Positions 1-34,477 of a stretch of 34,477 bases of DNA are shown one piece after another. A program made the translations under genes and the position numbers. Positions within the stretch are counted from its first letter, which is position 1. Every line of letters starts with the position of its first letter. Origin of the DNA: a virus; IMG/VR virus record IMGVR_UViG_3300042691_014218, positions 1 to 34,477 of that record. One strand, given 5' to 3'. The notes below the pieces were generated by a model. The model worked only from the letters and a program-made list of their open reading frames with translations, had not been told where the DNA came from and did not search any database.

Positions 1-569
1 GTGTTAATGAAAAACATGCTTATAGAAGATTATATGATGACAGAGCAGACTTTACATTTTATGTTGATCATGATTATGTTCCAATAAGATTTTTTGAAGC
101 ATGGATGAGATATATTACTACTGAGCAAAGATCCAAAGGAATTGCTAATAGAACATTTACTTCAAGACCAACTTGGGTAGATAATTATGCTACCGATCAA
201 ATAACCATTGAAAAATTTGAGCGCGATTATAATTCTAGTTTAACATATAAATTTATTAAGGCATTTCCTGTAAGTATAAATTCTATTCCCGTATCTTACG
301 AATCATCTAATTTATTAAAAGTTACTGTTTCATTTGTTTATAGTAGATATTATATTGATAACTTTACTGGAGCACCAGCACAACCTAGCATACAGCAACC
401 AGCACCAGTTTCTCAACAACCAATAACTACAAATACACCATTTACTACTCAAAGAATATTAAGTGATGAATATTATAATAATTTTGGACAAAACTCTCAG
501 AACGCCACTAACTTCTCAGATTTTACTAACGGCACTGTAGGTGGTCCATTTGGTCAAGCAGTTGCATAA
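1..569 (+). CDS. Tail-tube-fold protein (gp19/gp54-like), 5' partial
   Basis: The reading frame is open from base 3, so the gene starts upstream; the ATG at 105 is internal. About 188 codons are visible. The pattern of an aromatic-rich strand, a mid-protein Thr-Ser-Arg-Pro-Thr-Trp turn and a closing Val-Thr-Val-Ser-Phe strand followed by Tyr-Tyr resembles the C-terminal half of T4 tail tube gp19 and the related tube initiator gp54. Such proteins form the inner tube or cap it on the baseplate. After the fold comes a Pro/Gln/Asn-rich tail of about 65 residues that T4 gp19 lacks. Its position just before gp26 and gp51, among hub genes, favours a baseplate-tube junction role (gp54-like) over the main tube protein. 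Similarity is by eye, so the exact T4 equivalent is uncertain. Confidence 0.55.
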   Translation, partial: VNEKHAYRRLYDDRADFTFYVDHDYVPIRFFEAWMRYITTEQRSKGIANRTFTSRPTWVDNYATDQITIEKFERDYNSSLTYKFIKAFPVSINSIPVSYESSNLLKVTVSFVYSRYYIDNFTGAPAQPSIQQPAPVSQQPITTNTPFTTQRILSDEYYNNFGQNSQNATNFSDFTNGTVGGPFGQAVA

Positions 570-575
570 TAAATA
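568..575 (+). promoter_or_regulatory. T4-type late promoter octamer
   Basis: An AATAAATA octamer lies about 30 bases before the gp26 start in the short gap after the tube-like gene. It matches the NATAAATA late motif of T4-like cyanophages, recognised in T4 by gp55 with gp33. The same octamer occurs before three other structural genes here, always in a gap. Confidence 0.6.
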
Positions 576-603
576 AAACGACATCTGATTTGTATAGCAG
601 ATT

Positions 604-1323
604 ATGCCTTTACCAAAAATATCCACACCAACTTATGAGTTGGAACTACCATCTACTGGACAACCTATTGAGTATAGACCATTTCTTGTTCGTGAAGAAA
701 AACTCTTAGTAATTGCATTGGAAACTGAAGATTCAAAGCAAATAACCAATGCGATAAAAAATGTAATTAAAAATTGTATTTTAACTAAGAATATAAAAGT
801 AGAAACTTTACCTACCTTCGATATTGAATATTTGTTTTTAAATATTCGCGGTAAATCAGTTGGTGAGGAAGTTGATGTTAATATTATTTGTCCAGATGAT
901 GAAGAAACCACTGTACAAGTAAAGATTAATATTGATGATATTCAAGTTCAAAAAAATCCAGAGCATAGCAAGCAAATTAAAATTGATGATAGTCTTGCAA
1001 TTGAAATGAAATATCCATCATTAGATCAATTTATCAAAAGTAATTTTGATTTTACAAATGATAATAATATGGAACAATCTTTTGATCTTGTTGCATCATG
1101 TGTTGAAAAAATTTATACAGAAGAAGAAATTTGGACTTCATCTGATGTAACTAAAAAGGAGATTGTTGATTTCCTTGAGCAAATGAATTCTGCTCAATTT
1201 AAAAAAATTGAAAAGTTTTTTGAAACAATGCCAAAACTTTCTCATGAAATTAAAGTGAAAAACCCAAATACGAAAGTTGAAAGCACTGTAGTTCTGGAGG
1301 GATTATCCAGTTTTTTCGTATAG
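604..1323 (+). CDS. 26: Baseplate hub subunit gp26 (T4_baseplate family)
   Basis: A 239-residue homologue of T4 gp26 (208 residues in T4), needed for hub assembly. The N-terminal Pro-Phe-Leu-Val-Arg-Glu-Glu-Lys-Leu segment and the central Leu-Asn-Ile-Arg-Gly-Lys-Ser-Val-Gly segment are the recognisable family features. The protein is acidic, with no membrane segment. The position, immediately before gp51 and the tape-measure genes, is that of tail assembly chaperones in other long-tailed phages. The last codons run over a T TTT TTC heptamer, so some ribosomes probably shift into the gp51 frame to give a 301-residue fusion. The late promoter at 568 probably drives it. Confidence 0.85.
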   Translation: MPLPKISTPTYELELPSTGQPIEYRPFLVREEKLLVIALETEDSKQITNAIKNVIKNCILTKNIKVETLPTFDIEYLFLNIRGKSVGEEVDVNIICPDDEETTVQVKINIDDIQVQKNPEHSKQIKIDDSLAIEMKYPSLDQFIKSNFDFTNDNNMEQSFDLVASCVEKIYTEEEIWTSSDVTKKEIVDFLEQMNSAQFKKIEKFFETMPKLSHEIKVKNPNTKVESTVVLEGLSSFFV

Positions 1324-1341
1324 CATTGGTCCACATGGACC
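1296..1341 (+). promoter_or_regulatory. Probable programmed -1 ribosomal frameshift signal (gp26 to gp51)
   Basis: Three elements are visible: a Shine-Dalgarno-like GGAGGG at 1296-1301; nine bases later the heptamer T TTT TTC at 1311-1317, in the gp26 reading phase required for simultaneous slippage; and ten bases after that a perfect hairpin, GGTCC (1328-1332), loop ACAT, GGACC (1337-1341). The gp26 stop is at 1321-1323. A -1 slip reads CGT ATA GCA and continues into gp51 without a stop. The layout is that of E. coli dnaX and of tail chaperone frameshifts (lambda G/GT type). Confidence 0.75.
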
Positions 1342-1508
1342 TTGAAAATTATTTTAAGTTGAACTTCGCCTTGATGCAGTATCATAAATACTCATTAACG
1401 GAGATTGAAAATATGTTGCCGTGGGAAAGAGACATTTATGTTGCTTTACTACAAGCGCATTTAGAGGAAGAAAAACTTAAACAGCAGCAACAAAATGGCA
1501 TCAAATAA
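1326..1508 (+). CDS. 51: Baseplate hub assembly protein gp51 homologue
   Basis: A short acidic frame whose Leu-Pro-Trp-Glu-Arg-Asp-Ile-Tyr segment and length fit the cyanophage gp51 family, an assembly catalyst for the baseplate hub. As a free protein it would start at TTG 1326 or ATG 1335, but no ribosome-binding site stands at a usable distance from either, and ATG 1335 lies in the loop and stem of a hairpin. It is more likely made largely as the C-terminal part of a gp26-gp51 frameshift product. It overlaps the start of the tape-measure gene by 14 bases, which suggests translational coupling. Confidence 0.7.
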   Translation: MVHMDLENYFKLNFALMQYHKYSLTEIENMLPWERDIYVALLQAHLEEEKLKQQQQNGIK

Positions 1509-3954
1509 ACCAAAGTTTATCGATAAATTTTGGCCAGTATCTACAATAGTATCAAGTAGAACTGGACAATATAAAAGAATACTTGCTCAACGAATGGAGA
1601 GGAACAAGTATTTAATCGAGAATACTTATGGTGTAAAGGCAGATAGAGTTGTAGATACATTCATCAAAGCATATTTGGCGTCGGATAAAGATTATCCTGC
1701 GCCAATTGAAATTGTTCAAAATCCAAGGTCAGAAAAAGATTTCGATTTATATAATCAATACATTATATTTTTGTGGGAATATTATGTAAGAGATAAGAGT
1801 AAGAAACCAAAACCAGGTAGAGAAAAACCACCGCCAAATATACCCAATAATCAACAACCTCCAGGTGATCCTGGGTCATTGACTTTATATGAAGGGAAGA
1901 AAGAAGAAGATTTAGTTGATGAAGAAGTTGATGAAAGAATTTTAAAACTTCTTGGATTGCAAGATGTTTTTGATATTGATTATGGAACTTATCTTACTCT
2001 ACTAAAAGAGAAGATGATTTCTGCAAGGATGTCATCTACAAGTATTCCTACGGAAGAAATAGAATTAATAACTAATGAATATAAAAGAGTAAAGGGTAAG
2101 GTTGGTAGATTTAAAATAAAAGGTAAGAAAATAAATGCTGATAATATAAAGGCATCTGGTCCAATAAGAATAACTAAAGATCAATTTTTTCTTGCTGGAA
2201 AGGTATCAGTTCCAAATGTTAAATCTGAAGATCAAAAACCGACAGCAGAAACATCTGATTTAAAAAAAGATATACAAGTAATTAGATCTAGTCTTGAAAA
2301 TATTGCATCTTTATTAACGGGTCAGAATAAATTATTACAAAAATCATTTGAAACTCAAAGACTACAAAGAGAAAATAAAAGAAGATCTGATAAGGAAGAC
2401 AAACTAGAAACTGTAAAAGGTGCATTAAAAAATGTCGCACAAAAAGTATTAGCACCATTTCAAAGTATATTGGATAAAATTATTAACTTTATTGTTAATA
2501 TGCTTCTTGGGAGATTTTTTGTTAAGTTGATGGATTGGCTTGCTAATCCAGAAAATTTTGCTAAAGTTAAAAATATTTTTAGATTTTTAAAGGATTGGTG
2601 GCCTGCTCTTCTAGGTGCATATCTACTTTTTGGTAATGGGTTGGGTAGATTTGTTGTAAAGATCACTGCATCTTTAATAAAATATGGATTTAAATTAACT
2701 AAAAAAGTATTACCTCAATTATTAAAATTTCTTAAAAGTCCCATTGGAATGGGATTGGGGTTATTTACTGCTGGTGCGACAGTACCAATGCTTTTCCCAC
2801 AAACTGTCAATGCCCAAGAGACTGCAATATCATCTTCTCCTGGAACTAATGAGGATAAGATTGGTAAACTGAAGCAACAGAAAGAAAATTTAAATTGGTT
2901 AGATAAACTTCAGGGGAAAGGATCTGAAATTGATGAGCAAATTCATTTCTTAGAAACTGGAAAAACCAAGGCATATACTGGCGGTGGTTTAATTACAAAC
3001 TCAAAATATAATAGTGGATTATATACACAACCAATAAAAATTAGTGATATTGGATTTGATGGTGGTGGATCAATACAAAATGATACTGGTGTAAAAGTAT
3101 CTGGTGCTGGAAAGGATACTCAGTTAATTGCTGCTCAACCAGGTGAAATTGTAATTAATAAACCAACAGTAGATGCTTTAGGTAAAAACTTTTTCTTATC
3201 TTTGAATTCTAAGTTTGGTGGATCTGGTGCCAATATACCAAAAATGTATAATGATATTCAACTTGCCGCTAAGGGTGGTCTTGTTGGTGGGTATTCTGGA
3301 GATAAAAAAGATAGTCCACCATCAGATGGAAAGAGAAAACCAACTAGTAAAGTTGCTGCAAAGTTAGCACCTTTCTCTATGAAAGATACATTCATGAATT
3401 TATCTCCGTTGAATATTGATAAAAGAACTACTATTTTTAATCAAGATTATACTAAAGATAAATCAAAATCAAAACCAAAGAATAAACAATTAACACCAAT
3501 GCAACAATGGGCAAAGAATTTCCCAGAACTTGCTAAAAAAGTTAAACCAGGACAATCTGGATATGATGAAATACAAGCAGTAATTAATCCAAAAATTGAT
3601 ATGTCTAATGTATTTTCTACATCATTTACTCCTTTGTTTAATAACATTATTGAAAATACTTTCAATAATACTGTTAATGGTTTAAATTTTGGTGATCATC
3701 AAAACATTAATATTGAAGGTCCCAAAAAACCTAATTTTATACCTGCTAAACAAAATGTTTATATTCCTCCATCACCATCAGTTAATAATGCTCCTAATAT
3801 AATTGCACTTCCACCGATTAGAAAAAATCAAACTTCTAATACTTCTGGTTCTAATAAAAGTATGGGAAAAGATATACCACAGTTTCCAGCGTTTCAAGAT
3901 ACCGCTACTAGAAAAAACAACCTACAAATTTATGGAATAATAGGGGTAGGTTAG
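1495..3954 (+). CDS. Tail tape-measure-like protein, first paralogue
   Basis: 819 residues, placed where the tape measure follows the tail chaperones. The N-terminal third is charged and partly proline-rich (about residues 100-125). A coiled-coil-like stretch ends in a basic motif, Arg-Glu-Asn-Lys-Arg-Arg-x-Asp-Lys-Glu (about 291-300). Hydrophobic segments follow at about 325-350, 368-390 and 415-433, which could enter the host membrane during DNA delivery. Around 545-560 a Gln-Pro-Gly-Glu-Ile-Val-Ile motif resembles the C-terminal turn common in tape-measure proteins. The basic motif plus following hydrophobic block recurs in the next gene, so the two are paralogous in part. T4 gp29 (590 residues) is the functional counterpart; primary similarity to it is not obvious. 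It starts at ATG 1495, inside gp51. Confidence 0.6.
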   Translation: MASNKPKFIDKFWPVSTIVSSRTGQYKRILAQRMERNKYLIENTYGVKADRVVDTFIKAYLASDKDYPAPIEIVQNPRSEKDFDLYNQYIIFLWEYYVRDKSKKPKPGREKPPPNIPNNQQPPGDPGSLTLYEGKKEEDLVDEEVDERILKLLGLQDVFDIDYGTYLTLLKEKMISARMSSTSIPTEEIELITNEYKRVKGKVGRFKIKGKKINADNIKASGPIRITKDQFFLAGKVSVPNVKSEDQKPTAETSDLKKDIQVIRSSLENIASLLTGQNKLLQKSFETQRLQRENKRRSDKEDKLETVKGALKNVAQKVLAPFQSILDKIINFIVNMLLGRFFVKLMDWLANPENFAKVKNIFRFLKDWWPALLGAYLLFGNGLGRFVVKITASLIKYGFKLTKKVLPQLLKFLKSPIGMGLGLFTAGATVPMLFPQTVNAQETAISSSPGTNEDKIGKLKQQKENLNWLDKLQGKGSEIDEQIHFLETGKTKAYTGGGLITNSKYNSGLYTQPIKISDIGFDGGGSIQNDTGVKVSGAGKDTQLIAAQPGEIVINKPTVDALGKNFFLSLNSKFGGSGANIPKMYNDIQLAAKGGLVGGYSGDKKDSPPSDGKRKPTSKVAAKLAPFSMKDTFMNLSPLNIDKRTTIFNQDYTKDKSKSKPKNKQLTPMQQWAKNFPELAKKVKPGQSGYDEIQAVINPKIDMSNVFSTSFTPLFNNIIENTFNNTVNGLNFGDHQNINIEGPKKPNFIPAKQNVYIPPSPSVNNAPNIIALPPIRKNQTSNTSGSNKSMGKDIPQFPAFQDTATRKNNLQIYGIIGVG

Positions 3955-3955
3955 T

Positions 3956-6900
3956 ATGAACTTAGATTCTAAAAAACTTCTTCCACCATCAAAAAAAAGT
4001 GAAAGTCAGAAGATAAATGCTGATAAATTTTTAGTACCAGTAAAAAATATACAATATAAAAATATTGTAAAATTATCTGAGACTAAAGAAGATCAACCAA
4101 AAGTTGAAAAGTTTGGTTTAAAAGATGAAATTCTTTCTATAAAAGAATCAATTCTTTCTATTGAAAAATCTATAGCAAAGTCATTAGATCTACAAAAAGA
4201 AAAAATACTAAAGGATAAATTAGATCGAGAAAATAAAAGAAGACAAGATAAAGAAGAGAAATTAGAACAAAAAAAGGACTACGGTTTTGGTAAAATAATA
4301 AAGAATATTCCTAAACCAAAATTAAGTTTTATTGATTGGATTAAGCGATTTGTTTTAAATATGTTCCTTGGTTATTTTGCCGTTAGGGTGATTGATTATC
4401 TGCCAACTATAATATCAATAGCAAGTAAAATAACTCCAGCAATAAACTTTATTGGTTGGATGGGTAAAAATTTGTTGAAAGGGTTGATTGATTTTATTGA
4501 TTGGGGTTATAAAGCATATGATGCAACTCGTGGATTTATAAAACAAGTCGCTGGTGATGGAGCACAAAAACAATTTGATAGTTTCTCTAAAAATTTAAAT
4601 GATGTTTTAAATTATACAATAGTTACTGCTCTTGGTATTGCCGCTCTTGCTGATAAAGTTAGGGATAAAAATCCAAACAATAAAACAAATAAAAAAGGTC
4701 AACCCAGAGATCCTCGTACAAATAGACCAGTACCGACAGATAAAAAGGGAAATTATTCTTTCCATAGAAGTGGTGGTGCTTATAATAGAGAAGTATTCAG
4801 AAAAACTGATTGGTCATATAAGCAATATGACGCGAATGAAAATCAAATAATGAGGAGATACGCCAGAAAATATGGGCGTGATGCTGCAGTTGATAAGTTT
4901 GGTAAGGAAAGTGTAAAGGATATTGGTGGAAAGTATGGAAGATCTAAGTTAACTAATGCTGCAAGAGCAGGTGCTGTTAAATTAGTTGGAAAGTCTGGAG
5001 CAAAGACTGTTTTAAAATTTACTAGACCTCTTCTAAAAAGACTTCCTCTTATTGGAGCACTTATTGATTTTGGACTTTCTGTTGCTTTAGGTGAACCATT
5101 AGGTAGAGCAGCATTCTCTGCTATTGGTGCTGCTCTTTTAGGTACAATCGGTGCTGGATTTGGTGGTCCTATTGGAGCAGTTCTTGGTGGACTAGCTGGT
5201 AATTGGGCAGGTACAAAATTGTATGATATTTTATTTAATGGGAAGAAAGAACAGGGTAATAAAAAGGTTAAAGGTAAAGCATCTGGTGGACAGGTCACTT
5301 CTAGAGGTGGTACAACTGTAGGTGGATCTATTGGAAGAACACAAAAAGTAATTAGAAGAGTACCAAAACCACCTAAATTACAAGCACCAGAATCTATTCC
5401 AGGAAAAAATATTGGCGGTGAAAAGGTAATAGATAAAGTTTTTCCAAAAGAAACTTCACCAGAACATATTAGTCCTCTTAGATCTTTAAAAACTTCTTCA
5501 AGTATATTGAAAGGATCTGGGTCTACATTATTAAGTCAAACAATGGCAGTTGGTGTTGATCTTGCTATGGGGCAAAAACCAACAAAAGAATTTTATAGTA
5601 AATATGGAAAAGCGTTTGGGTCTTTTGTTCAGGAAATGGTTAATACTAATATGGAAATGACCACCCAAGAAACAGCAAGATCAATACTTGCTATGGCAAA
5701 CGGTGGAACAGTTCCATATAATATTCCATCTAGGGGACCAAATTTTGGTGAAAAGGTTGGGGAGATGGTGGCAACTGCATTTGCCAACACTGTTGAAAAA
5801 CAATCGTCATTAATATTAAATGCATTGAAAATAGAATCGAATAAAAAATCATATACTGGTATTACTGAAAGTGATCCTACATTGGAAGGTGATGATGAAG
5901 GTGGTGAAGGTGGTATGACTAAAGGTACGTGGGGACCACTTTTAGATTTAATTGCTGGTAAAGAATCTGGTGGAAATTATGAGGCAATGTATCCAAGCAC
6001 TACTTTAAAAGGTGCCACTAAAATGACAATCGCTGAAGTTGCCAGAAGAGCAACTGGTGCTGTAGGAAAATATCAACAACTTCCACAATACCTTGTCAAT
6101 CGAGCAAAGGCGGCAGGTCTTAATCCAGATAAAGATCTGTATAGTCCAGAAAATCAAGAAAAGATTATTATTAATGTTAATATCAAAGGAAGAGGTGGTG
6201 AAAGATGGTTAAAGGGTGAAATAAGTGATGAAGAATTTATGCAAGGATTATCACAAGAATTTGCATCTTTACCTAATGCTCAAGGTAAGTTTTATTATCC
6301 TGGGCAAAGTAGTGCAATGACCCCTGCAAAGGTAAAAGCAGCATTATCTAAAGTTAAGAAAGGTGGTTATTCTCAAGCAGAACTTGCTAAAGGTGGTAAA
6401 GATCCTTCGATTGGATTGGGTAAAGGATATGGTTCTGCTGGAGGAAAAATTGCTGGTGAATTGGGTAGGTATCTTAATAAAGCATTAGTTCCTGGAAAAG
6501 ATTTCCTTAGAGTTACAGAACATCCTGAACATGGTGGAGTTAGAGGTAGACATGCAAGAAATTCTTATCACTACGATGGTAGAGCAGTTGATATTGGTGC
6601 GTGGGATTGGGAACAACCAAAAATATTAAGAGCGATTGCAGACTTTAATAAGAAGCGTGGTGTAAAACCAGTTGAATTATTACATGCAAAAAATGAACCT
6701 TCTGGACATAGCGACCACGTTCACGTCGCATATAAACATGGTGGATTAGTAACAAAACCAACACATGCTTTAATTGGTGAAACTAAAAAACCAGAAATGG
6801 TATTGGATCCAGATACAACTGGGACAATGAATAAAGAATATCCTGGTATGTTGGCAAAGTTAAATGCTGCTAAAAATAAAAAGCAAATATCTGAAGTTTT

Positions 6901-7069
6901 AAATACCTATGCTTCTTATGAAAACAATAATGGTAAGTCTTCTATTATTCTGATACCGATAGAAAAAATTGTAAATAATACTATAACTAAACAAACACCA
7001 GGTCAATCAATGACTGGTGGAAGATCTTTTTCTTCTGATGGTTTAAACATCGAAACTTTACTAGCATGA
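3956..7069 (+). CDS. Tape-measure-like virion protein with lysozyme-like and M15-like peptidase domains
   Basis: 1037 residues, starting one base after the previous stop, with a GGGGTAGG ribosome-binding site. The basic Arg-Glu-Asn-Lys-Arg-Arg motif (about 90) and following hydrophobic block (about 124-185) copy the preceding gene. A second glycine-rich hydrophobic region lies at about 358-420. Residues about 650-790 resemble phage muramidases: Gly-Lys-Glu-Ser-Gly-Gly near the front (candidate catalytic Glu), Gly-Lys-Tyr-Gln-Gln-Leu-Pro, then Ser-Pro-Glu-Asn-Gln. Residues about 825-930 resemble M15-type peptidases: Tyr-His-Tyr-Asp-Gly-Arg-Ala-Val-Asp-Ile (about 870) and His-Ser-Asp-His-Val-His-Val (about 918-924), the metal-binding residues. 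The C-terminus has the Ala-Leu-Ile-Gly-Glu...Pro-Glu-Met-Val-Leu tape-measure signature. It probably opens the peptidoglycan at DNA entry. Confidence 0.65.
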   Translation: MNLDSKKLLPPSKKSESQKINADKFLVPVKNIQYKNIVKLSETKEDQPKVEKFGLKDEILSIKESILSIEKSIAKSLDLQKEKILKDKLDRENKRRQDKEEKLEQKKDYGFGKIIKNIPKPKLSFIDWIKRFVLNMFLGYFAVRVIDYLPTIISIASKITPAINFIGWMGKNLLKGLIDFIDWGYKAYDATRGFIKQVAGDGAQKQFDSFSKNLNDVLNYTIVTALGIAALADKVRDKNPNNKTNKKGQPRDPRTNRPVPTDKKGNYSFHRSGGAYNREVFRKTDWSYKQYDANENQIMRRYARKYGRDAAVDKFGKESVKDIGGKYGRSKLTNAARAGAVKLVGKSGAKTVLKFTRPLLKRLPLIGALIDFGLSVALGEPLGRAAFSAIGAALLGTIGAGFGGPIGAVLGGLAGNWAGTKLYDILFNGKKEQGNKKVKGKASGGQVTSRGGTTVGGSIGRTQKVIRRVPKPPKLQAPESIPGKNIGGEKVIDKVFPKETSPEHISPLRSLKTSSSILKGSGSTLLSQTMAVGVDLAMGQKPTKEFYSKYGKAFGSFVQEMVNTNMEMTTQETARSILAMANGGTVPYNIPSRGPNFGEKVGEMVATAFANTVEKQSSLILNALKIESNKKSYTGITESDPTLEGDDEGGEGGMTKGTWGPLLDLIAGKESGGNYEAMYPSTTLKGATKMTIAEVARRATGAVGKYQQLPQYLVNRAKAAGLNPDKDLYSPENQEKIIINVNIKGRGGERWLKGEISDEEFMQGLSQEFASLPNAQGKFYYPGQSSAMTPAKVKAALSKVKKGGYSQAELAKGGKDPSIGLGKGYGSAGGKIAGELGRYLNKALVPGKDFLRVTEHPEHGGVRGRHARNSYHYDGRAVDIGAWDWEQPKILRAIADFNKKRGVKPVELLHAKNEPSGHSDHVHVAYKHGGLVTKPTHALIGETKKPEMVLDPDTTGTMNKEYPGMLAKLNAAKNKKQISEVLNTYASYENNNGKSSIILIPIEKIVNNTITKQTPGQSMTGGRSFSSDGLNIETLLA

Positions 7070-8355
7070 GCACACCAAACATTGCTGCTAACCCAGCTAA
7101 TATAACTCTATTTAAAATATATTCTAATGTCAATGGAAACTCTTCTGATGTTAGGGGTGGTGTTGTAAACTTATCTTATTTTGAAAGCGTATTAGAAAAT
7201 ACTATAAGAGTTAGTGCTACAATAATTGATACTGGATCTGAAAATGGTAATGTATTGCAGTTACTGGAGTTGTCTGGGTTTGAAAAAGTTGAATTAGAAT
7301 TCAACGATAATCAAACATCTGAAAATAAACTTAGATTTACTGGAAACAACTCATTGTATATTTCAAAAATAAGAAACATATATTCACATACACAAAAGAC
7401 TGCATTCACAATAGACTTAGTTTCTAAAGAATTTCTTCTCAATGAACAAGAAAGTAGTTTAGTTTATAAAAGGTATGACGGTGAAATATCAAGTTCTGTT
7501 AAAAAAATAATGCAGGACTATCTTAAAACTAGTAAATCTATTTTTACTGATACCACTGTTAATACATATAATTTTATTGGTGATGCTAAAAAACCAATGA
7601 GATTATGTACTGAGATGGCGAGATTTTGTATACCTGATGGTGTTCCTGGAGCAAAAGGTAAAGTTGCTGGATACTTATTTTTTGAAACGTATGATGGTTA
7701 TAATTTCAAGTCTATAGATAAATTGCTAGATCCAGATAGAGGATATAATTCTTACATTTATAATATGAATACTGGATTGCCATCTGGATATACTGGTAAA
7801 ATATTGGAATATTATTCTGATAAAACTATTGATGTTCAAAAAAGATTAATGATTGGTGGATATGGTACTAAACTTGAGGGGTTTGATCCATATACGGATA
7901 AATTTGGATATGCTTTAGTTGATTCTAAAAATCAACCTCAACTTGGAGGTAAAAAAATGCCTAAATTGACTTCTGATTTTACTGGACCTTCTAGAAAATC
8001 AATAAGAAGACTTGATATAGGACAACTTCCAAATGGATCAACAAGTAAAGAACAATTGAAAGGTGCGTTTACTCAAAATTTAGATGCTGGTAATGTCATT
8101 GCACAATCTGCAATGAGATACAATCAGTTATTTACTTTAATAATGACTATAACTATTGCTGGAGATATTTCAATTAGGGCAGGTGATTTAATATATTGTG
8201 ATTTTCCAGGGACAACCCCAAAAGAAAACCCAGATCCAGATAAGGAAATAAGTGGTATATATATGATATCGGATATATGCCATTTTATAGAACCAAAAAG
8301 AACATTCACTAAAATGAATTTAGTTCGTGGTTCTTTTGGGAGAACACCAAAGTAA
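7066..8355 (+). CDS. 27: Baseplate hub subunit gp27-like
   Basis: 429 residues; T4 gp27 has 391. The order tape measure, this gene, gp5 hub fits gp27, which forms the trimeric ring joining gp5 to the tail tube. The N-terminal region (Phe-Lys-Ile-Tyr-Ser-Asn, then Leu-Ser-Tyr-Phe-Glu-Ser-Val-Leu-Glu-Asn-Thr) starts a beta-rich domain typical of hub proteins. The C-terminal region has a Gly-Asp-Ile-Ser-Ile-Arg-Ala-Gly-Asp-Leu-Ile-Tyr strand like the tube-like barrels of this family. The start overlaps the previous stop (ATGA). No membrane segment is visible. The call rests on order, size and general pattern more than on strong local identity. Confidence 0.65.
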   Translation: MSTPNIAANPANITLFKIYSNVNGNSSDVRGGVVNLSYFESVLENTIRVSATIIDTGSENGNVLQLLELSGFEKVELEFNDNQTSENKLRFTGNNSLYISKIRNIYSHTQKTAFTIDLVSKEFLLNEQESSLVYKRYDGEISSSVKKIMQDYLKTSKSIFTDTTVNTYNFIGDAKKPMRLCTEMARFCIPDGVPGAKGKVAGYLFFETYDGYNFKSIDKLLDPDRGYNSYIYNMNTGLPSGYTGKILEYYSDKTIDVQKRLMIGGYGTKLEGFDPYTDKFGYALVDSKNQPQLGGKKMPKLTSDFTGPSRKSIRRLDIGQLPNGSTSKEQLKGAFTQNLDAGNVIAQSAMRYNQLFTLIMTITIAGDISIRAGDLIYCDFPGTTPKENPDPDKEISGIYMISDICHFIEPKRTFTKMNLVRGSFGRTPK

Positions 8356-8367
8356 GGAGGTTAAATT

Positions 8368-8580
8368 ATGGACAATATCAATCAACATATTGACAGAGAT
8401 AGAAAAATACTTGAGGATCCAACTATTTCTTCTCAGGCAAGAAGACATACTAAAGAAGAACTAACTTCTCTTGAGAAATATAAGCAGCGTCATCCAGAAG
8501 ATGATCATGATCCAACACCATTTGAATTATATTGTGATGAAAATCCAAACGCTCTTGAATGTAGGATTTACGAAGACTGA
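8368..8580 (+). CDS. CP12-like small regulatory protein
   Basis: A 70-residue acidic protein with the signature end of CP12: Asp-Pro-x-x-Phe-Glu-x-Tyr-Cys, eight residues, Cys-Arg-Ile-Tyr-Glu-Asp (cysteines about 54 and 63). A Glu-Glu-Leu about two-thirds of the way before it recalls the CP12 core motif. CP12 redox-locks GAPDH and phosphoribulokinase and so switches off the Calvin cycle; cyanophages are known to carry it to redirect host carbon. The N-terminal cysteine pair of plant CP12 is absent, as in many cyanobacterial forms. Its own strong ribosome-binding site (TAAGGAGGT, 8353-8361) suggests high expression. It is unusual in sitting between two hub genes, where late timing would be expected. 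A structural role with coincidental similarity is possible but less likely. Confidence 0.75.
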   Translation: MDNINQHIDRDRKILEDPTISSQARRHTKEELTSLEKYKQRHPEDDHDPTPFELYCDENPNALECRIYED

Positions 8581-10946
8581 TGGAATTTACTGGATCTCTT
8601 TTTGATACAAATGCCCATGTTAACTATTGGGAAGGTATTGTTGTCGATAGGAATGAATGGCCAAGAACGGATACACCAATAAAGGATGCTAAAGAACTTA
8701 ACAACTGGGGTTATAGAGTTAAAGTAAGAATACAAGGAGTTCACCCTGCGGATAAAAATATATTACCAGATTCTAAATTACCCTGGATAGAACTTCCAGG
8801 TAGTTTTTTTGGTAGTGGTCATCGTGGTGCTGGAATTACTCCAGGTGTAACTCAAGGGTCTATTGTTTGGGGTATATGGGCAGTACCTTCACTTAAAAAA
8901 ACTCCTATTATATTAGGAGTAAAACAAAACAATGAGCAAACAAATTTAAGTAGAACTCAAGTTGGTGGTTTTGATCCATTTAGTGGGTTTAGTGATACTG
9001 ATACTGTTCCAGGATATTCTGTACCTTTAACTGAAGGAAATCCATTAGAAGGTATTGCTTTTGGTAATTTTTGGAACCAGTCTGATGCTGGTAAAATGGA
9101 AGAATATACTTTTGGTATAGATTCACCTAAACCATGTACAGCATCTCCATTATCTGAAATACAACTTACGATACAATCATTAATACAAAAAATAGAAAAA
9201 GTTCAAAGACAATTAAAAACTTGGGCAAGTGCTGCTCAGGGGTGGATTGCTGAAAAACAAGCATATATTAATAAGTTAATTGAAGAGGCAGCAAAAAAAG
9301 TTGCTGAAGGTATTAGATGGTTAATGGAAACCATTAGAAAATATGTAATGGAATATGTACAAGACAAAATTAAAAAATTATATTTTTTAATTAATCCTTC
9401 AGATAGAGATAAAGCAAAAACTGCTCAAGATAAAGTTGTTGAACTTATAACATGTTTGTTTAATAAAATTATCAATGGTTTATTGGGAATAGTTCTTGGT
9501 TTATTAAAAAATGCTTTAGGTAGATTTGTTAATGTGCCAAAGTGTGTTGTTGAAAATATAATGTCTTCACTACTTGGAAATCTTTTTGGGTTTATTGGTG
9601 GAGCAATAGACAATATTTTAAGTTCTATTTCATCATTAATTGGTGGAATTGCTAGTGTTGCTGATGGAATTCTTGGATTATTAAAAACTATACTAGGATT
9701 TTTCTCCTGTGATGATAATAATGATTGTCCAGAAACAACACAATGGAATATCTGGGGTGGTGGAAGACCATCTGCTACTTTTGATTTAGAATCAATATTT
9801 AATGAAGCTAAAAACATTGCATCCACTGTTAAAAATATTGCAGATCCAGATAATTTTAATTTTGATTTTACTGGAATGTTTTCTAATCTTGCAAGTGGTG
9901 TAACTGGTTGTTTTACTGGACCAGTTTTATGTGGACCACCAAGAGTAGAATTTTTTGGTGGTGGTGGAAGTGGTGCTAGTGCAAATGCAATTATAAGTGC
10001 TACTGGTGAAATTATGGGAGTTGATATTATTACACCTGGATCTGGATACAGTAAAGCACCGTTTGCTAATATTGTTGATGATTGTGGTAAAGGTAAAGGT
10101 GCTGTAGTAAGGGCAGTTATTGGTCCTGTCACAACTCCAACTTCTCCTACTACTGGCGGTACTACTACAGGAACTGGTGGAGAAACTGGTGGAACAAATA
10201 CTGGTACTGGTACGGGTACAGGTGGAGGTGTGGGTACGGGTGTTAATGGTAACGATGGAGGAACTGGAGCAGGTGCTGGAACAGGCACTGGATTAACAGA
10301 AACTTTGGGTGTTATTGCCGTAGTTGTTGAAGAACCAGGATTTGATTATATTCCTTCTCCAGATGGTGATTTAGGTGGTGATGGTAGGATATGGGCAACT
10401 GCTGATCAAACTATTGTCAGAAGAAGTGACGGAACGTATGATGATCCATATAATGACGATGAAGAAATACCAAATTTAAATCCTGGTGATTTTGTAAGCA
10501 CCCCTTCAGATAGAAATAGTTTAATTAACTTAGGTGGTGGAACTGGACAAGGAGTTGTTGGTGATGGATTTGTTGTTCGCAATTATCCTACTAGTGGTAG
10601 TGGTGAATATCCAGTTTTACTTTATCTTTGTGGAGTTGAAGTTGTTAGGTCTGGTATAAATTATTCTCCTACTGATAGAATTATCATAGAACCAAATATT
10701 ACTGGTACTATTTTAGAACCAGTTTGGGGACCATTTGGTGTTTTAGAAAAAGTAAATATACTTTCCCCTGGAATTGGATTTACCGAAAGACCACAAATCT
10801 ATGTTAAGAGTGACACAGGATATAACGCTCAACTCAATCCTGTATTTTGTGTAAATAGAGTGGGTGATGATACTGTTGGTGAAATTCCTTCAGATATTAC
10901 ACCAGATAAAATCTTAAAAGTTGTAGACTGTGTTGGAATAGTTTAA
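8580..10946 (+). CDS. 5: Baseplate hub/spike protein gp5-like, OB-fold domain, no recognisable lysozyme domain
   Basis: 788 residues; ATG overlaps the previous TGA. Residues about 10-120 form the gp5 N-terminal OB-fold: Val-Lys-Val-Arg-Ile-x-Gly-Val-His-Pro, then Leu-Pro-Trp-Ile, then Gly-Ser-Ile-Val-Trp-Gly and Ile-Ile-Leu-Gly-Val. T4 gp5 next has a lysozyme domain; none is recognisable here. Instead come a helical stretch (about 185-265), glycine/hydrophobic helices (about 285-380), then beta repeats of Pro-Gly-x-Gly-Tyr or similar (about 480-500, 575-600, 690, 730), common in cyanophage virion proteins. Between the first two is a Gly-Thr low-complexity run (about 520-570). It would form the centre of the hub with gp27, with the spike supplied by the next gene. 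Confidence 0.75.
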   Translation: MEFTGSLFDTNAHVNYWEGIVVDRNEWPRTDTPIKDAKELNNWGYRVKVRIQGVHPADKNILPDSKLPWIELPGSFFGSGHRGAGITPGVTQGSIVWGIWAVPSLKKTPIILGVKQNNEQTNLSRTQVGGFDPFSGFSDTDTVPGYSVPLTEGNPLEGIAFGNFWNQSDAGKMEEYTFGIDSPKPCTASPLSEIQLTIQSLIQKIEKVQRQLKTWASAAQGWIAEKQAYINKLIEEAAKKVAEGIRWLMETIRKYVMEYVQDKIKKLYFLINPSDRDKAKTAQDKVVELITCLFNKIINGLLGIVLGLLKNALGRFVNVPKCVVENIMSSLLGNLFGFIGGAIDNILSSISSLIGGIASVADGILGLLKTILGFFSCDDNNDCPETTQWNIWGGGRPSATFDLESIFNEAKNIASTVKNIADPDNFNFDFTGMFSNLASGVTGCFTGPVLCGPPRVEFFGGGGSGASANAIISATGEIMGVDIITPGSGYSKAPFANIVDDCGKGKGAVVRAVIGPVTTPTSPTTGGTTTGTGGETGGTNTGTGTGTGGGVGTGVNGNDGGTGAGAGTGTGLTETLGVIAVVVEEPGFDYIPSPDGDLGGDGRIWATADQTIVRRSDGTYDDPYNDDEEIPNLNPGDFVSTPSDRNSLINLGGGTGQGVVGDGFVVRNYPTSGSGEYPVLLYLCGVEVVRSGINYSPTDRIIIEPNITGTILEPVWGPFGVLEKVNILSPGIGFTERPQIYVKSDTGYNAQLNPVFCVNRVGDDTVGEIPSDITPDKILKVVDCVGIV

Positions 10947-11524
10947 TGGCAAAACCTAAAACAGAATCCAGAAGAATGGGAACTCATGAAGGTGAGTTAA
11001 AATTTGGTCATGTTGATATGAATGGAACAATGTCTGGTGTTCAATTGAGAAATGGTCCACCAGGACCAGATGCTGAACATTTTATGCAATTTTGTTCCAC
11101 TGGAAAGATGAAAGGTGGTACAATTAATCGATGCCCTACGGTATATCAAATTCATTGTGCGGAAAAATCTGTTGATGGTATAGGATTTATATTAAATGTT
11201 GCTGATGGTGATATTGTTTTACGTGCTGCAAATGGAAGAATACGTTTGATTGCTGATAATATTGATTTAAAAGCGCGAGGTAAGGACGGTAAAAATGGAT
11301 TTATAAATCTTGACGCTGATGAAAAAGTTGTAATGCGAGCAAAAAATATTGAGGTAAATGGTACGTCAGTAGTTAAATTTTTCTCTTCTGGATTGTGTGA
11401 AATTGTTGGTAAAAATACTCTAAATTTTTATGGGGGTCTTGTTGATTGTGCTGATGGTGCAACTACTGGATTAAATTCTAAACATACTTCTGGTTTAGAA
11501 ATACAAGAAATGTTTACTGTATAA
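10946..11524 (+). CDS. Beta-helical spike-like protein (gp5 C-terminal type)
   Basis: 192 residues; its ATG overlaps the hub-gene stop (TAATG). From about residue 75 there are alternating short strands ending in Asp/Asn-Gly: Gly-Asp-Ile-Val-Leu-Arg-Ala, Gly-Arg-Ile-Arg-Leu-Ile-Ala, Gly-Phe-Ile-Asn-Leu-Asp-Ala, Glu-Lys-Val-Val-Met-Arg-Ala. Such spacing is typical of triple-stranded beta-helix spikes of gp5C and VgrG proteins. In T4 this part belongs to gp5 itself and is cut from it after assembly; here it seems to be a separate gene. Several cysteines are present and no signal peptide. The assignment comes from the repeat pattern and location. Confidence 0.5.
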   Translation: MAKPKTESRRMGTHEGELKFGHVDMNGTMSGVQLRNGPPGPDAEHFMQFCSTGKMKGGTINRCPTVYQIHCAEKSVDGIGFILNVADGDIVLRAANGRIRLIADNIDLKARGKDGKNGFINLDADEKVVMRAKNIEVNGTSVVKFFSSGLCEIVGKNTLNFYGGLVDCADGATTGLNSKHTSGLEIQEMFTV

Positions 11525-11528
11525 GAAT

Positions 11529-12212
11529 ATGAAATTACCAGACATAGAAATAGGAAAAAGATTATTTTGTGGTAAAGGAAATCCTACAAATGTTTTAGGT
11601 GTTGGTCCTACAGAAGTTCGTGGTTCTGGATATATTGAAGGTCCAACTGTAACTGGGGATCCTAGTTTGTTTAAACCAGCGCCACAAGAAATGGCAACGG
11701 TGATGTGTGGTCCAACAAAAAATCCAGATGTTGTTAAAGTTGGCACTATACCATTTCTTTCCTTGTTTGTGCAAACTTATGCAAGGATTAAAGCTTTTTT
11801 GAAAGTTGATACTTTATTGTCAGTCAGGTTAATTAAATCTGATGTGATTTATACTAATGTTTTAATGGCGAACACTAAAAATTTCGTTATAGATCATCCA
11901 TTAAAAGAGGGTAAAAAATTAGTTCATGGATGCCTTGAAGGACCAGAACATTCTGTATATGTTAGAGGAAGATTAAGAAATAATAATATAATTGAATTGC
12001 CAGACTATTGGATTAACTTAGTTGATGAAACTACAATTACAGTTTCTTTGACTGCTATTGGTGCAGAACAATCTTTATTTGTTGCAAAAATTAAAGATAA
12101 TAAAATAGTTGTAGGTAACTATATGACTGAATTTGGTGAGTTACCAATAGATTGTTTTTACCATGTGTTCGCTGAAAGGAAAGATGTAAATAAATTAGAA
12201 ACGGAGATTTGA
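11529..12212 (+). CDS. Virion protein with fibre-type C-terminal domain (paralogue 1)
   Basis: 227 residues. The N-terminal 70 residues are rich in Gly, Pro and Thr and have no recognised fold; a tip role beside the spike is conceivable, but no PAAR motif is clear. From about residue 120 comes a domain shared with the next gene: Asp-His-Pro-Leu-Lys, Leu-Glu-Gly-Pro-Glu, Val-Tyr-Val-Arg-Gly-Arg-Leu, Leu-Pro-Asp-Tyr-Trp, closing with Ala-Glu-Arg-Lys-Asp. I know this type of domain from cyanophage tail-fibre and hub-distal proteins, where the biochemical role is unknown. It sits four bases after the spike-like gene, so is probably co-transcribed and part of the virion. Confidence 0.5.
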   Translation: MKLPDIEIGKRLFCGKGNPTNVLGVGPTEVRGSGYIEGPTVTGDPSLFKPAPQEMATVMCGPTKNPDVVKVGTIPFLSLFVQTYARIKAFLKVDTLLSVRLIKSDVIYTNVLMANTKNFVIDHPLKEGKKLVHGCLEGPEHSVYVRGRLRNNNIIELPDYWINLVDETTITVSLTAIGAEQSLFVAKIKDNKIVVGNYMTEFGELPIDCFYHVFAERKDVNKLETEI

Positions 12213-12214
12213 TT

Positions 12215-13015
12215 ATGCCAGCATTTAATTTTAAACAATATGGTACGTTTACTGGACCAGCAAAAAATTATGAGTTCATTGATGATGATGCAACTTGGTG
12301 GAGTGATCTTCCAATAGATAGTTCATTTAAACTTAGTGATATTGGTGTTCTATTTTTCAATAACCAGGCAGACTATGCATATTTCCATTTGTATGGAGTA
12401 TCAACAAGCTTAGTTACTTTTGAAAAAAACAGCGGAGATTTACCTAACTTACTTGCCAATATTCAAAATACTATATTTAATGGAAATATAATCATTAATG
12501 GAACTACTGTAGCAAATGATAATATTGTATGTAATGCTAACGTTTCTTGTAATGGTGTATTAAATTTATCTGGAGTTGGTAATGCTGCTTCATACATGAC
12601 AACTACCAGAACTATTGCTCAATCTAAAAAGTCTTTTGATATTCCTCATCCGTTAAAAGATGACCATAGACTTAGATATGTTTGTTTAGAAGGTCCTGCA
12701 GCAGAAGTTTATATCAGAGGTAAATTAGAAAATGAAAATATTATTACGTTACCAGAATATTGGAGTAGTTTAATAGATCAAGAAACAATAGGGGTAACAT
12801 TAACACCTATTGGATATCATCAAGAATTATTTGTTGAAAAAATAGAGTGGGGATCCAGAATTGTCATTAAAAATAATTCTGGTGGAGCAGTAAATTGTTA
12901 TTACACAGTTACTGCAGAGAGAAAAGATACCCCCAAAAACATTCCAGAATATAAGGGGTTGACACCAAACGACTATCCAGGAGATAATGATACTTATAAT
13001 GTGAATGGACTATAG
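12215..13015 (+). CDS. Virion/fibre protein with shared C-terminal domain (paralogue 2)
   Basis: ATG 12215 is preferred over TTG 12209 because GGAG at 12203-12206 is well spaced from it. About 266 residues. Residues about 90-130 have short Asn/Gly-rich strands like a small beta-helix. From about 145 the domain of the preceding gene recurs: Pro-His-Pro-Leu-Lys, Cys-Leu-Glu-Gly-Pro, Val-Tyr-Ile-Arg-Gly-Lys-Leu, Leu-Pro-Glu-Tyr-Trp, and a final Thr-Ala-Glu-Arg-Lys-Asp. The two genes are therefore tandem paralogues over their C-terminal halves with different N-terminal halves, as expected for modular fibres. The product ends in an acidic, Asn/Asp-rich tail. Receptor or glycan contact is an inference from the domain family only. 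Confidence 0.5.
   Translation: MPAFNFKQYGTFTGPAKNYEFIDDDATWWSDLPIDSSFKLSDIGVLFFNNQADYAYFHLYGVSTSLVTFEKNSGDLPNLLANIQNTIFNGNIIINGTTVANDNIVCNANVSCNGVLNLSGVGNAASYMTTTRTIAQSKKSFDIPHPLKDDHRLRYVCLEGPAAEVYIRGKLENENIITLPEYWSSLIDQETIGVTLTPIGYHQELFVEKIEWGSRIVIKNNSGGAVNCYYTVTAERKDTPKNIPEYKGLTPNDYPGDNDTYNVNGL
12959..12988 (+). promoter_or_regulatory. Sigma70-like promoter before 2OG oxygenase
   Basis: TTGACA at 12959-12964, an 18-base spacer, and GATAAT at 12983-12988. Transcription would begin near 12995, about 20 bases before the GTG start at 13015. It lies inside the end of the preceding gene, so codon chance cannot be excluded. Confidence 0.4.
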
Positions 13016-13692
13016 TGAATAAAATACATGAAATATTTCCATTGGTTGTTTATCAAGGAACAATAGATTGTCATAATGAATTTAAAGAAAAACATGTAAA
13101 TTCATTGCGGGATTATTGGTTTAATGGGTATCAAAATGAAAGTCCAGAGTATTCTGGTAGAATTTTTGTTCACCATAATAAAGAATATAAGATGTTCTTT
13201 GATGATCTTAAAAAAAATTTAGATCAATATATGGAACACTTGAATGTTGATTATAGTAAGTTAAGTTATCATATTATTAAAGCATGGGTTGGATATCATA
13301 AAGATGACGAAACACCATCTATTCAACCACATTATCATAATGAAGCAAACATTAGTTTTGTATATTATTTAAAAACCGATGAGACTTCTGATAAACTTTG
13401 CATCCAACAGCAAACAAATAGAAATGAATTTGCTGGTGGATTATTTGAAGTTGCTCAACAAAGAAATACTCTAATTGGATACAATAAGTATAACTGTAAT
13501 TACTACACAGTGACACCAACTGAAGGTACTATTGTGATGTTTCCAAGTGATGTATATCACTTTACTCAAAAAACTACTGAAAGAAAAGGTGAAAGAATTG
13601 TTATTCCTGGTGATATTCGGATAACATTAAAGGAAGATAATCCAGACTATCATCAAGGGTCTACTCATCCATCTCAGTGGTTAGAATTATAA
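13015..13692 (+). CDS. Putative 2OG/Fe(II) oxygenase
   Basis: 225 residues from a GTG start overlapping the previous TAG. The pattern matches phage 2OG/Fe(II) oxygenases of the double-stranded beta-helix fold: His106-x-His108 within Gln-Pro-His-Tyr-His, a Ser-Phe-Val-Tyr-Tyr strand, a Gly-Thr-Ile-Val-Met-Phe-Pro-Ser-Asp-Val-Tyr-His (His182, third metal ligand), and Arg194 in Glu-Arg-Ile-Val-Ile for 2-oxoglutarate. The usual HxD is HxH here, as in the family I know from cyanophages (2OG-FeII_Oxy_5 type). The substrate is unknown. It is lodged between virion genes, has a possible promoter of its own, and is followed by a late promoter for the next structural gene, so it looks like an inserted extra gene. 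Confidence 0.7.
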   Translation: MNKIHEIFPLVVYQGTIDCHNEFKEKHVNSLRDYWFNGYQNESPEYSGRIFVHHNKEYKMFFDDLKKNLDQYMEHLNVDYSKLSYHIIKAWVGYHKDDETPSIQPHYHNEANISFVYYLKTDETSDKLCIQQQTNRNEFAGGLFEVAQQRNTLIGYNKYNCNYYTVTPTEGTIVMFPSDVYHFTQKTTERKGERIVIPGDIRITLKEDNPDYHQGSTHPSQWLEL

Positions 13693-13699
13693 ATTAAAA

Positions 13700-13707
13700 A
13701 ATAAATA
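13700..13707 (+). promoter_or_regulatory. T4-type late promoter octamer
   Basis: AATAAATA in the 36-base gap before the structural gene at 13729, about 22 bases upstream of its ATG. It shows that late transcription restarts after the inserted oxygenase gene. Confidence 0.6.
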
Positions 13708-13728
13708 ACTTAACAGCATACCATAGTT

Positions 13729-14928
13729 ATGACAACATTATCAACAGTTGGACAGACAGTTGTTTCTGGTTTAACATCAGAATCTTCAAATAGAACAGAA
13801 AGTAATTCTACTTTTGCAATTCCATTAGGAATAGCTGGTACTTCTATTAGTCAGTACCAATTGCCTGCAAGAGAATTAGATCTTGAAATACTTGAAAATG
13901 TTCAACCAATATTAGATCAAATAAATGCTAAAAAATCACAAATAGTTTCTATTTGTGATCAAGTAATGTCTTCTTATATTCCTGGAATAGCACCACCTTT
14001 ATGTGCTGTTGAATCGGAACCGTCAAATTTAGATTCTCCAGTTATTTCTGATACTGATAAATATCCTGCCGTTATTGGTGGTTTTAGTGTTGCTGGAACT
14101 CCTAATCCAGGGACACCTCAAATTGCATATGGAAATGTCAGACCAGATAATATAAGAATATTGAGATACCCTAATTTAGAGAATAGAGTTGCTCCTAATG
14201 ATAATGCTTTAGAGAATTATAAGTTTCCTGTATTGACATCTCAGAATGCTGGGCAAGGAAAAATAGATTCTTTTTTCAAAAATTCAAAATACAACGATGG
14301 TGTTCTTACTTACTATGTAACTAGTGATTCTGGCAATTGGAGTAGTGAAGCATGGAATAGTAATAGTAATGTAATTGGTCAGTATGTCAAAGTTACTGGA
14401 CCAGGAATTGGTACTGTGGGAATTCCTGGAGCATATGATCATCCATCTCAAACATTTACACCAGAACCAGAATATTCTTCAATAGTTTCTGGATTAACTG
14501 GTATTACTACTGGAACTTTTAATGGTATTAGTGTTAATTTTAATCCAACAACATTGAAAATGGAATCAACTGGATTTTTTCCATTATTTCTTTCTACCAC
14601 AGGAACACTTGTTATTGCTTCTGGACTTAATGCAACAACTATTATTAATAGTATTAGTACTTTAGAATCTGAAATTGAAGCATTGAGGGTTGGGATTAGT
14701 ACATGGTTCACTGAAGTTAATACTTTAAAAGAAAGAAGACATGGGCAACAGTTGAGAGTGTGGAGTTATAAGAGAGTTCAGCAGAGAAATAGCACTGAAA
14801 ATGTTAATATTGGATTGGGAATAACTTCTGTTGAACGAGTTGATCCTAGACTACCAACTACAATTTACAACTTCTCTAGTGAAGATAATAGATTTGATGA
14901 TACCAGTATAACATTCGATGCTAACTGA
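13729..14928 (+). CDS. Cyanophage virion structural protein, unknown role
   Basis: 399 residues, rich in Ser, Thr, Asn and Gly with almost no cysteine. I do not recognise a named domain. Residues about 40-75 form a helix; the middle is beta-rich with short Pro/Gly turns (Gly-Pro-Gly-Ile-Gly-Thr-Val-Gly-Ile-Pro-Gly); residues about 300-345 form another helix ending in basic residues. Composition and a private late promoter point to a virion component made late, probably baseplate-periphery, whisker or fibre-connecting. It lies between other fibre-type genes. Confidence 0.5.
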   Translation: MTTLSTVGQTVVSGLTSESSNRTESNSTFAIPLGIAGTSISQYQLPARELDLEILENVQPILDQINAKKSQIVSICDQVMSSYIPGIAPPLCAVESEPSNLDSPVISDTDKYPAVIGGFSVAGTPNPGTPQIAYGNVRPDNIRILRYPNLENRVAPNDNALENYKFPVLTSQNAGQGKIDSFFKNSKYNDGVLTYYVTSDSGNWSSEAWNSNSNVIGQYVKVTGPGIGTVGIPGAYDHPSQTFTPEPEYSSIVSGLTGITTGTFNGISVNFNPTTLKMESTGFFPLFLSTTGTLVIASGLNATTIINSISTLESEIEALRVGISTWFTEVNTLKERRHGQQLRVWSYKRVQQRNSTENVNIGLGITSVERVDPRLPTTIYNFSSEDNRFDDTSITFDAN

Positions 14929-14929
14929 T

Positions 14930-14937
14930 AATAAATA
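14930..14937 (+). promoter_or_regulatory. T4-type late promoter octamer
   Basis: AATAAATA two bases after the stop of the upstream structural gene and about 25 bases before the fibre-type gene at 14962. Same spacing class as the octamers at 568, 13700 and 18496. Confidence 0.6.
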
Positions 14938-14961
14938 ATAACAAAATTATTTTATATAATA

Positions 14962-15558
14962 ATGGCAAAATCACTTATTAGTATTGGATCGACATCTAAT
15001 GATGGAACTGGAGATACATTAAGAGCGGGCGCAGAAAAAATTAACGCCAATTTTGATGAAATCTACAGCACATTTGGAAATGGAACATCTTTAAGTTCTT
15101 CAGTTTCAAATGCAACAACATCTTCTTATGCATCAGTTGCTGGTATTGCAACAATTGCACAGGGATTAAGTGGCGCTCCTAATATTACTGCAGGAATTGT
15201 AACTACATCTGGAAATTTAAATGTAGTTGGAATTATTACTTCATCAGGCGCAACAATTTACAACACAACTACATTAAACAATGTGGTTATTAGTGGTGTA
15301 AATACGCACAGCAATGTATCAAATTTCACTAATACTGTTAATTTTACTGGGACTAGTAATAGTATTAATCAATCTGCAGGAACCGCTGCCATTAATAGAT
15401 TAGTTGTATCTGGGGTCACGACTTCTGGTGTAGGTAATACTGCAACTCTTGGTACTAATAGTACCATGCAATTTTTCCTTCAAAATGATACAACTCTACG
15501 TGTTGCAGTTAGAGGTAGTGATGGGGTAACTAGATATGGAACAATCTCACTTGCTTAA
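14962..15558 (+). CDS. Small tail-fibre-like virion protein
   Basis: 198 residues. The N-terminal Ser-Thr-Ser-Asn-Asp-Gly-Thr-Gly-Asp-Thr-Leu-Arg, then Lys-Ile-Asn-Ala-Asn-Phe-Asp-Glu-Ile-Tyr is a motif seen at the front of many cyanophage fibre proteins, probably for attachment to the baseplate. The rest is a Ser/Thr/Asn-rich series of short strands (Gly-Asn-Leu-Asn-Val-Val-Gly-Ile-Ile-Thr and similar) that also occurs near the end of the large fibre at 18533. No enzyme motif or cysteine is visible. It is the last late gene before the accessory island. Confidence 0.55.
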   Translation: MAKSLISIGSTSNDGTGDTLRAGAEKINANFDEIYSTFGNGTSLSSSVSNATTSSYASVAGIATIAQGLSGAPNITAGIVTTSGNLNVVGIITSSGATIYNTTTLNNVVISGVNTHSNVSNFTNTVNFTGTSNSINQSAGTAAINRLVVSGVTTSGVGNTATLGTNSTMQFFLQNDTTLRVAVRGSDGVTRYGTISLA

Positions 15559-15562
15559 GGGC

Positions 15563-15591
15563 TTGACATACTGGTTTTGACCTTGTATAAT
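15563..15591 (+). promoter_or_regulatory. Consensus sigma70 promoter opening the accessory island
   Basis: TTGACA (15563-15568), exactly 17 bases, TATAAT (15586-15591): a perfect consensus in the gap after a late gene. Expected start near 15598. It implies transcription by unmodified host RNA polymerase early in infection for the genes and tRNA downstream. Confidence 0.85.
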
Positions 15592-15615
15592 GATGAGGTA
15601 AACAAAGGTGATGCC

Positions 15616-15819
15616 ATGATTGTTGATGATGGAGATGAGTATCTGACACGTTGCGTCGTGGATCCCAGCACTCGTACTTTTTTAATTTATTCAAACATGG
15701 GTAATGAAAAAGTAATTGATTGTGCTAATAGTGATGAATTCCTGAATGTTCTCAGTTTTGTTCGGAGCGTCCTTGGATCTGATACTTTAGTTTACGCTGA
15801 TCCCCTTGTGAAAGGGTGA
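15616..15819 (+). CDS. Hypothetical small protein
   Basis: 67 residues from ATG 15616, six bases after AAAGG. The longer frame from TTG 15577 is unlikely, since that codon lies between the -35 and -10 elements. Acidic front (Val-Asp-Asp-Gly-Asp-Glu), a beta-like middle and a C-terminal helix (Phe-Leu-Asn-Val-Leu-Ser-Phe-Val-Arg). No family recognised. First gene after a consensus promoter, so probably expressed early. The end overlaps a hairpin with a GTGA tetraloop (15803-15816) just before tRNA-Gly, possibly a processing signal. Confidence 0.55.
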   Translation: MIVDDGDEYLTRCVVDPSTRTFLIYSNMGNEKVIDCANSDEFLNVLSFVRSVLGSDTLVYADPLVKG

Positions 15820-15824
15820 TCCCT

Positions 15825-15895
15825 GCGGGTGTGGTGTAGAGGTAACATCTGAGCCTTCCAAGCTCCAGTCACGGGTTCGATCCCCGTCACCCGCT
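15825..15895 (+). tRNA. tRNA-Gly (anticodon TCC)
   Basis: A full 71-base cloverleaf: acceptor GCGGGTG pairs with CACCCGC, D stem GTGT/ACAT, anticodon loop CTTCCAA giving TCC (reads GGA), T arm ACGGG-TTCGATC-CCCGT. The CCA end is not encoded. GGA is a very common glycine codon in the late genes of this window, which would explain why the phage keeps it. Confidence 0.93.
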
Positions 15896-15896
15896 T

Positions 15897-15927
15897 ACCA
15901 AAATTGGACTTTAATTCCATTTTTGGT
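15897..15927 (+). other. Hairpin after tRNA-Gly
   Basis: Arms at 15897-15908 and 15916-15927 pair at 11 of 12 positions around a seven-base loop. There is no clear T run on the + strand after it, so it is a weak terminator candidate; it may instead mark the 3' processing site of the tRNA. Confidence 0.4.
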
Positions 15928-15968
15928 CGAAAAAATTTCCCGCCAAAAATTTGTTAAAAAACCTTTTT

Positions 15969-16178
15969 ATGAATCCTTATAAAATTTCATATAAAAAATT
16001 GCAGGAAGAAGTAGTTAAAACAACTCCTGAAAATGTTAAAGAAGCAAATGAGGGTTTATTTCATGCCAAAATGACTTTGCCAGCAGCAGCAAAACATTGT
16101 GGAATGACACAAAAAGAAATGAAATTGACTTTTTTTGAATATCTTAAATATAATAAACCTACTTATCAGGGGGAATAA
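15969..16178 (+). CDS. Hypothetical small protein
   Basis: 69 residues from ATG 15969; the in-frame TTG at 15951 is less likely. No strong ribosome-binding site is visible. Mostly helical, with an Ala-Ala-Ala-Lys-His-Cys-Gly-Met-Thr-Gln-Lys-Glu-Met segment (about 39-51) that could be a helix-turn-helix, so DNA or RNA binding is possible but unproven. I recall similar short proteins from cyanophages without known function. It lies between tRNA-Gly and the cpeT pair, and its end contains a promoter for them. Confidence 0.5.
   Translation: MNPYKISYKKLQEEVVKTTPENVKEANEGLFHAKMTLPAAAKHCGMTQKEMKLTFFEYLKYNKPTYQGE
16125..16154 (+). promoter_or_regulatory. Sigma70-like promoter for the cpeT pair
   Basis: TTGACT (16125-16130), 18 bases, TATAAT (16149-16154), inside the end of the upstream small gene. 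The predicted leader (about 16161-16229) can fold: GGGGG (16169-16173) with CCCCC (16205-16209), enclosing GAGT-ATA-ACTC (16190-16200). Confidence 0.5.
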
Positions 16179-16229
16179 CTAAAGGGATTGAGTATAACTC
16201 TCCGCCCCCATAAAATAAGGGAGGTAACA

Positions 16230-16505
16230 ATGGCGTATAAAATCAATACTACATATTGTTGGTATGAATTGGACAATGAATATGTCATTGTTAAAATGTA
16301 TTTTATTAATCATTGTCCATTTACCTTTGATGAGTTATCATCTATTGTTAGGCAAGACCCTGAAATAATCTCAATAGCAGATAAAAATGTAAAATTTTGC
16401 CCAGAAGATTTGTACAAGTCTTCTTTTTATTTGATAGATGAACAAGTACATCCATGTTTATTTACACTAGATTTAGAAAATCCAGAAGAGTTGCCAAATG
16501 ATTGA
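16230..16505 (+). CDS. Hypothetical protein upstream of cpeT
   Basis: 91 residues. ATG 16230 follows AAGGGAGG at a good distance, so the frame from TTG 16188 is rejected. The protein is acidic with a Trp-Tyr-Glu-Leu front, a central Cys-Pro-Phe-Thr-Phe-Asp-Glu-Leu and a Cys-Pro-Glu-Asp. No family recognised. The stop overlaps the cpeT start by eight bases, so the two are probably translated together; a role beside CpeT is possible but is only inferred from this coupling. Confidence 0.55.
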   Translation: MAYKINTTYCWYELDNEYVIVKMYFINHCPFTFDELSSIVRQDPEIISIADKNVKFCPEDLYKSSFYLIDEQVHPCLFTLDLENPEELPND

Positions 16506-16983
16506 AAAATTTTGTAAATATTTTGAAGGGTATTTTAACAATCAAAAACAAGCATTTTCTAATCCAAGTTCATTTGCTTTGATTGAACTTGAACATTTTC
16601 AATTGTCAAGTAATAAATTTAGAATTATCCAAAAGTATAATATTGATCCTACTCCATATAGAAAAAATATTATCGAAATTTTTGAAGAAAATGATCACTT
16701 GTTAATTAAAAATTATAAAGATAATGAAGAATTGACTTATCTTTCTGGGTGTGATATTATTATGGAATATAAAGATAATAAATTTTTTGGTAAAAATACT
16801 TGTAAAGACTGTATTGTTAACTGGCAAGAAAAGTCTACATATTTAATTACTGAAAGTATTCTTACTGAAAATCTTTATGAAGTAGTTGATCGTGGATTTG
16901 ATACTACGACTGATGAACAAATTTGGGGTTCTTTTTTTGGATCTTTTCAGTTTAATAAAATTAAATCTTTAATTGAGGAGTAA
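16498..16983 (+). CDS. cpeT: Phycobiliprotein lyase, CpeT family
   Basis: 161 residues with the order of motifs of the CpcT/CpeT lyases: Phe-x-Asn-Gln-x-Gln-Ala near residue 14, Asn-Pro-x-x-Phe-Ala-x-Ile, Pro-Tyr-Arg (about 52), Gly-Cys-Asp-Ile-Ile-Met-Glu-Tyr, Phe-Gly-Lys-Asn-Thr-Cys-Lys-Asp-Cys, and the closing Asp-Arg-Gly-Phe-Asp...Trp-Gly-Ser-Phe-Phe-Gly-Ser-Phe. These proteins handle bilins during attachment to phycoerythrin or phycocyanin cysteines. Cyanophages carry cpeT as an auxiliary gene, probably to keep or reshape light harvesting during infection. It is somewhat shorter than host CpeT (near 200 residues). It is followed directly by tRNA-Thr. Confidence 0.88.
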   Translation: MIEKFCKYFEGYFNNQKQAFSNPSSFALIELEHFQLSSNKFRIIQKYNIDPTPYRKNIIEIFEENDHLLIKNYKDNEELTYLSGCDIIMEYKDNKFFGKNTCKDCIVNWQEKSTYLITESILTENLYEVVDRGFDTTTDEQIWGSFFGSFQFNKIKSLIEE

Positions 16984-16994
16984 TCCTCTATTTT

Positions 16995-17068
16995 GCCTCT
17001 GTAGCTCAGTTGGATAGAGCAGGGCTTTTGTAAAGCTCAGGTCGCAAGTTCAAGTCTTGTCGGGGGCT
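16995..17068 (+). tRNA. tRNA-Thr (anticodon TGT)
   Basis: 74 bases: acceptor GCCTCTG pairs with CGGGGGC using two G-T pairs, D stem GCTC/GAGC, anticodon loop TTTGTAA giving TGT (reads ACA), T arm GCAAG-TTCAAGT-CTTGT. CCA is not encoded. ACA is frequent in the virion genes. A small GAGTT-AAT-AACTC hairpin follows at 17071-17083. Confidence 0.92.
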
Positions 17069-17087
17069 TTGAGTTAATAACTCTAAT

Positions 17088-18224
17088 ATGAAAAACGAAG
17101 TAAATTTTAAATATATTGATGTCTTTGATAACAAAGATGTAACTTATGATTTGGAAAAATATCCAATGAATAAGATTATTCTTAGGGAAGTACAAAAATA
17201 TTATCCAAGTGTCCAAGATCTAAGTCTTCTTCATGAACATATTGAAGGTGGAAAAGTATCTGATTTAATGTCTAAGGTAAGTAAAGACTTAACAAAGACT
17301 GAATTTTACGAGTACTTTGATGATATTGTTAAACAATATGTTGTATCCCAAATTGATCGTGATGTTTTAATCCAAAAATTTGGAAATGTTAGGGCAGTTA
17401 TTCCAAATCAAGACAAAATTGGCGCTCTTCTTCATTTTCATCAAGGAAGATGGGTTGGTAACGGTCTTGGATTAAGAACTGTTTGGATGGCATTTACTGA
17501 TTGTTATGAAAGTAATAGTTTACAAATTCTTCCTTTAGAGGAAAGTAGAAAAATTACGATTGACGCAGTTAAAGAAAATTGGACATATGAAAAACTCCAA
17601 GAAGAATGTACAAAATATGCATTCCCTGTAACTATTAAACCTGGACAGTTTCATTTGTTTACTCAGGAACATATTCATGGCAATTTTCCAAATCTCACTA
17701 ATAAAACGAGAATTAGTATTGATGTAAGAATTCTATTGAAAGATGGTCAACCACACCGTAAATGGCCTGGTGCTTACTTTAGGAAATTGGGAGATCTTGA
17801 TATTAATTCTACACCAGTAGAAATTAAATCAGGTGAATCTACAGCAACATATGCTGAGTATGAAGGATTTAAAACAAAAGGAATTGATCTTCATTTTCAA
17901 ACTCTTACCGTAAGAAATTATTGTTCCAGAATGGGATATGTTTTCCCATATCAACATGCGGATAATGAAGGTACTCACCATGCACATTTAGAACATTTAA
18001 TTGAGCATGGAAATATTGATCATTTGTTCCTGTTTAGTATTTTTTCACTACCAGATGATCCAGATAGAAGACAATATTTAATGAATTTAGCTTTAAAGAG
18101 TAATTGTAAACTGCACTTTGCAAATGAAGAATTTGTACTTGACAATGAGAAAATGTTGAGTAAAATAGAGTACTTACGATCGTTTACGAATGATTGGACA
18201 AATCCTGTTGATCAAGTTCTATGA
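17088..18224 (+). CDS. 2OG oxygenase-like protein fused to LIC12192-type carbohydrate-cluster domain
   Basis: 378 residues in two parts. Residues about 80-245 resemble phytanoyl-type 2OG oxygenases of surface-sugar gene clusters: Leu-His-Phe-His (about 115-118), Val-Trp-Met-Ala-Phe-Thr-Asp-Cys, Asn-Ser-Leu-Gln-Ile-Leu-Pro, then His-Gly-Asn (about 195) and Thr-Arg-Ile-Ser-Ile-Asp (Arg about 206). The expected HxD appears as HxH, so metal binding may be altered. Residues about 265-378 (Leu-Thr-Val-Arg-Asn-Tyr-Cys, His-Leu-Glu-His-Leu, Ser-Ile-Phe-Ser-Leu-Pro) resemble the sporadic carbohydrate cluster LIC12192 family, usually a separate protein beside such an oxygenase. A role in modifying a sugar or other surface molecule is inferred. 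Assignment is from memory of the families. Confidence 0.6.
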   Translation: MKNEVNFKYIDVFDNKDVTYDLEKYPMNKIILREVQKYYPSVQDLSLLHEHIEGGKVSDLMSKVSKDLTKTEFYEYFDDIVKQYVVSQIDRDVLIQKFGNVRAVIPNQDKIGALLHFHQGRWVGNGLGLRTVWMAFTDCYESNSLQILPLEESRKITIDAVKENWTYEKLQEECTKYAFPVTIKPGQFHLFTQEHIHGNFPNLTNKTRISIDVRILLKDGQPHRKWPGAYFRKLGDLDINSTPVEIKSGESTATYAEYEGFKTKGIDLHFQTLTVRNYCSRMGYVFPYQHADNEGTHHAHLEHLIEHGNIDHLFLFSIFSLPDDPDRRQYLMNLALKSNCKLHFANEEFVLDNEKMLSKIEYLRSFTNDWTNPVDQVL

Positions 18225-18403
18225 AAATTAATCTTTGGTATTGTAATGATATGAAACAATGGCGTTGGACCTTATGTGATGATTCGAGACCTATATTAAA
18301 GCAAGAATCTGGTCAACAACCAAATCTTAGAGATGCAATGAATGATGTGGCAAATACTGTTGAATATATACTTGACAAACAAGAAAATGGTGCTATAATT
18401 TAA
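18221..18403 (+). CDS. Hypothetical small protein
   Basis: 60 residues; the ATG overlaps the previous TGA (ATGA). Front half has four Trp/Tyr residues and two Cys (Leu-Trp-Tyr-Cys, Trp-Arg-Trp-Thr-Leu-Cys), then a helical C-terminus. No family recognised. Its last 30 bases contain an almost perfect sigma70 promoter, so the end of the gene may be constrained by that element rather than by protein function. Confidence 0.5.
   Translation: MKINLWYCNDMKQWRWTLCDDSRPILKQESGQQPNLRDAMNDVANTVEYILDKQENGAII
18372..18399 (+). promoter_or_regulatory. Strong sigma70 promoter with extended -10
   Basis: TTGACA (18372-18377), 16 bases, TGC-TATAAT (TATAAT 18394-18399). Both hexamers are exact and the TGn extension is present. 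The start would be near 18406, only 40 bases before an intrinsic terminator. Confidence 0.7.
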
Positions 18404-18405
18404 TT

Positions 18406-18468
18406 GCGATACTAATTCGCAGTGACCCAAAAAGTGTGACTTCAGAACCCTCTTTTAGAGGGTTTTGT
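18406..18468 (+). ncRNA. Candidate small RNA between promoter and terminator
   Basis: The predicted transcript is about 63 nt. It contains a 5' hairpin (maximum arms 18403-18409 and 18417-18423, loop TACTAAT), an open A-rich segment (18424-18445) and a 3' terminator hairpin with T run. No reading frame with a ribosome-binding site fits. The architecture is that of bacterial trans-acting small RNAs, but it could also be a leader read through into the fibre gene. Confidence 0.45.
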
Positions 18469-18470
18469 TG
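18446..18470 (+). terminator. Intrinsic terminator closing the accessory island
   Basis: AACCCTCT (18446-18453), loop TTT, AGAGGGTT (18457-18464), then a T-rich tail. A perfect eight-pair stem. It separates early-type transcription from the late fibre gene. Confidence 0.85.
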
Positions 18471-18495
18471 TATTAAAATCACTATTTTTTATGTG

Positions 18496-18503
18496 AATAA
18501 ATA
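18496..18503 (+). promoter_or_regulatory. T4-type late promoter octamer
   Basis: AATAAATA about 30 bases before the giant fibre gene, just after the terminator. Confidence 0.65.
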
Positions 18504-18532
18504 AAACATAGTAGAAACCTAAGAGTAATAAA

Positions 18533-21500
18533 ATGGGTCTTAGTCGCTTAGATAATTTCTTAAAAAATAGCAGAGGAAATACTCTGTATGTCGATCCATC
18601 GAGTATTGACGCTACAGACAGTATTGAAAATCAAGGTAATTCTCTTGCTCGCCCGTTTAAAACAATTCAGAGAGCACTGATAGAAGCAGCAAGATTTTCA
18701 TATCAGCGAGGATTTGATAATGATAGGTTTGGTAGAACCACTATCATAGTTTATCCTGGTGATCATATTATTGATAATAGACCTGGATGGATACCTATTC
18801 ATGAAGCACCTGTAAGTGGTAGTAACTGGAGACAAAGAAGTGGTGCATTATCAAATGATTTTACTGCGTTTAATTTAGATTCTAATTTTGATGTATTTGA
18901 TGATAATAATGATCTGTATAAATTTAATAGTGTTTATGGTGGAGTAATAATACCTCGTGGTACATCTTTAGTAGGACTTGATTTAAGAAAGACTAAAATC
19001 AGACCAAGATTTGTACCTGATCCTACAAATGATAATATTCAAACAACTGCTATTTTCAGAGTAACTGGTTCTTGCTATTTTTATCAGTTTACTCTTTTTG
19101 ATGCCGATCCAGCAGGAACTGTTTATAATTCTTATAATAATACAAAATTTGTACCTAATTTTTCACATCATAAAGTAACTGCGTTTGAATATGCGGATGG
19201 AGCAAATCCAGTAAGTATTAATGATACATTTTTAAACTATTATACTGATAGAACTGATTTAGACTTATATTATCAAAAAATTGGACTTGCTTATGGTCCT
19301 TCAAGTGGAAGAGAAATTGCTAATGATTATCCTAGCACCGCTATAGATGTTCAAGCAAAAGTAGATGAATTTAGAATTGTTGGATCAAAAGGACAAGATG
19401 TTGGTATTACTAGCATAAGATCTGGTGATGGTGTAACTGCTAGTACCACAATTACTGTTGATTTAGAAGAAATTATTCCAGGTTTGGATGTAGATACTCC
19501 AATCAGAATTGAAGGAGTTCCAGTATCTGGATATAATGGTCAATATGTAATTTCTACAGTAGAAACTCCAACTAGGATTACCTATAAAACTTCAGTCGCT
19601 CCTGTTAATCCTTTACCACTAATAGTAAGTGGTTCTCCTACATTAAACGTTGTAGTTGACACTGTAACATCATCTTCTCCATACATATTCAACTGTTCTT
19701 TAAGATCAGTTTTTGGTATGTGTGGTCTTCATGCTGATGGAAGTAAATCAGATGGATTTAAATCAATGGTTGTTGCCCAATTCACAGGAATTGGACTTCA
19801 AAAAGATGATAATGCTTTTGTAAGATATAATAATTCTACAGGTGTATATGAGGATAATACTGCAGTAACGAATATTCACACAAATTCTTCTGCATTATAT
19901 AAACCAACTTATGAAAGTTTCCATATTAAAGCATCTAATGATGCATTCCTACAATTAGTATCTATTTTTGCTATTGGTTATGCAAATCACTTCTTAGTGG
20001 AAAGTGGTGGTGATCACTCTATTACTAACTCAAACTCCAACTTTGGTGCAAAGGCATTAGTTGCAAGAGGATTTAAGCGTGACGCTTTCCCAAGAGATGA
20101 TACTGGATTTATAACTCACATTATACCACCAAAAGAAATTGAAACCTCAGATGTTACGATTGAATTTGATGCTATTGATGTTAATGCAACTGTTGGTGTT
20201 GGATCAACAACTAGACTGTACTTATATAACAGAACCAACCCTAATGACCCACCAAATCACATTGTAGAAGGATACAGAATTGGTGCTAAAGTAGACGATA
20301 GTTTGCATGTGTTGTTGAATGATGGTAGTGGTACTACAAGATCACTATCTGCTAGAATTATTATGCCTAATACCCAAAATACGGGTGTTTACGAATCAAC
20401 TTCTAGAAAAATAGTTCATGTTGGTAGAACGACTGCAGGAATTAATAGTATTGCTGCGGATACATTAACATTTACTACTCCACATAAATTTATTAATGGT
20501 GAAACTATTAGAATTACCAGTAGCACTGGTGAATTACCTGATGGATTAAGACATAATCAGGTTTACTATGCAATAACAAATGGTGTAAACTCTGACCAAA
20601 TTCAAATTGCACAGACATTTAATGATACTGTTACTGCAGATGCAATTTCAATTAATAATAAAGGTGGTATATTAGTCGTAGAAAGTAGAGTATCTGATAA
20701 AGTTTCTGGTGATATTGGACATCCTATTCAGTTTGATAGTAATATAGGGCAATGGTATTTAACTGTAAGTGGAATTTCTACATTTAATAATCTTACTTCT
20801 GCTATTGTTGGTCTAGGGACAAATGGATTAGGTAGTGCGACTTCCAGATCATTTATAAAAAGAACCCCAGATACTAGATCTTTATCCGATAAAATTTACA
20901 AAGCAAGATATATTATTCCAAGAGATTCTGTTGTTGTTGCTAGACCACCTCAGGAAGGATTTGTAATTCAAGAATCTAATGATAATATTGGACCAAATGC
21001 TGCCGAAATTATAAAGTACAATAGTGTAGATTCTGTAAACTTATCTAATAGTTCTGAATTAAGAAACTATAGATTAATATCTGATGCTATTTGGGATAAT
21101 TTAGTTGGTATTGCAACTTTTACTACAGAAGTTGCACATGAACTTTCTGCAGGTTCTTTAATTGAGATTAAAAATATTAAGACAACTACCAATGTAAATG
21201 GTATTGGAAACAGTGGATTTAATGGATACCATGTAGTTTCATCAAAACCAACCAGAAGAACATTTACAGTTGGATTGACTACAAATCCTGGTACTTTTAT
21301 AAACAATACTTCTGTTAGAGATGAAAATCTACCTTATTATAGTAGAGCAAAATTCAATAATACATTCGTAGTATATAAGTCTGATGAAATTCAAGAGTAT
21401 GTTCCAAATGATAAAGATGGAATTTATCATTTAACCCTGCTAAGTGTTTCGAATTCACCAAATGTAGTACCATTTGATGGACTAAGATTTTCTCAACCAA

Positions 21501-24418
21501 TTAAAAATCTTTATCCTCAGTTAGATCGTGATAATTCAAATTCCGATCCACAAAAGGCAACATCGTTTGCACTACCAAATCCAATTGGTTTAGTTGAAGT
21601 TGATAACCCAGAACATAGTATTACTAGAGAAACTTTAGTTAATAAATTACATGATTTTGCAGTTGGTTTTGGACTAACTGACATTCAATCATCATCTGGT
21701 GTTGCTCATACCTTATATACAAAATTAGATCATGGTCTTAATAGAATTACTAGAGTTGGTATTGTAAGTACTGGACGAAATTATGGAAATGGTTCAGGAA
21801 CAGATCAAACTTTATACAATGCAAAGTTAGTTGGATTTGCTGGATCTACTACTGGTAAGTATGCAACTGCTAATATAAAAATTAATGCATCTGGTTCTAT
21901 TACTGCTGTTAATATTGTTGATGGTGGTAGTGCATATGGCATTGGTAATACTTTAGCAATCGTTGGTGTTGCAACAACTTCCGCTCATATTGTTGGTGTT
22001 GTAAGTGTAACTCAAATTTATAATAATATCGGTGATACCATTGCAGTAGAAGGTGTTCAGGGAGATACTTTTAAAACATATAATAACTTATACAGAATTA
22101 CAAGTATAAATGTGGGGCAAGAGAAACAAATTCAAGTTTCTTCTGCATCAACAATTACTGCAGATTATGAATTTATTGGATCATTACCAATAATTGGTGT
22201 TAATACTAATGGATTGGTCAAAGTTAATACTGATGCTTTATTGTATACTGCAGCATATGTAACTGGAAAAACCATAGGAATTTCATCAATATCCTATCAA
22301 AAAACAACTGGTATTGCTAGTGTTACATTTTCACAACCTCATGGATATTATGTTGATAATAAAGTAAGAATTAGTGGATTTAATGAGAATTTCTTTAATG
22401 GGGATTTTATTGTTAAGAAAATTAATAGTGTAAATTCTTTTGATATTAATGTTGGTGTAAATACTATTTCCTTAGGAACTACTACAAATACTGGTGCATA
22501 TGCATTTAAACCTGGATTTGGTGCTCAAGGTGGATTTTTAAATGTTAATAATGAAAGAAGTTCTGGTAGAATTACCCCATATTATGCTGGAATTACAACT
22601 ACGTTATCTATTGCATTAACAAACCCAAATACAAATACACTTACTGTTGCTGATGCTCTAAGACTTAATCTGCAGGTTGGTGATTATCTTATTGTAGATA
22701 GTGAGATAATGAGAGTTTCTTCTACAGTAACATCTTCAACACAAATTAATGTTTTCCGTGGTTTATTTGGTAGTTCTAAAGAAAGTCATCCACTTAATTC
22801 TGTTGTAAGAAGAGTTAAATTTATCCCAATTGAATTTAGAAGGAACTCAATTCTTCGTGCTTCTGGTCATACATTTGAGTATCTTGGATTTGGTCCTGGT
22901 AACTATTCTACTGCTCTTCCAGAAAGACAGGATAGAAAGTTTACTGATACTGAAAGAGTACTGTCACAATCAGTAAGTGATGATGGTGGTGCTCCAATTT
23001 ACACTGGTATGGATGACAGAGGTAATAATTATACTGTTAATGCTGTTACTAATTCATCTACTGGTCAAGAACTTCTTGTAAATACTCCAATACCTTCTGT
23101 TAGAGGTGAAGATTTAACATCAGACACAACTTCTGTTGGATTTGATGTACAATCAACATCAGAGTTAACAATTCAAAGATCATTAAAAGTTGAAGGTGGA
23201 AATGCTGGAACTATAATTTCGGAATTTAATGGTCCTGTTATATTCAACAATAAGTTATCATCTAATTCTGATGAAGGTATTGAAGCAAATTCCCTATATT
23301 TACAGGGTGATGCTACTATCTCTAGAAAGTACACTGTTGGTGTATCGCAACCATCTTTAGCAGGTAACCCAGGAGATATTGTATTTTATTCTGATCCTCA
23401 TCCAGGTGGAACGATTGGATGGGTTTATACAGTAGAAAATAATTGGAAAGAATTTGCACCAATTAAGAATGAAAATGGGCACTTTGTTGGTATCTTCAGT
23501 GGTTCATTTATTGGTGATGGATCTGCTCTTAGTAGTGTATCTGATATTTGGGTTTTTGATGGTGTTGGTATTTCAACGACTGCTAATGTTGGTATCGAAA
23601 CAACTTCAGCAAAACCAGGATATTCGCTTTATGCTTCTGGACCAGTATTATTTGAAAATAACGTAGAATTTAGATCTCAGTCTCTACTTTGGAATATTAC
23701 TAATGGTTTCTTAGTTAATACTGGTATTACTACATTTAATCAACAATTGAATGCTAATACATTTAGAACTGTTGGTGTTGCTACGTTCCAAAATGATATT
23801 ATTGTAACTACTAATCCAGCAACAACTGGAGATACTGCTGGTAATTATTTAAAATTTGTTCAAACTGATACTGCTATCAACTCTTCGTATTTCTATGGTG
23901 GAATTCTTTGGGATGGTAATGATACTGGTAATAATGGAACTAGAGGATATATTAGAGGAGAATCTGAAGGAACTTCTGGTCAATTTGCTATAACTTTTGG
24001 TACTCAATCAACTGGTGCAAGTAATCCACAGGAAAGATTGAGACTTGATAGTGTTGGTGATGTTAATGTCACTAACAATTTAAATGTTGGTATTAATATT
24101 GTTGCTTCTGGTGAAATAACTGCCAATTCTGATGAAAGAATTAAAACTAATATTAAGACTATTGATAATGCACTTGATAAAGTTCTTCAACTTCGTGGAG
24201 TTGAGTATGATCGTACAGATATTGAAAAGCATCAAATTGGTGTTATTGCTCAAGAGGTTGAGAAAGTCTTACCAGACTTAGTTTTAGATGGTGAGAAAAA
24301 GTCTGTTGCGTATGGTAACATGGTAGCAGTTCTTATCGAAGCGATCAAAGAGCAACAAAAACAAATTGATGCTCAAGGTAAGCAAATCGAGGAACTTTTA
24401 AAGAGACTTGACGGATAA
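18533..24418 (+). CDS. Giant tail-fibre/spike protein with C-terminal S74 chaperone domain
   Basis: 1961 residues. The front (Asn-Thr-Leu-Tyr-Val-Asp-Pro, Arg-Pro-Phe-Lys-Thr-Ile-Gln-Arg-Ala-Leu, about 15-50) is the opening of pectate-lyase-like beta-helix proteins and recurs in cyanophage fibres. The body is a long series of Ser/Thr/Gly/Asn-rich strands with little charge. The last 100 residues are a Peptidase_S74 intramolecular chaperone: Ser-Asp-Glu-Arg-Ile-Lys (Ser about 1866, Lys five later, the self-cleavage pair), Gly-Val-Ile-Ala-Gln-Glu-Val-Glu, then a coiled coil (Glu-Gln-Gln-Lys-Gln-Ile-Asp). This domain folds the trimer and is then cut off. It probably binds the host surface and sets host range. 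It has a private late promoter and ends at a strong terminator. Confidence 0.85.
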   Translation: MGLSRLDNFLKNSRGNTLYVDPSSIDATDSIENQGNSLARPFKTIQRALIEAARFSYQRGFDNDRFGRTTIIVYPGDHIIDNRPGWIPIHEAPVSGSNWRQRSGALSNDFTAFNLDSNFDVFDDNNDLYKFNSVYGGVIIPRGTSLVGLDLRKTKIRPRFVPDPTNDNIQTTAIFRVTGSCYFYQFTLFDADPAGTVYNSYNNTKFVPNFSHHKVTAFEYADGANPVSINDTFLNYYTDRTDLDLYYQKIGLAYGPSSGREIANDYPSTAIDVQAKVDEFRIVGSKGQDVGITSIRSGDGVTASTTITVDLEEIIPGLDVDTPIRIEGVPVSGYNGQYVISTVETPTRITYKTSVAPVNPLPLIVSGSPTLNVVVDTVTSSSPYIFNCSLRSVFGMCGLHADGSKSDGFKSMVVAQFTGIGLQKDDNAFVRYNNSTGVYEDNTAVTNIHTNSSALYKPTYESFHIKASNDAFLQLVSIFAIGYANHFLVESGGDHSITNSNSNFGAKALVARGFKRDAFPRDDTGFITHIIPPKEIETSDVTIEFDAIDVNATVGVGSTTRLYLYNRTNPNDPPNHIVEGYRIGAKVDDSLHVLLNDGSGTTRSLSARIIMPNTQNTGVYESTSRKIVHVGRTTAGINSIAADTLTFTTPHKFINGETIRITSSTGELPDGLRHNQVYYAITNGVNSDQIQIAQTFNDTVTADAISINNKGGILVVESRVSDKVSGDIGHPIQFDSNIGQWYLTVSGISTFNNLTSAIVGLGTNGLGSATSRSFIKRTPDTRSLSDKIYKARYIIPRDSVVVARPPQEGFVIQESNDNIGPNAAEIIKYNSVDSVNLSNSSELRNYRLISDAIWDNLVGIATFTTEVAHELSAGSLIEIKNIKTTTNVNGIGNSGFNGYHVVSSKPTRRTFTVGLTTNPGTFINNTSVRDENLPYYSRAKFNNTFVVYKSDEIQEYVPNDKDGIYHLTLLSVSNSPNVVPFDGLRFSQPIKNLYPQLDRDNSNSDPQKATSFALPNPIGLVEVDNPEHSITRETLVNKLHDFAVGFGLTDIQSSSGVAHTLYTKLDHGLNRITRVGIVSTGRNYGNGSGTDQTLYNAKLVGFAGSTTGKYATANIKINASGSITAVNIVDGGSAYGIGNTLAIVGVATTSAHIVGVVSVTQIYNNIGDTIAVEGVQGDTFKTYNNLYRITSINVGQEKQIQVSSASTITADYEFIGSLPIIGVNTNGLVKVNTDALLYTAAYVTGKTIGISSISYQKTTGIASVTFSQPHGYYVDNKVRISGFNENFFNGDFIVKKINSVNSFDINVGVNTISLGTTTNTGAYAFKPGFGAQGGFLNVNNERSSGRITPYYAGITTTLSIALTNPNTNTLTVADALRLNLQVGDYLIVDSEIMRVSSTVTSSTQINVFRGLFGSSKESHPLNSVVRRVKFIPIEFRRNSILRASGHTFEYLGFGPGNYSTALPERQDRKFTDTERVLSQSVSDDGGAPIYTGMDDRGNNYTVNAVTNSSTGQELLVNTPIPSVRGEDLTSDTTSVGFDVQSTSELTIQRSLKVEGGNAGTIISEFNGPVIFNNKLSSNSDEGIEANSLYLQGDATISRKYTVGVSQPSLAGNPGDIVFYSDPHPGGTIGWVYTVENNWKEFAPIKNENGHFVGIFSGSFIGDGSALSSVSDIWVFDGVGISTTANVGIETTSAKPGYSLYASGPVLFENNVEFRSQSLLWNITNGFLVNTGITTFNQQLNANTFRTVGVATFQNDIIVTTNPATTGDTAGNYLKFVQTDTAINSSYFYGGILWDGNDTGNNGTRGYIRGESEGTSGQFAITFGTQSTGASNPQERLRLDSVGDVNVTNNLNVGINIVASGEITANSDERIKTNIKTIDNALDKVLQLRGVEYDRTDIEKHQIGVIAQEVEKVLPDLVLDGEKKSVAYGNMVAVLIEAIKEQQKQIDAQGKQIEELLKRLDG

Positions 24419-24441
24419 TTGACCAATTGATAAACTGTCAC

Positions 24442-24469
24442 AAGGGGTCCCCCAGGACCCCTTTGTTTT
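24442..24469 (+). terminator. Intrinsic terminator after fibre gene
   Basis: AAGGGGTCC (24442-24450), loop CCCA, GGACCCCTT (24455-24463), followed by a T-rich run. A nine-pair perfect stem, the end of the late fibre transcript. Confidence 0.88.
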
Positions 24470-24473
24470 GCTG

Positions 24474-24479
24474 TATAAT
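24474..24479 (+). promoter_or_regulatory. -10-like element before helicase
   Basis: TATAAT 14 bases before ATG 24493, directly after the terminator. No -35 match is visible at 16-18 bases, and the leader would be very short. Supported mainly by its location at a transcription boundary. Confidence 0.4.
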
Positions 24480-24492
24480 AATTACATCATCA

Positions 24493-25734
24493 ATGAGTTC
24501 CATGTTCCAACTTCGCCCCCATCAGAAATCTGCTCTTGAGGCGATGCTGCTCCATGCAAAAGGTATTGTCGTTGCTCCTACAGGCGCAGGTAAGAGCATC
24601 ATCGCTATCTATGATACTATTCGCCATTTCGCTTTGGGAAACCAAACTGTGGTTGTGGTTGCTCCTAGACTGCTTCTTGCTCAGCAGTTGTGTTCTGAGT
24701 TCATGGAGCACATCACTGATGCTTCTGTAATGCATGTTCACTCTGCTAAAGACTGCAATTACTTTGCTACAACTAAACCTGATGAGATTGGCGATTGGTG
24801 TGAAAATACTCAAGGTAACAAACTGATTTTTACAACTTATAATTCTCTTCAGCGCATCGTTGACGCAGGTATTCATGTCAATGCTATCTATTTTGACGAA
24901 GCACACAATTCTGTTAAAAAATCATTTTTTGATGGCACACGCATTCTATCTAAGTATGCTAACCATTGCTATTTCTTTACTGCAACTCCGAAATATTCTT
25001 CTACTCCGAAAAAACCAGGAATGAATGATCATGAAGTTTATGGTAAGATCATCTTTAATGTTCCTGCTCCTGAACTAATTGCCAATGGTTCCATTCTTCC
25101 TCCTAAAATCAATGCTATGAATATTGGTTCTGCTCGTGATAAGGATCAGAATGCTGCTGAGAGGGATTGTATGACCCTCCTGGATACTATTCTGAATGAA
25201 GATCATATGGACAAAGTTCTTGTTGCTGCTCCTAACACCAAGGTTTTAATTCGTATGATTGCTGAGACTGATTTCATGACAGAAGTTCAGTCTTATGGTT
25301 ATGATGTTCTTTGGATCACTGCTAAGTATGGTGCATTTATCAACAACACAAAAATCAGTCGTGAAGAGTTCTTTAACAAGATCTCTGACTTTGGTAAAGA
25401 TCCTAACAAAAAGTTCATTGTCCTTCATTACTCCATCCTTAGTGAAGGTATTTCTGTGCCTGGTCTTACTTCTCTTGTTATGATGCGTCAGATGAATGTG
25501 ATTGAGATGTGTCAGTCTATCGGTCGCGTTATCCGTCTTCATCTTGATGACATCAAAGCAATTCAGAACGGTCAAATCAAGGCGGGTGACTTGAATTCAT
25601 ATACTAAATCTTTTGGTCTAATCCATGTTCCTGTTTACAGCAACACTGGTATTTCCACAGTGCGTCGTCTTCAATCTGTTGTCGATACTGTGTTTGTTGA
25701 GGGTCAACCTGCTATTTCAGTAATTAAAAAATGA
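24493..25734 (+). CDS. Superfamily 2 DNA/RNA helicase
   Basis: 413 residues from ATG 24493; frames starting upstream would run through a terminator. SF2 motifs in order: Ala-Pro-Thr-Gly-Ala-Gly-Lys-Ser (Walker A, Lys34), Val-Val-Ala-Pro-Arg (Ia), Asp-Glu-Ala-His (about 135), Phe-Thr-Ala-Thr-Pro (III), and Gln-Ser-Ile-Gly-Arg-Val-Ile-Arg (VI, about 339-346). An ATP-driven translocase or helicase for phage recombination, repair or replication. T4 UvsW is the obvious analogue but has about 500 residues with an extra N-terminal domain and different motif sequences, so equivalence is not claimed. Codon use (CGT/CGC arginine, more C-ending codons) differs sharply from the fibre gene before it. The stop overlaps the next start (ATGA). 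Confidence 0.85.
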   Translation: MSSMFQLRPHQKSALEAMLLHAKGIVVAPTGAGKSIIAIYDTIRHFALGNQTVVVVAPRLLLAQQLCSEFMEHITDASVMHVHSAKDCNYFATTKPDEIGDWCENTQGNKLIFTTYNSLQRIVDAGIHVNAIYFDEAHNSVKKSFFDGTRILSKYANHCYFFTATPKYSSTPKKPGMNDHEVYGKIIFNVPAPELIANGSILPPKINAMNIGSARDKDQNAAERDCMTLLDTILNEDHMDKVLVAAPNTKVLIRMIAETDFMTEVQSYGYDVLWITAKYGAFINNTKISREEFFNKISDFGKDPNKKFIVLHYSILSEGISVPGLTSLVMMRQMNVIEMCQSIGRVIRLHLDDIKAIQNGQIKAGDLNSYTKSFGLIHVPVYSNTGISTVRRLQSVVDTVFVEGQPAISVIKK

Positions 25735-26168
25735 AATACGAAGTTATACGAGATCAATTTTATGAGTGTTTGGATCTGACCTGGGATGTTATCAACACTC
25801 AAGTTGAAAAAGAAATTCAAAATAATACATGTAGAATTATAGGTAACGATGAAGAAAAGACTATTCTTCTTTTAGATAATGAGAATTTTCATCCAATCAT
25901 ATCTAAAATGTATGCTATAATGAGATATAAGTATCGTCTTACGACTTTACATATATACACTTCACAAAATAATGCACAGACATTTGGAAGGCATTGTGAT
26001 CAGTCAGACGTTTTAATTGTTCAATCAATAGGTAAAATGTCTTATAAATTTGATGATGGTGAATTAATCGTATTAAAACCTGGAGATGGGGTTTACATCC
26101 CAAAAGGAATGTATCATGATCCTATTCCTATCGAACCTAGAGTGTCATTAAGTTTTTCTTGGAATTAA
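25731..26168 (+). CDS. Cupin-fold metal-binding protein (JmjC/cupin-type oxygenase-like)
   Basis: 145 residues. Phe-Gly-Arg-His88-Cys-Asp90 gives an HxD pair; after a Met-Ser-Tyr-Lys-Phe strand comes Leu-Lys-Pro-Gly-Asp-Gly-Val-Tyr-Ile-Pro-Lys-Gly-Met-Tyr-His129, the second cupin motif with the third ligand, then Ser-Leu-Ser-Phe-Ser. This is a single small jelly-roll barrel, like the core of Cupin_4/JmjC-type 2OG hydroxylases, but shorter than them. A hydroxylase or a plain metal-binding cupin cannot be separated by eye. It overlaps the helicase stop and returns to AGA-type codons, beginning the small-gene run. Confidence 0.6.
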   Translation: MKYEVIRDQFYECLDLTWDVINTQVEKEIQNNTCRIIGNDEEKTILLLDNENFHPIISKMYAIMRYKYRLTTLHIYTSQNNAQTFGRHCDQSDVLIVQSIGKMSYKFDDGELIVLKPGDGVYIPKGMYHDPIPIEPRVSLSFSWN

Positions 26169-26170
26169 TT

Positions 26171-26344
26171 ATGTTAGAAGGATTTGTAACAAAAGATGGG
26201 TATGCAGCAGTACCTTTTGGAAAACAACTTATGGTTATTTACGATGGACAGCAGTTGAAAGTATGCAGAACAGAAAGTTCTGCTAGGAATTTTATTAAAA
26301 AACACTCTTCTCAACCAAAACCTGGAACTATTTTTGTACAATGA
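26171..26344 (+). CDS. Hypothetical small protein
   Basis: 57 residues from ATG 26171 (TTG 26159 would overlap the upstream gene and is less likely). A basic, compact beta-type protein with a Gly-Thr-Ile-Phe-Val end; no family recognised. The ATGATGATG run at its end starts the next gene, so the two are translationally coupled. Confidence 0.5.
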   Translation: MLEGFVTKDGYAAVPFGKQLMVIYDGQQLKVCRTESSARNFIKKHSSQPKPGTIFVQ

Positions 26345-26550
26345 TGATGAAAAAGGAAAAAACTAAATTTGTTTGTGTTTCCCCTCTTTCAAACAAAGCA
26401 CGATATCACTTTCATTTGCATATGGATAATCTCCATTCGTGCCGAGTAAAAGATGAAAAGGATGGTAAAATCTATCTTGAGTCTTTAAATAAACAGCATT
26501 ATTTTTGGATCGATAAAAACTCTGATAAAAATTGGAAAATTGAAAAATGA
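26341..26550 (+). CDS. Hypothetical small basic protein
   Basis: 69 residues, Lys-rich, with a His-Phe-His-Leu-His-Met segment (about 23-28). The start may be any of three in-register ATG codons at 26341-26349. Its stop overlaps the next ATG (ATGA). No family recognised. Confidence 0.5.
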   Translation: MMMKKEKTKFVCVSPLSNKARYHFHLHMDNLHSCRVKDEKDGKIYLESLNKQHYFWIDKNSDKNWKIEK

Positions 26551-26753
26551 AAGTTCAAACAGAAACAGATGCTCTGGTAACTATTACTGTTGACAGAGAA
26601 GGTTTAGAAACAATGATTAATGCAGCTTCTGCTGCTATTACTTATCTGAATGAATGGAATATGGGTGATGAATATGATACTGACATCACCCCTTATCATG
26701 AAATTTTATACACTCTTAAACAAAAATACGAAAGTGTCTATGGAAAATTTTAG
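26547..26753 (+). CDS. Hypothetical small acidic protein
   Basis: 68 residues, acidic, mostly helical, with Ile-Asn-Ala-Ala-Ser-Ala-Ala-Ile-Thr-Tyr in the middle. It could be a small host-takeover protein, but nothing identifies it. It overlaps both neighbours by short steps, as in a polycistronic early operon. Confidence 0.5.
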   Translation: MKVQTETDALVTITVDREGLETMINAASAAITYLNEWNMGDEYDTDITPYHEILYTLKQKYESVYGKF

Positions 26754-26943
26754 TATTGCTCGTTCTGAATTGATGCATTATAGACTGCAGGCATTCCTAA
26801 GGGAATTTAACTGCTCAGACATTGAATATATTGGGTTGCGTAATTCTGAACATTGGTATAAAATTGATGGGCATGAGGTAAATGTAAAGGATATTGAGGA
26901 ATTTGATCAAATTGATGATGATGAACAAACAGTTACTTATTAA
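26740..26943 (+). CDS. Hypothetical small acidic protein
   Basis: 67 residues from ATG 26740, overlapping the previous gene by 14 bases; the longer frame from 26650 lies mostly over the previous gene and is rejected. Strongly acidic C-terminus (Glu-Glu-Phe-Asp-Gln-Ile-Asp-Asp-Asp-Glu). No family recognised. The next gene starts inside its end. Confidence 0.5.
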   Translation: MENFSIARSELMHYRLQAFLREFNCSDIEYIGLRNSEHWYKIDGHEVNVKDIEEFDQIDDDEQTVTY

Positions 26944-27406
26944 TGATAAAAATCTAATAAATTATTTTTTAAATTTATTAGATTTTATCCAAAATTATCC
27001 TCAAGTTTATAGGGATGTGACAAACCATTGCTTGTCTCCAAACTGTTTTGCATCAAATAATCTTTTAAATCTAATAACCGATAATCAATTTGTAAATAAA
27101 ATCAACTTTATTCTGGGAGAATGTGAGAAACATATTCCAGATAAGGTTGATTATTTTTATATTCATATGGTTGACTATAAAAATGGTGGGGATATGTTAA
27201 TACATAAACATGATCACAATGAAGATTATTCGTTTATTTTATATTTGAATGACTGTGATGATGGGTATACAACTTTATATACTGATAGACCTATCAGAGT
27301 AAAACCAGAAACTGGTAAAATTCTTATATTTTCTTCTGATGTTTATCATTCAGCAACTTCTTCAAATAGTAAAAAAGTATTAGTCGGAGGATTAAAAATA
27401 AAATGA
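26915..27406 (+). CDS. Putative 2OG/Fe(II) oxygenase
   Basis: About 163 residues. The start is uncertain among three consecutive ATG codons (26915-26923), with an upstream TTG at 26894. Motifs: His-Lys-His-Asp-His (about 97-101, HxH plus possible HxD register), Tyr-Ser-Phe-Ile-Leu-Tyr-Leu-Asn, Gly-Lys-Ile-Leu-Ile-Phe-Ser-Ser-Asp-Val-Tyr-His (about 145), then Lys-Lys-Val-Leu-Val. The usual substrate-carboxylate arginine is Lys here. It belongs with the 2OG-FeII_Oxy_5-type proteins of cyanophages. The substrate is unknown. It overlaps the next oxygenase by four bases, forming a co-translated pair. Confidence 0.65.
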   Translation: MMMNKQLLINDKNLINYFLNLLDFIQNYPQVYRDVTNHCLSPNCFASNNLLNLITDNQFVNKINFILGECEKHIPDKVDYFYIHMVDYKNGGDMLIHKHDHNEDYSFILYLNDCDDGYTTLYTDRPIRVKPETGKILIFSSDVYHSATSSNSKKVLVGGLKIK

Positions 27407-28026
27407 AGAGAAAATATCCACCAGATACTAGAGAATTTACCACAATGAATTATTTTGGTAATACTTTGTATCATGCATATAATATTTTGTCGGAAGAAGA
27501 TAGACTTGGACTTTTGGAAGAAATTGAAGATGAAATAAAAACCAATTCTTCTGGTGGATATAATATTGTTGAAGCAACTAGTACTTTACCGACACGAAAA
27601 ATAAAAAATAAAAAGTGTTGGTATAATTTCTTTAAAGTTGTTAAAAAGCATCTTTATGAATATGCAAAAATAACTAATAATCCTAAAATAAAAACATTAA
27701 AAGTTGCTGAATATTGGGCAAAAAGAATGGGACCTGACATTAGTGACGAGGATTACCATAATGAGATGTACATATATTATGGTAATAGTCATTCTCATAA
27801 TAATCTTGACTTGGGTATCATATATTATTTGCAAAATCCATCTAGAATTTATGGAACTATTATGGAACAAGATGGTGTAGAATTTATTGTTCCAGGAGAT
27901 CAAAATTCTTTAATTATTCATCACCCAGATATTAATCATGAAGCAGTTCTTCCCCATCCATCATTTTTAGATGGAACTTGTAGATGTGTCCTGATAGTTG
28001 ACTTTAAATACTCTAAATATACTTAA
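27403..28026 (+). CDS. Putative 2OG/Fe(II) oxygenase, paralogue A of a duplicated pair
   Basis: 207 residues. His130-Ser-His132 starts the metal site, followed by Leu-Gly-Ile-Ile-Tyr-Tyr-Leu-Gln, Val-Pro-Gly-Asp, then Ile-Asn-His179-Glu-Ala and Arg194-Cys-Val-Leu-Ile-Val. This is the beta-helix oxygenase pattern with HxH in place of HxD. The front 42 aligned residues from Tyr-Pro-Pro-Asp-Thr-Arg onward share 33 with the gene at 29827, and the DNA is also alike, so the two arose by a fairly recent duplication. Together they flank the radical SAM cassette. Substrate unknown. Confidence 0.65.
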   Translation: MKRKYPPDTREFTTMNYFGNTLYHAYNILSEEDRLGLLEEIEDEIKTNSSGGYNIVEATSTLPTRKIKNKKCWYNFFKVVKKHLYEYAKITNNPKIKTLKVAEYWAKRMGPDISDEDYHNEMYIYYGNSHSHNNLDLGIIYYLQNPSRIYGTIMEQDGVEFIVPGDQNSLIIHHPDINHEAVLPHPSFLDGTCRCVLIVDFKYSKYT

Positions 28027-28042
28027 CTACGACAATTATCTT

Positions 28043-28204
28043 ATGGATAATGATAAATGGAATAGAGGATTGGATCTATTCATTGAAAGTGTTCATAAAC
28101 CAGATCCTGAATTGAGGCAATGTGCCCACAATCAAAAGTGCTATAATGAATTAATGTCAGTTCGTGAACATGTTCTTGAATATTTAAAAACAATAAGAAA
28201 GTGA
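28043..28204 (+). CDS. Hypothetical small protein
   Basis: 53 residues from ATG 28043; a longer frame would start inside the previous oxygenase. Helical, with Cys-Ala-His-Asn-Gln-Lys-Cys in the middle, which might bind metal but is too short to judge. It sits 16 bases after one oxygenase and one base before the next. Confidence 0.45.
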   Translation: MDNDKWNRGLDLFIESVHKPDPELRQCAHNQKCYNELMSVREHVLEYLKTIRK

Positions 28205-28205
28205 T

Positions 28206-28742
28206 ATGAAGAATTATTTTGAAGCATTTACAATACCATATTGGCAAACTAAAGTAATAGATTGGGAATACAAGAAAAAATCTTTGCTATCATTACACTA
28301 TAATAATAAACATAATATGTGTGGTGGTGATGAACAATATACTGATTATAATAGTAAGAACTCTTATCATTCTCAAGTACAATCTATTTTATTAGATGAT
28401 CTTTATTCTGCTCGTAAAGCTTTAAACTTAGAACACCATACGCTCAGAGTGACCACTGCATGGTTTCAAATGTATGAGCAATATCACCATCATCCAATTC
28501 ATAATCATGGTATAAATGGATTTAGTTCTGTTTGTTATATTGAATATGACCATAATGAACATGAACCTACAAGATTTGTATGTCCATTTAATAGTTATAT
28601 TAATAATGATATGATAGAATTTATACCGAATGATATTGAAGAAGGTTCTATAGTATTCTTTCCTAGTAATGTACCTCACTATGTCGCACCAAATAAATCA
28701 ACAAAACCTAGATTAATATTATCCTTTAATATAACTTACTAA
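28206..28742 (+). CDS. Putative 2OG/Fe(II) oxygenase
   Basis: 178 residues. A His-rich His-His-His-Pro-Ile-His99-Asn-His101 gives the HxH pair; then Gly-Phe-Ser-Ser-Val-Cys-Tyr-Ile, Gly-Ser-Ile-Val-Phe-Phe-Pro-Ser-Asn-Val-Pro-His158 and Arg169-Leu-Ile-Leu-Ser-Phe-Asn. All the expected positions for a 2OG/Fe(II) oxygenase are present. It is not closely similar to its neighbours in the N-terminal half, so it is a separate subfamily. It is followed without gap by a membrane protein and the radical SAM gene. Confidence 0.7.
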   Translation: MKNYFEAFTIPYWQTKVIDWEYKKKSLLSLHYNNKHNMCGGDEQYTDYNSKNSYHSQVQSILLDDLYSARKALNLEHHTLRVTTAWFQMYEQYHHHPIHNHGINGFSSVCYIEYDHNEHEPTRFVCPFNSYINNDMIEFIPNDIEEGSIVFFPSNVPHYVAPNKSTKPRLILSFNITY

Positions 28743-28996
28743 TGATATATACCCAACAATATATTTTTTACTTATTAGTATTTTCTTTCATCGCTTATTT
28801 TGTAGTGACAGATGAGAGTATTGCTGCATTAGTTATTTTAAGTATAAAAATTTTAAGAAATAATATAGAAAGATTAATTTGGATGATTAGATTTCATCCT
28901 TTAGTAACTACAAACAAAATTATGCAGTGGTATATGATGCGTAAATATATGAAGGAGGCAGAAAAATTGCAAAAAGAACTATTTAAAGATGATTAG
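28742..28996 (+). CDS. Small membrane protein
   Basis: 84 residues; ATG overlaps the previous stop (TAATG). Hydrophobic residues about 6-24 (Tyr-Ile-Phe-Tyr-Leu-Leu-Val-Phe) and a second weaker stretch at about 28-38 suggest one or two membrane passes, followed by a basic and then Lys/Glu-rich cytoplasmic-type helix. No family recognised. A GAAGGAGG at 28951-28957 near its end may serve as an early ribosome-binding signal for the radical SAM gene, which it overlaps by eight bases. It could anchor the neighbouring enzymes at a membrane; that is inference. Confidence 0.5.
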   Translation: MIYTQQYIFYLLVFSFIAYFVVTDESIAALVILSIKILRNNIERLIWMIRFHPLVTTNKIMQWYMMRKYMKEAEKLQKELFKDD

Positions 28997-29807
28997 AATA
29001 CCTCACGAAGTTCAGTTACACATAACACATTCATGCAATTTGACATGTGAAGGATGTACTCACTATAGTAATCATGGACATTCTGGAATGTTATCTTTGG
29101 AAGAAGGATCAGAATGGATGGATAGGTGGAATAAAAGAATAATTCCAGAAAGATTTACTATTCTTGGTGGAGAACCAGCATTGAATAAAGATCTTACTAA
29201 ATTCATTTATCTTGCAAAAGAAAAATGGCCTAATTCATATTTGGAATTAATTTCCAATGGATTTCATTTACACAAACACCCAGATCTACCAAAGGCTTTG
29301 ATTGATACCCAAACTGTTATTGGTATTTCTGTTCATTCTAGAGAACATCCAGATTACATTGAGAAATTTAAACCAGTTTATAAATTGGCAAAAAAATGGT
29401 TATTGATGGGTGTAAAGGTCGAAATGAGACATTCATCTCTTGATTGGTTAAGGCAATATCAAGGGTATGGGGATAATATGCTCCCCTATGAAGACAATAA
29501 TCCAGAATCAAGTTGGAAAAACTGTGTTTCTAGAATGTGTATACAACTACATGAAGGTAAAATCTGGAAATGTCCAGGTTTAGCGTATTTACCTATGCAA
29601 GCAGAAAAATATAATCTTTCTGAAAAATGGGATAAATATCTGAAATATGAACCATTGCATCATGATTGTTCTGATGAAGAACTTGTTGAATTTTTTAATA
29701 GGAAATGGGAAACGTACTGTGATATGTGTCCAGCAAATAAAGAACATTTCAAACCATCTGCAGATCCATTATTACCAGTTAGTTATTGGAAAAAACTCAA
29801 CAAATAA
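28989..29807 (+). CDS. Radical SAM enzyme with extra C-terminal cysteines
   Basis: 272 residues. The cluster motif Cys16-x3-Cys20-x2-Cys23 (Cys-Asn-Leu-Thr-Cys-Glu-Gly-Cys) is at the front, followed by Leu-Gly-Gly-Glu-Pro-Ala-Leu (about 58-64, the SAM-binding GGE motif). The C-terminal third holds cysteines at Cys-Val-Ser-Arg-Met-Cys, Lys-Cys-Pro-Gly, Asp-Cys, and Cys-Asp-Met-Cys-Pro, which could carry a second iron-sulphur cluster as in SPASM or Twitch proteins. The chemistry (peptide, sugar or nucleoside modification) cannot be told. It lies among five 2OG/cupin genes with overlapping starts, so a shared pathway is likely. It differs in look from the phage QueE-type enzymes. Confidence 0.8.
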   Translation: MIRIPHEVQLHITHSCNLTCEGCTHYSNHGHSGMLSLEEGSEWMDRWNKRIIPERFTILGGEPALNKDLTKFIYLAKEKWPNSYLELISNGFHLHKHPDLPKALIDTQTVIGISVHSREHPDYIEKFKPVYKLAKKWLLMGVKVEMRHSSLDWLRQYQGYGDNMLPYEDNNPESSWKNCVSRMCIQLHEGKIWKCPGLAYLPMQAEKYNLSEKWDKYLKYEPLHHDCSDEELVEFFNRKWETYCDMCPANKEHFKPSADPLLPVSYWKKLNK

Positions 29808-29826
29808 TTTCACATATTAATTTAAA

Positions 29827-30459
29827 ATGACAAAGCGTAAGAGAATATATCCACCAGATACAAGAACATTTACCACAATGAATTATTTTGGTAAGACTTT
29901 ATATCATGCATATAATGTCTTATCTGAAGAAGATATTGTAGGATTGATAGCAGAAATAGATGATGAGTTAAAAAATACTTCGGATAATAGAGATGGGTAC
30001 GTTGAAGCAACTAATTGTTTATCTGCAAGAAAAATAAAAAATAAAAAATGTTGGTATAATTTTTTTAAAATGGTGAAAACTCACCTTTATAATTATTCTG
30101 AGATAGTAAACCAACCATCAATTAAATCTTTGAAGGTTGCTTCATATTGGGCAAAAAGAATGTATAAAGGGATTACAGACGAACAATATGAAGAACAGAT
30201 GTACATTAATTATGGAAATGTTCACTCACACAATGATCTTGATTTGGGGATTATATATTACTTACAAAATCCATCTAGAATATATGGAACATTAATAGAA
30301 CATCAAGGTAGAGAGTTTATAGTTCCTGGAGATGAAAATTCTATGATTATCCATCATTCTGACATGAACCATGCCGCAGTTTTACCACCTCCAATACTAA
30401 CAAAAGATGACCCAAGATGCACTATTGTAGTAGATTTTAAATATGGACACAAATTCTGA
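29827..30459 (+). CDS. Putative 2OG/Fe(II) oxygenase, paralogue B of a duplicated pair
   Basis: 210 residues, closely related along its whole length to the gene at 27403: the same Tyr-Pro-Pro-Asp-Thr-Arg front, the same Lys-Lys-Cys-Trp-Tyr-Asn-Phe-Phe-Lys, the same His-Ser-His metal pair, Asn-Pro-Ser-Arg-Ile-Tyr-Gly-Thr, and final His and Arg positions. The main differences are in the middle (around Thr-Asp-Glu-Gln-Tyr) and near the C-terminus (Pro-Pro-Ile-Leu-Thr). All candidate catalytic residues are kept in both copies, so both may be active on different targets. It overlaps the next gene by 17 bases. Confidence 0.65.
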   Translation: MTKRKRIYPPDTRTFTTMNYFGKTLYHAYNVLSEEDIVGLIAEIDDELKNTSDNRDGYVEATNCLSARKIKNKKCWYNFFKMVKTHLYNYSEIVNQPSIKSLKVASYWAKRMYKGITDEQYEEQMYINYGNVHSHNDLDLGIIYYLQNPSRIYGTLIEHQGREFIVPGDENSMIIHHSDMNHAAVLPPPILTKDDPRCTIVVDFKYGHKF

Positions 30460-30907
30460 AAAAGAAAAAAGATTATCAGTAGTTAAAAAACAACTAGAAC
30501 ATCTTATTACCAAAATTAATAATAGATGTAACCCAGAAAATTATAACTCATTTTCTGAATTGTATGAATATGTTAAAACAACATCTACTACAGGTGTTCC
30601 ATCTTTTCTTAGTCCAGCGGAAGTTAGATTTATTCAATCAAATCCGCAGATTGAAAACAATATTTTAGATTTGTGTATTAAACAAAGAGAAAATGATAAA
30701 AAAAATAATTATTTCACAATAGGTAATATTTTAGATATTCTTTTGTTTACTAATAATTCTAATGATCTTTATAATTCAAAAATGACTGGTTTTAATAATC
30801 CTGACTTAGGTACTAGATTTTTGAAAGATCCTTCTTCACAACCAATACATGGGACTATAGAAGAAGTATTGGTCATGTTAGATTTGAGTATTGTTCCTTA
30901 TAGATGA
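30443..30907 (+). CDS. Hypothetical protein
   Basis: 154 residues, ATG inside the end of the preceding oxygenase. Helical front (Glu-Lys-Glu-Lys-Arg-Leu-Ser-Val-Val-Lys-Lys), Asn-rich middle, and no catalytic motif that I recognise. It is the last gene of the oxygenase run: a perfect hairpin begins at its stop codon and a new promoter-like element follows. Confidence 0.5.
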   Translation: MDTNSEKEKRLSVVKKQLEHLITKINNRCNPENYNSFSELYEYVKTTSTTGVPSFLSPAEVRFIQSNPQIENNILDLCIKQRENDKKNNYFTIGNILDILLFTNNSNDLYNSKMTGFNNPDLGTRFLKDPSSQPIHGTIEEVLVMLDLSIVPYR

Positions 30908-30930
30908 TAGACACTTTCGCAAGTGTCTAT
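30907..30930 (+). terminator. Ten-pair hairpin at operon boundary
   Basis: ATAGACACTT (30907-30916), loop TCGC, AAGTGTCTAT (30921-30930). Perfectly paired and beginning at the stop of the upstream gene, but with no T run after it, so it may be an RNA end-stabiliser or processing site rather than an intrinsic terminator. Confidence 0.45.
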
Positions 30931-30955
30931 GGATATGGTTTCAAAGTCTATTATG

Positions 30956-30964
30956 TGCTATACT
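30956..30964 (+). promoter_or_regulatory. Extended -10 promoter before RNA ligase
   Basis: TGC-TATACT at 30956-30964; no good -35. Transcription from about 30971 would leave ATG 30986 as first in-frame start, which agrees with the length of T4 RNA ligase 1. Confidence 0.45.
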
Positions 30965-30985
30965 ATGATTAATTACAGAATTGAA

Positions 30986-32155
30986 ATGTTGAACTATCAA
31001 TTTCCACAAATCAATAATATTTCCGATATTATTTGTCATATTGATGGTAGGGATGAATATAAAGTAAGTGTGAAAGACTGGTATACTGTTGTTAATTATG
31101 CAGTTGCTTTTGAGGATACATTTAAATGGGATGATGCTGATCAAATTGGATCTAAAATTCGTAGAGAATGTCGTGGTCTGATCTTTGATACTGAAACTGG
31201 GAAAATCATTTCTCGTCCGTATCATAAGTTCTTCAACGTTGGTGAGCGAGAAGAAACTGCTATCAACAAAGTTAATCTGTATGAACCTCATGTAGTTCTG
31301 GAGAAACTGGATGGTTCTATGATCCGTCCGATTCCTACTAAAGAAGGTTTTCGTCTTGGGACTAAAGCAGGCATTACTGATGTAGCAATGAACGCAGAAG
31401 TGTTTATCGCAGATAAACCAGAGTATCGTGAGTTCATTCTTGCTATGCTTGATGGTGGAATGACACCCATTTTTGAATGGTGTTCGCGTAAAAATCGTAT
31501 TGTTGTAGATTATCCTGATGATCAACTGATTCTCACTGGGGTTCGTAATACATTTAAGGGAACTTATCTTCTTCACTGGAACTTGGAAGAGTTTGGTGAA
31601 CACTATGGTATTCCTGTTGTAAAAGCAGTGGATGGTCTTGCTGTTCAAGATATTAACCTGTTTGTCAAGCAGGTTCGGGAATGGGATGATGGTGAGGGTA
31701 TTGTGCTACGATTTGACGATGGGCACATGGTTAAAGTGAAAGCGGATGAATATGTGCTCCGTCACAAATCGAAAGAACAAATTAGTCAAGAAAAAAATGT
31801 TCTTCAAATTATCATCAATGATTCTGTTGATGATATTGTCCCCTTATTGACACAAAATGATGCAACTCGTCTTAAAGAGTTTCAGACTGCTTTTTGGGCA
31901 TCTGTAGATGATTTGGCATATGAGATGGCACAGATCTATTTGGGTGGCAATACAGTGTATCCTGATAAGAAAGATTTTGCTGTTGAGTTTGTTCAGAAGA
32001 AGATTTTACCAATTCATGCTCCGATCATGTATGCTATGAAAGGTGGCAAGGGTTCCCGTGCTACCATTGTTGACATGATTAGTAAATCCTTGACTACTCA
32101 AACTAAAATTGATCAAAATCGTTGGTTATGGGGAGGTCTTGAATGGAATTCTTAA
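30986..32155 (+). CDS. rnlA: RNA ligase, T4 Rnl1 family
   Basis: 389 residues from ATG 30986; earlier in-frame starts at 30923, 30929 and 30935 fall in the hairpin or before the promoter. Nucleotidyltransferase motif I is Leu-Glu-Lys107-Leu-Asp-Gly-Ser (T4 Rnl1 Lys99). Upstream, Arg-Glu-Cys-Arg-Gly-Leu-Ile-Phe and Ser-Arg-Pro-Tyr-His-Lys-Phe-Phe-Asn match the Rnl1 family. Later come Phe-Glu-Trp-Cys (motif IIIa), Glu-Gly-Ile-Val-Leu (IV) and Val-Lys-Val-Lys (V). T4 is 374 residues. The enzyme seals RNA 3'-OH and 5'-phosphate ends, in T4 to mend tRNAs cut by host anticodon nucleases. The kinase and phosphatase it needs are 0.5-1.6 kb downstream. Codon use is richer in CGT than in the oxygenase genes before it. 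Confidence 0.85.
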   Translation: MLNYQFPQINNISDIICHIDGRDEYKVSVKDWYTVVNYAVAFEDTFKWDDADQIGSKIRRECRGLIFDTETGKIISRPYHKFFNVGEREETAINKVNLYEPHVVLEKLDGSMIRPIPTKEGFRLGTKAGITDVAMNAEVFIADKPEYREFILAMLDGGMTPIFEWCSRKNRIVVDYPDDQLILTGVRNTFKGTYLLHWNLEEFGEHYGIPVVKAVDGLAVQDINLFVKQVREWDDGEGIVLRFDDGHMVKVKADEYVLRHKSKEQISQEKNVLQIIINDSVDDIVPLLTQNDATRLKEFQTAFWASVDDLAYEMAQIYLGGNTVYPDKKDFAVEFVQKKILPIHAPIMYAMKGGKGSRATIVDMISKSLTTQTKIDQNRWLWGGLEWNS

Positions 32156-32183
32156 TAGATAGAATGTAGAGTAAATTAATTCA

Positions 32184-32660
32184 ATGGATCATCTAAAAAT
32201 TGAATCCTACAAAACAATTTTAGTTCTTAATTCTAGTTATGAACCAATAAATTTTACTAATTGGAAGAGAGCGGTTGTATTGTTATTAAAAGAGAAAGCG
32301 CAAATATTATCATCTAGAGTAATACGTTTATTGAATTATGTAAAGTTACCATTAAAAAAAATTATGGACGAAAAACCTTCACGAGCAATGATTTACAAAA
32401 GGGATAACCATACCTGTCAATATTGTGGATCGAAAAAATCACTTACTATTGATCATGTTATTCCTAAATCTAAAGGTGGACAAGATACATGGGAAAATAT
32501 GGTAGTTGCTTGTGCGCCATGTAATACTAAAAAAGGGCATACTTTACTTGAGCAAACTGGAATGAAATTGGTTAGGAAACCAAAAGCACCTCCAAATAAG
32601 ATGATTTTAGATATTGATAAATCTAATGTTCCAGAATGGAAAGAATATAACTATGTCTGA
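32184..32660 (+). CDS. Free-standing HNH endonuclease, cyanobacterial/cyanophage type
   Basis: 158 residues. The front (Leu-Val-Leu-Asn-Ser-Ser-Tyr-Glu-Pro-Ile-Asn) followed by Asn-Trp-Lys-Arg-Ala-Val-Val-Leu-Leu is shared by a common cyanobacterial HNH family. The nuclease core has Cys78-x2-Cys81, Asp90-His91, Asn105 and Cys110-x2-Cys113, so the zinc and catalytic positions are intact. AGA/AAA-rich codons differ from the neighbouring ligase and kinase, which suggests insertion into the repair operon. It may be a homing enzyme, or it may act on host DNA. The C-terminal eight bases overlap the kinase start. Confidence 0.88.
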   Translation: MDHLKIESYKTILVLNSSYEPINFTNWKRAVVLLLKEKAQILSSRVIRLLNYVKLPLKKIMDEKPSRAMIYKRDNHTCQYCGSKKSLTIDHVIPKSKGGQDTWENMVVACAPCNTKKGHTLLEQTGMKLVRKPKAPPNKMILDIDKSNVPEWKEYNYV

Positions 32661-33129
32661 ACTTATTATGCTATGTGGAATTCCTACTTCTGGAAAATCC
32701 ACATATGTTGAAAAACTGAAGAAACTGGACTACTGGAAAGATGCAGTAGTTCTTTCTACTGACAATTACATTGAGAAACAAGCACAACGTCTTGGACTGA
32801 CTTATAATCAGGTCTTTGATGATGTAATCAAAGATGCTACACGGGAACTTGAAATGGAGTTCAACTGGTCAAAATCTAAGGGTAGGAACATCATCTGGGA
32901 TCAGACAAACTTATCGGTCAAGACCCGAAAGAAAAAACTTTCTAAACTTCCTTCCATCTATAAGAGAGGTGTGGTATACTTTACTGTATCACTTGAGGAC
33001 GCACTGGAACGAAACAACCACCGTGAGGGAAAGTTTATTCCTGAAAGCATCTTAAAAAGGATGTACGAACAGTTTGCAATTCCAACTATTGAAGAGGGTT
33101 TTGATTATGTTGAAAAAGTTGAAAGTTAA
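32653..33129 (+). CDS. Polynucleotide 5'-kinase, T4 Pnkp N-terminal-domain type
   Basis: 158 residues from ATG 32653 (in-frame codons upstream lie inside the HNH gene). P-loop Gly9-Ile-Pro-Thr-Ser-Gly-Lys15-Ser16-Thr, the same numbering as Lys15/Ser16 of T4 Pnkp. Then Ser-Thr-Asp37-Asn-Tyr (T4 Asp35), Asp-Gln-Thr-Asn-Leu (T4 Asp-Thr-Asn-Leu) and Arg-Asn-Asn-His-Arg...Ile-Pro-Glu-Ser-Ile-Leu-Lys-Arg-Met-Tyr (lid region). T4 Arg38 corresponds to a non-basic residue here. The T4 enzyme has 301 residues with a phosphatase half; this protein stops after the kinase half. It would put 5'-phosphate on broken RNA or DNA for the nearby ligase. Confidence 0.8.
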   Translation: MSELIMLCGIPTSGKSTYVEKLKKLDYWKDAVVLSTDNYIEKQAQRLGLTYNQVFDDVIKDATRELEMEFNWSKSKGRNIIWDQTNLSVKTRKKKLSKLPSIYKRGVVYFTVSLEDALERNNHREGKFIPESILKRMYEQFAIPTIEEGFDYVEKVES

Positions 33130-33334
33130 AGAACCTTACAATCATCACTTTGAGTATCAGAGCGACATTGATCGCATCGTAAAAATCTTTGCCGATCGTG
33201 GTTATGAGATTTCACATTCTGATGCTGTTCGTGCGTGGGAACAATTCTCTGATGGTATGGCAGCAGGTTGGATGAGTTTAGGTTCTGATGCTGAGGTTTT
33301 TGATGATGCTTTTTATTATTTTGAGGAAGTATAA
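33107..33334 (+). CDS. Hypothetical small protein between kinase and phosphatase
   Basis: 75 residues from ATG 33107, eight bases after GAGGG; it overlaps the kinase end by 23 bases and the phosphatase start by one base. A Glu/Asp-rich C-terminal helix, and Asp-Ala-Val-Arg-Ala-Trp-Glu-Gln-Phe-Ser-Asp-Gly in the middle. No family recognised. It is inserted exactly at the place where T4 Pnkp joins its two domains, so it may be a spacer gene or a partner of one half. Confidence 0.55.
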   Translation: MLKKLKVKEPYNHHFEYQSDIDRIVKIFADRGYEISHSDAVRAWEQFSDGMAAGWMSLGSDAEVFDDAFYYFEEV

Positions 33335-33777
33335 TGAAACCGAGTTGTTATGTTTTTGATCTTGATGGTACTATTTGTAACGTCAAGCATCGCCGTCAGT
33401 ATGTTGCCACTAAACCTCGCAACTGGGATGCCTGGAACGCTGGACTTGTGAATGATAAACCAAATGAAGCGGTTCTTGGAATTATTCATTCTCTCACATA
33501 TTATTATCCGATTTTTATTGTTAGTGGAAGGTCTGATGATTACAGAGTTCAAACCGAAGAATGGTTAGAAAAGCATGGTATTTCTTATAATGCTTTGTAT
33601 ATGAGAAAATATAAGGATCATCGTGATGATGCTGTAGTTAAGGCAGAAATTGCAGATGAAATTGATAAAACTCATCATATTATTGGTGTTTTTGATGATC
33701 GAAAGAGAGTTGTTGATATGTGGATTAATAGAGGTATATGGGTTTTTGATGTTGGACAGGGCAAAGGTGAGTTTTAG
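33334..33777 (+). CDS. HAD-family 3'-phosphatase, T4 Pnkp C-terminal-domain type
   Basis: 147 residues. Phe-Asp9-Leu-Asp11-Gly-Thr (HAD motif I; T4 Asp165/Asp167), Val-Ser-Gly-Arg (motif II; T4 Ser211-Gly-Arg), Arg-Asp-Asp-Ala-Val-Val-Lys (motif III) and Phe-Asp-Asp-Arg...Val-Val-Asp-Met-Trp (motif IV; T4 Asp277/278, Val-Val-Glu-Met-Trp) match in order. It would remove 3'-phosphate or 2',3'-cyclic phosphate from cleaved RNA. With the kinase, it makes up a Pnkp split over two genes. Start ATG overlaps the previous TAA. Confidence 0.8.
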   Translation: MKPSCYVFDLDGTICNVKHRRQYVATKPRNWDAWNAGLVNDKPNEAVLGIIHSLTYYYPIFIVSGRSDDYRVQTEEWLEKHGISYNALYMRKYKDHRDDAVVKAEIADEIDKTHHIIGVFDDRKRVVDMWINRGIWVFDVGQGKGEF

Positions 33778-33779
33778 TT

Positions 33780-34328
33780 ATGTCTTATATTAAGTTAAAA
33801 GATAAATTTTTTGTAGGTAAATATGATATAATTTCTAGAAAATATCAGTATGGATTAAATACACCTAATGGATTTTATGGAATAAAATATTCATATATTG
33901 ATCTTTCAAATTCCAATGAACTTCTTCAAGTAATACCCGAACACCATAGAGACAAATGTACATTGTCTGTGATGGATTTAAATCATAGAATTCCACCACA
34001 CACTGACAGTGGCATTGAAGCAATTATTAATTTCTACATAAAAACTGATAATTGTAAAACTCAATTTTATAAGTTTAAAACTTCAGATCCTAAAGAATTT
34101 AAATTACCAACACAAAGAGATGGATCTATTTTTGATGAAAATGATCTGGATGAAACAGAAAGTTTTATTTCTCAAGTTGGCGATGCGTATCTTTTAGACG
34201 TATCGCAACCTCATGCTGTTATTCCACTGCATGATGGACCTGTTGATAGGAAAGCAATTTGTCTTCAGTTGCTTTACACTACTTTTTCTGAAGCAAAACA
34301 ACTCTTAAAACAAACTAATCAAATTTGA
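33780..34328 (+). CDS. Putative 2OG/Fe(II) oxygenase with canonical HxD
   Basis: 182 residues. Pro-His74-Thr-Asp76 is a true HxD, followed by a Phe-Tyr-Ile strand, Gly-Asp-Ala-Tyr-Leu-Leu-Asp, then Gln-Pro-His145 and Arg157-Lys-Ala-Ile-Cys-Leu. All four expected residues are present, which makes it the most canonical of the oxygenases in this window. It does not resemble the others closely. It directly follows the RNA-repair genes; no link to RNA repair is visible. Codon use is AGA-rich again. Start two bases after the phosphatase stop. Confidence 0.7.
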   Translation: MSYIKLKDKFFVGKYDIISRKYQYGLNTPNGFYGIKYSYIDLSNSNELLQVIPEHHRDKCTLSVMDLNHRIPPHTDSGIEAIINFYIKTDNCKTQFYKFKTSDPKEFKLPTQRDGSIFDENDLDETESFISQVGDAYLLDVSQPHAVIPLHDGPVDRKAICLQLLYTTFSEAKQLLKQTNQI

Positions 34329-34332
34329 AACT

Positions 34333-34477
34333 ATGGTTGGAACTTTGATTGCTGGACTGACTTGTGGGATTGCAACATTTTACGGAATTGGAGATGGATT
34401 TCATGGACAAAAAACCGCTAGCGGTGAACGGTTTAATGCTTATCGTTGGACTGCAGCTCATCCTTATCTTCCTATGG
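34333..34477 (+). CDS. RlpA-like double-psi beta-barrel protein, 3' partial
   Basis: 48 codons are visible from ATG 34333; the gene runs past the window. After a short hydrophobic front (Leu-Ile-Ala-Gly-Leu-Thr-Cys-Gly), the segment Gly-x-Gly-Phe-His-Gly-Gln-Lys-Thr-Ala-Ser-Gly-Glu-Arg-Phe-Asn and then Thr-Ala-Ala-His-Pro...Leu-Pro-Met is typical of the RlpA family, which acts on septal peptidoglycan. The front could be a signal or lipoprotein peptide but lacks a clear lipobox. A phage copy might help cell-wall opening or lysis. CGG and CGT arginine codons resemble the repair genes more than the oxygenases. Confidence 0.65.
   Translation, partial: MVGTLIAGLTCGIATFYGIGDGFHGQKTASGERFNAYRWTAAHPYLPM

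Follow-up and report, generated by a model that had tools for sequence, protein, structure and literature searches.

Near the 3' end of gp26 in a virus of the marine-cyanophage kind, a second open frame known as gp51 runs in the -1 frame past the gp26 stop codon, which raises the question whether gp26 and gp51 are two genes or one gene read in two ways. The window, i.e. the whole stretch of viral DNA analysed, is 34,477 nucleotides long. A first-pass annotation, made from the letters of the window, had described the junction as a dnaX-style cassette for -1 frameshifting. Judged from the sequences of the window and its relatives, the site is very probably a programmed -1 ribosomal frameshift, predicted to make gp26 and gp26-gp51 as tail assembly chaperones.

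All elements of the site lie on the + strand. The short, TAC-N-like product gp26 is read in the zero frame from ATG to TAG (604-1323, 239 aa) and matched PF12322 (E=2e-76) and phrog_150 'baseplate hub' (E=5e-80). Close to its end a Shine-Dalgarno-like (SD-like) element, GGAGGG (1296-1301), is followed by nine bases (1302-1310) and by the slippery heptamer T TTT TTC (1311-1317), whose zero-frame codons are TTT (1312-1314) and TTC (1315-1317). Ten bases (1318-1327) separate the heptamer from the hairpin GGTCC-ACAT-GGACC (1328-1341), a perfect stem of five pairs, and within this spacer lies the gp26 stop codon TAG (1321-1323), a single codon past the heptamer. The -1 frame opens at 1281 and has no stop before the one at 1506-1508. 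After a shift it would start with CGT (1317-1319) and add 63 codons before the stop; this extension (1317-1508) matched phrog_634 (E=3e-28), and the deduced gp26-gp51 has 301 aa with the junction FFRIAL. On recheck, every base of the layout given in the first-pass annotation was right, and the stop in the spacer, the open -1 frame into gp51 and the 301-residue product were all reproduced from the sequence. The 29 genes of the window hold 88 in-phase X XXY YYZ heptamers, two of which lead into a -1 frame that stays open well beyond the stop of the zero frame, namely the gp26 site and one at 7042. The second one (T TTA AAC, 7042-7048) lies in phase 27 bases before the end of the gene at 3956-7069, and its -1 frame opens into the next gene at 7066-8355 (ATGA overlap), possibly by chance.

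Relatives of the locus were gathered from IMG/VR plus named phages, and 181 loci were located; a KVP40-like gp26 used as scan query gave few loci. A non-redundant set of 120 relatives had gp26 identities of about 21-95%. An in-phase T TTT TTY at 0-6 nt from the gp26 stop was found in 178/181 loci, as TTTTTTC in 176 and TTTTTTT in 2, and in 174 of these 178 the stop was 3 nt past the heptamer. The carriers included cyanophages, Sinorhizobium phiM7, Pseudomonas pf16, Aeromonas 65, Vibrio D479, Vibrio EniLVp02 and Stenotrophomonas Yut3. T TTT TTY was present in each of the 120 non-redundant loci, and so was a -1 extension free of interruptions; the extension was conserved in the protein alignment and 56-66 codons long, bar one contig ending early. 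Loss of either the heptamer or the -1 open frame in close relatives, the outcome that the first-pass annotation regarded as damaging, was not seen across the 120 loci. The conservation in relatives indicates that the heptamer site is not a product of chance. The three exceptions among the 181 loci were Aeromonas phiA8-29, Vibrio K357 and Serratia Kevin (L094, L095, L096), where TTTTC replaces the heptamer. In these three phages the -1 frame still runs on into a domain resembling gp51 (MPWHL...), which the records list as a hypothetical gene of its own. In one otherwise 95% identical contig (L007) gp26 is broken by a stop codon, reflecting either a sequencing error or a broken copy.

Next we compared the two slippery Phe codons with other codons of gp26, on a tree (total length about 30 substitutions per site) built from 113 gp26 genes of the cyanophage type. 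No synonymous change was counted at the two slippery codons, whereas 4-36 changes were counted at each of 48 other conserved two-fold codon columns. The first slippery Phe was TTT in 120/120 relatives and the second TTC in 118/120, against a TTT share of 71% elsewhere, and the codon before the pair ended in T in 120/120 relatives as compared to 73 expected. Pooled shuffle controls inflate significance because the sequences are related, and the conservative tree-based count was therefore taken as the main test. The heptamer has thus been kept while comparable codons drifted, in agreement with the earlier expectation.

The SD-like element also exceeded what its coding would explain. Its Glu codon was GAG in 86/105 cases, in comparison to 917/2878 (32%) elsewhere, and in cyanophage-type sequences the element paired with the anti-SD more strongly than synonymous shuffles did (mean z -1.06, with +0.15 for control segments). 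The SD-like part of the proposed cassette was in this way borne out against synonymous controls, and GGAGGG is probably an upstream stimulator of the shift.

Downstream, the 42 nt after the heptamer had an MFE of -9.5 kcal/mol in 119 relatives, compared to -4.1 in synonymous shuffles that preserve the -1-frame protein. The folding excess (mean z -2.61, s.e. 0.15) had fallen to about 0 by +29 nt. Among the 54 distinct sequences with the stem type of the window (class i), 25 cells had changed on both sides and still paired, versus 7.5 in shuffles. This covariation vanished when the partner was slid by one column, and by parsimony both bases of a pair had switched between GC/CG and AT/TA about 11 times independently. 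Covariation was weaker in the class iii stem than in class i. A P-SSM2-type stem, AGTATGGCWCA...TGWGTCATACT, starts about 5 nt past the heptamer, and an S-CAM1-type stem, ACTCTTCCA...TGGAAGGGT, starts about 7 nt past it. The 5-bp stem of the window is missing in some close relatives, and some (e.g. L012, L076) have weak hairpins only. One universal hairpin was considered and ruled out, as the stems differ by clade. By sequence comparison, a hairpin at this place is kept, its identity being clade-specific and non-homologous between clades. The expected conservation of the hairpin consequently held in part: a hairpin exceeds the synonymous controls and class i covaries, but the exact hairpin belongs to its clade. 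Folding energy and covariation make the hairpin a probable 3' stimulator of the shift.

The two products were also compared with gp26 and gp51 of T4. In T4 gp51 (249 aa), residues 1-201 matched PF12322 and residues 147-246 matched phrog_634. In profile comparison residues 14-188 of T4-type gp51 aligned with the cyanophage gp26 (E=6e-7) and residues 200-249 with the -1 extension (E=1.8e-7), meaning that a single T4-type gp51 chain carries homologues of both halves in their order; the extension begins where T4-type gp26 ends. By this homology gp26/gp26-gp51 is the counterpart of the separate T4 genes 26/51, because T4 gp51 aligns as a gp26-like domain plus a -1-frame domain. Inspection of T4 and T-even-type loci showed genes 26 and 51 to be divergent and gene 26 to contain no slippery heptamer, although many of these loci retain GLKEFF, with TTC as the first Phe codon. 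The phages share the families PF12322 and phrog_150/634 and a long form that consists of the short form and a C-terminal domain. However, T4 has two separate divergent genes without a slippery site, whereas the single gene here has an SD-like site and a hairpin that varies by clade, and would be read with a -1 frameshift. Cyanophage gp51 has been noted to reach only about 20% of its T4 counterpart in length and to lack the first ~200 residues (Sullivan et al., PMC3037559). A frameshift would explain the short gp51, the absent part being gp26.

Based on Pfam and PHROGs the zero-frame product is a T4_baseplate/baseplate hub protein and the -1 product a 'baseplate hub assembly catalyst', and PHROG 150 is a single profile that spans gp26 and the extension. 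T4 gp26 and gp51 are listed as hub assembly chaperones (PMC3004832). The earlier proposal that gp26 and gp51 are a chaperone pair is supported by this T4 literature and by the collinear homology to T4 gp51. By analogy with T4 gp26/gp51 and lambda gpG/gpGT (PMC5009743), we infer that gp26 and gp26-gp51 would be the short and the long assembly chaperone in a fixed ratio. Read from the genes, the architecture is that of a single chain with a short form and a form extended at its C-terminus. Confident structure models were obtained for gp26 and a T4-type gp51. The T4-type gp51 model had no PDB match with Foldseek, and no PDB homologues of gp26 or of the extension were found; against a viral structure library, gp26 returned T4-type hub proteins.

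Two large genes follow gp51, at 1495-3954 (819 aa) and 3956-7069 (1037 aa). The 819-aa product had matches of unknown function, a weak endolysin match and no tape-measure match, while the 1037-aa product had weak matches to tape-measure and endolysin profiles. Some genes at the 819-aa position in other phages had weak tape-measure matches. It is plausible that the gene right after gp51 encodes the tape measure.

From the patterns described above we infer the occurrence of the slip, its efficiency, the roles of the two stimulators and the chaperone function. In the proposed mechanism the majority of ribosomes would terminate at TAG 1321 and release gp26 of 239 aa. A minority would pause over T TTT TTC, aided by contact between GGAGGG and the anti-SD upstream and by the hairpin downstream. 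A backward slip of one base, with both Phe-tRNAs re-pairing in tandem, would then lead to gp26-gp51 of 301 aa. The two forms may act in tail (hub/tape-measure) assembly as a short and a long chaperone, like lambda gpG/gpGT.

Independent synthesis of gp51, with translation coupled to the termination of gp26 and a start at TTG 1326 or ATG 1335, and with the heptamer as a mere conserved Phe-Phe, is very unlikely, although gp51 has its own CDS in the public records of many cyanophages and an in-frame ATG precedes its conserved part in 92/120 relatives. The remaining 28/120 have no ATG there, and 11/120 have no ATG, GTG or TTG. The SD-like element cannot serve TTG 1326 or ATG 1335, because at 24-33 nt upstream it is too far away. 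Moreover, coding for Phe-Phe cannot account for the zero synonymous change, and the T4 homologue is one fused chain. The first-pass annotation had argued that gp51 alone may hardly be made, on the ground that the hairpin buries its only ATG. The relatives without a usable start agree with the conclusion, but the ground itself needs amending: ATG 1335 is the first ATG of the -1 frame and others follow, with a TTG at 1326 too, and only part of ATG 1335 is buried, A1335 and T1336 being in the loop and G1337 in the stem. The missing starts argue against a separate gp51 more strongly than the partly buried ATG does.

The T run could instead act on the RNA polymerase, so that transcriptional slippage yields mRNAs joining the two frames. 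Single-base runs can provoke this in some systems, and runs of 9 A or T have been discussed (PMC5009743), but the run here is just 6 T in nearly all loci and its length is fixed. Selection on the hairpin after the heptamer and on the SD-like site before it suits ribosomal shifting, and we consider slippage by the polymerase even less likely than a separate gp51. Least likely of all, to the point of being negligible, is a relic -1 continuation, with the protein or the overlap alone accounting for the conservation. The heptamer does overlap the conserved FF, and the hairpin overlaps the -1-frame codons for HMDL. Nevertheless, the synonymous controls reject this at the heptamer, where the zero frame was controlled for, and in the stretch that follows, where the -1 frame was, T-even gene 26 mostly keeps GLKEFF yet is without the slippery heptamer, and none of the 120 relatives has an intact gp26 but a lost extension.

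Programmed -1 frameshifting, the reading we prefer, can be placed among known systems. E. coli dnaX shares the upstream SD-like site, the X XXY YYZ heptamer and the downstream stem-loop, and all three parts named in the first-pass annotation are present here, the stem itself differing between clades. In contrast to dnaX, T TTT TTC would yield the longer product. The stem of the window (5 bp, 10 nt past the heptamer) is smaller, weaker and more distant than the dnaX stem, and this counts against the frameshift reading, as do the absence of that stem from some close relatives and, for the chaperone fold, the negative Foldseek search of the PDB. In dnaX the heptamer is A AAA AAG, the efficiency is about 50% and the shift gives the shorter product (PMC5009743). 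Lambda gpG/gpGT has a different heptamer, and here the SD-like site and hairpin are under selection; the likeness to lambda is one of architecture. The TAC locus of Vandenendeviridae/Andersonviridae (phage Adele, PMC12846349) shares a conserved T-run -1 frameshift and a TAC-N gene with a misannotated downstream ORF, but it has a GTTTTT motif, as compared to T TTT TTC here, and is from other phage families. T4-like TAC genes and their poly-T shift signals are already known from Vladimirov et al. 2022, as relayed in passages of two later papers: PMC12846349 mentions that TAC-N genes in T4-like phages carry poly-T shift signals, and PMC10885494 that some T4-like phages have a short gene plus a fused long gene in place of frameshifting. 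Vladimirov et al. 2022 aside, neither an earlier description of the site in cyanophages nor an earlier report of hairpin turnover was found in the open literature. Two findings may be new: the hairpin turnover, and the evidence that stimulators flank the heptamer.

For cyanophages the finding would correct many genome annotations, in which gp51 is listed as its own gene or omitted. In the record of Aeromonas 65 (L084:3792-3872) there is an ORF of 81 bases only, and in that of S-CAM1 (L090) no gp51 is listed; in both the -1 extension is intact. For T4-like phages as a whole, we are inclined to think, with some reservation, that the frameshift is ancestral and that the T-evens swapped it for gene duplication with one copy fixed as the fusion, while in cyanophages hairpins were replaced by non-homologous ones. 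Within this reading, the replacement of hairpins around a constant heptamer would mean that selection keeps the efficiency of the frameshift and not one structure. The group would then offer a natural comparison between frameshifting and gene duplication as two routes to one protein pair.

Follow-up and report, generated by a model that had tools for sequence, protein, structure and literature searches.

Control of the host by lytic cyanophages is believed to run chiefly via proteins. Yfr1, an abundant RNA that is nearly universal in cyanobacteria, is 54 to 69 nt long and consists of two stem-loops with 16 to 20 unpaired nucleotides between them that hold ACUCCUCACAC (PMC2190773). This motif is common to Yfr1 and Yfr10, and Yfr2 interacts with both RNAs via a nearly complementary motif, blocking the action of both on a target (PMC6778093, PMC2518516). 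Phage-borne sponges of host small RNAs are already known in kind, an example being SprY, which acts on RNAIII (PMC12197685); AgvB anti-GcvB is the name of an Rfam family. Among the non-coding RNAs of T4-like cyanophages are CfrI, wcaG, manA, glnA and abiF (PMC9964418, PMC2864571, PMC12197685).

The window analyzed in this work is an IMG/VR virus record of 34,477 bases. Between a 60-aa open reading frame (ORF) that ends at 18403 and a tail-fibre gene that starts at 18533, it contains a short unit, 18406-18470, which we hold with high confidence to be a small-RNA gene. The reading that we prefer for the whole, with a probability of about 0.4, is that of a gene transcribed by the host polymerase into a trans-acting phage small RNA (sRNA) of ~65 nt that would sponge Yfr1. 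The features of the locus are as follows.

18372..18377, + strand: -35 hexamer TTGACA of the sRNA promoter, read from the sequence and kept in relatives
18394..18399, + strand: -10 hexamer TATAAT with TG in front, read from the sequence and kept in relatives
18405..18421, + strand: hairpin 1, pairing 18405-18409 with 18417-18421, from fold and covariation
18406..18470, + strand: predicted sRNA of class A, ~65 nt, the start being inferred from the -10 hexamer
18421..18428, + strand: core block 1, AGTGACCC, invariant in alignments, with no known partner
18434..18440, + strand: core block 2, GTGTGAC, of which GTGTGA forms the complement of UCACAC in the Yfr1 motif
18443..18467, + strand: terminator hairpin (hairpin 2), then an imperfect T-run, from sequence and covariation
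18497..18503, + strand: ATAAATA, late-promoter-like element of the fibre gene, read from the sequence and recurring after the unit in relatives
18533..24418, + strand: tail-fibre gene, 1961 aa, downstream context and not part of the RNA

A preliminary description of this DNA had proposed an exact TTGACA/TATAAT promoter with TG and a 16-base spacer at 18372-18399, which the sequence bears out and which relatives keep. A scan of positions 14500-34477 of the window gave two 12/12 matches, of which this is one; it overlaps the last codons of the upstream 60-aa ORF. The other such match, TTGACA-17-TATAAT at 15563-15591, precedes an 80-aa ORF and a tRNA-Gly gene, and no GTGTG unit follows it. The predicted RNA folds, in this order, into hairpin 1, an unpaired stretch of ~20-21 nt and the terminator hairpin, and this fold beats 200 of 200 dinucleotide shuffles (z -4.86); the 5′ hairpin and the unpaired piece described earlier are thus both recovered. 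The terminator is a real stem-loop, but its limits had to be redrawn, from eight pairs at 18446-18470 to 11 pairs at 18443-18467, and the U-run, UUUUGUUGU, is imperfect. The earlier statement that no coding frame fits also stands, as the only plus-strand ORFs of at least 20 aa over the unit are the tail of the 60-aa ORF and a 22-aa GTG ORF at 18436-18504. With its own promoter and terminator and without a conserved reading frame, the unit satisfies one criterion for an independent small-RNA gene of bacterial type. A search of the window against Rfam at the gathering score returned two tRNAs and no other family, and a second Rfam search yielded only weak, far-below-threshold matches (best E value, 0.074). 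Regarding the ATAAATA element, the T4-type late-promoter consensus is TATAAAT (PMC3037559).

Relatives were gathered by searches with the 60-aa protein and with sequence patterns, of which AGTGACCCRAAANGTGTGAC has matches in 56 viral contigs. The RNA is retained in relatives while its surroundings vary: its upstream neighbour is the 60-aa ORF, an ORF of ~213 aa ending in ...WKEEKWYNNQDDTESLQ, one of ~207 aa, an E-rich ORF or a tRNA, and the fibre gene lies directly downstream in 43 of 50 loci. The window and 47 distinct relatives were compared, and in 40 of these 48 sequences a promoter that matches the consensus at 10 or more of 12 positions is found directly upstream of the RNA; among 4,462 randomly drawn 62-nt stretches of these loci, 2.2% reach this score. 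Spacers differ between contexts and the two hexamers are kept. Relatives lacking promoter and terminator would have refuted the sRNA as first described, and these counts do not show that outcome. Many of the 48 sequences represent a single lineage in which the promoter sits within the last coding part of the ~213-aa ORF, and L115, with an RNA identical to that of the window, is probably the same phage. Scores of 7 to 9 were obtained for eight sequences (L084, L129, L133, L143, L167, L208, L215 and L216); the unit lies downstream of a tRNA in L084 and L215, where processing could free the RNA. In L208 the core stands behind a different hairpin and ahead of a tRNA, and L216 and L217 are alike. 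In the cultured phage S-H34, the class A core precedes tRNA-Tyr and has a hairpin and a promoter of its own.

Several matches outside this set were discarded as chance, namely one in an Alistipes genome (L204), one from a plasmid search with hairpin 1 and the core, and the three matches of pattern GTGACCCNAAANGTGTGAC among 84,980 genomes, none of them cyanobacterial by title. The slot after the 60-aa ORF (18221-18403 in the window, and its counterparts in relatives) is a hot spot whose content differs between contigs, being tRNAs, small ORFs or the small RNA. Just after the tRNAs downstream of this ORF, several contigs (L031, L049 and L071) share a recurrent piece like GCGCTGGAAAGATAAACCAGAATGCCG, which looks like another structured RNA. 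The 378-aa upstream protein had no match in phages.

The preliminary description had named a covariance search of relatives as a check, and this search found the unit elsewhere. Model R1, built from 14 sequences, scores 82.8 bits on the window (E value, 3.7e-16) and, among 80 loci fetched with the fibre protein alone, matches 23 at an E value of at most 0.1, in the same position ahead of the fibre gene. The alignment comprises 36 matches from 37 supplied sources; 98.0% of its cells pair, and both partners vary in 7 of the 15 pairs. The outermost terminator pair, for instance, is C-G, G-C or U-A. Double-sided changes amount to 54 cells against a shuffled mean of 17.6, with 0 of 500 shuffles as high, and slid structures yield only 0 to 4 such cells. 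Covariation thus speaks for a conserved secondary structure, with the reservation that the alignment, having been fitted to this structure, leans towards it. In the core between the helices, AGUGACCC-RAAAN-GUGUGAC, variation is almost confined to R and N. Part of this invariance arises by construction, as most members were fetched with patterns that contain the core; the core is also present in loci fetched by protein alone (L002-L004 and others). Excluding the T tail, class A units are 61 to 69 nt long. S-H34 also has a second, weak R1 match (L082:2320-2382; 29.6 bits), which has AGTGAGAGTGACTT before a terminator, lies downstream of the tRNA-linked core and is perhaps a decayed or divergent copy. 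On the strength of the promoters, a start beside hairpin 1, covariation, the core, the terminator and the lack of an Rfam match, an sRNA is by far the best reading of the unit and very probably the correct one, at ~65 nt instead of the ~63 nt estimated previously; that it is transcribed is inferred, in the absence of expression data.

Others of the loci fetched with the fibre protein have different short units in the slot ahead of the fibre gene. In 63 of 124 distinct fibre-upstream regions we found a promoter of at least 10/12 together with a terminator, and these units fall into three classes: 30 belong to class A, that of the window, 14 to class B, defined by CCCCUUCCGUGUG(A)CUUC and like forms, and 19 to class C, defined by GUGUGAAGGA... 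and GUGUGAAGGAAGUG. The classes have little in common beyond GUGUG. All 44 distinct promoter-terminator units fetched by protein have GTGTG before the terminator, where shuffles lead one to expect 1.2, and 37 of them have GTGTGA; this count excludes loci fetched with a GTGTG-bearing pattern, and related units are not independent. Class C was found in 0 of 15 class A or B records, window included, and as one copy in each of four class C records, while an R1 match is absent from the class C record G018 and from SynMITS9220M01. One class per record is what interchangeable parts would look like. A conserved promoter, covarying hairpins, a conserved core and a terminator thus characterize the unit, and three classes that share GUGUG occupy one slot.

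Class C is not confined to that slot. The 16-mer GTGTGAAGGAAGTGCG occurs in 118 stretches of viral contigs; in the 98 distinct contexts inspected, a promoter of at least 10/12 lies within 50 nt upstream in 70, six T residues lie within 60 nt downstream in 62, and both are present in 46. The -10 box mostly ends 6 to 10 nt ahead of the motif. The predicted 5′ end is (G)GUGUGAAGG, and the RNA would start with GGUGUGAAGGAAGU. Class C units stand ahead of the fibre gene, ahead of tRNAs, or downstream of the major capsid gene, where a late-type element immediately precedes them. They are found in the cultured phages S-SM2, Bellamy, Syn9, S-CREM1, SynMITS9220M01, DSL-LC03, S-RIM8 A.HR1 and ACG-2014c, and DNA similar to the Syn9 unit with its flanks is present in 150 of 50,697 phage records (two besides Syn9 were inspected). 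Rfam searches of six of these loci returned tRNAs only. When six isolate genomes were scanned under the strict requirement of a 10/12 or better promoter, GTGTG and a terminator, no candidates emerged, whereas a motif search of the same genomes found class C in four (Syn9, S-CREM1, SynMITS9220M01 and DSL-LC03), all missed by the strict filter, which therefore undercounts. In S-PM2 and P-TIM68 the motif search revealed no unit, the 10-mer being present only where no terminator was seen; the unit is thus not universal. S-CREM1 also carries an abiF RNA directly ahead of tRNA-Gly (RF03085; OP535465.1 10531-10567, L227:1223-1259; 52.2 bits; E value, 1.4e-9), which could counter an AbiF system of the host by acting as a false antitoxin. 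In the S-CREM1 paper this RNA is named and no mechanism is given.

We propose the following mode of action for the RNA. Host RNA polymerase would start adjacent to hairpin 1 from the consensus sigma-70 promoter, and because of this promoter the RNA is probably early, a timing that is likewise inferred. Transcription would end at hairpin 2, ahead of the late fibre gene. The two hairpins would shield the ends of the RNA and present the unpaired core, whose exposed GUGUG(A) would most likely pair with the UCACAC half of host Yfr1, and also with Yfr10. Such pairing would remove Yfr1 from action, as the host's own Yfr2 does; both this sponge effect and the relief of Yfr1 targets are inferences.

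Yfr1 can only tentatively be named as the main target, an inference from sequence alone. As read from the sequences, the GGUGUGAAGGAAGU of class C is able to pair with every base of the undecamer ACUCCUCACAC if two A residues bulge out, with energies of -11.6 (consensus) and -15.7 (L020) against the bare undecamer. We also calculated duplexes with the unpaired part of MED4 Yfr1, with 2000 shuffled motifs and 2000 shuffled Yfr1 loops as controls. Energies were -12.9 to -16.9 kcal/mol for three forms of class C, -8.6 for class A, and -8.6 and -6.7 for two forms of class B. Shuffled motifs did equally well in 120, 28 and 4 cases for class C, 29 for class A, and 0 and 18 for class B; for shuffled Yfr1 loops, the respective numbers were 45, 32 and 7, 107, and 59 and 305. 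Class A offers Yfr1 only six pairs and some class B forms five. Judged from these predicted duplexes, complementarity to Yfr1 would be fair for class C and merely suggestive for class A; by form, it appears good for the class C form L020 and for class B, and modest for class A. The invariant class A block AGUGACCC has no partner if Yfr1 is the target. As Yfr1 was chosen after class C had been seen and 16S rRNA had been tried, the match carries less weight. Two other targets were rejected: for pairing of class C with the 3′ end of 16S rRNA (anti-Shine-Dalgarno), 717 to 1243 of 2000 shuffles were equally good, and the core is unchanged where the fibre protein begins with MPLSR, as judged by eye, which speaks against the fibre-gene start codon.

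A trans-acting sRNA might instead have another RNA partner, a host or phage mRNA or an rRNA, an option that is unlikely without being negligible. Helix 44 of 16S rRNA is the best rRNA candidate: its GUCACAC, which occurs once in E. coli 16S, is complementary to GUGUGAC, and in Leptolyngbya the stretch also has GGUCAC, complementary to part of block 1, so that this target would account for both class A blocks. However, 11 of 100 shuffled cores match the unremarkable duplex on E. coli 16S, 86, 55 and 16 of 100 do so for three cyanobacterial rRNA stretches, GGUCAC is absent from Scytonema and Allocoleopsis, and the site sits inside a ribosome helix. Alternatively, the RNA could be a decoy for a host protein that binds GUGUG or a false antitoxin for a defence toxin whose antitoxin is an RNA, which we judge rather improbable. 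Pairing would not require a 20-nt core as invariant as that of class A, and the abiF RNA beside a tRNA in S-CREM1 sets a precedent, being a defence-related RNA carried by a cyanophage. Yet pairing is at least as good a fit for three classes that share little except a word of five bases, and the window record matched neither RF03085, which likewise found no match in control genomes but does match in S-CREM1, nor, tRNAs apart, any other Rfam family. We know of no protein that recognizes the GUGUG word.

Two further explanations dispense with action in trans. A strong promoter followed by an early terminator could insulate or attenuate the late fibre gene in cis, as the position of this gene directly downstream in most loci and the late element after the terminator would allow. 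The same core nevertheless stands ahead of tRNAs in S-H34 and L208, and class C lies behind the capsid gene and ahead of tRNAs; these tRNA- and capsid-linked copies do not fit a purely cis role ahead of the fibre gene, nor does an insulator require an invariant unpaired core, and we regard this explanation as quite improbable. That a chance promoter stands beside an ordinary terminator, without a separate RNA, is barely tenable: promoter-like sites are indeed frequent (119 observed, 106 in shuffles), but conservation at fixed spacing in unrelated contexts, covariation and the invariant core argue against coincidence. As an aside on one of the records, the Leptolyngbya boryana plasmid3 record carries rRNA genes, with GTCACAC and GGTCAC of 16S helix 44 at L251:1375-1410; these are complementary to parts of both class A blocks, and the combination is not shared by the two other cyanobacteria inspected.

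If capture of Yfr1 is nevertheless the function, many T4-like cyanophages, cultured model phages among them, might each harbour one copy of a mobile sRNA gene, of at least three classes and in several slots, that captures Yfr1 in imitation of Yfr2, this capture being the reason why the classes converge on GUGUG and host expression being rewired by an RNA of ~45-70 nt; in this general form the proposal is a doubtful one. If true, a widespread, unannotated sRNA directed against a highly conserved cyanobacterial regulator would represent a new layer of phage control. It is directly testable with class C in cultured phage-host pairs (S-SM2/WH8017, Bellamy/WH8109 and Syn9). Whatever the target may be, annotation gains something new in an RNA family that covaries and has a promoter of its own ahead of the fibre gene. 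We found no report of a GUGUG small RNA in the open-access literature; subscription papers were mostly outside this scope, and earlier detection of such a transcript in Syn9 is not excluded.

The RNAs already described from cyanophages differ from this unit, CfrI being an antisense RNA of ~225 nt at psbA, and wcaG, manA, glnA and abiF being Rfam families, none of which matches it. As with SprY and AgvB, the principle would be titration of a host sRNA by an RNA that a phage carries; those are prophage borne in heterotroph hosts, whereas here lytic cyanophages carry three classes and binding is only inferred. The window RNA is like Yfr1 (RF01116; PMC2190773) in its size and in its layout, in which two stem-loops flank a conserved, unpaired stretch, and passes the test of its architecture (54 to 69 nt, 16 to 20 unpaired nt), its own stretch being ~20-21 nt. 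It is nonetheless unrelated to Yfr1 in sequence, ACUCCUCACAC being absent from the unpaired stretch and no Rfam match being found, and it is phage encoded and exposes the complement of part of the Yfr1 motif. Compared with Yfr2, the phage RNA is shorter, phage encoded and without the long stem and 12-nt loop; in the structural test, the window RNA had GUGUG, lacked the long stem and gave no Rfam match, and for class A the resemblance is limited to GUGUG. What it has in common with Yfr2 is an exposed GUGUG-type motif nearly complementary to Yfr1, and class C resembles published 5′ pieces of Yfr2 (PMC2518516, PMC2662882).

Follow-up and report, generated by a model that had tools for sequence, protein, structure and literature searches.

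The question raised by this locus is which molecule is modified by a viral gene cassette that combines a radical SAM (rSAM) enzyme with several 2OG-type oxygenases. Cyanophages hold many 2OG oxygenases of unassigned role, and the cassette offers a testable role for some of them. It is carried by uncultured viruses of cyanobacteria and adjoins tail-fibre genes, and it was analyzed here in a stretch of 34,477 nucleotides of viral DNA (the window).

Gene content and layout of the cassette

A sequence-only reading of the window had described a cluster of four 2OG-type oxygenases, a cupin, a radical SAM enzyme, and a membrane protein, all of which were found between positions 25731 and 30459 (Table 1). 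The four oxygenases (F, G, I, and L) stand, but the count was too low for the whole set, which in relatives also includes a fifth 2OG-like gene (S) and extends past the window.

Table 1. Features of the cassette and its 5' border in the window.
Feature	Position	Strand	Assignment
Long tail-fibre-type protein, 1961 aa	18533..24418	+	Putative, from its ORF; directly 5' of uvsW and cassette
UvsW-type DNA helicase	24427..25734	+	ResIII/DEAD/Helicase_C, phrog_16; left border of cassette
A, cupin / JmjC_2-like	25731-26168	+	PF08007 E 3.5e-12; phrog_4992; conserved HxD...H...R
B, C, D, E, small proteins, 57, 69, 68, ~63 aa	26171..26943	+	phrog_33194, phrog_1653, phrog_2020
F, 2OG-Fe(II) oxygenase	~26915-27406	+	PF13640 E 8e-6; start uncertain (26894-26921)
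G, predicted 2OG-fold oxygenase	27403-28026	+	Cassette-specific G/L family; L paralogue; fold from L model
H, small cyanophage protein	28043-28204	+	phrog_495
I, 2OG-Fe(II) oxygenase	28206-28742	+	PF13759 E 3e-11; phrog_81 E 1e-31
J, small hydrophobic, putative membrane-type protein	28742-28996	+	phrog_3344
K, twitch-domain radical SAM enzyme, 272 aa	28989-29807	+	PF04055 E 3e-11, over cut-off
L, predicted 2OG-fold oxygenase	29827-30459	+	Dedicated downstream partner of K
M, conserved protein 3' of L	30443..30907	+	phrog_27690 weak; cluster 79
S, 2OG-type oxygenase-like	33780-34328	+	HxD...H...R conserved; no Pfam match

The cassette genes in the window overlap or abut, and comparison with L003, L012, and L013 gave dN/dS values of 0.047-0.195 for K, G, L, I, and J, which indicates purifying selection. 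The helicase at the left border has homologues in 416 cyanophage-type records. In relatives, structural ORFs located 5' of uvsW share a cluster with the long tail-fibre-type protein, and the cassette sits between tail-fibre-type and collar-fibre-like genes. When inspected by eye, the C-terminus of the long protein appeared similar to an intramolecular chaperone. The order of B to E (clusters 20, 15, 16, and 30) between uvsW and oxygenase F is conserved, and J belongs to a BLAST cluster (78) with only four loci, all of them close relatives of the window. The late-promoter motif TAAATA was not enriched in the window (47 observed vs. 74 expected) and thus says nothing on the timing of the cassette.

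The radical SAM enzyme and the G/L oxygenases

Seven cysteines of K (C16, C20, C23, C179, C195, C244, and C247) are invariant in an alignment of 32 relatives, so the extra cysteines noticed in the sequence-only reading are real. C16/C20/C23 constitute the SAM-cluster motif CX3CX2C, and C179-x10-G190-x4-C195 together with C244-x2-C247 fits the SPASM/twitch motif CX9-15GX4C...CX2C (PMC6231123) and may bind an auxiliary cluster; G190 is kept in 29 of the 32 relatives. The structure model of K (pLDDT 94.2) matched SpeY best by far (Z 22.2 over 245 residues, 2.9 A, 18% identity; Foldseek E 2.7e-12), followed by a match with Z 13.4 and BtrN with Z 12.7, and SuiB and SkfB were also among the structural matches. 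With residues 1-252 of the model aligned, the radical SAM core begins at about residue 2, and core and twitch fill the 272-aa chain; an N-terminal peptide-recognition (RRE) domain of the SkfB/SuiB type is absent from this model. The intact motif and the confidently predicted twitch fold provide the plausible active site that the earlier reading had asked of a structure model. Judged by motifs and model, K is a twitch-type radical SAM enzyme with one predicted auxiliary cluster. It is proposed to be a SpeY/BtrN-like sugar alcohol dehydrogenase, in a radical SAM group in which fold alone does not reveal chemistry (PMC6231123). Two other identities were considered and rejected: viperin, the antiviral enzyme that makes ddhCTP, is the top NCBIfam model for K, yet it scored 44 bits against a cut-off of 180, and MoaA resembles K in the core, but three Cys ligands hold its auxiliary cluster (PMC9012708), versus four invariant auxiliary cysteines in K.

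G and L are paralogues (67-68% identical) that have no Pfam match and match only phrog_81 weakly. In the structural comparison the model of L (pLDDT 84.9) matched 3bvc (Z 15.1), P3H1 (14.8), SnoN (14.4), and OGFOD1 (14.0), and the family is predicted to have the double-stranded beta-helix fold of the 2OG superfamily. Its invariant residues are HxH (133/135), which stands where 2OG enzymes have HxD/E, as well as H182 and R197. G and L are putative 2OG-Fe(II) oxygenases.

Recurrence and genomic contexts

The gene order of the cassette recurs in many other contigs, and the cassette was found in about 20 dereplicated cyanophage-type lineages. In 16 dereplicated cases the rSAM gene is followed immediately by a G/L oxygenase gene, and an independent search for G/L oxygenases yielded 46 loci, 44 of which have an rSAM gene within 6 kb. 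This pairing supports the earlier suggestion of a multi-step modification, with partners that recur from locus to locus. Oxygenase I precedes the rSAM gene in 11 dereplicated cases, whereas F (cluster 9) and S (cluster 5) were each found at 18 of 40 dereplicated loci; in relatives, S is located shortly 5' of a second rSAM gene. The rSAM proteins form two sister clades with 100% bootstrap support each, of which clade 1 (K type) adjoins the G/L oxygenase and clade 2 a TobZ/NovN/NodU-type carbamoyltransferase.

Hardly any of the 50,697 phage records searched contains the core set. F had no match in this collection, the K-type rSAM was found in 2 isolate records, S in 2 isolate records that are both roseophages, and a G/L-type match, which was weak, in that of Synechococcus phage S-SCSM2R only. 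Work on cultured phages would therefore miss the family. Other members are common: I occurs in 77 isolate records, the cupin A in 42, which makes it not specific to the cassette, and H in 450, so that H has no specific tie to the rSAM enzyme; C occurs in 17, nearly all of them without an rSAM gene. Whether the genes travel together in other phages, as the sequence-only reading had supposed, consequently depends on the gene: A, I, H, and C occur independently in isolates, which is hardly the case for F, G/L, S, and K.

On a longer contig of the window phage, the cassette continues past the window with a second rSAM gene, a SPASM rSAM gene, and a carbamoyltransferase gene. The latter lies about 16 kb downstream of K, but much closer in relatives, and its nearest solved relatives include novobiocin carbamoyltransferase, GdmN, and TobZ. 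The second rSAM gene of the window phage is inverted and falls in the amidinotransferase-associated clade; an amidinotransferase was not found in the window phage or in the context-I contigs by a search that had no positive control. In other phage branches, the rSAM family occurs with StrB1-like amidinotransferase (1bwd, E 7e-59), DegT-type, and GT25-like proteins. An ADP-heptose kinase homologue is encoded on four other cassette-bearing contigs but was not found in the partial contigs of the window phage itself. On the one contig of the four that was covered by profile searches, the kinase is accompanied by more genes for ADP-heptose, along with a carbamoyltransferase and a cupin. Within the cassette itself, the analysis identified neither a glycosyltransferase nor an NDP-sugar gene. 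The neighbors of bacterial rSAM homologues are variable and not all of them are sugar genes. Several cellular homologues adjoin genes that, by inspection of their sequences, appear to encode glycosyltransferases.

Proposed function, alternatives, and known systems

The cassette enzymes probably decorate a sugar that is made or used by the virus. The more specific proposal, a module of T4-like cyanophages for the oxidative tailoring of a sugar, has about an even chance of being correct. Gene content, linkage, motifs, and predicted fold were established by the analysis, and from these the reaction of K, its order relative to the other enzymes, and the substrate are inferred. The N-terminal [4Fe-4S] cluster of K (C16/C20/C23) would cleave SAM, and the resulting 5'-deoxyadenosyl radical would abstract hydrogen at an alcohol carbon of the substrate, a sugar or cyclitol; the auxiliary cluster (C179/C195/C244/C247) would accept the second electron, so that a ketone is formed. 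Hydroxylation, epimerisation, or oxidation of this sugar may fall to the 2OG oxygenases L, G, F, I, and S, and the downstream TobZ/NovN/NodU-type carbamoyltransferase may cap a hydroxyl. Since the long tail-fibre-type gene borders the cassette on one side and collar-fibre-like genes on the other, the finished sugar would probably be placed either on the adhesin of the virion or on the surface glycan of the host to which the adhesin binds. The proposed role is thus to decorate, by oxidation, a sugar that takes part in host recognition or in defence. As a tentative extension, cyanophages might hold an anciently duplicated pair of SpeY-like rSAM sugar dehydrogenases, one tied to a 2OG oxygenase of its own and one to a carbamoyltransferase, which would jointly build a so far undescribed oxidised, carbamoylated adhesin sugar, and related phages with StrB1-like amidinotransferase and DegT-type proteins might build guanidino-sugars; if true, this would be aminoglycoside-type sugar chemistry performed by viruses.

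It is rather unlikely that the virion is not decorated and that the sugar product instead alters the LPS or EPS of the host and blocks superinfection. Cyanophages are known to carry LPS clusters (PMC3037559), capsule decoration was proposed for a related cluster (Iyer et al., 2021; PMC7824862), and ADP-heptose genes are present on cassette-bearing contigs, but the position between tail-fibre-type and collar-fibre-like genes is outside an LPS cluster. The same tail-fibre location argues against a diffusible carbamoylated secondary metabolite of aminocyclitol or antibiotic type produced during infection, for which no export or resistance gene was noted and no cyclitol synthase was seen. This improbable alternative, already proposed in PMC7824862, draws on the resemblance of the parts to enzymes of spectinomycin (SpeY), butirosin (BtrN), and tobramycin/novobiocin (TobZ/NovN) biosynthesis, and on the StrB1-like (streptomycin) enzyme in another branch.

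The sequence-only reading had further suggested that one of the small genes (26171-26943 or 28043) encodes a peptide substrate. Such a RiPP-like system, in which K and the oxygenases modify a small co-encoded protein, would fit the co-directionality of B-E and H with K and the frequent role of SPASM/twitch enzymes, such as the structural matches SuiB and SkfB, as peptide maturases. However, K consists of core and twitch without a recognition extension, the rSAM is kept in other branches whose contexts lack these small genes, and H and C, the two small genes covered by the counts, remain conserved in isolates that lack the rSAM (450 and 17 vs. 2 records for the K type). The peptide substrate was therefore dropped as leading idea and is considered quite improbable. 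Hypermodification of DNA or nucleosides by the oxygenases and K is very improbable: phage DNA is modified by 2OG enzymes in other systems and viperin is the top NCBIfam match of K (44 bits), but this score is far under the cut-off of 180, four auxiliary-cluster cysteines are invariant in the K family, profile searches gave no match in the cassette to TET/JBP-type or thymidine-modification families, and SpeY ranks far above viperin in the fold comparison.

Among characterized enzymes, SpeY (the twitch dehydrogenase of the spectinomycin pathway; PDB 7wzv/7wzx/7x0b) shares with K the twitch radical SAM fold and, in the alignment, a C-x14-GX4C stretch, but K adjoins 2OG oxygenases and tail genes outside any antibiotic cluster. 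BtrN (2-deoxy-scyllo-inosamine dehydrogenase, butirosin) resembles K in its size class, a single four-Cys auxiliary cluster, and C16/C20/C23, the ligands of its SAM cluster (PMC9012708), but is only 16% identical and its structural score is far below that of SpeY. Among phages, the glycan region of S-SCSM2R (PQ898602) encodes an rSAM protein that is 46% identical, with several annotated 2OG oxygenases nearby; this gene, however, adjoins glycosyltransferases, an inosamine amidinotransferase, and a DegT-type protein, and the G/L match of this phage is far away. The earlier statement that no named pathway fits was too strong, since a carbamoyltransferase/2OG/cupin/halogenase cluster decorating a sugar or metabolite was predicted for cyanophage S-SSM6a (Iyer et al., 2021; PMC7824862), which by gene types shares a carbamoyltransferase, 2OG oxygenases, and a cupin with the cassette. 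Its halogenase and HemK-like methylase had no counterpart noticed among the cassette genes. In contrast to that cluster, the cassette adjoins tail-fibre genes and couples an rSAM enzyme to an oxygenase of its own. The term "radical SAM" is absent from the main text of that study (PMC7824862), and the novelty relative to its prediction lies in the radical SAM component.

Gene content and occurrence of the cassette

Within the 34,477-base IMG/VR virus record, the interval between a UvsW-type helicase gene and an RNA ligase gene contains a cupin (A), four 2OG-type oxygenases (F, G, I and L), several small genes, a membrane-type protein (J) and a radical SAM enzyme (K), all on the plus strand and mostly overlapping, which bears out the gene set listed in a sequence-only reading. 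Compared with relatives, K, G, L, I and J had dN/dS values of 0.05 to 0.2. The Rnl1-type RNA ligase belongs to a split RNA-repair set (30923-33777) that also comprises an HNH protein, a P-loop kinase and a PNKP-type phosphatase, the latter two encoded separately instead of as one fused kinase-phosphatase.

Features of the cassette and flanking genes
Feature	Position	Strand	Remark
UvsW-type helicase	24427-25734	+	left border of cassette
G, oxygenase	27403-28026	+	HxH conserved
I, oxygenase	28206-28742	+	HxH conserved
L, oxygenase	29827-30459	+	HxH conserved
RNA ligase	30923-32155		RNA-repair set
P-loop kinase	32614-33129		RNA-repair set
PNKP-type phosphatase	33334-33777		RNA-repair set

Among 50,697 phage records, 416 had a UvsW homologue (E 1e-60), whereas K had just two matches, in S-SCSM2R (46%) and in a single-cell record (30%), the G/L oxygenase family gave one weak match, again in S-SCSM2R, F had no match, and the 2OG-like protein S matched two records, both roseophages. 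Commoner genes were A (42 records), I (77) and the small proteins C (17) and H (450). The set thus consists of a core of K, G/L, F and S combined with common cyanophage genes.

The radical SAM enzyme and its oxygenase partner

Across 32 relatives of K (272 residues), seven cysteines are invariant: C16, C20 and C23 of the SAM cluster, and C179, C195, C244 and C247, which with G190 (29 of 32) match the SPASM/twitch motif CX9-15GX4C...CX2C (PMC6231123). The structure model of K is confident (pLDDT 94.2). Its top match among solved structures, at Z 22.2 across 245 residues, is SpeY, whose entry title names it a twitch radical SAM dehydrogenase. SpeY acts on a sugar alcohol in the biosynthesis of spectinomycin. 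The next match is SuiB (Z 13.4); BtrN scores Z 12.7. BtrN forms a ketone from the alcohol group of an aminocyclitol, and its auxiliary cluster is the proposed electron acceptor (PMC9012708).

G/L had no Pfam matches, but its model (pLDDT 84.9) resembles 2OG enzymes, with Z scores of 13-15. It conserves HxH...H...R in place of the usual HxD, so that any iron binding is putative. When G/L alone was used as query, independently of the radical SAM enzyme, 44 of 46 loci had the radical SAM gene within 6 kb, although these are not 44 independent events because many contigs are near-copies. The two exceptions (65-70% identical) adjoin other genes reading as oxygenases, a SPASM radical SAM protein or a halogenase. 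Locus L176 lacks the radical SAM gene; there, a G/L-type oxygenase and several 2OG-like genes lie next to a gene that reads as a tryptophan halogenase (723-2306).

Radical SAM gene neighbourhoods

Scanning viral contigs with a profile yielded 76 loci; the 75 that had a usable radical SAM gene collapsed to 40 at 95% radical SAM identity. Two main contexts were found. Context I, that of the window, runs from uvsW through small genes, F, H, I, rSAM-1 (the K type) and G/L to HNH, S, another 2OG gene, rSAM-2, a carbamoyltransferase and collar-fibre-like genes. In context II, the radical SAM gene is accompanied by an amidinotransferase nearest to StrB1 (14/40), a DegT-type protein (11/40) and GT25-like proteins (10/40), which looks like guanidino-sugar synthesis in phages. 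Context II occurs in loci L004, L005, L006, L010, L058-L060, L066-L068, L076 and L079; its DegT-type protein has only about 196 residues, roughly half the normal length. The rSAM-1 and rSAM-2 clades (support 100/99 and 100/100) are sisters at 92/94. Neighbour labels clustered on the tree far beyond shuffles, a pattern that near-copies favour. The second radical SAM gene of the window phage is inverted and groups with context II.

Several loci showed further peculiarities. L001 encodes a 399-residue radical SAM protein (16531-17730) with a SPASM domain ahead of the core (NF033640, over cut-off), and another protein of similar layout lies downstream in L088 (14469-15755). The full cassette, together with a UvsW-like gene, is also present in L092 (PAHT02000089.1), a contig recorded as a Rhodobacteraceae MAG but apparently of phage origin and binned with bacterial DNA. 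In L011 (6528-8005), next to a radical SAM gene of 30% identity, a carbamoyltransferase-like protein is apparently divided between two genes, of which the one for the C-terminal part comes first.

Proposed function

In the longer contig of the window phage, the gene for a 474-residue carbamoyltransferase lies downstream of K at a distance of about 16 kb. The nearest named solved structures to this carbamoyltransferase are novobiocin carbamoyltransferase, GdmN and TobZ; in L088 (205-8479) it is flanked by several apparent tandem P-loop, sulfotransferase-like paralogues. Four context-I contigs encode an ADP-heptose kinase homologue, and the one that was profiled also has heptose adenylyltransferase, 6-epimerase, capsule-type phosphatase, cupin and carbamoyltransferases; the heptose enzymes score below NCBIfam equivalog cut-offs. 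Cellular homologues of the radical SAM enzyme often, but not always, adjoin genes reading as glycosyltransferases.

Oxidative sugar tailoring, in which K would act as dehydrogenase, is the simplest account. The analysis shows which genes are present, how they are linked, which motifs they carry and what fold is predicted; from these we infer the reaction, the order of steps and the substrate. A co-encoded peptide as substrate, raised as a possibility from sequence alone, is unlikely. The position of the cassette, with tail-fibre-type genes on one side and collar-fibre-like genes on the other, points to a sugar on an adhesin or its receptor as candidate target.

A cyanophage cluster that encodes carbamoyltransferases, 2OG oxygenases, cupins and a halogenase was predicted by Iyer et al. 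(PMC7824862) to serve capsule decoration or secondary metabolite synthesis. The term "radical SAM" is absent from their main text, and the present cassette is new relative to that cluster in its radical SAM enzyme and fixed oxygenase partner.

Follow-up and report, generated by a model that had tools for sequence, protein, structure and literature searches.

Genes and features at the locus

The window, i.e., the whole stretch of 34,477 nt of viral DNA that was analysed (IMG/VR record IMGVR_UViG_3300042691_014218), comes from a T4-related virus of cyanobacteria (cyanophage). Its positions 1-12000 gave no megablast-level match when compared with phage records. Between 30923 and 33777, genes for an RNA ligase, an HNH endonuclease-family protein, a kinase (KIN), a 75-residue protein (SML) and a HAD phosphatase follow each other in this order, and the genes overlap or nearly touch (Table 1). 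An earlier note, made from the DNA letters, had listed these five genes in the same order, and the open reading frames and the Pfam and PHROG matches bear it out, with SML recognized by its reading frame. SML overlaps the 3' end of the kinase gene, and the ATG of the HAD gene overlaps the SML stop codon (TAATG).

Table 1. Positions of genes and other features in the window.
Feature	Position	Strand	Remarks
tRNA-Gly (TCC)	15825-15895		phage tRNA gene
tRNA-Thr (TGT)	16995-17068		phage tRNA gene
Perfect 10-bp hairpin	30907..30930	+	between upstream gene and ligase; fold prediction
RNA ligase, Rnl1-type (T4 RnlA-like)	30986..32155	+	389 aa from ATG 30986; ORF open from GTG 30923
HNH endonuclease-family gene	32184..32660	+	Pfam HNH
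KIN, stand-alone P-loop kinase (PNK-like)	32653..33129	+	ATG start; 158 aa
SML	33107..33334	+	ATG start; 75 aa; ORF; slot between kinase and phosphatase
HAD, stand-alone Pnkp-type phosphatase	33334..33777	+	147 aa; Pfam HAD_PNKP

The predicted hairpin (-13.2 kcal/mol, z -2.56) overlaps both the stop codon of the upstream gene and the GTG from which the ligase frame is open. Because this GTG lies inside the hairpin and the homologous ligase of Synechococcus phage B23 begins with MLNYQFP, the ATG is the more likely ligase start. In pairwise comparisons with up to ten relatives, wherever dS was not saturated, each of the five genes had dN/dS values within 0.07-0.27, a sign of purifying selection. 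Together with the same-order homologues found in other viral contigs, these values indicate that the gene set is not a product of chance.

Ligase, phosphatase and kinase

The ligase matched Pfam RNA_lig_T4_1 (E 1.3e-30), phrog_562 (1.6e-71) and the T4 Rnl1 structures 2c5u, 9do4 and 5tt6 (E 7e-18 to 5e-17). It has the nucleotidyltransferase domain with KxDG and motifs IV/V that marks Rnl1 enzymes, the recognizable motifs being KLDG (motif I), FEW, EGIVLRF and VKVK. The score against the NCBI equivalog TIGR02308 was 123.6 bits (E 1e-35), below the cut-off of 242.25, and by sequence the protein is a divergent relative of that family. The C-terminal tRNA-specificity domain (T4_Rnl1_C) scored 19.8 bits with a cut-off of 27.

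For the phosphatase, the match to PF25109 (HAD_PNKP) was far above the curated cut-off (100.3 against 27.6 bits, E 1.4e-28), and phrog_415 gave 1.7e-38. Among solved structures the best match was Pnkp1 (4xrp, 1.3e-13), and T4 Pnkp (1ltq) gave 1.4e-6. All 11 of the T4 active-site positions that were checked are kept, including D165, D167, R176, R213, D254, K258 and D277/D278. The protein thus belongs with the Pnkp phosphatases, as the earlier note had proposed, and not with another HAD family. It is a predicted 3'-phosphatase that may also remove 2',3'-cyclic phosphates.

The kinase matched Pfam AAA_33 (E 2.1e-17, 64.2 bits, cut-off 27), and a scan of genome contigs for the kinase with a single pattern returned one locus. 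Residues K15, S16, D35 and R126 of the T4 kinase, which have catalytic roles, are retained as K15, S16, D37 and R124, but Arg38 is replaced by Ile40 and Asp85 by Gln84. Neither T4 residue occurs at its position in any of the 85 kinases of the window-like group (85 of 85 replaced at each). The intact-looking motifs claimed in the earlier note were therefore found in the ligase and the phosphatase, whereas the kinase is altered at these two positions. Their replacement would suit an enzyme that is no polynucleotide kinase and acts on another RNA-linked or small substrate, in the manner of PSTK or zeta toxin, and so would a weak Pfam Zeta_toxin match and the first rank of PSTK in single-sequence searches. 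A profile search, on the other hand, placed T4 Pnkp first (E 3.3e-14), ahead of PSTK (2e-13) and Pnkp1 (7e-12). The AlphaFold2 model (pLDDT 94.9) was closest to the kinase of Clostridium thermocellum Pnkp (Z 17.2, rmsd 2.6 over 147 residues), followed by those of T4 Pnkp (16.7) and PSTK (16.5), the three being tied. In a quick tree of 100 rows, the kinase domain of the HD-kinase of Campylobacter phage CP220 grouped inside the window-like kinases. We consider a PSTK- or zeta-like activity improbable, and the protein is a predicted 5'-OH polynucleotide kinase.

Linkage, gene order and the origin of the separate genes

Linkage was examined in 56 distinct ligase relatives. The fetched locus contained a kinase homologue in 43 (31 with and 12 without a HAD gene), a HAD gene only in one and neither in 12. 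The cassette is not obligate: loci L083-L088 have a short ligase with a HAD gene and no kinase, and in phages B23, Cr30 and BUCT-ZZ01 the ligase is accompanied by a kinase, while PF25109 was absent from their whole records. Among 28 viral records (fragments) with a kinase locus and no nearby ligase, PF09511 was found somewhere in nine and PF25109 in five; the PF09414 cut-off was exceeded in 11 of them, and also in 6 of 14 control genomes. Apparent ligase-kinase fusions in L130 and L148 were artefacts, as the frame at the first base of the ligase match was that of the kinase reading frame, which ends 18 nt further on.

T4 Rnl1 also promotes tail-fibre attachment, and the presence of such a ligase is therefore not in itself a sign of RNA repair. 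In PHROG the family carries the label 'RNA ligase and tail fiber protein attachment catalyst'. One could thus imagine a ligase that serves mainly tail-fibre attachment, next to a kinase and a HAD protein of nucleotide or DNA-end metabolism, with no RNA-repair unit at all. PNKP enzymes also heal DNA ends, the HAD_PNKP gene of phage QDWS359 adjoins a gene annotated as DNA ligase, and the 13 ligase loci without a kinase, some of them at contig edges, fit this explanation as well. However, the other 43 loci link the ligase to a kinase, and RNA-related partners occur near relatives: RHph_I1_18 has Thg1 together with a CCA-adding enzyme, and Bacillus phage FADO combines a ligase with a kinase-HD protein. 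We regard the explanation without RNA repair as unlikely.

The earlier note viewed the kinase and phosphatase as halves of a two-domain Pnkp divided at its domain junction. The order of the two genes is indeed that of the T4 domains, and both proteins are related to Pnkp domains. Yet among 98 fetched loci with both a kinase and a phosphatase, 47 of them distinct, not one has the two fused; the loci show four gene orders and, counted over the distinct ones, nine arrangements. In 16 of these 47 the HAD gene lies upstream of the ligase (HAD-LIG-KIN), a position that it also has in phages of Roseobacter-group hosts. Many relatives that lack the 75-residue gene still have two genes: of 15 distinct LIG-KIN-HAD loci without SML, nine have two separate genes with matched ends 4-98 nt apart, and six have a deaminase gene in between. 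Separate genes were universal in the sample, close to the situation, split forms universal and ancestral in cyanophages, that the note itself had named as speaking against its claim.

The trees also set the fused enzymes apart. In the kinase tree, 12 fused T4-type domains were on one side, away from the window kinase (support 99/96). In the HAD tree, 11 fused domains formed one group (99/99) and the clade of the window HAD, with 29 rows, another (100/99). The distance that follows motif I of the HAD differs as well: it is 10 residues in 10 of the 12 fused T4-type proteins and 18-20 in 53 of the 54 other HADs. The window kinase, moreover, lacks Arg38 and Asp85. In the opposite direction, an unstarred branch (92/67) has the fused HADs and the window clade together on one side, and joining the fused kinases and the window clade was not rejected by the AU test (p 0.198), which leaves room for a very old split or for shared ancestry with T4-type Pnkp at a deep level. 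An AU value of 0.006, obtained by forcing the window HAD alone together with the fused HADs, was set aside because this constraint separates it from its closest relatives, which are up to 90% identical. Gene order, the universality of separate genes in this sample and the trees speak strongly against a recent break, by which this phage or a near ancestor would have had its T4-type Pnkp interrupted at the junction through insertion of the 75-residue gene, and we give this history very little credence.

HNH and SML, each missing from many relatives, may be passengers or accessories that occupy slots of the cassette and can be exchanged. HNH (Pfam HNH, E 4.9e-17; phrog_16726, 1.5e-61) has homologues on plasmids of cyanobacteria and other bacteria, the best being from Acaryochloris (45.5% in tblastn). 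SML gave no match above cut-off in Pfam, PHROG or NCBIfam, and a comparison with 50,697 phage records yielded a single weak match; its 12 distinct sequences have a mean column identity of 88%. A structure search with its helical model, which is of middling confidence (pLDDT 74.5), found no viral match at E <= 0.001.

Proposed function and relation to known systems

The arrangement is best explained, with a probability of roughly 0.78, as a modular cassette in which kinase and phosphatase heal RNA ends and the ligase seals them, with healing genes that come from two lineages and are not halves of a recently broken Pnkp. One lineage would consist of stand-alone PNK-like kinases and the other of stand-alone HAD proteins of the Pnkp type, and both genes would be expressed together with the ligase. 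A host ribonuclease would cut tRNA or other RNA, with a 5'-OH at one of the new ends and a 2',3'-cyclic phosphate (or 3'-phosphate) at the other. The HAD enzyme would then take off the 3' or cyclic phosphate, the kinase would phosphorylate the 5'-OH using NTP, and the ligase would join the ends using ATP. On the best reading of the genes, the cassette could do what T4 Pnkp and Rnl1 do with RNA, the healing and sealing pathway outlined in PMC3400036.

Its role is probably to undo host RNA cleavage, and counter-defence against an anticodon nuclease is plausible. The two phage tRNA genes that the earlier note cited for a tRNA-centred strategy are real, but they lie about 14-15 kb from the cassette and give this idea weak support.

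A bolder possibility, which we hold to be unlikely, is that the kinase represents a family of polynucleotide kinases that is specific to phages, has so far gone unrecognised and has had its substrate pocket rebuilt (Ser/Thr-Asp-x-x-aliphatic, Asp-Gln-Thr-Asn), and that the slot between kinase and phosphatase carries exchangeable lesion-specific modules, SML in the window and, in six other distinct loci, a zinc deaminase. If so, the cassette could not only reseal damaged RNA but also edit it, e.g., at an anticodon base. The alternation of a deaminase and a 75-residue protein in this slot offers a lead on how phage RNA repair adapts to particular host nucleases. For the modular cassette itself, the implication would be that phages can build T4-style RNA end-healing from separate, swappable parts and do not need a single fused enzyme for it. 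The cassette also draws attention to a family of stand-alone kinases with an altered active site.

The pathway as such is already known. RNA repair systems were reportedly a subject of Burroughs and Aravind in 2016. In the titles and abstracts searched, most subscription papers being outside reach, we found no description of this split cassette in cyanophages. The phage T4 pair Pnkp (PseT) and Rnl1 shares with the window the three predicted activities, the ligase family and the 11 HAD active-site positions. Its kinase and phosphatase form one polypeptide, whereas in the window they are separate genes, with a kinase of a distinct group and about 10 extra residues after HAD motif I. The Ruegeria/Roseobacter phages DSS3P8, DSS3_MAL1 and RpAliso resemble the window set in having a stand-alone kinase directly after the ligase and a separate HAD_PNKP gene, but they have the HAD gene upstream of the ligase and NAD+-synthesis genes after the set. 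The CP220 HD-kinase and the kinase-HD protein of FADO, the latter near an RnlA-like ligase, contain a kinase domain related to that of the window, and differ in that the phosphoesterase partner is a fused HD domain. Bacterial HD-Pnk, as in Runella, is a further HD-kinase fusion. Finally, the bacterial Pnkp1-Rnl-Hen1 complex, in which Hen1 is a methyltransferase partner, provides the best solved-structure match of the window HAD and also matches the kinase fold, but in Pnkp1 kinase and HAD are fused.

Separate kinase and phosphatase genes

The earlier note saw in this cassette a T4-type two-domain Pnkp split in two by a 75-residue gene at the domain junction. We fetched relatives of the kinase (50 loci), phosphatase (30), 75-residue protein (16) and ligase (74) from viral contigs, plus named phages. 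None of the 98 loci with both kinase and phosphatase genes had them fused. These loci reduced to 47 distinct by DNA, a count from which length limits dropped short-match loci such as L149, a relative with its kinase match in two pieces. The queries for this sample were proteins of the window itself; it therefore shows separate genes to be the rule among relatives of the window and does not speak for phages in general. T4-type fused genes are present elsewhere among phages, and six of them were confirmed by record.

Gene orders at distinct loci with kinase and phosphatase genes (LIG, Rnl1-type ligase; HNH, HNH endonuclease-family gene; KIN, kinase; SML, 75-residue gene; HAD, Pnkp-type phosphatase)
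Order	Loci	Remark
HAD-LIG-KIN	16/47	
LIG-KIN-HAD	15/47	
LIG-HNH-KIN-SML-HAD	6/47	includes window and near-identical contig
LIG-KIN-SML-HAD	3/47	
LIG-HNH-KIN-HAD	2/47	
HAD-KIN-LIG	2/47	
HNH-LIG-KIN-SML-HAD	1/47	
KIN-SML-HAD	1/47	at contig edge
KIN-HAD-LIG	1/47	

A careful kinase tree was built from 56 sequences, hand-thinned from 100 rows. In it the 12 fused domains formed one group (99/96; 200/200 bootstrap trees, the bootstrap being not quite settled), and an AU test did not reject placement of the fused kinases with the window clade (p 0.198). A quick tree of all 100 rows put the 85 window-like kinases on one side of a branch with support 98, together with the kinase of the CP220 HD-kinase protein. 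The phosphatase tree comprised 61 rows, after removal of five long-branch rows of 66 (PAC8, tuinn, nt-1, CcrSC, S-TIM61). Two of its groups are the fused HADs (99/99) and the window clade (100/99). Outside the T4-type fused set, the stretch after motif I measures 18-20 residues in 53 of 54 HADs; only tuinn differs, its annotated start being late and the motif missing. Within the fused set the spacing is 10 residues in 10 of 12 proteins, and 14 and 16 in the remaining two. The tree groups and this spacing make it very unlikely that a T4-type gene broke recently. With no fusion at 98 loci, fused domains grouped by themselves in both trees and a different HAD spacing, the description of the cassette as a recently broken T4-type gene was abandoned; both types may share a very old common ancestor, fused or not.

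Identity of the predicted repair proteins

The kinase belongs to the PNK-like P-loop kinases. In searches with its single sequence, L-seryl-tRNA kinase (PSTK) ranked first; in a search with a 28-row profile T4 Pnkp led, closely followed by PSTK and Pnkp1. The structure model (pLDDT 94.9) gives tied matches: Z 17.2 to the Pnkp kinase of C. thermocellum (rmsd 2.6 over 147 residues), Z 16.7 to T4 Pnkp (rmsd 2.6 over 141 residues) and Z 16.5 to PSTK (rmsd 2.5 over 146 residues). Active-site residues were counted in a 100-row alignment (85 window-like kinases, 12 fused, 3 HD-linked or reversed fusions). Equivalents of Lys15 and Asp35 are retained in 85/85 window-like kinases and that of Arg126 in 81/85. 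The T4 Arg38 position is replaced in all 85 (Ile 62, Val 12, Leu 8, Phe 2, Met 1) and keeps Arg in 12/12 fused Pnkps; the Asp85 position holds Gln (78), Arg (5) or His (2), and Asp in 11/12 fused proteins. By sequence, the kinase differs in detail from that of T4 Pnkp.

The ligase matches Pfam RNA_lig_T4_1 (1.3e-30), the RnlA PHROG (1.6e-71) and solved T4 Rnl1 (7e-18). It is a divergent member of the Rnl1-type ligases, called divergent because it does not reach the NCBI equivalog cut-off; the T4-type C-terminal domain was only weakly detected by Pfam. The proposed grouping of the phosphatase with Pnkp was borne out: it scores above the Pfam HAD_PNKP cut-off, the solved chains closest to it are those of Pnkp1 and T4 Pnkp, and 11/11 checked T4 active-site positions are kept.

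Cassette layout and exchangeable slots

This 34,477-base virus record can soundly be assumed to come from a cyanophage: all 26 records matching a structural protein of the window (1495-3954) are cyanophages or marine viruses, and further ORFs hit families of tail tube, baseplate hub and helicase proteins. The five cassette genes run in one direction near the right end of the window. Overlaps of 8 nt (HNH/kinase) and 23 nt (kinase/75-residue gene), and a TAATG shared by the stop of the 75-residue gene and the phosphatase start, are as expected of a single co-translated unit.

Features of the window and of related loci
Locus	Position	Strand	Feature	Remark
Window	28206-28742, 29827-30459		2OG-Fe(II) oxygenase-like genes	clustered beside cassette
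Window	28989-29807		radical SAM gene	same cluster (28206-30459)
Window	30907-30930		hairpin, 10-bp perfect, TCGC loop	between upstream gene and ligase; -13.2 kcal/mol for 30895-30945, z -2.56
Window	33780-34328		ORF without family match	oxygenase-like by eye
L070	5625-6002		zinc deaminase, cytidine/deoxycytidylate-type	between kinase and phosphatase
L071, L076, L118, L120, L121, L123			same deaminase gene as L070	
L102	6231-6662		related deaminase	beside 75-residue gene, away from kinase
L129	7692-8663		repetitive ORF, ELGxGIHG repeats	between HNH and kinase; several further copies elsewhere in L129; resembles mobile endonuclease family
L016	3869-4516	-	GIY-YIG ORF interrupting ligase gene	strand opposite ligase
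L003; L004; L008	6631-9430; 6485-9308; 6541-9333		NadM-Nudix and nicotinamide/nicotinate phosphoribosyltransferase genes	just downstream of ligase-kinase pair; Ruegeria/Roseobacter phages
L197	582-4111		Thg1-like gene, Rnl1-type ligase, stand-alone kinase, 350-aa ORF	Rhizobium phage RHph_I1_18; 350-aa ORF nucleotidyltransferase-like by eye; CCA-adding enzyme upstream

The slot between kinase and phosphatase contains the 75-residue gene, nothing or a 125-aa zinc deaminase (PF00383, 5.1e-10 in L070; same gene in six distinct loci). That between ligase and kinase contains HNH, nothing or HNH with a repetitive ORF; FADO has a gene there whose annotation is homing endonuclease. The GIY-YIG ORF in one ligase gene (L016) may be an intron, an insertion or the mark of a broken gene. 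Given these variable contents and the GIY-YIG and homing endonucleases at other loci, HNH, whose relatives are located on cyanobacterial and other plasmids, is more plausibly a passenger than a component of repair.

Whole modules also vary. A HAD_PNKP match was present in 4/7 records searched and absent from the whole records of B23, Cr30 and BUCT-ZZ01, which have ligase and kinase. Loci L083-L088 carry a ligase of 246 aa that lacks the C-terminal part (length and sequence taken from L083); HNH and phosphatase genes adjoin it, and these loci have no kinase. Among 56 distinct ligase relatives, 31 loci had kinase and phosphatase, 12 kinase only, one phosphatase only and 12 neither; for the 35 flanked by 4 kb or more on each side the numbers were 21, 7, 0 and 7.

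Proposed function and relation to known systems

The two tRNA genes that the earlier note reported are present in the window; tRNA genes are common in phages, and this pair adds little support for a tRNA-centred strategy. Neighbouring genes in other phages suggest a possible role in counter-defence. NAD+-synthesis genes directly follow the ligase-kinase pair in Ruegeria phages, so that predicted RNA repair and NAD+ restoration are neighbours at these Ruegeria/Roseobacter loci. In RHph_I1_18 the ligase-kinase pair adjoins tRNA-associated enzymes.

In T4, as outlined in PMC3400036, cleavage by a nuclease such as PrrC produces a 5'-OH and a 2',3'-cyclic phosphate; both ends are healed by Pnkp and then joined by Rnl1. 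The cassette would most likely work by this route, with the three predicted activities on separate proteins. Reversal of host RNA cleavage would be a role in line with a jumbo-phage review, which describes ATP-dependent RNA ligases as accompanied by polynucleotide kinases and phosphatases, the Pnkp-type HAD being "usually" fused to a kinase (PMC7824862).

The chemistry and gene families of the cassette are already known, and separate kinase and HAD genes occur in deposited phage genomes. Our literature search found no paper remarking on such separate genes in phages; for its cluster O phages, PMC10783043 mentions a T4-like RNA ligase, and its text nowhere names a polynucleotide kinase. What is new is that the split state is consistent, that the kinase has a distinct active site and that the slot between kinase and phosphatase is exchangeable.
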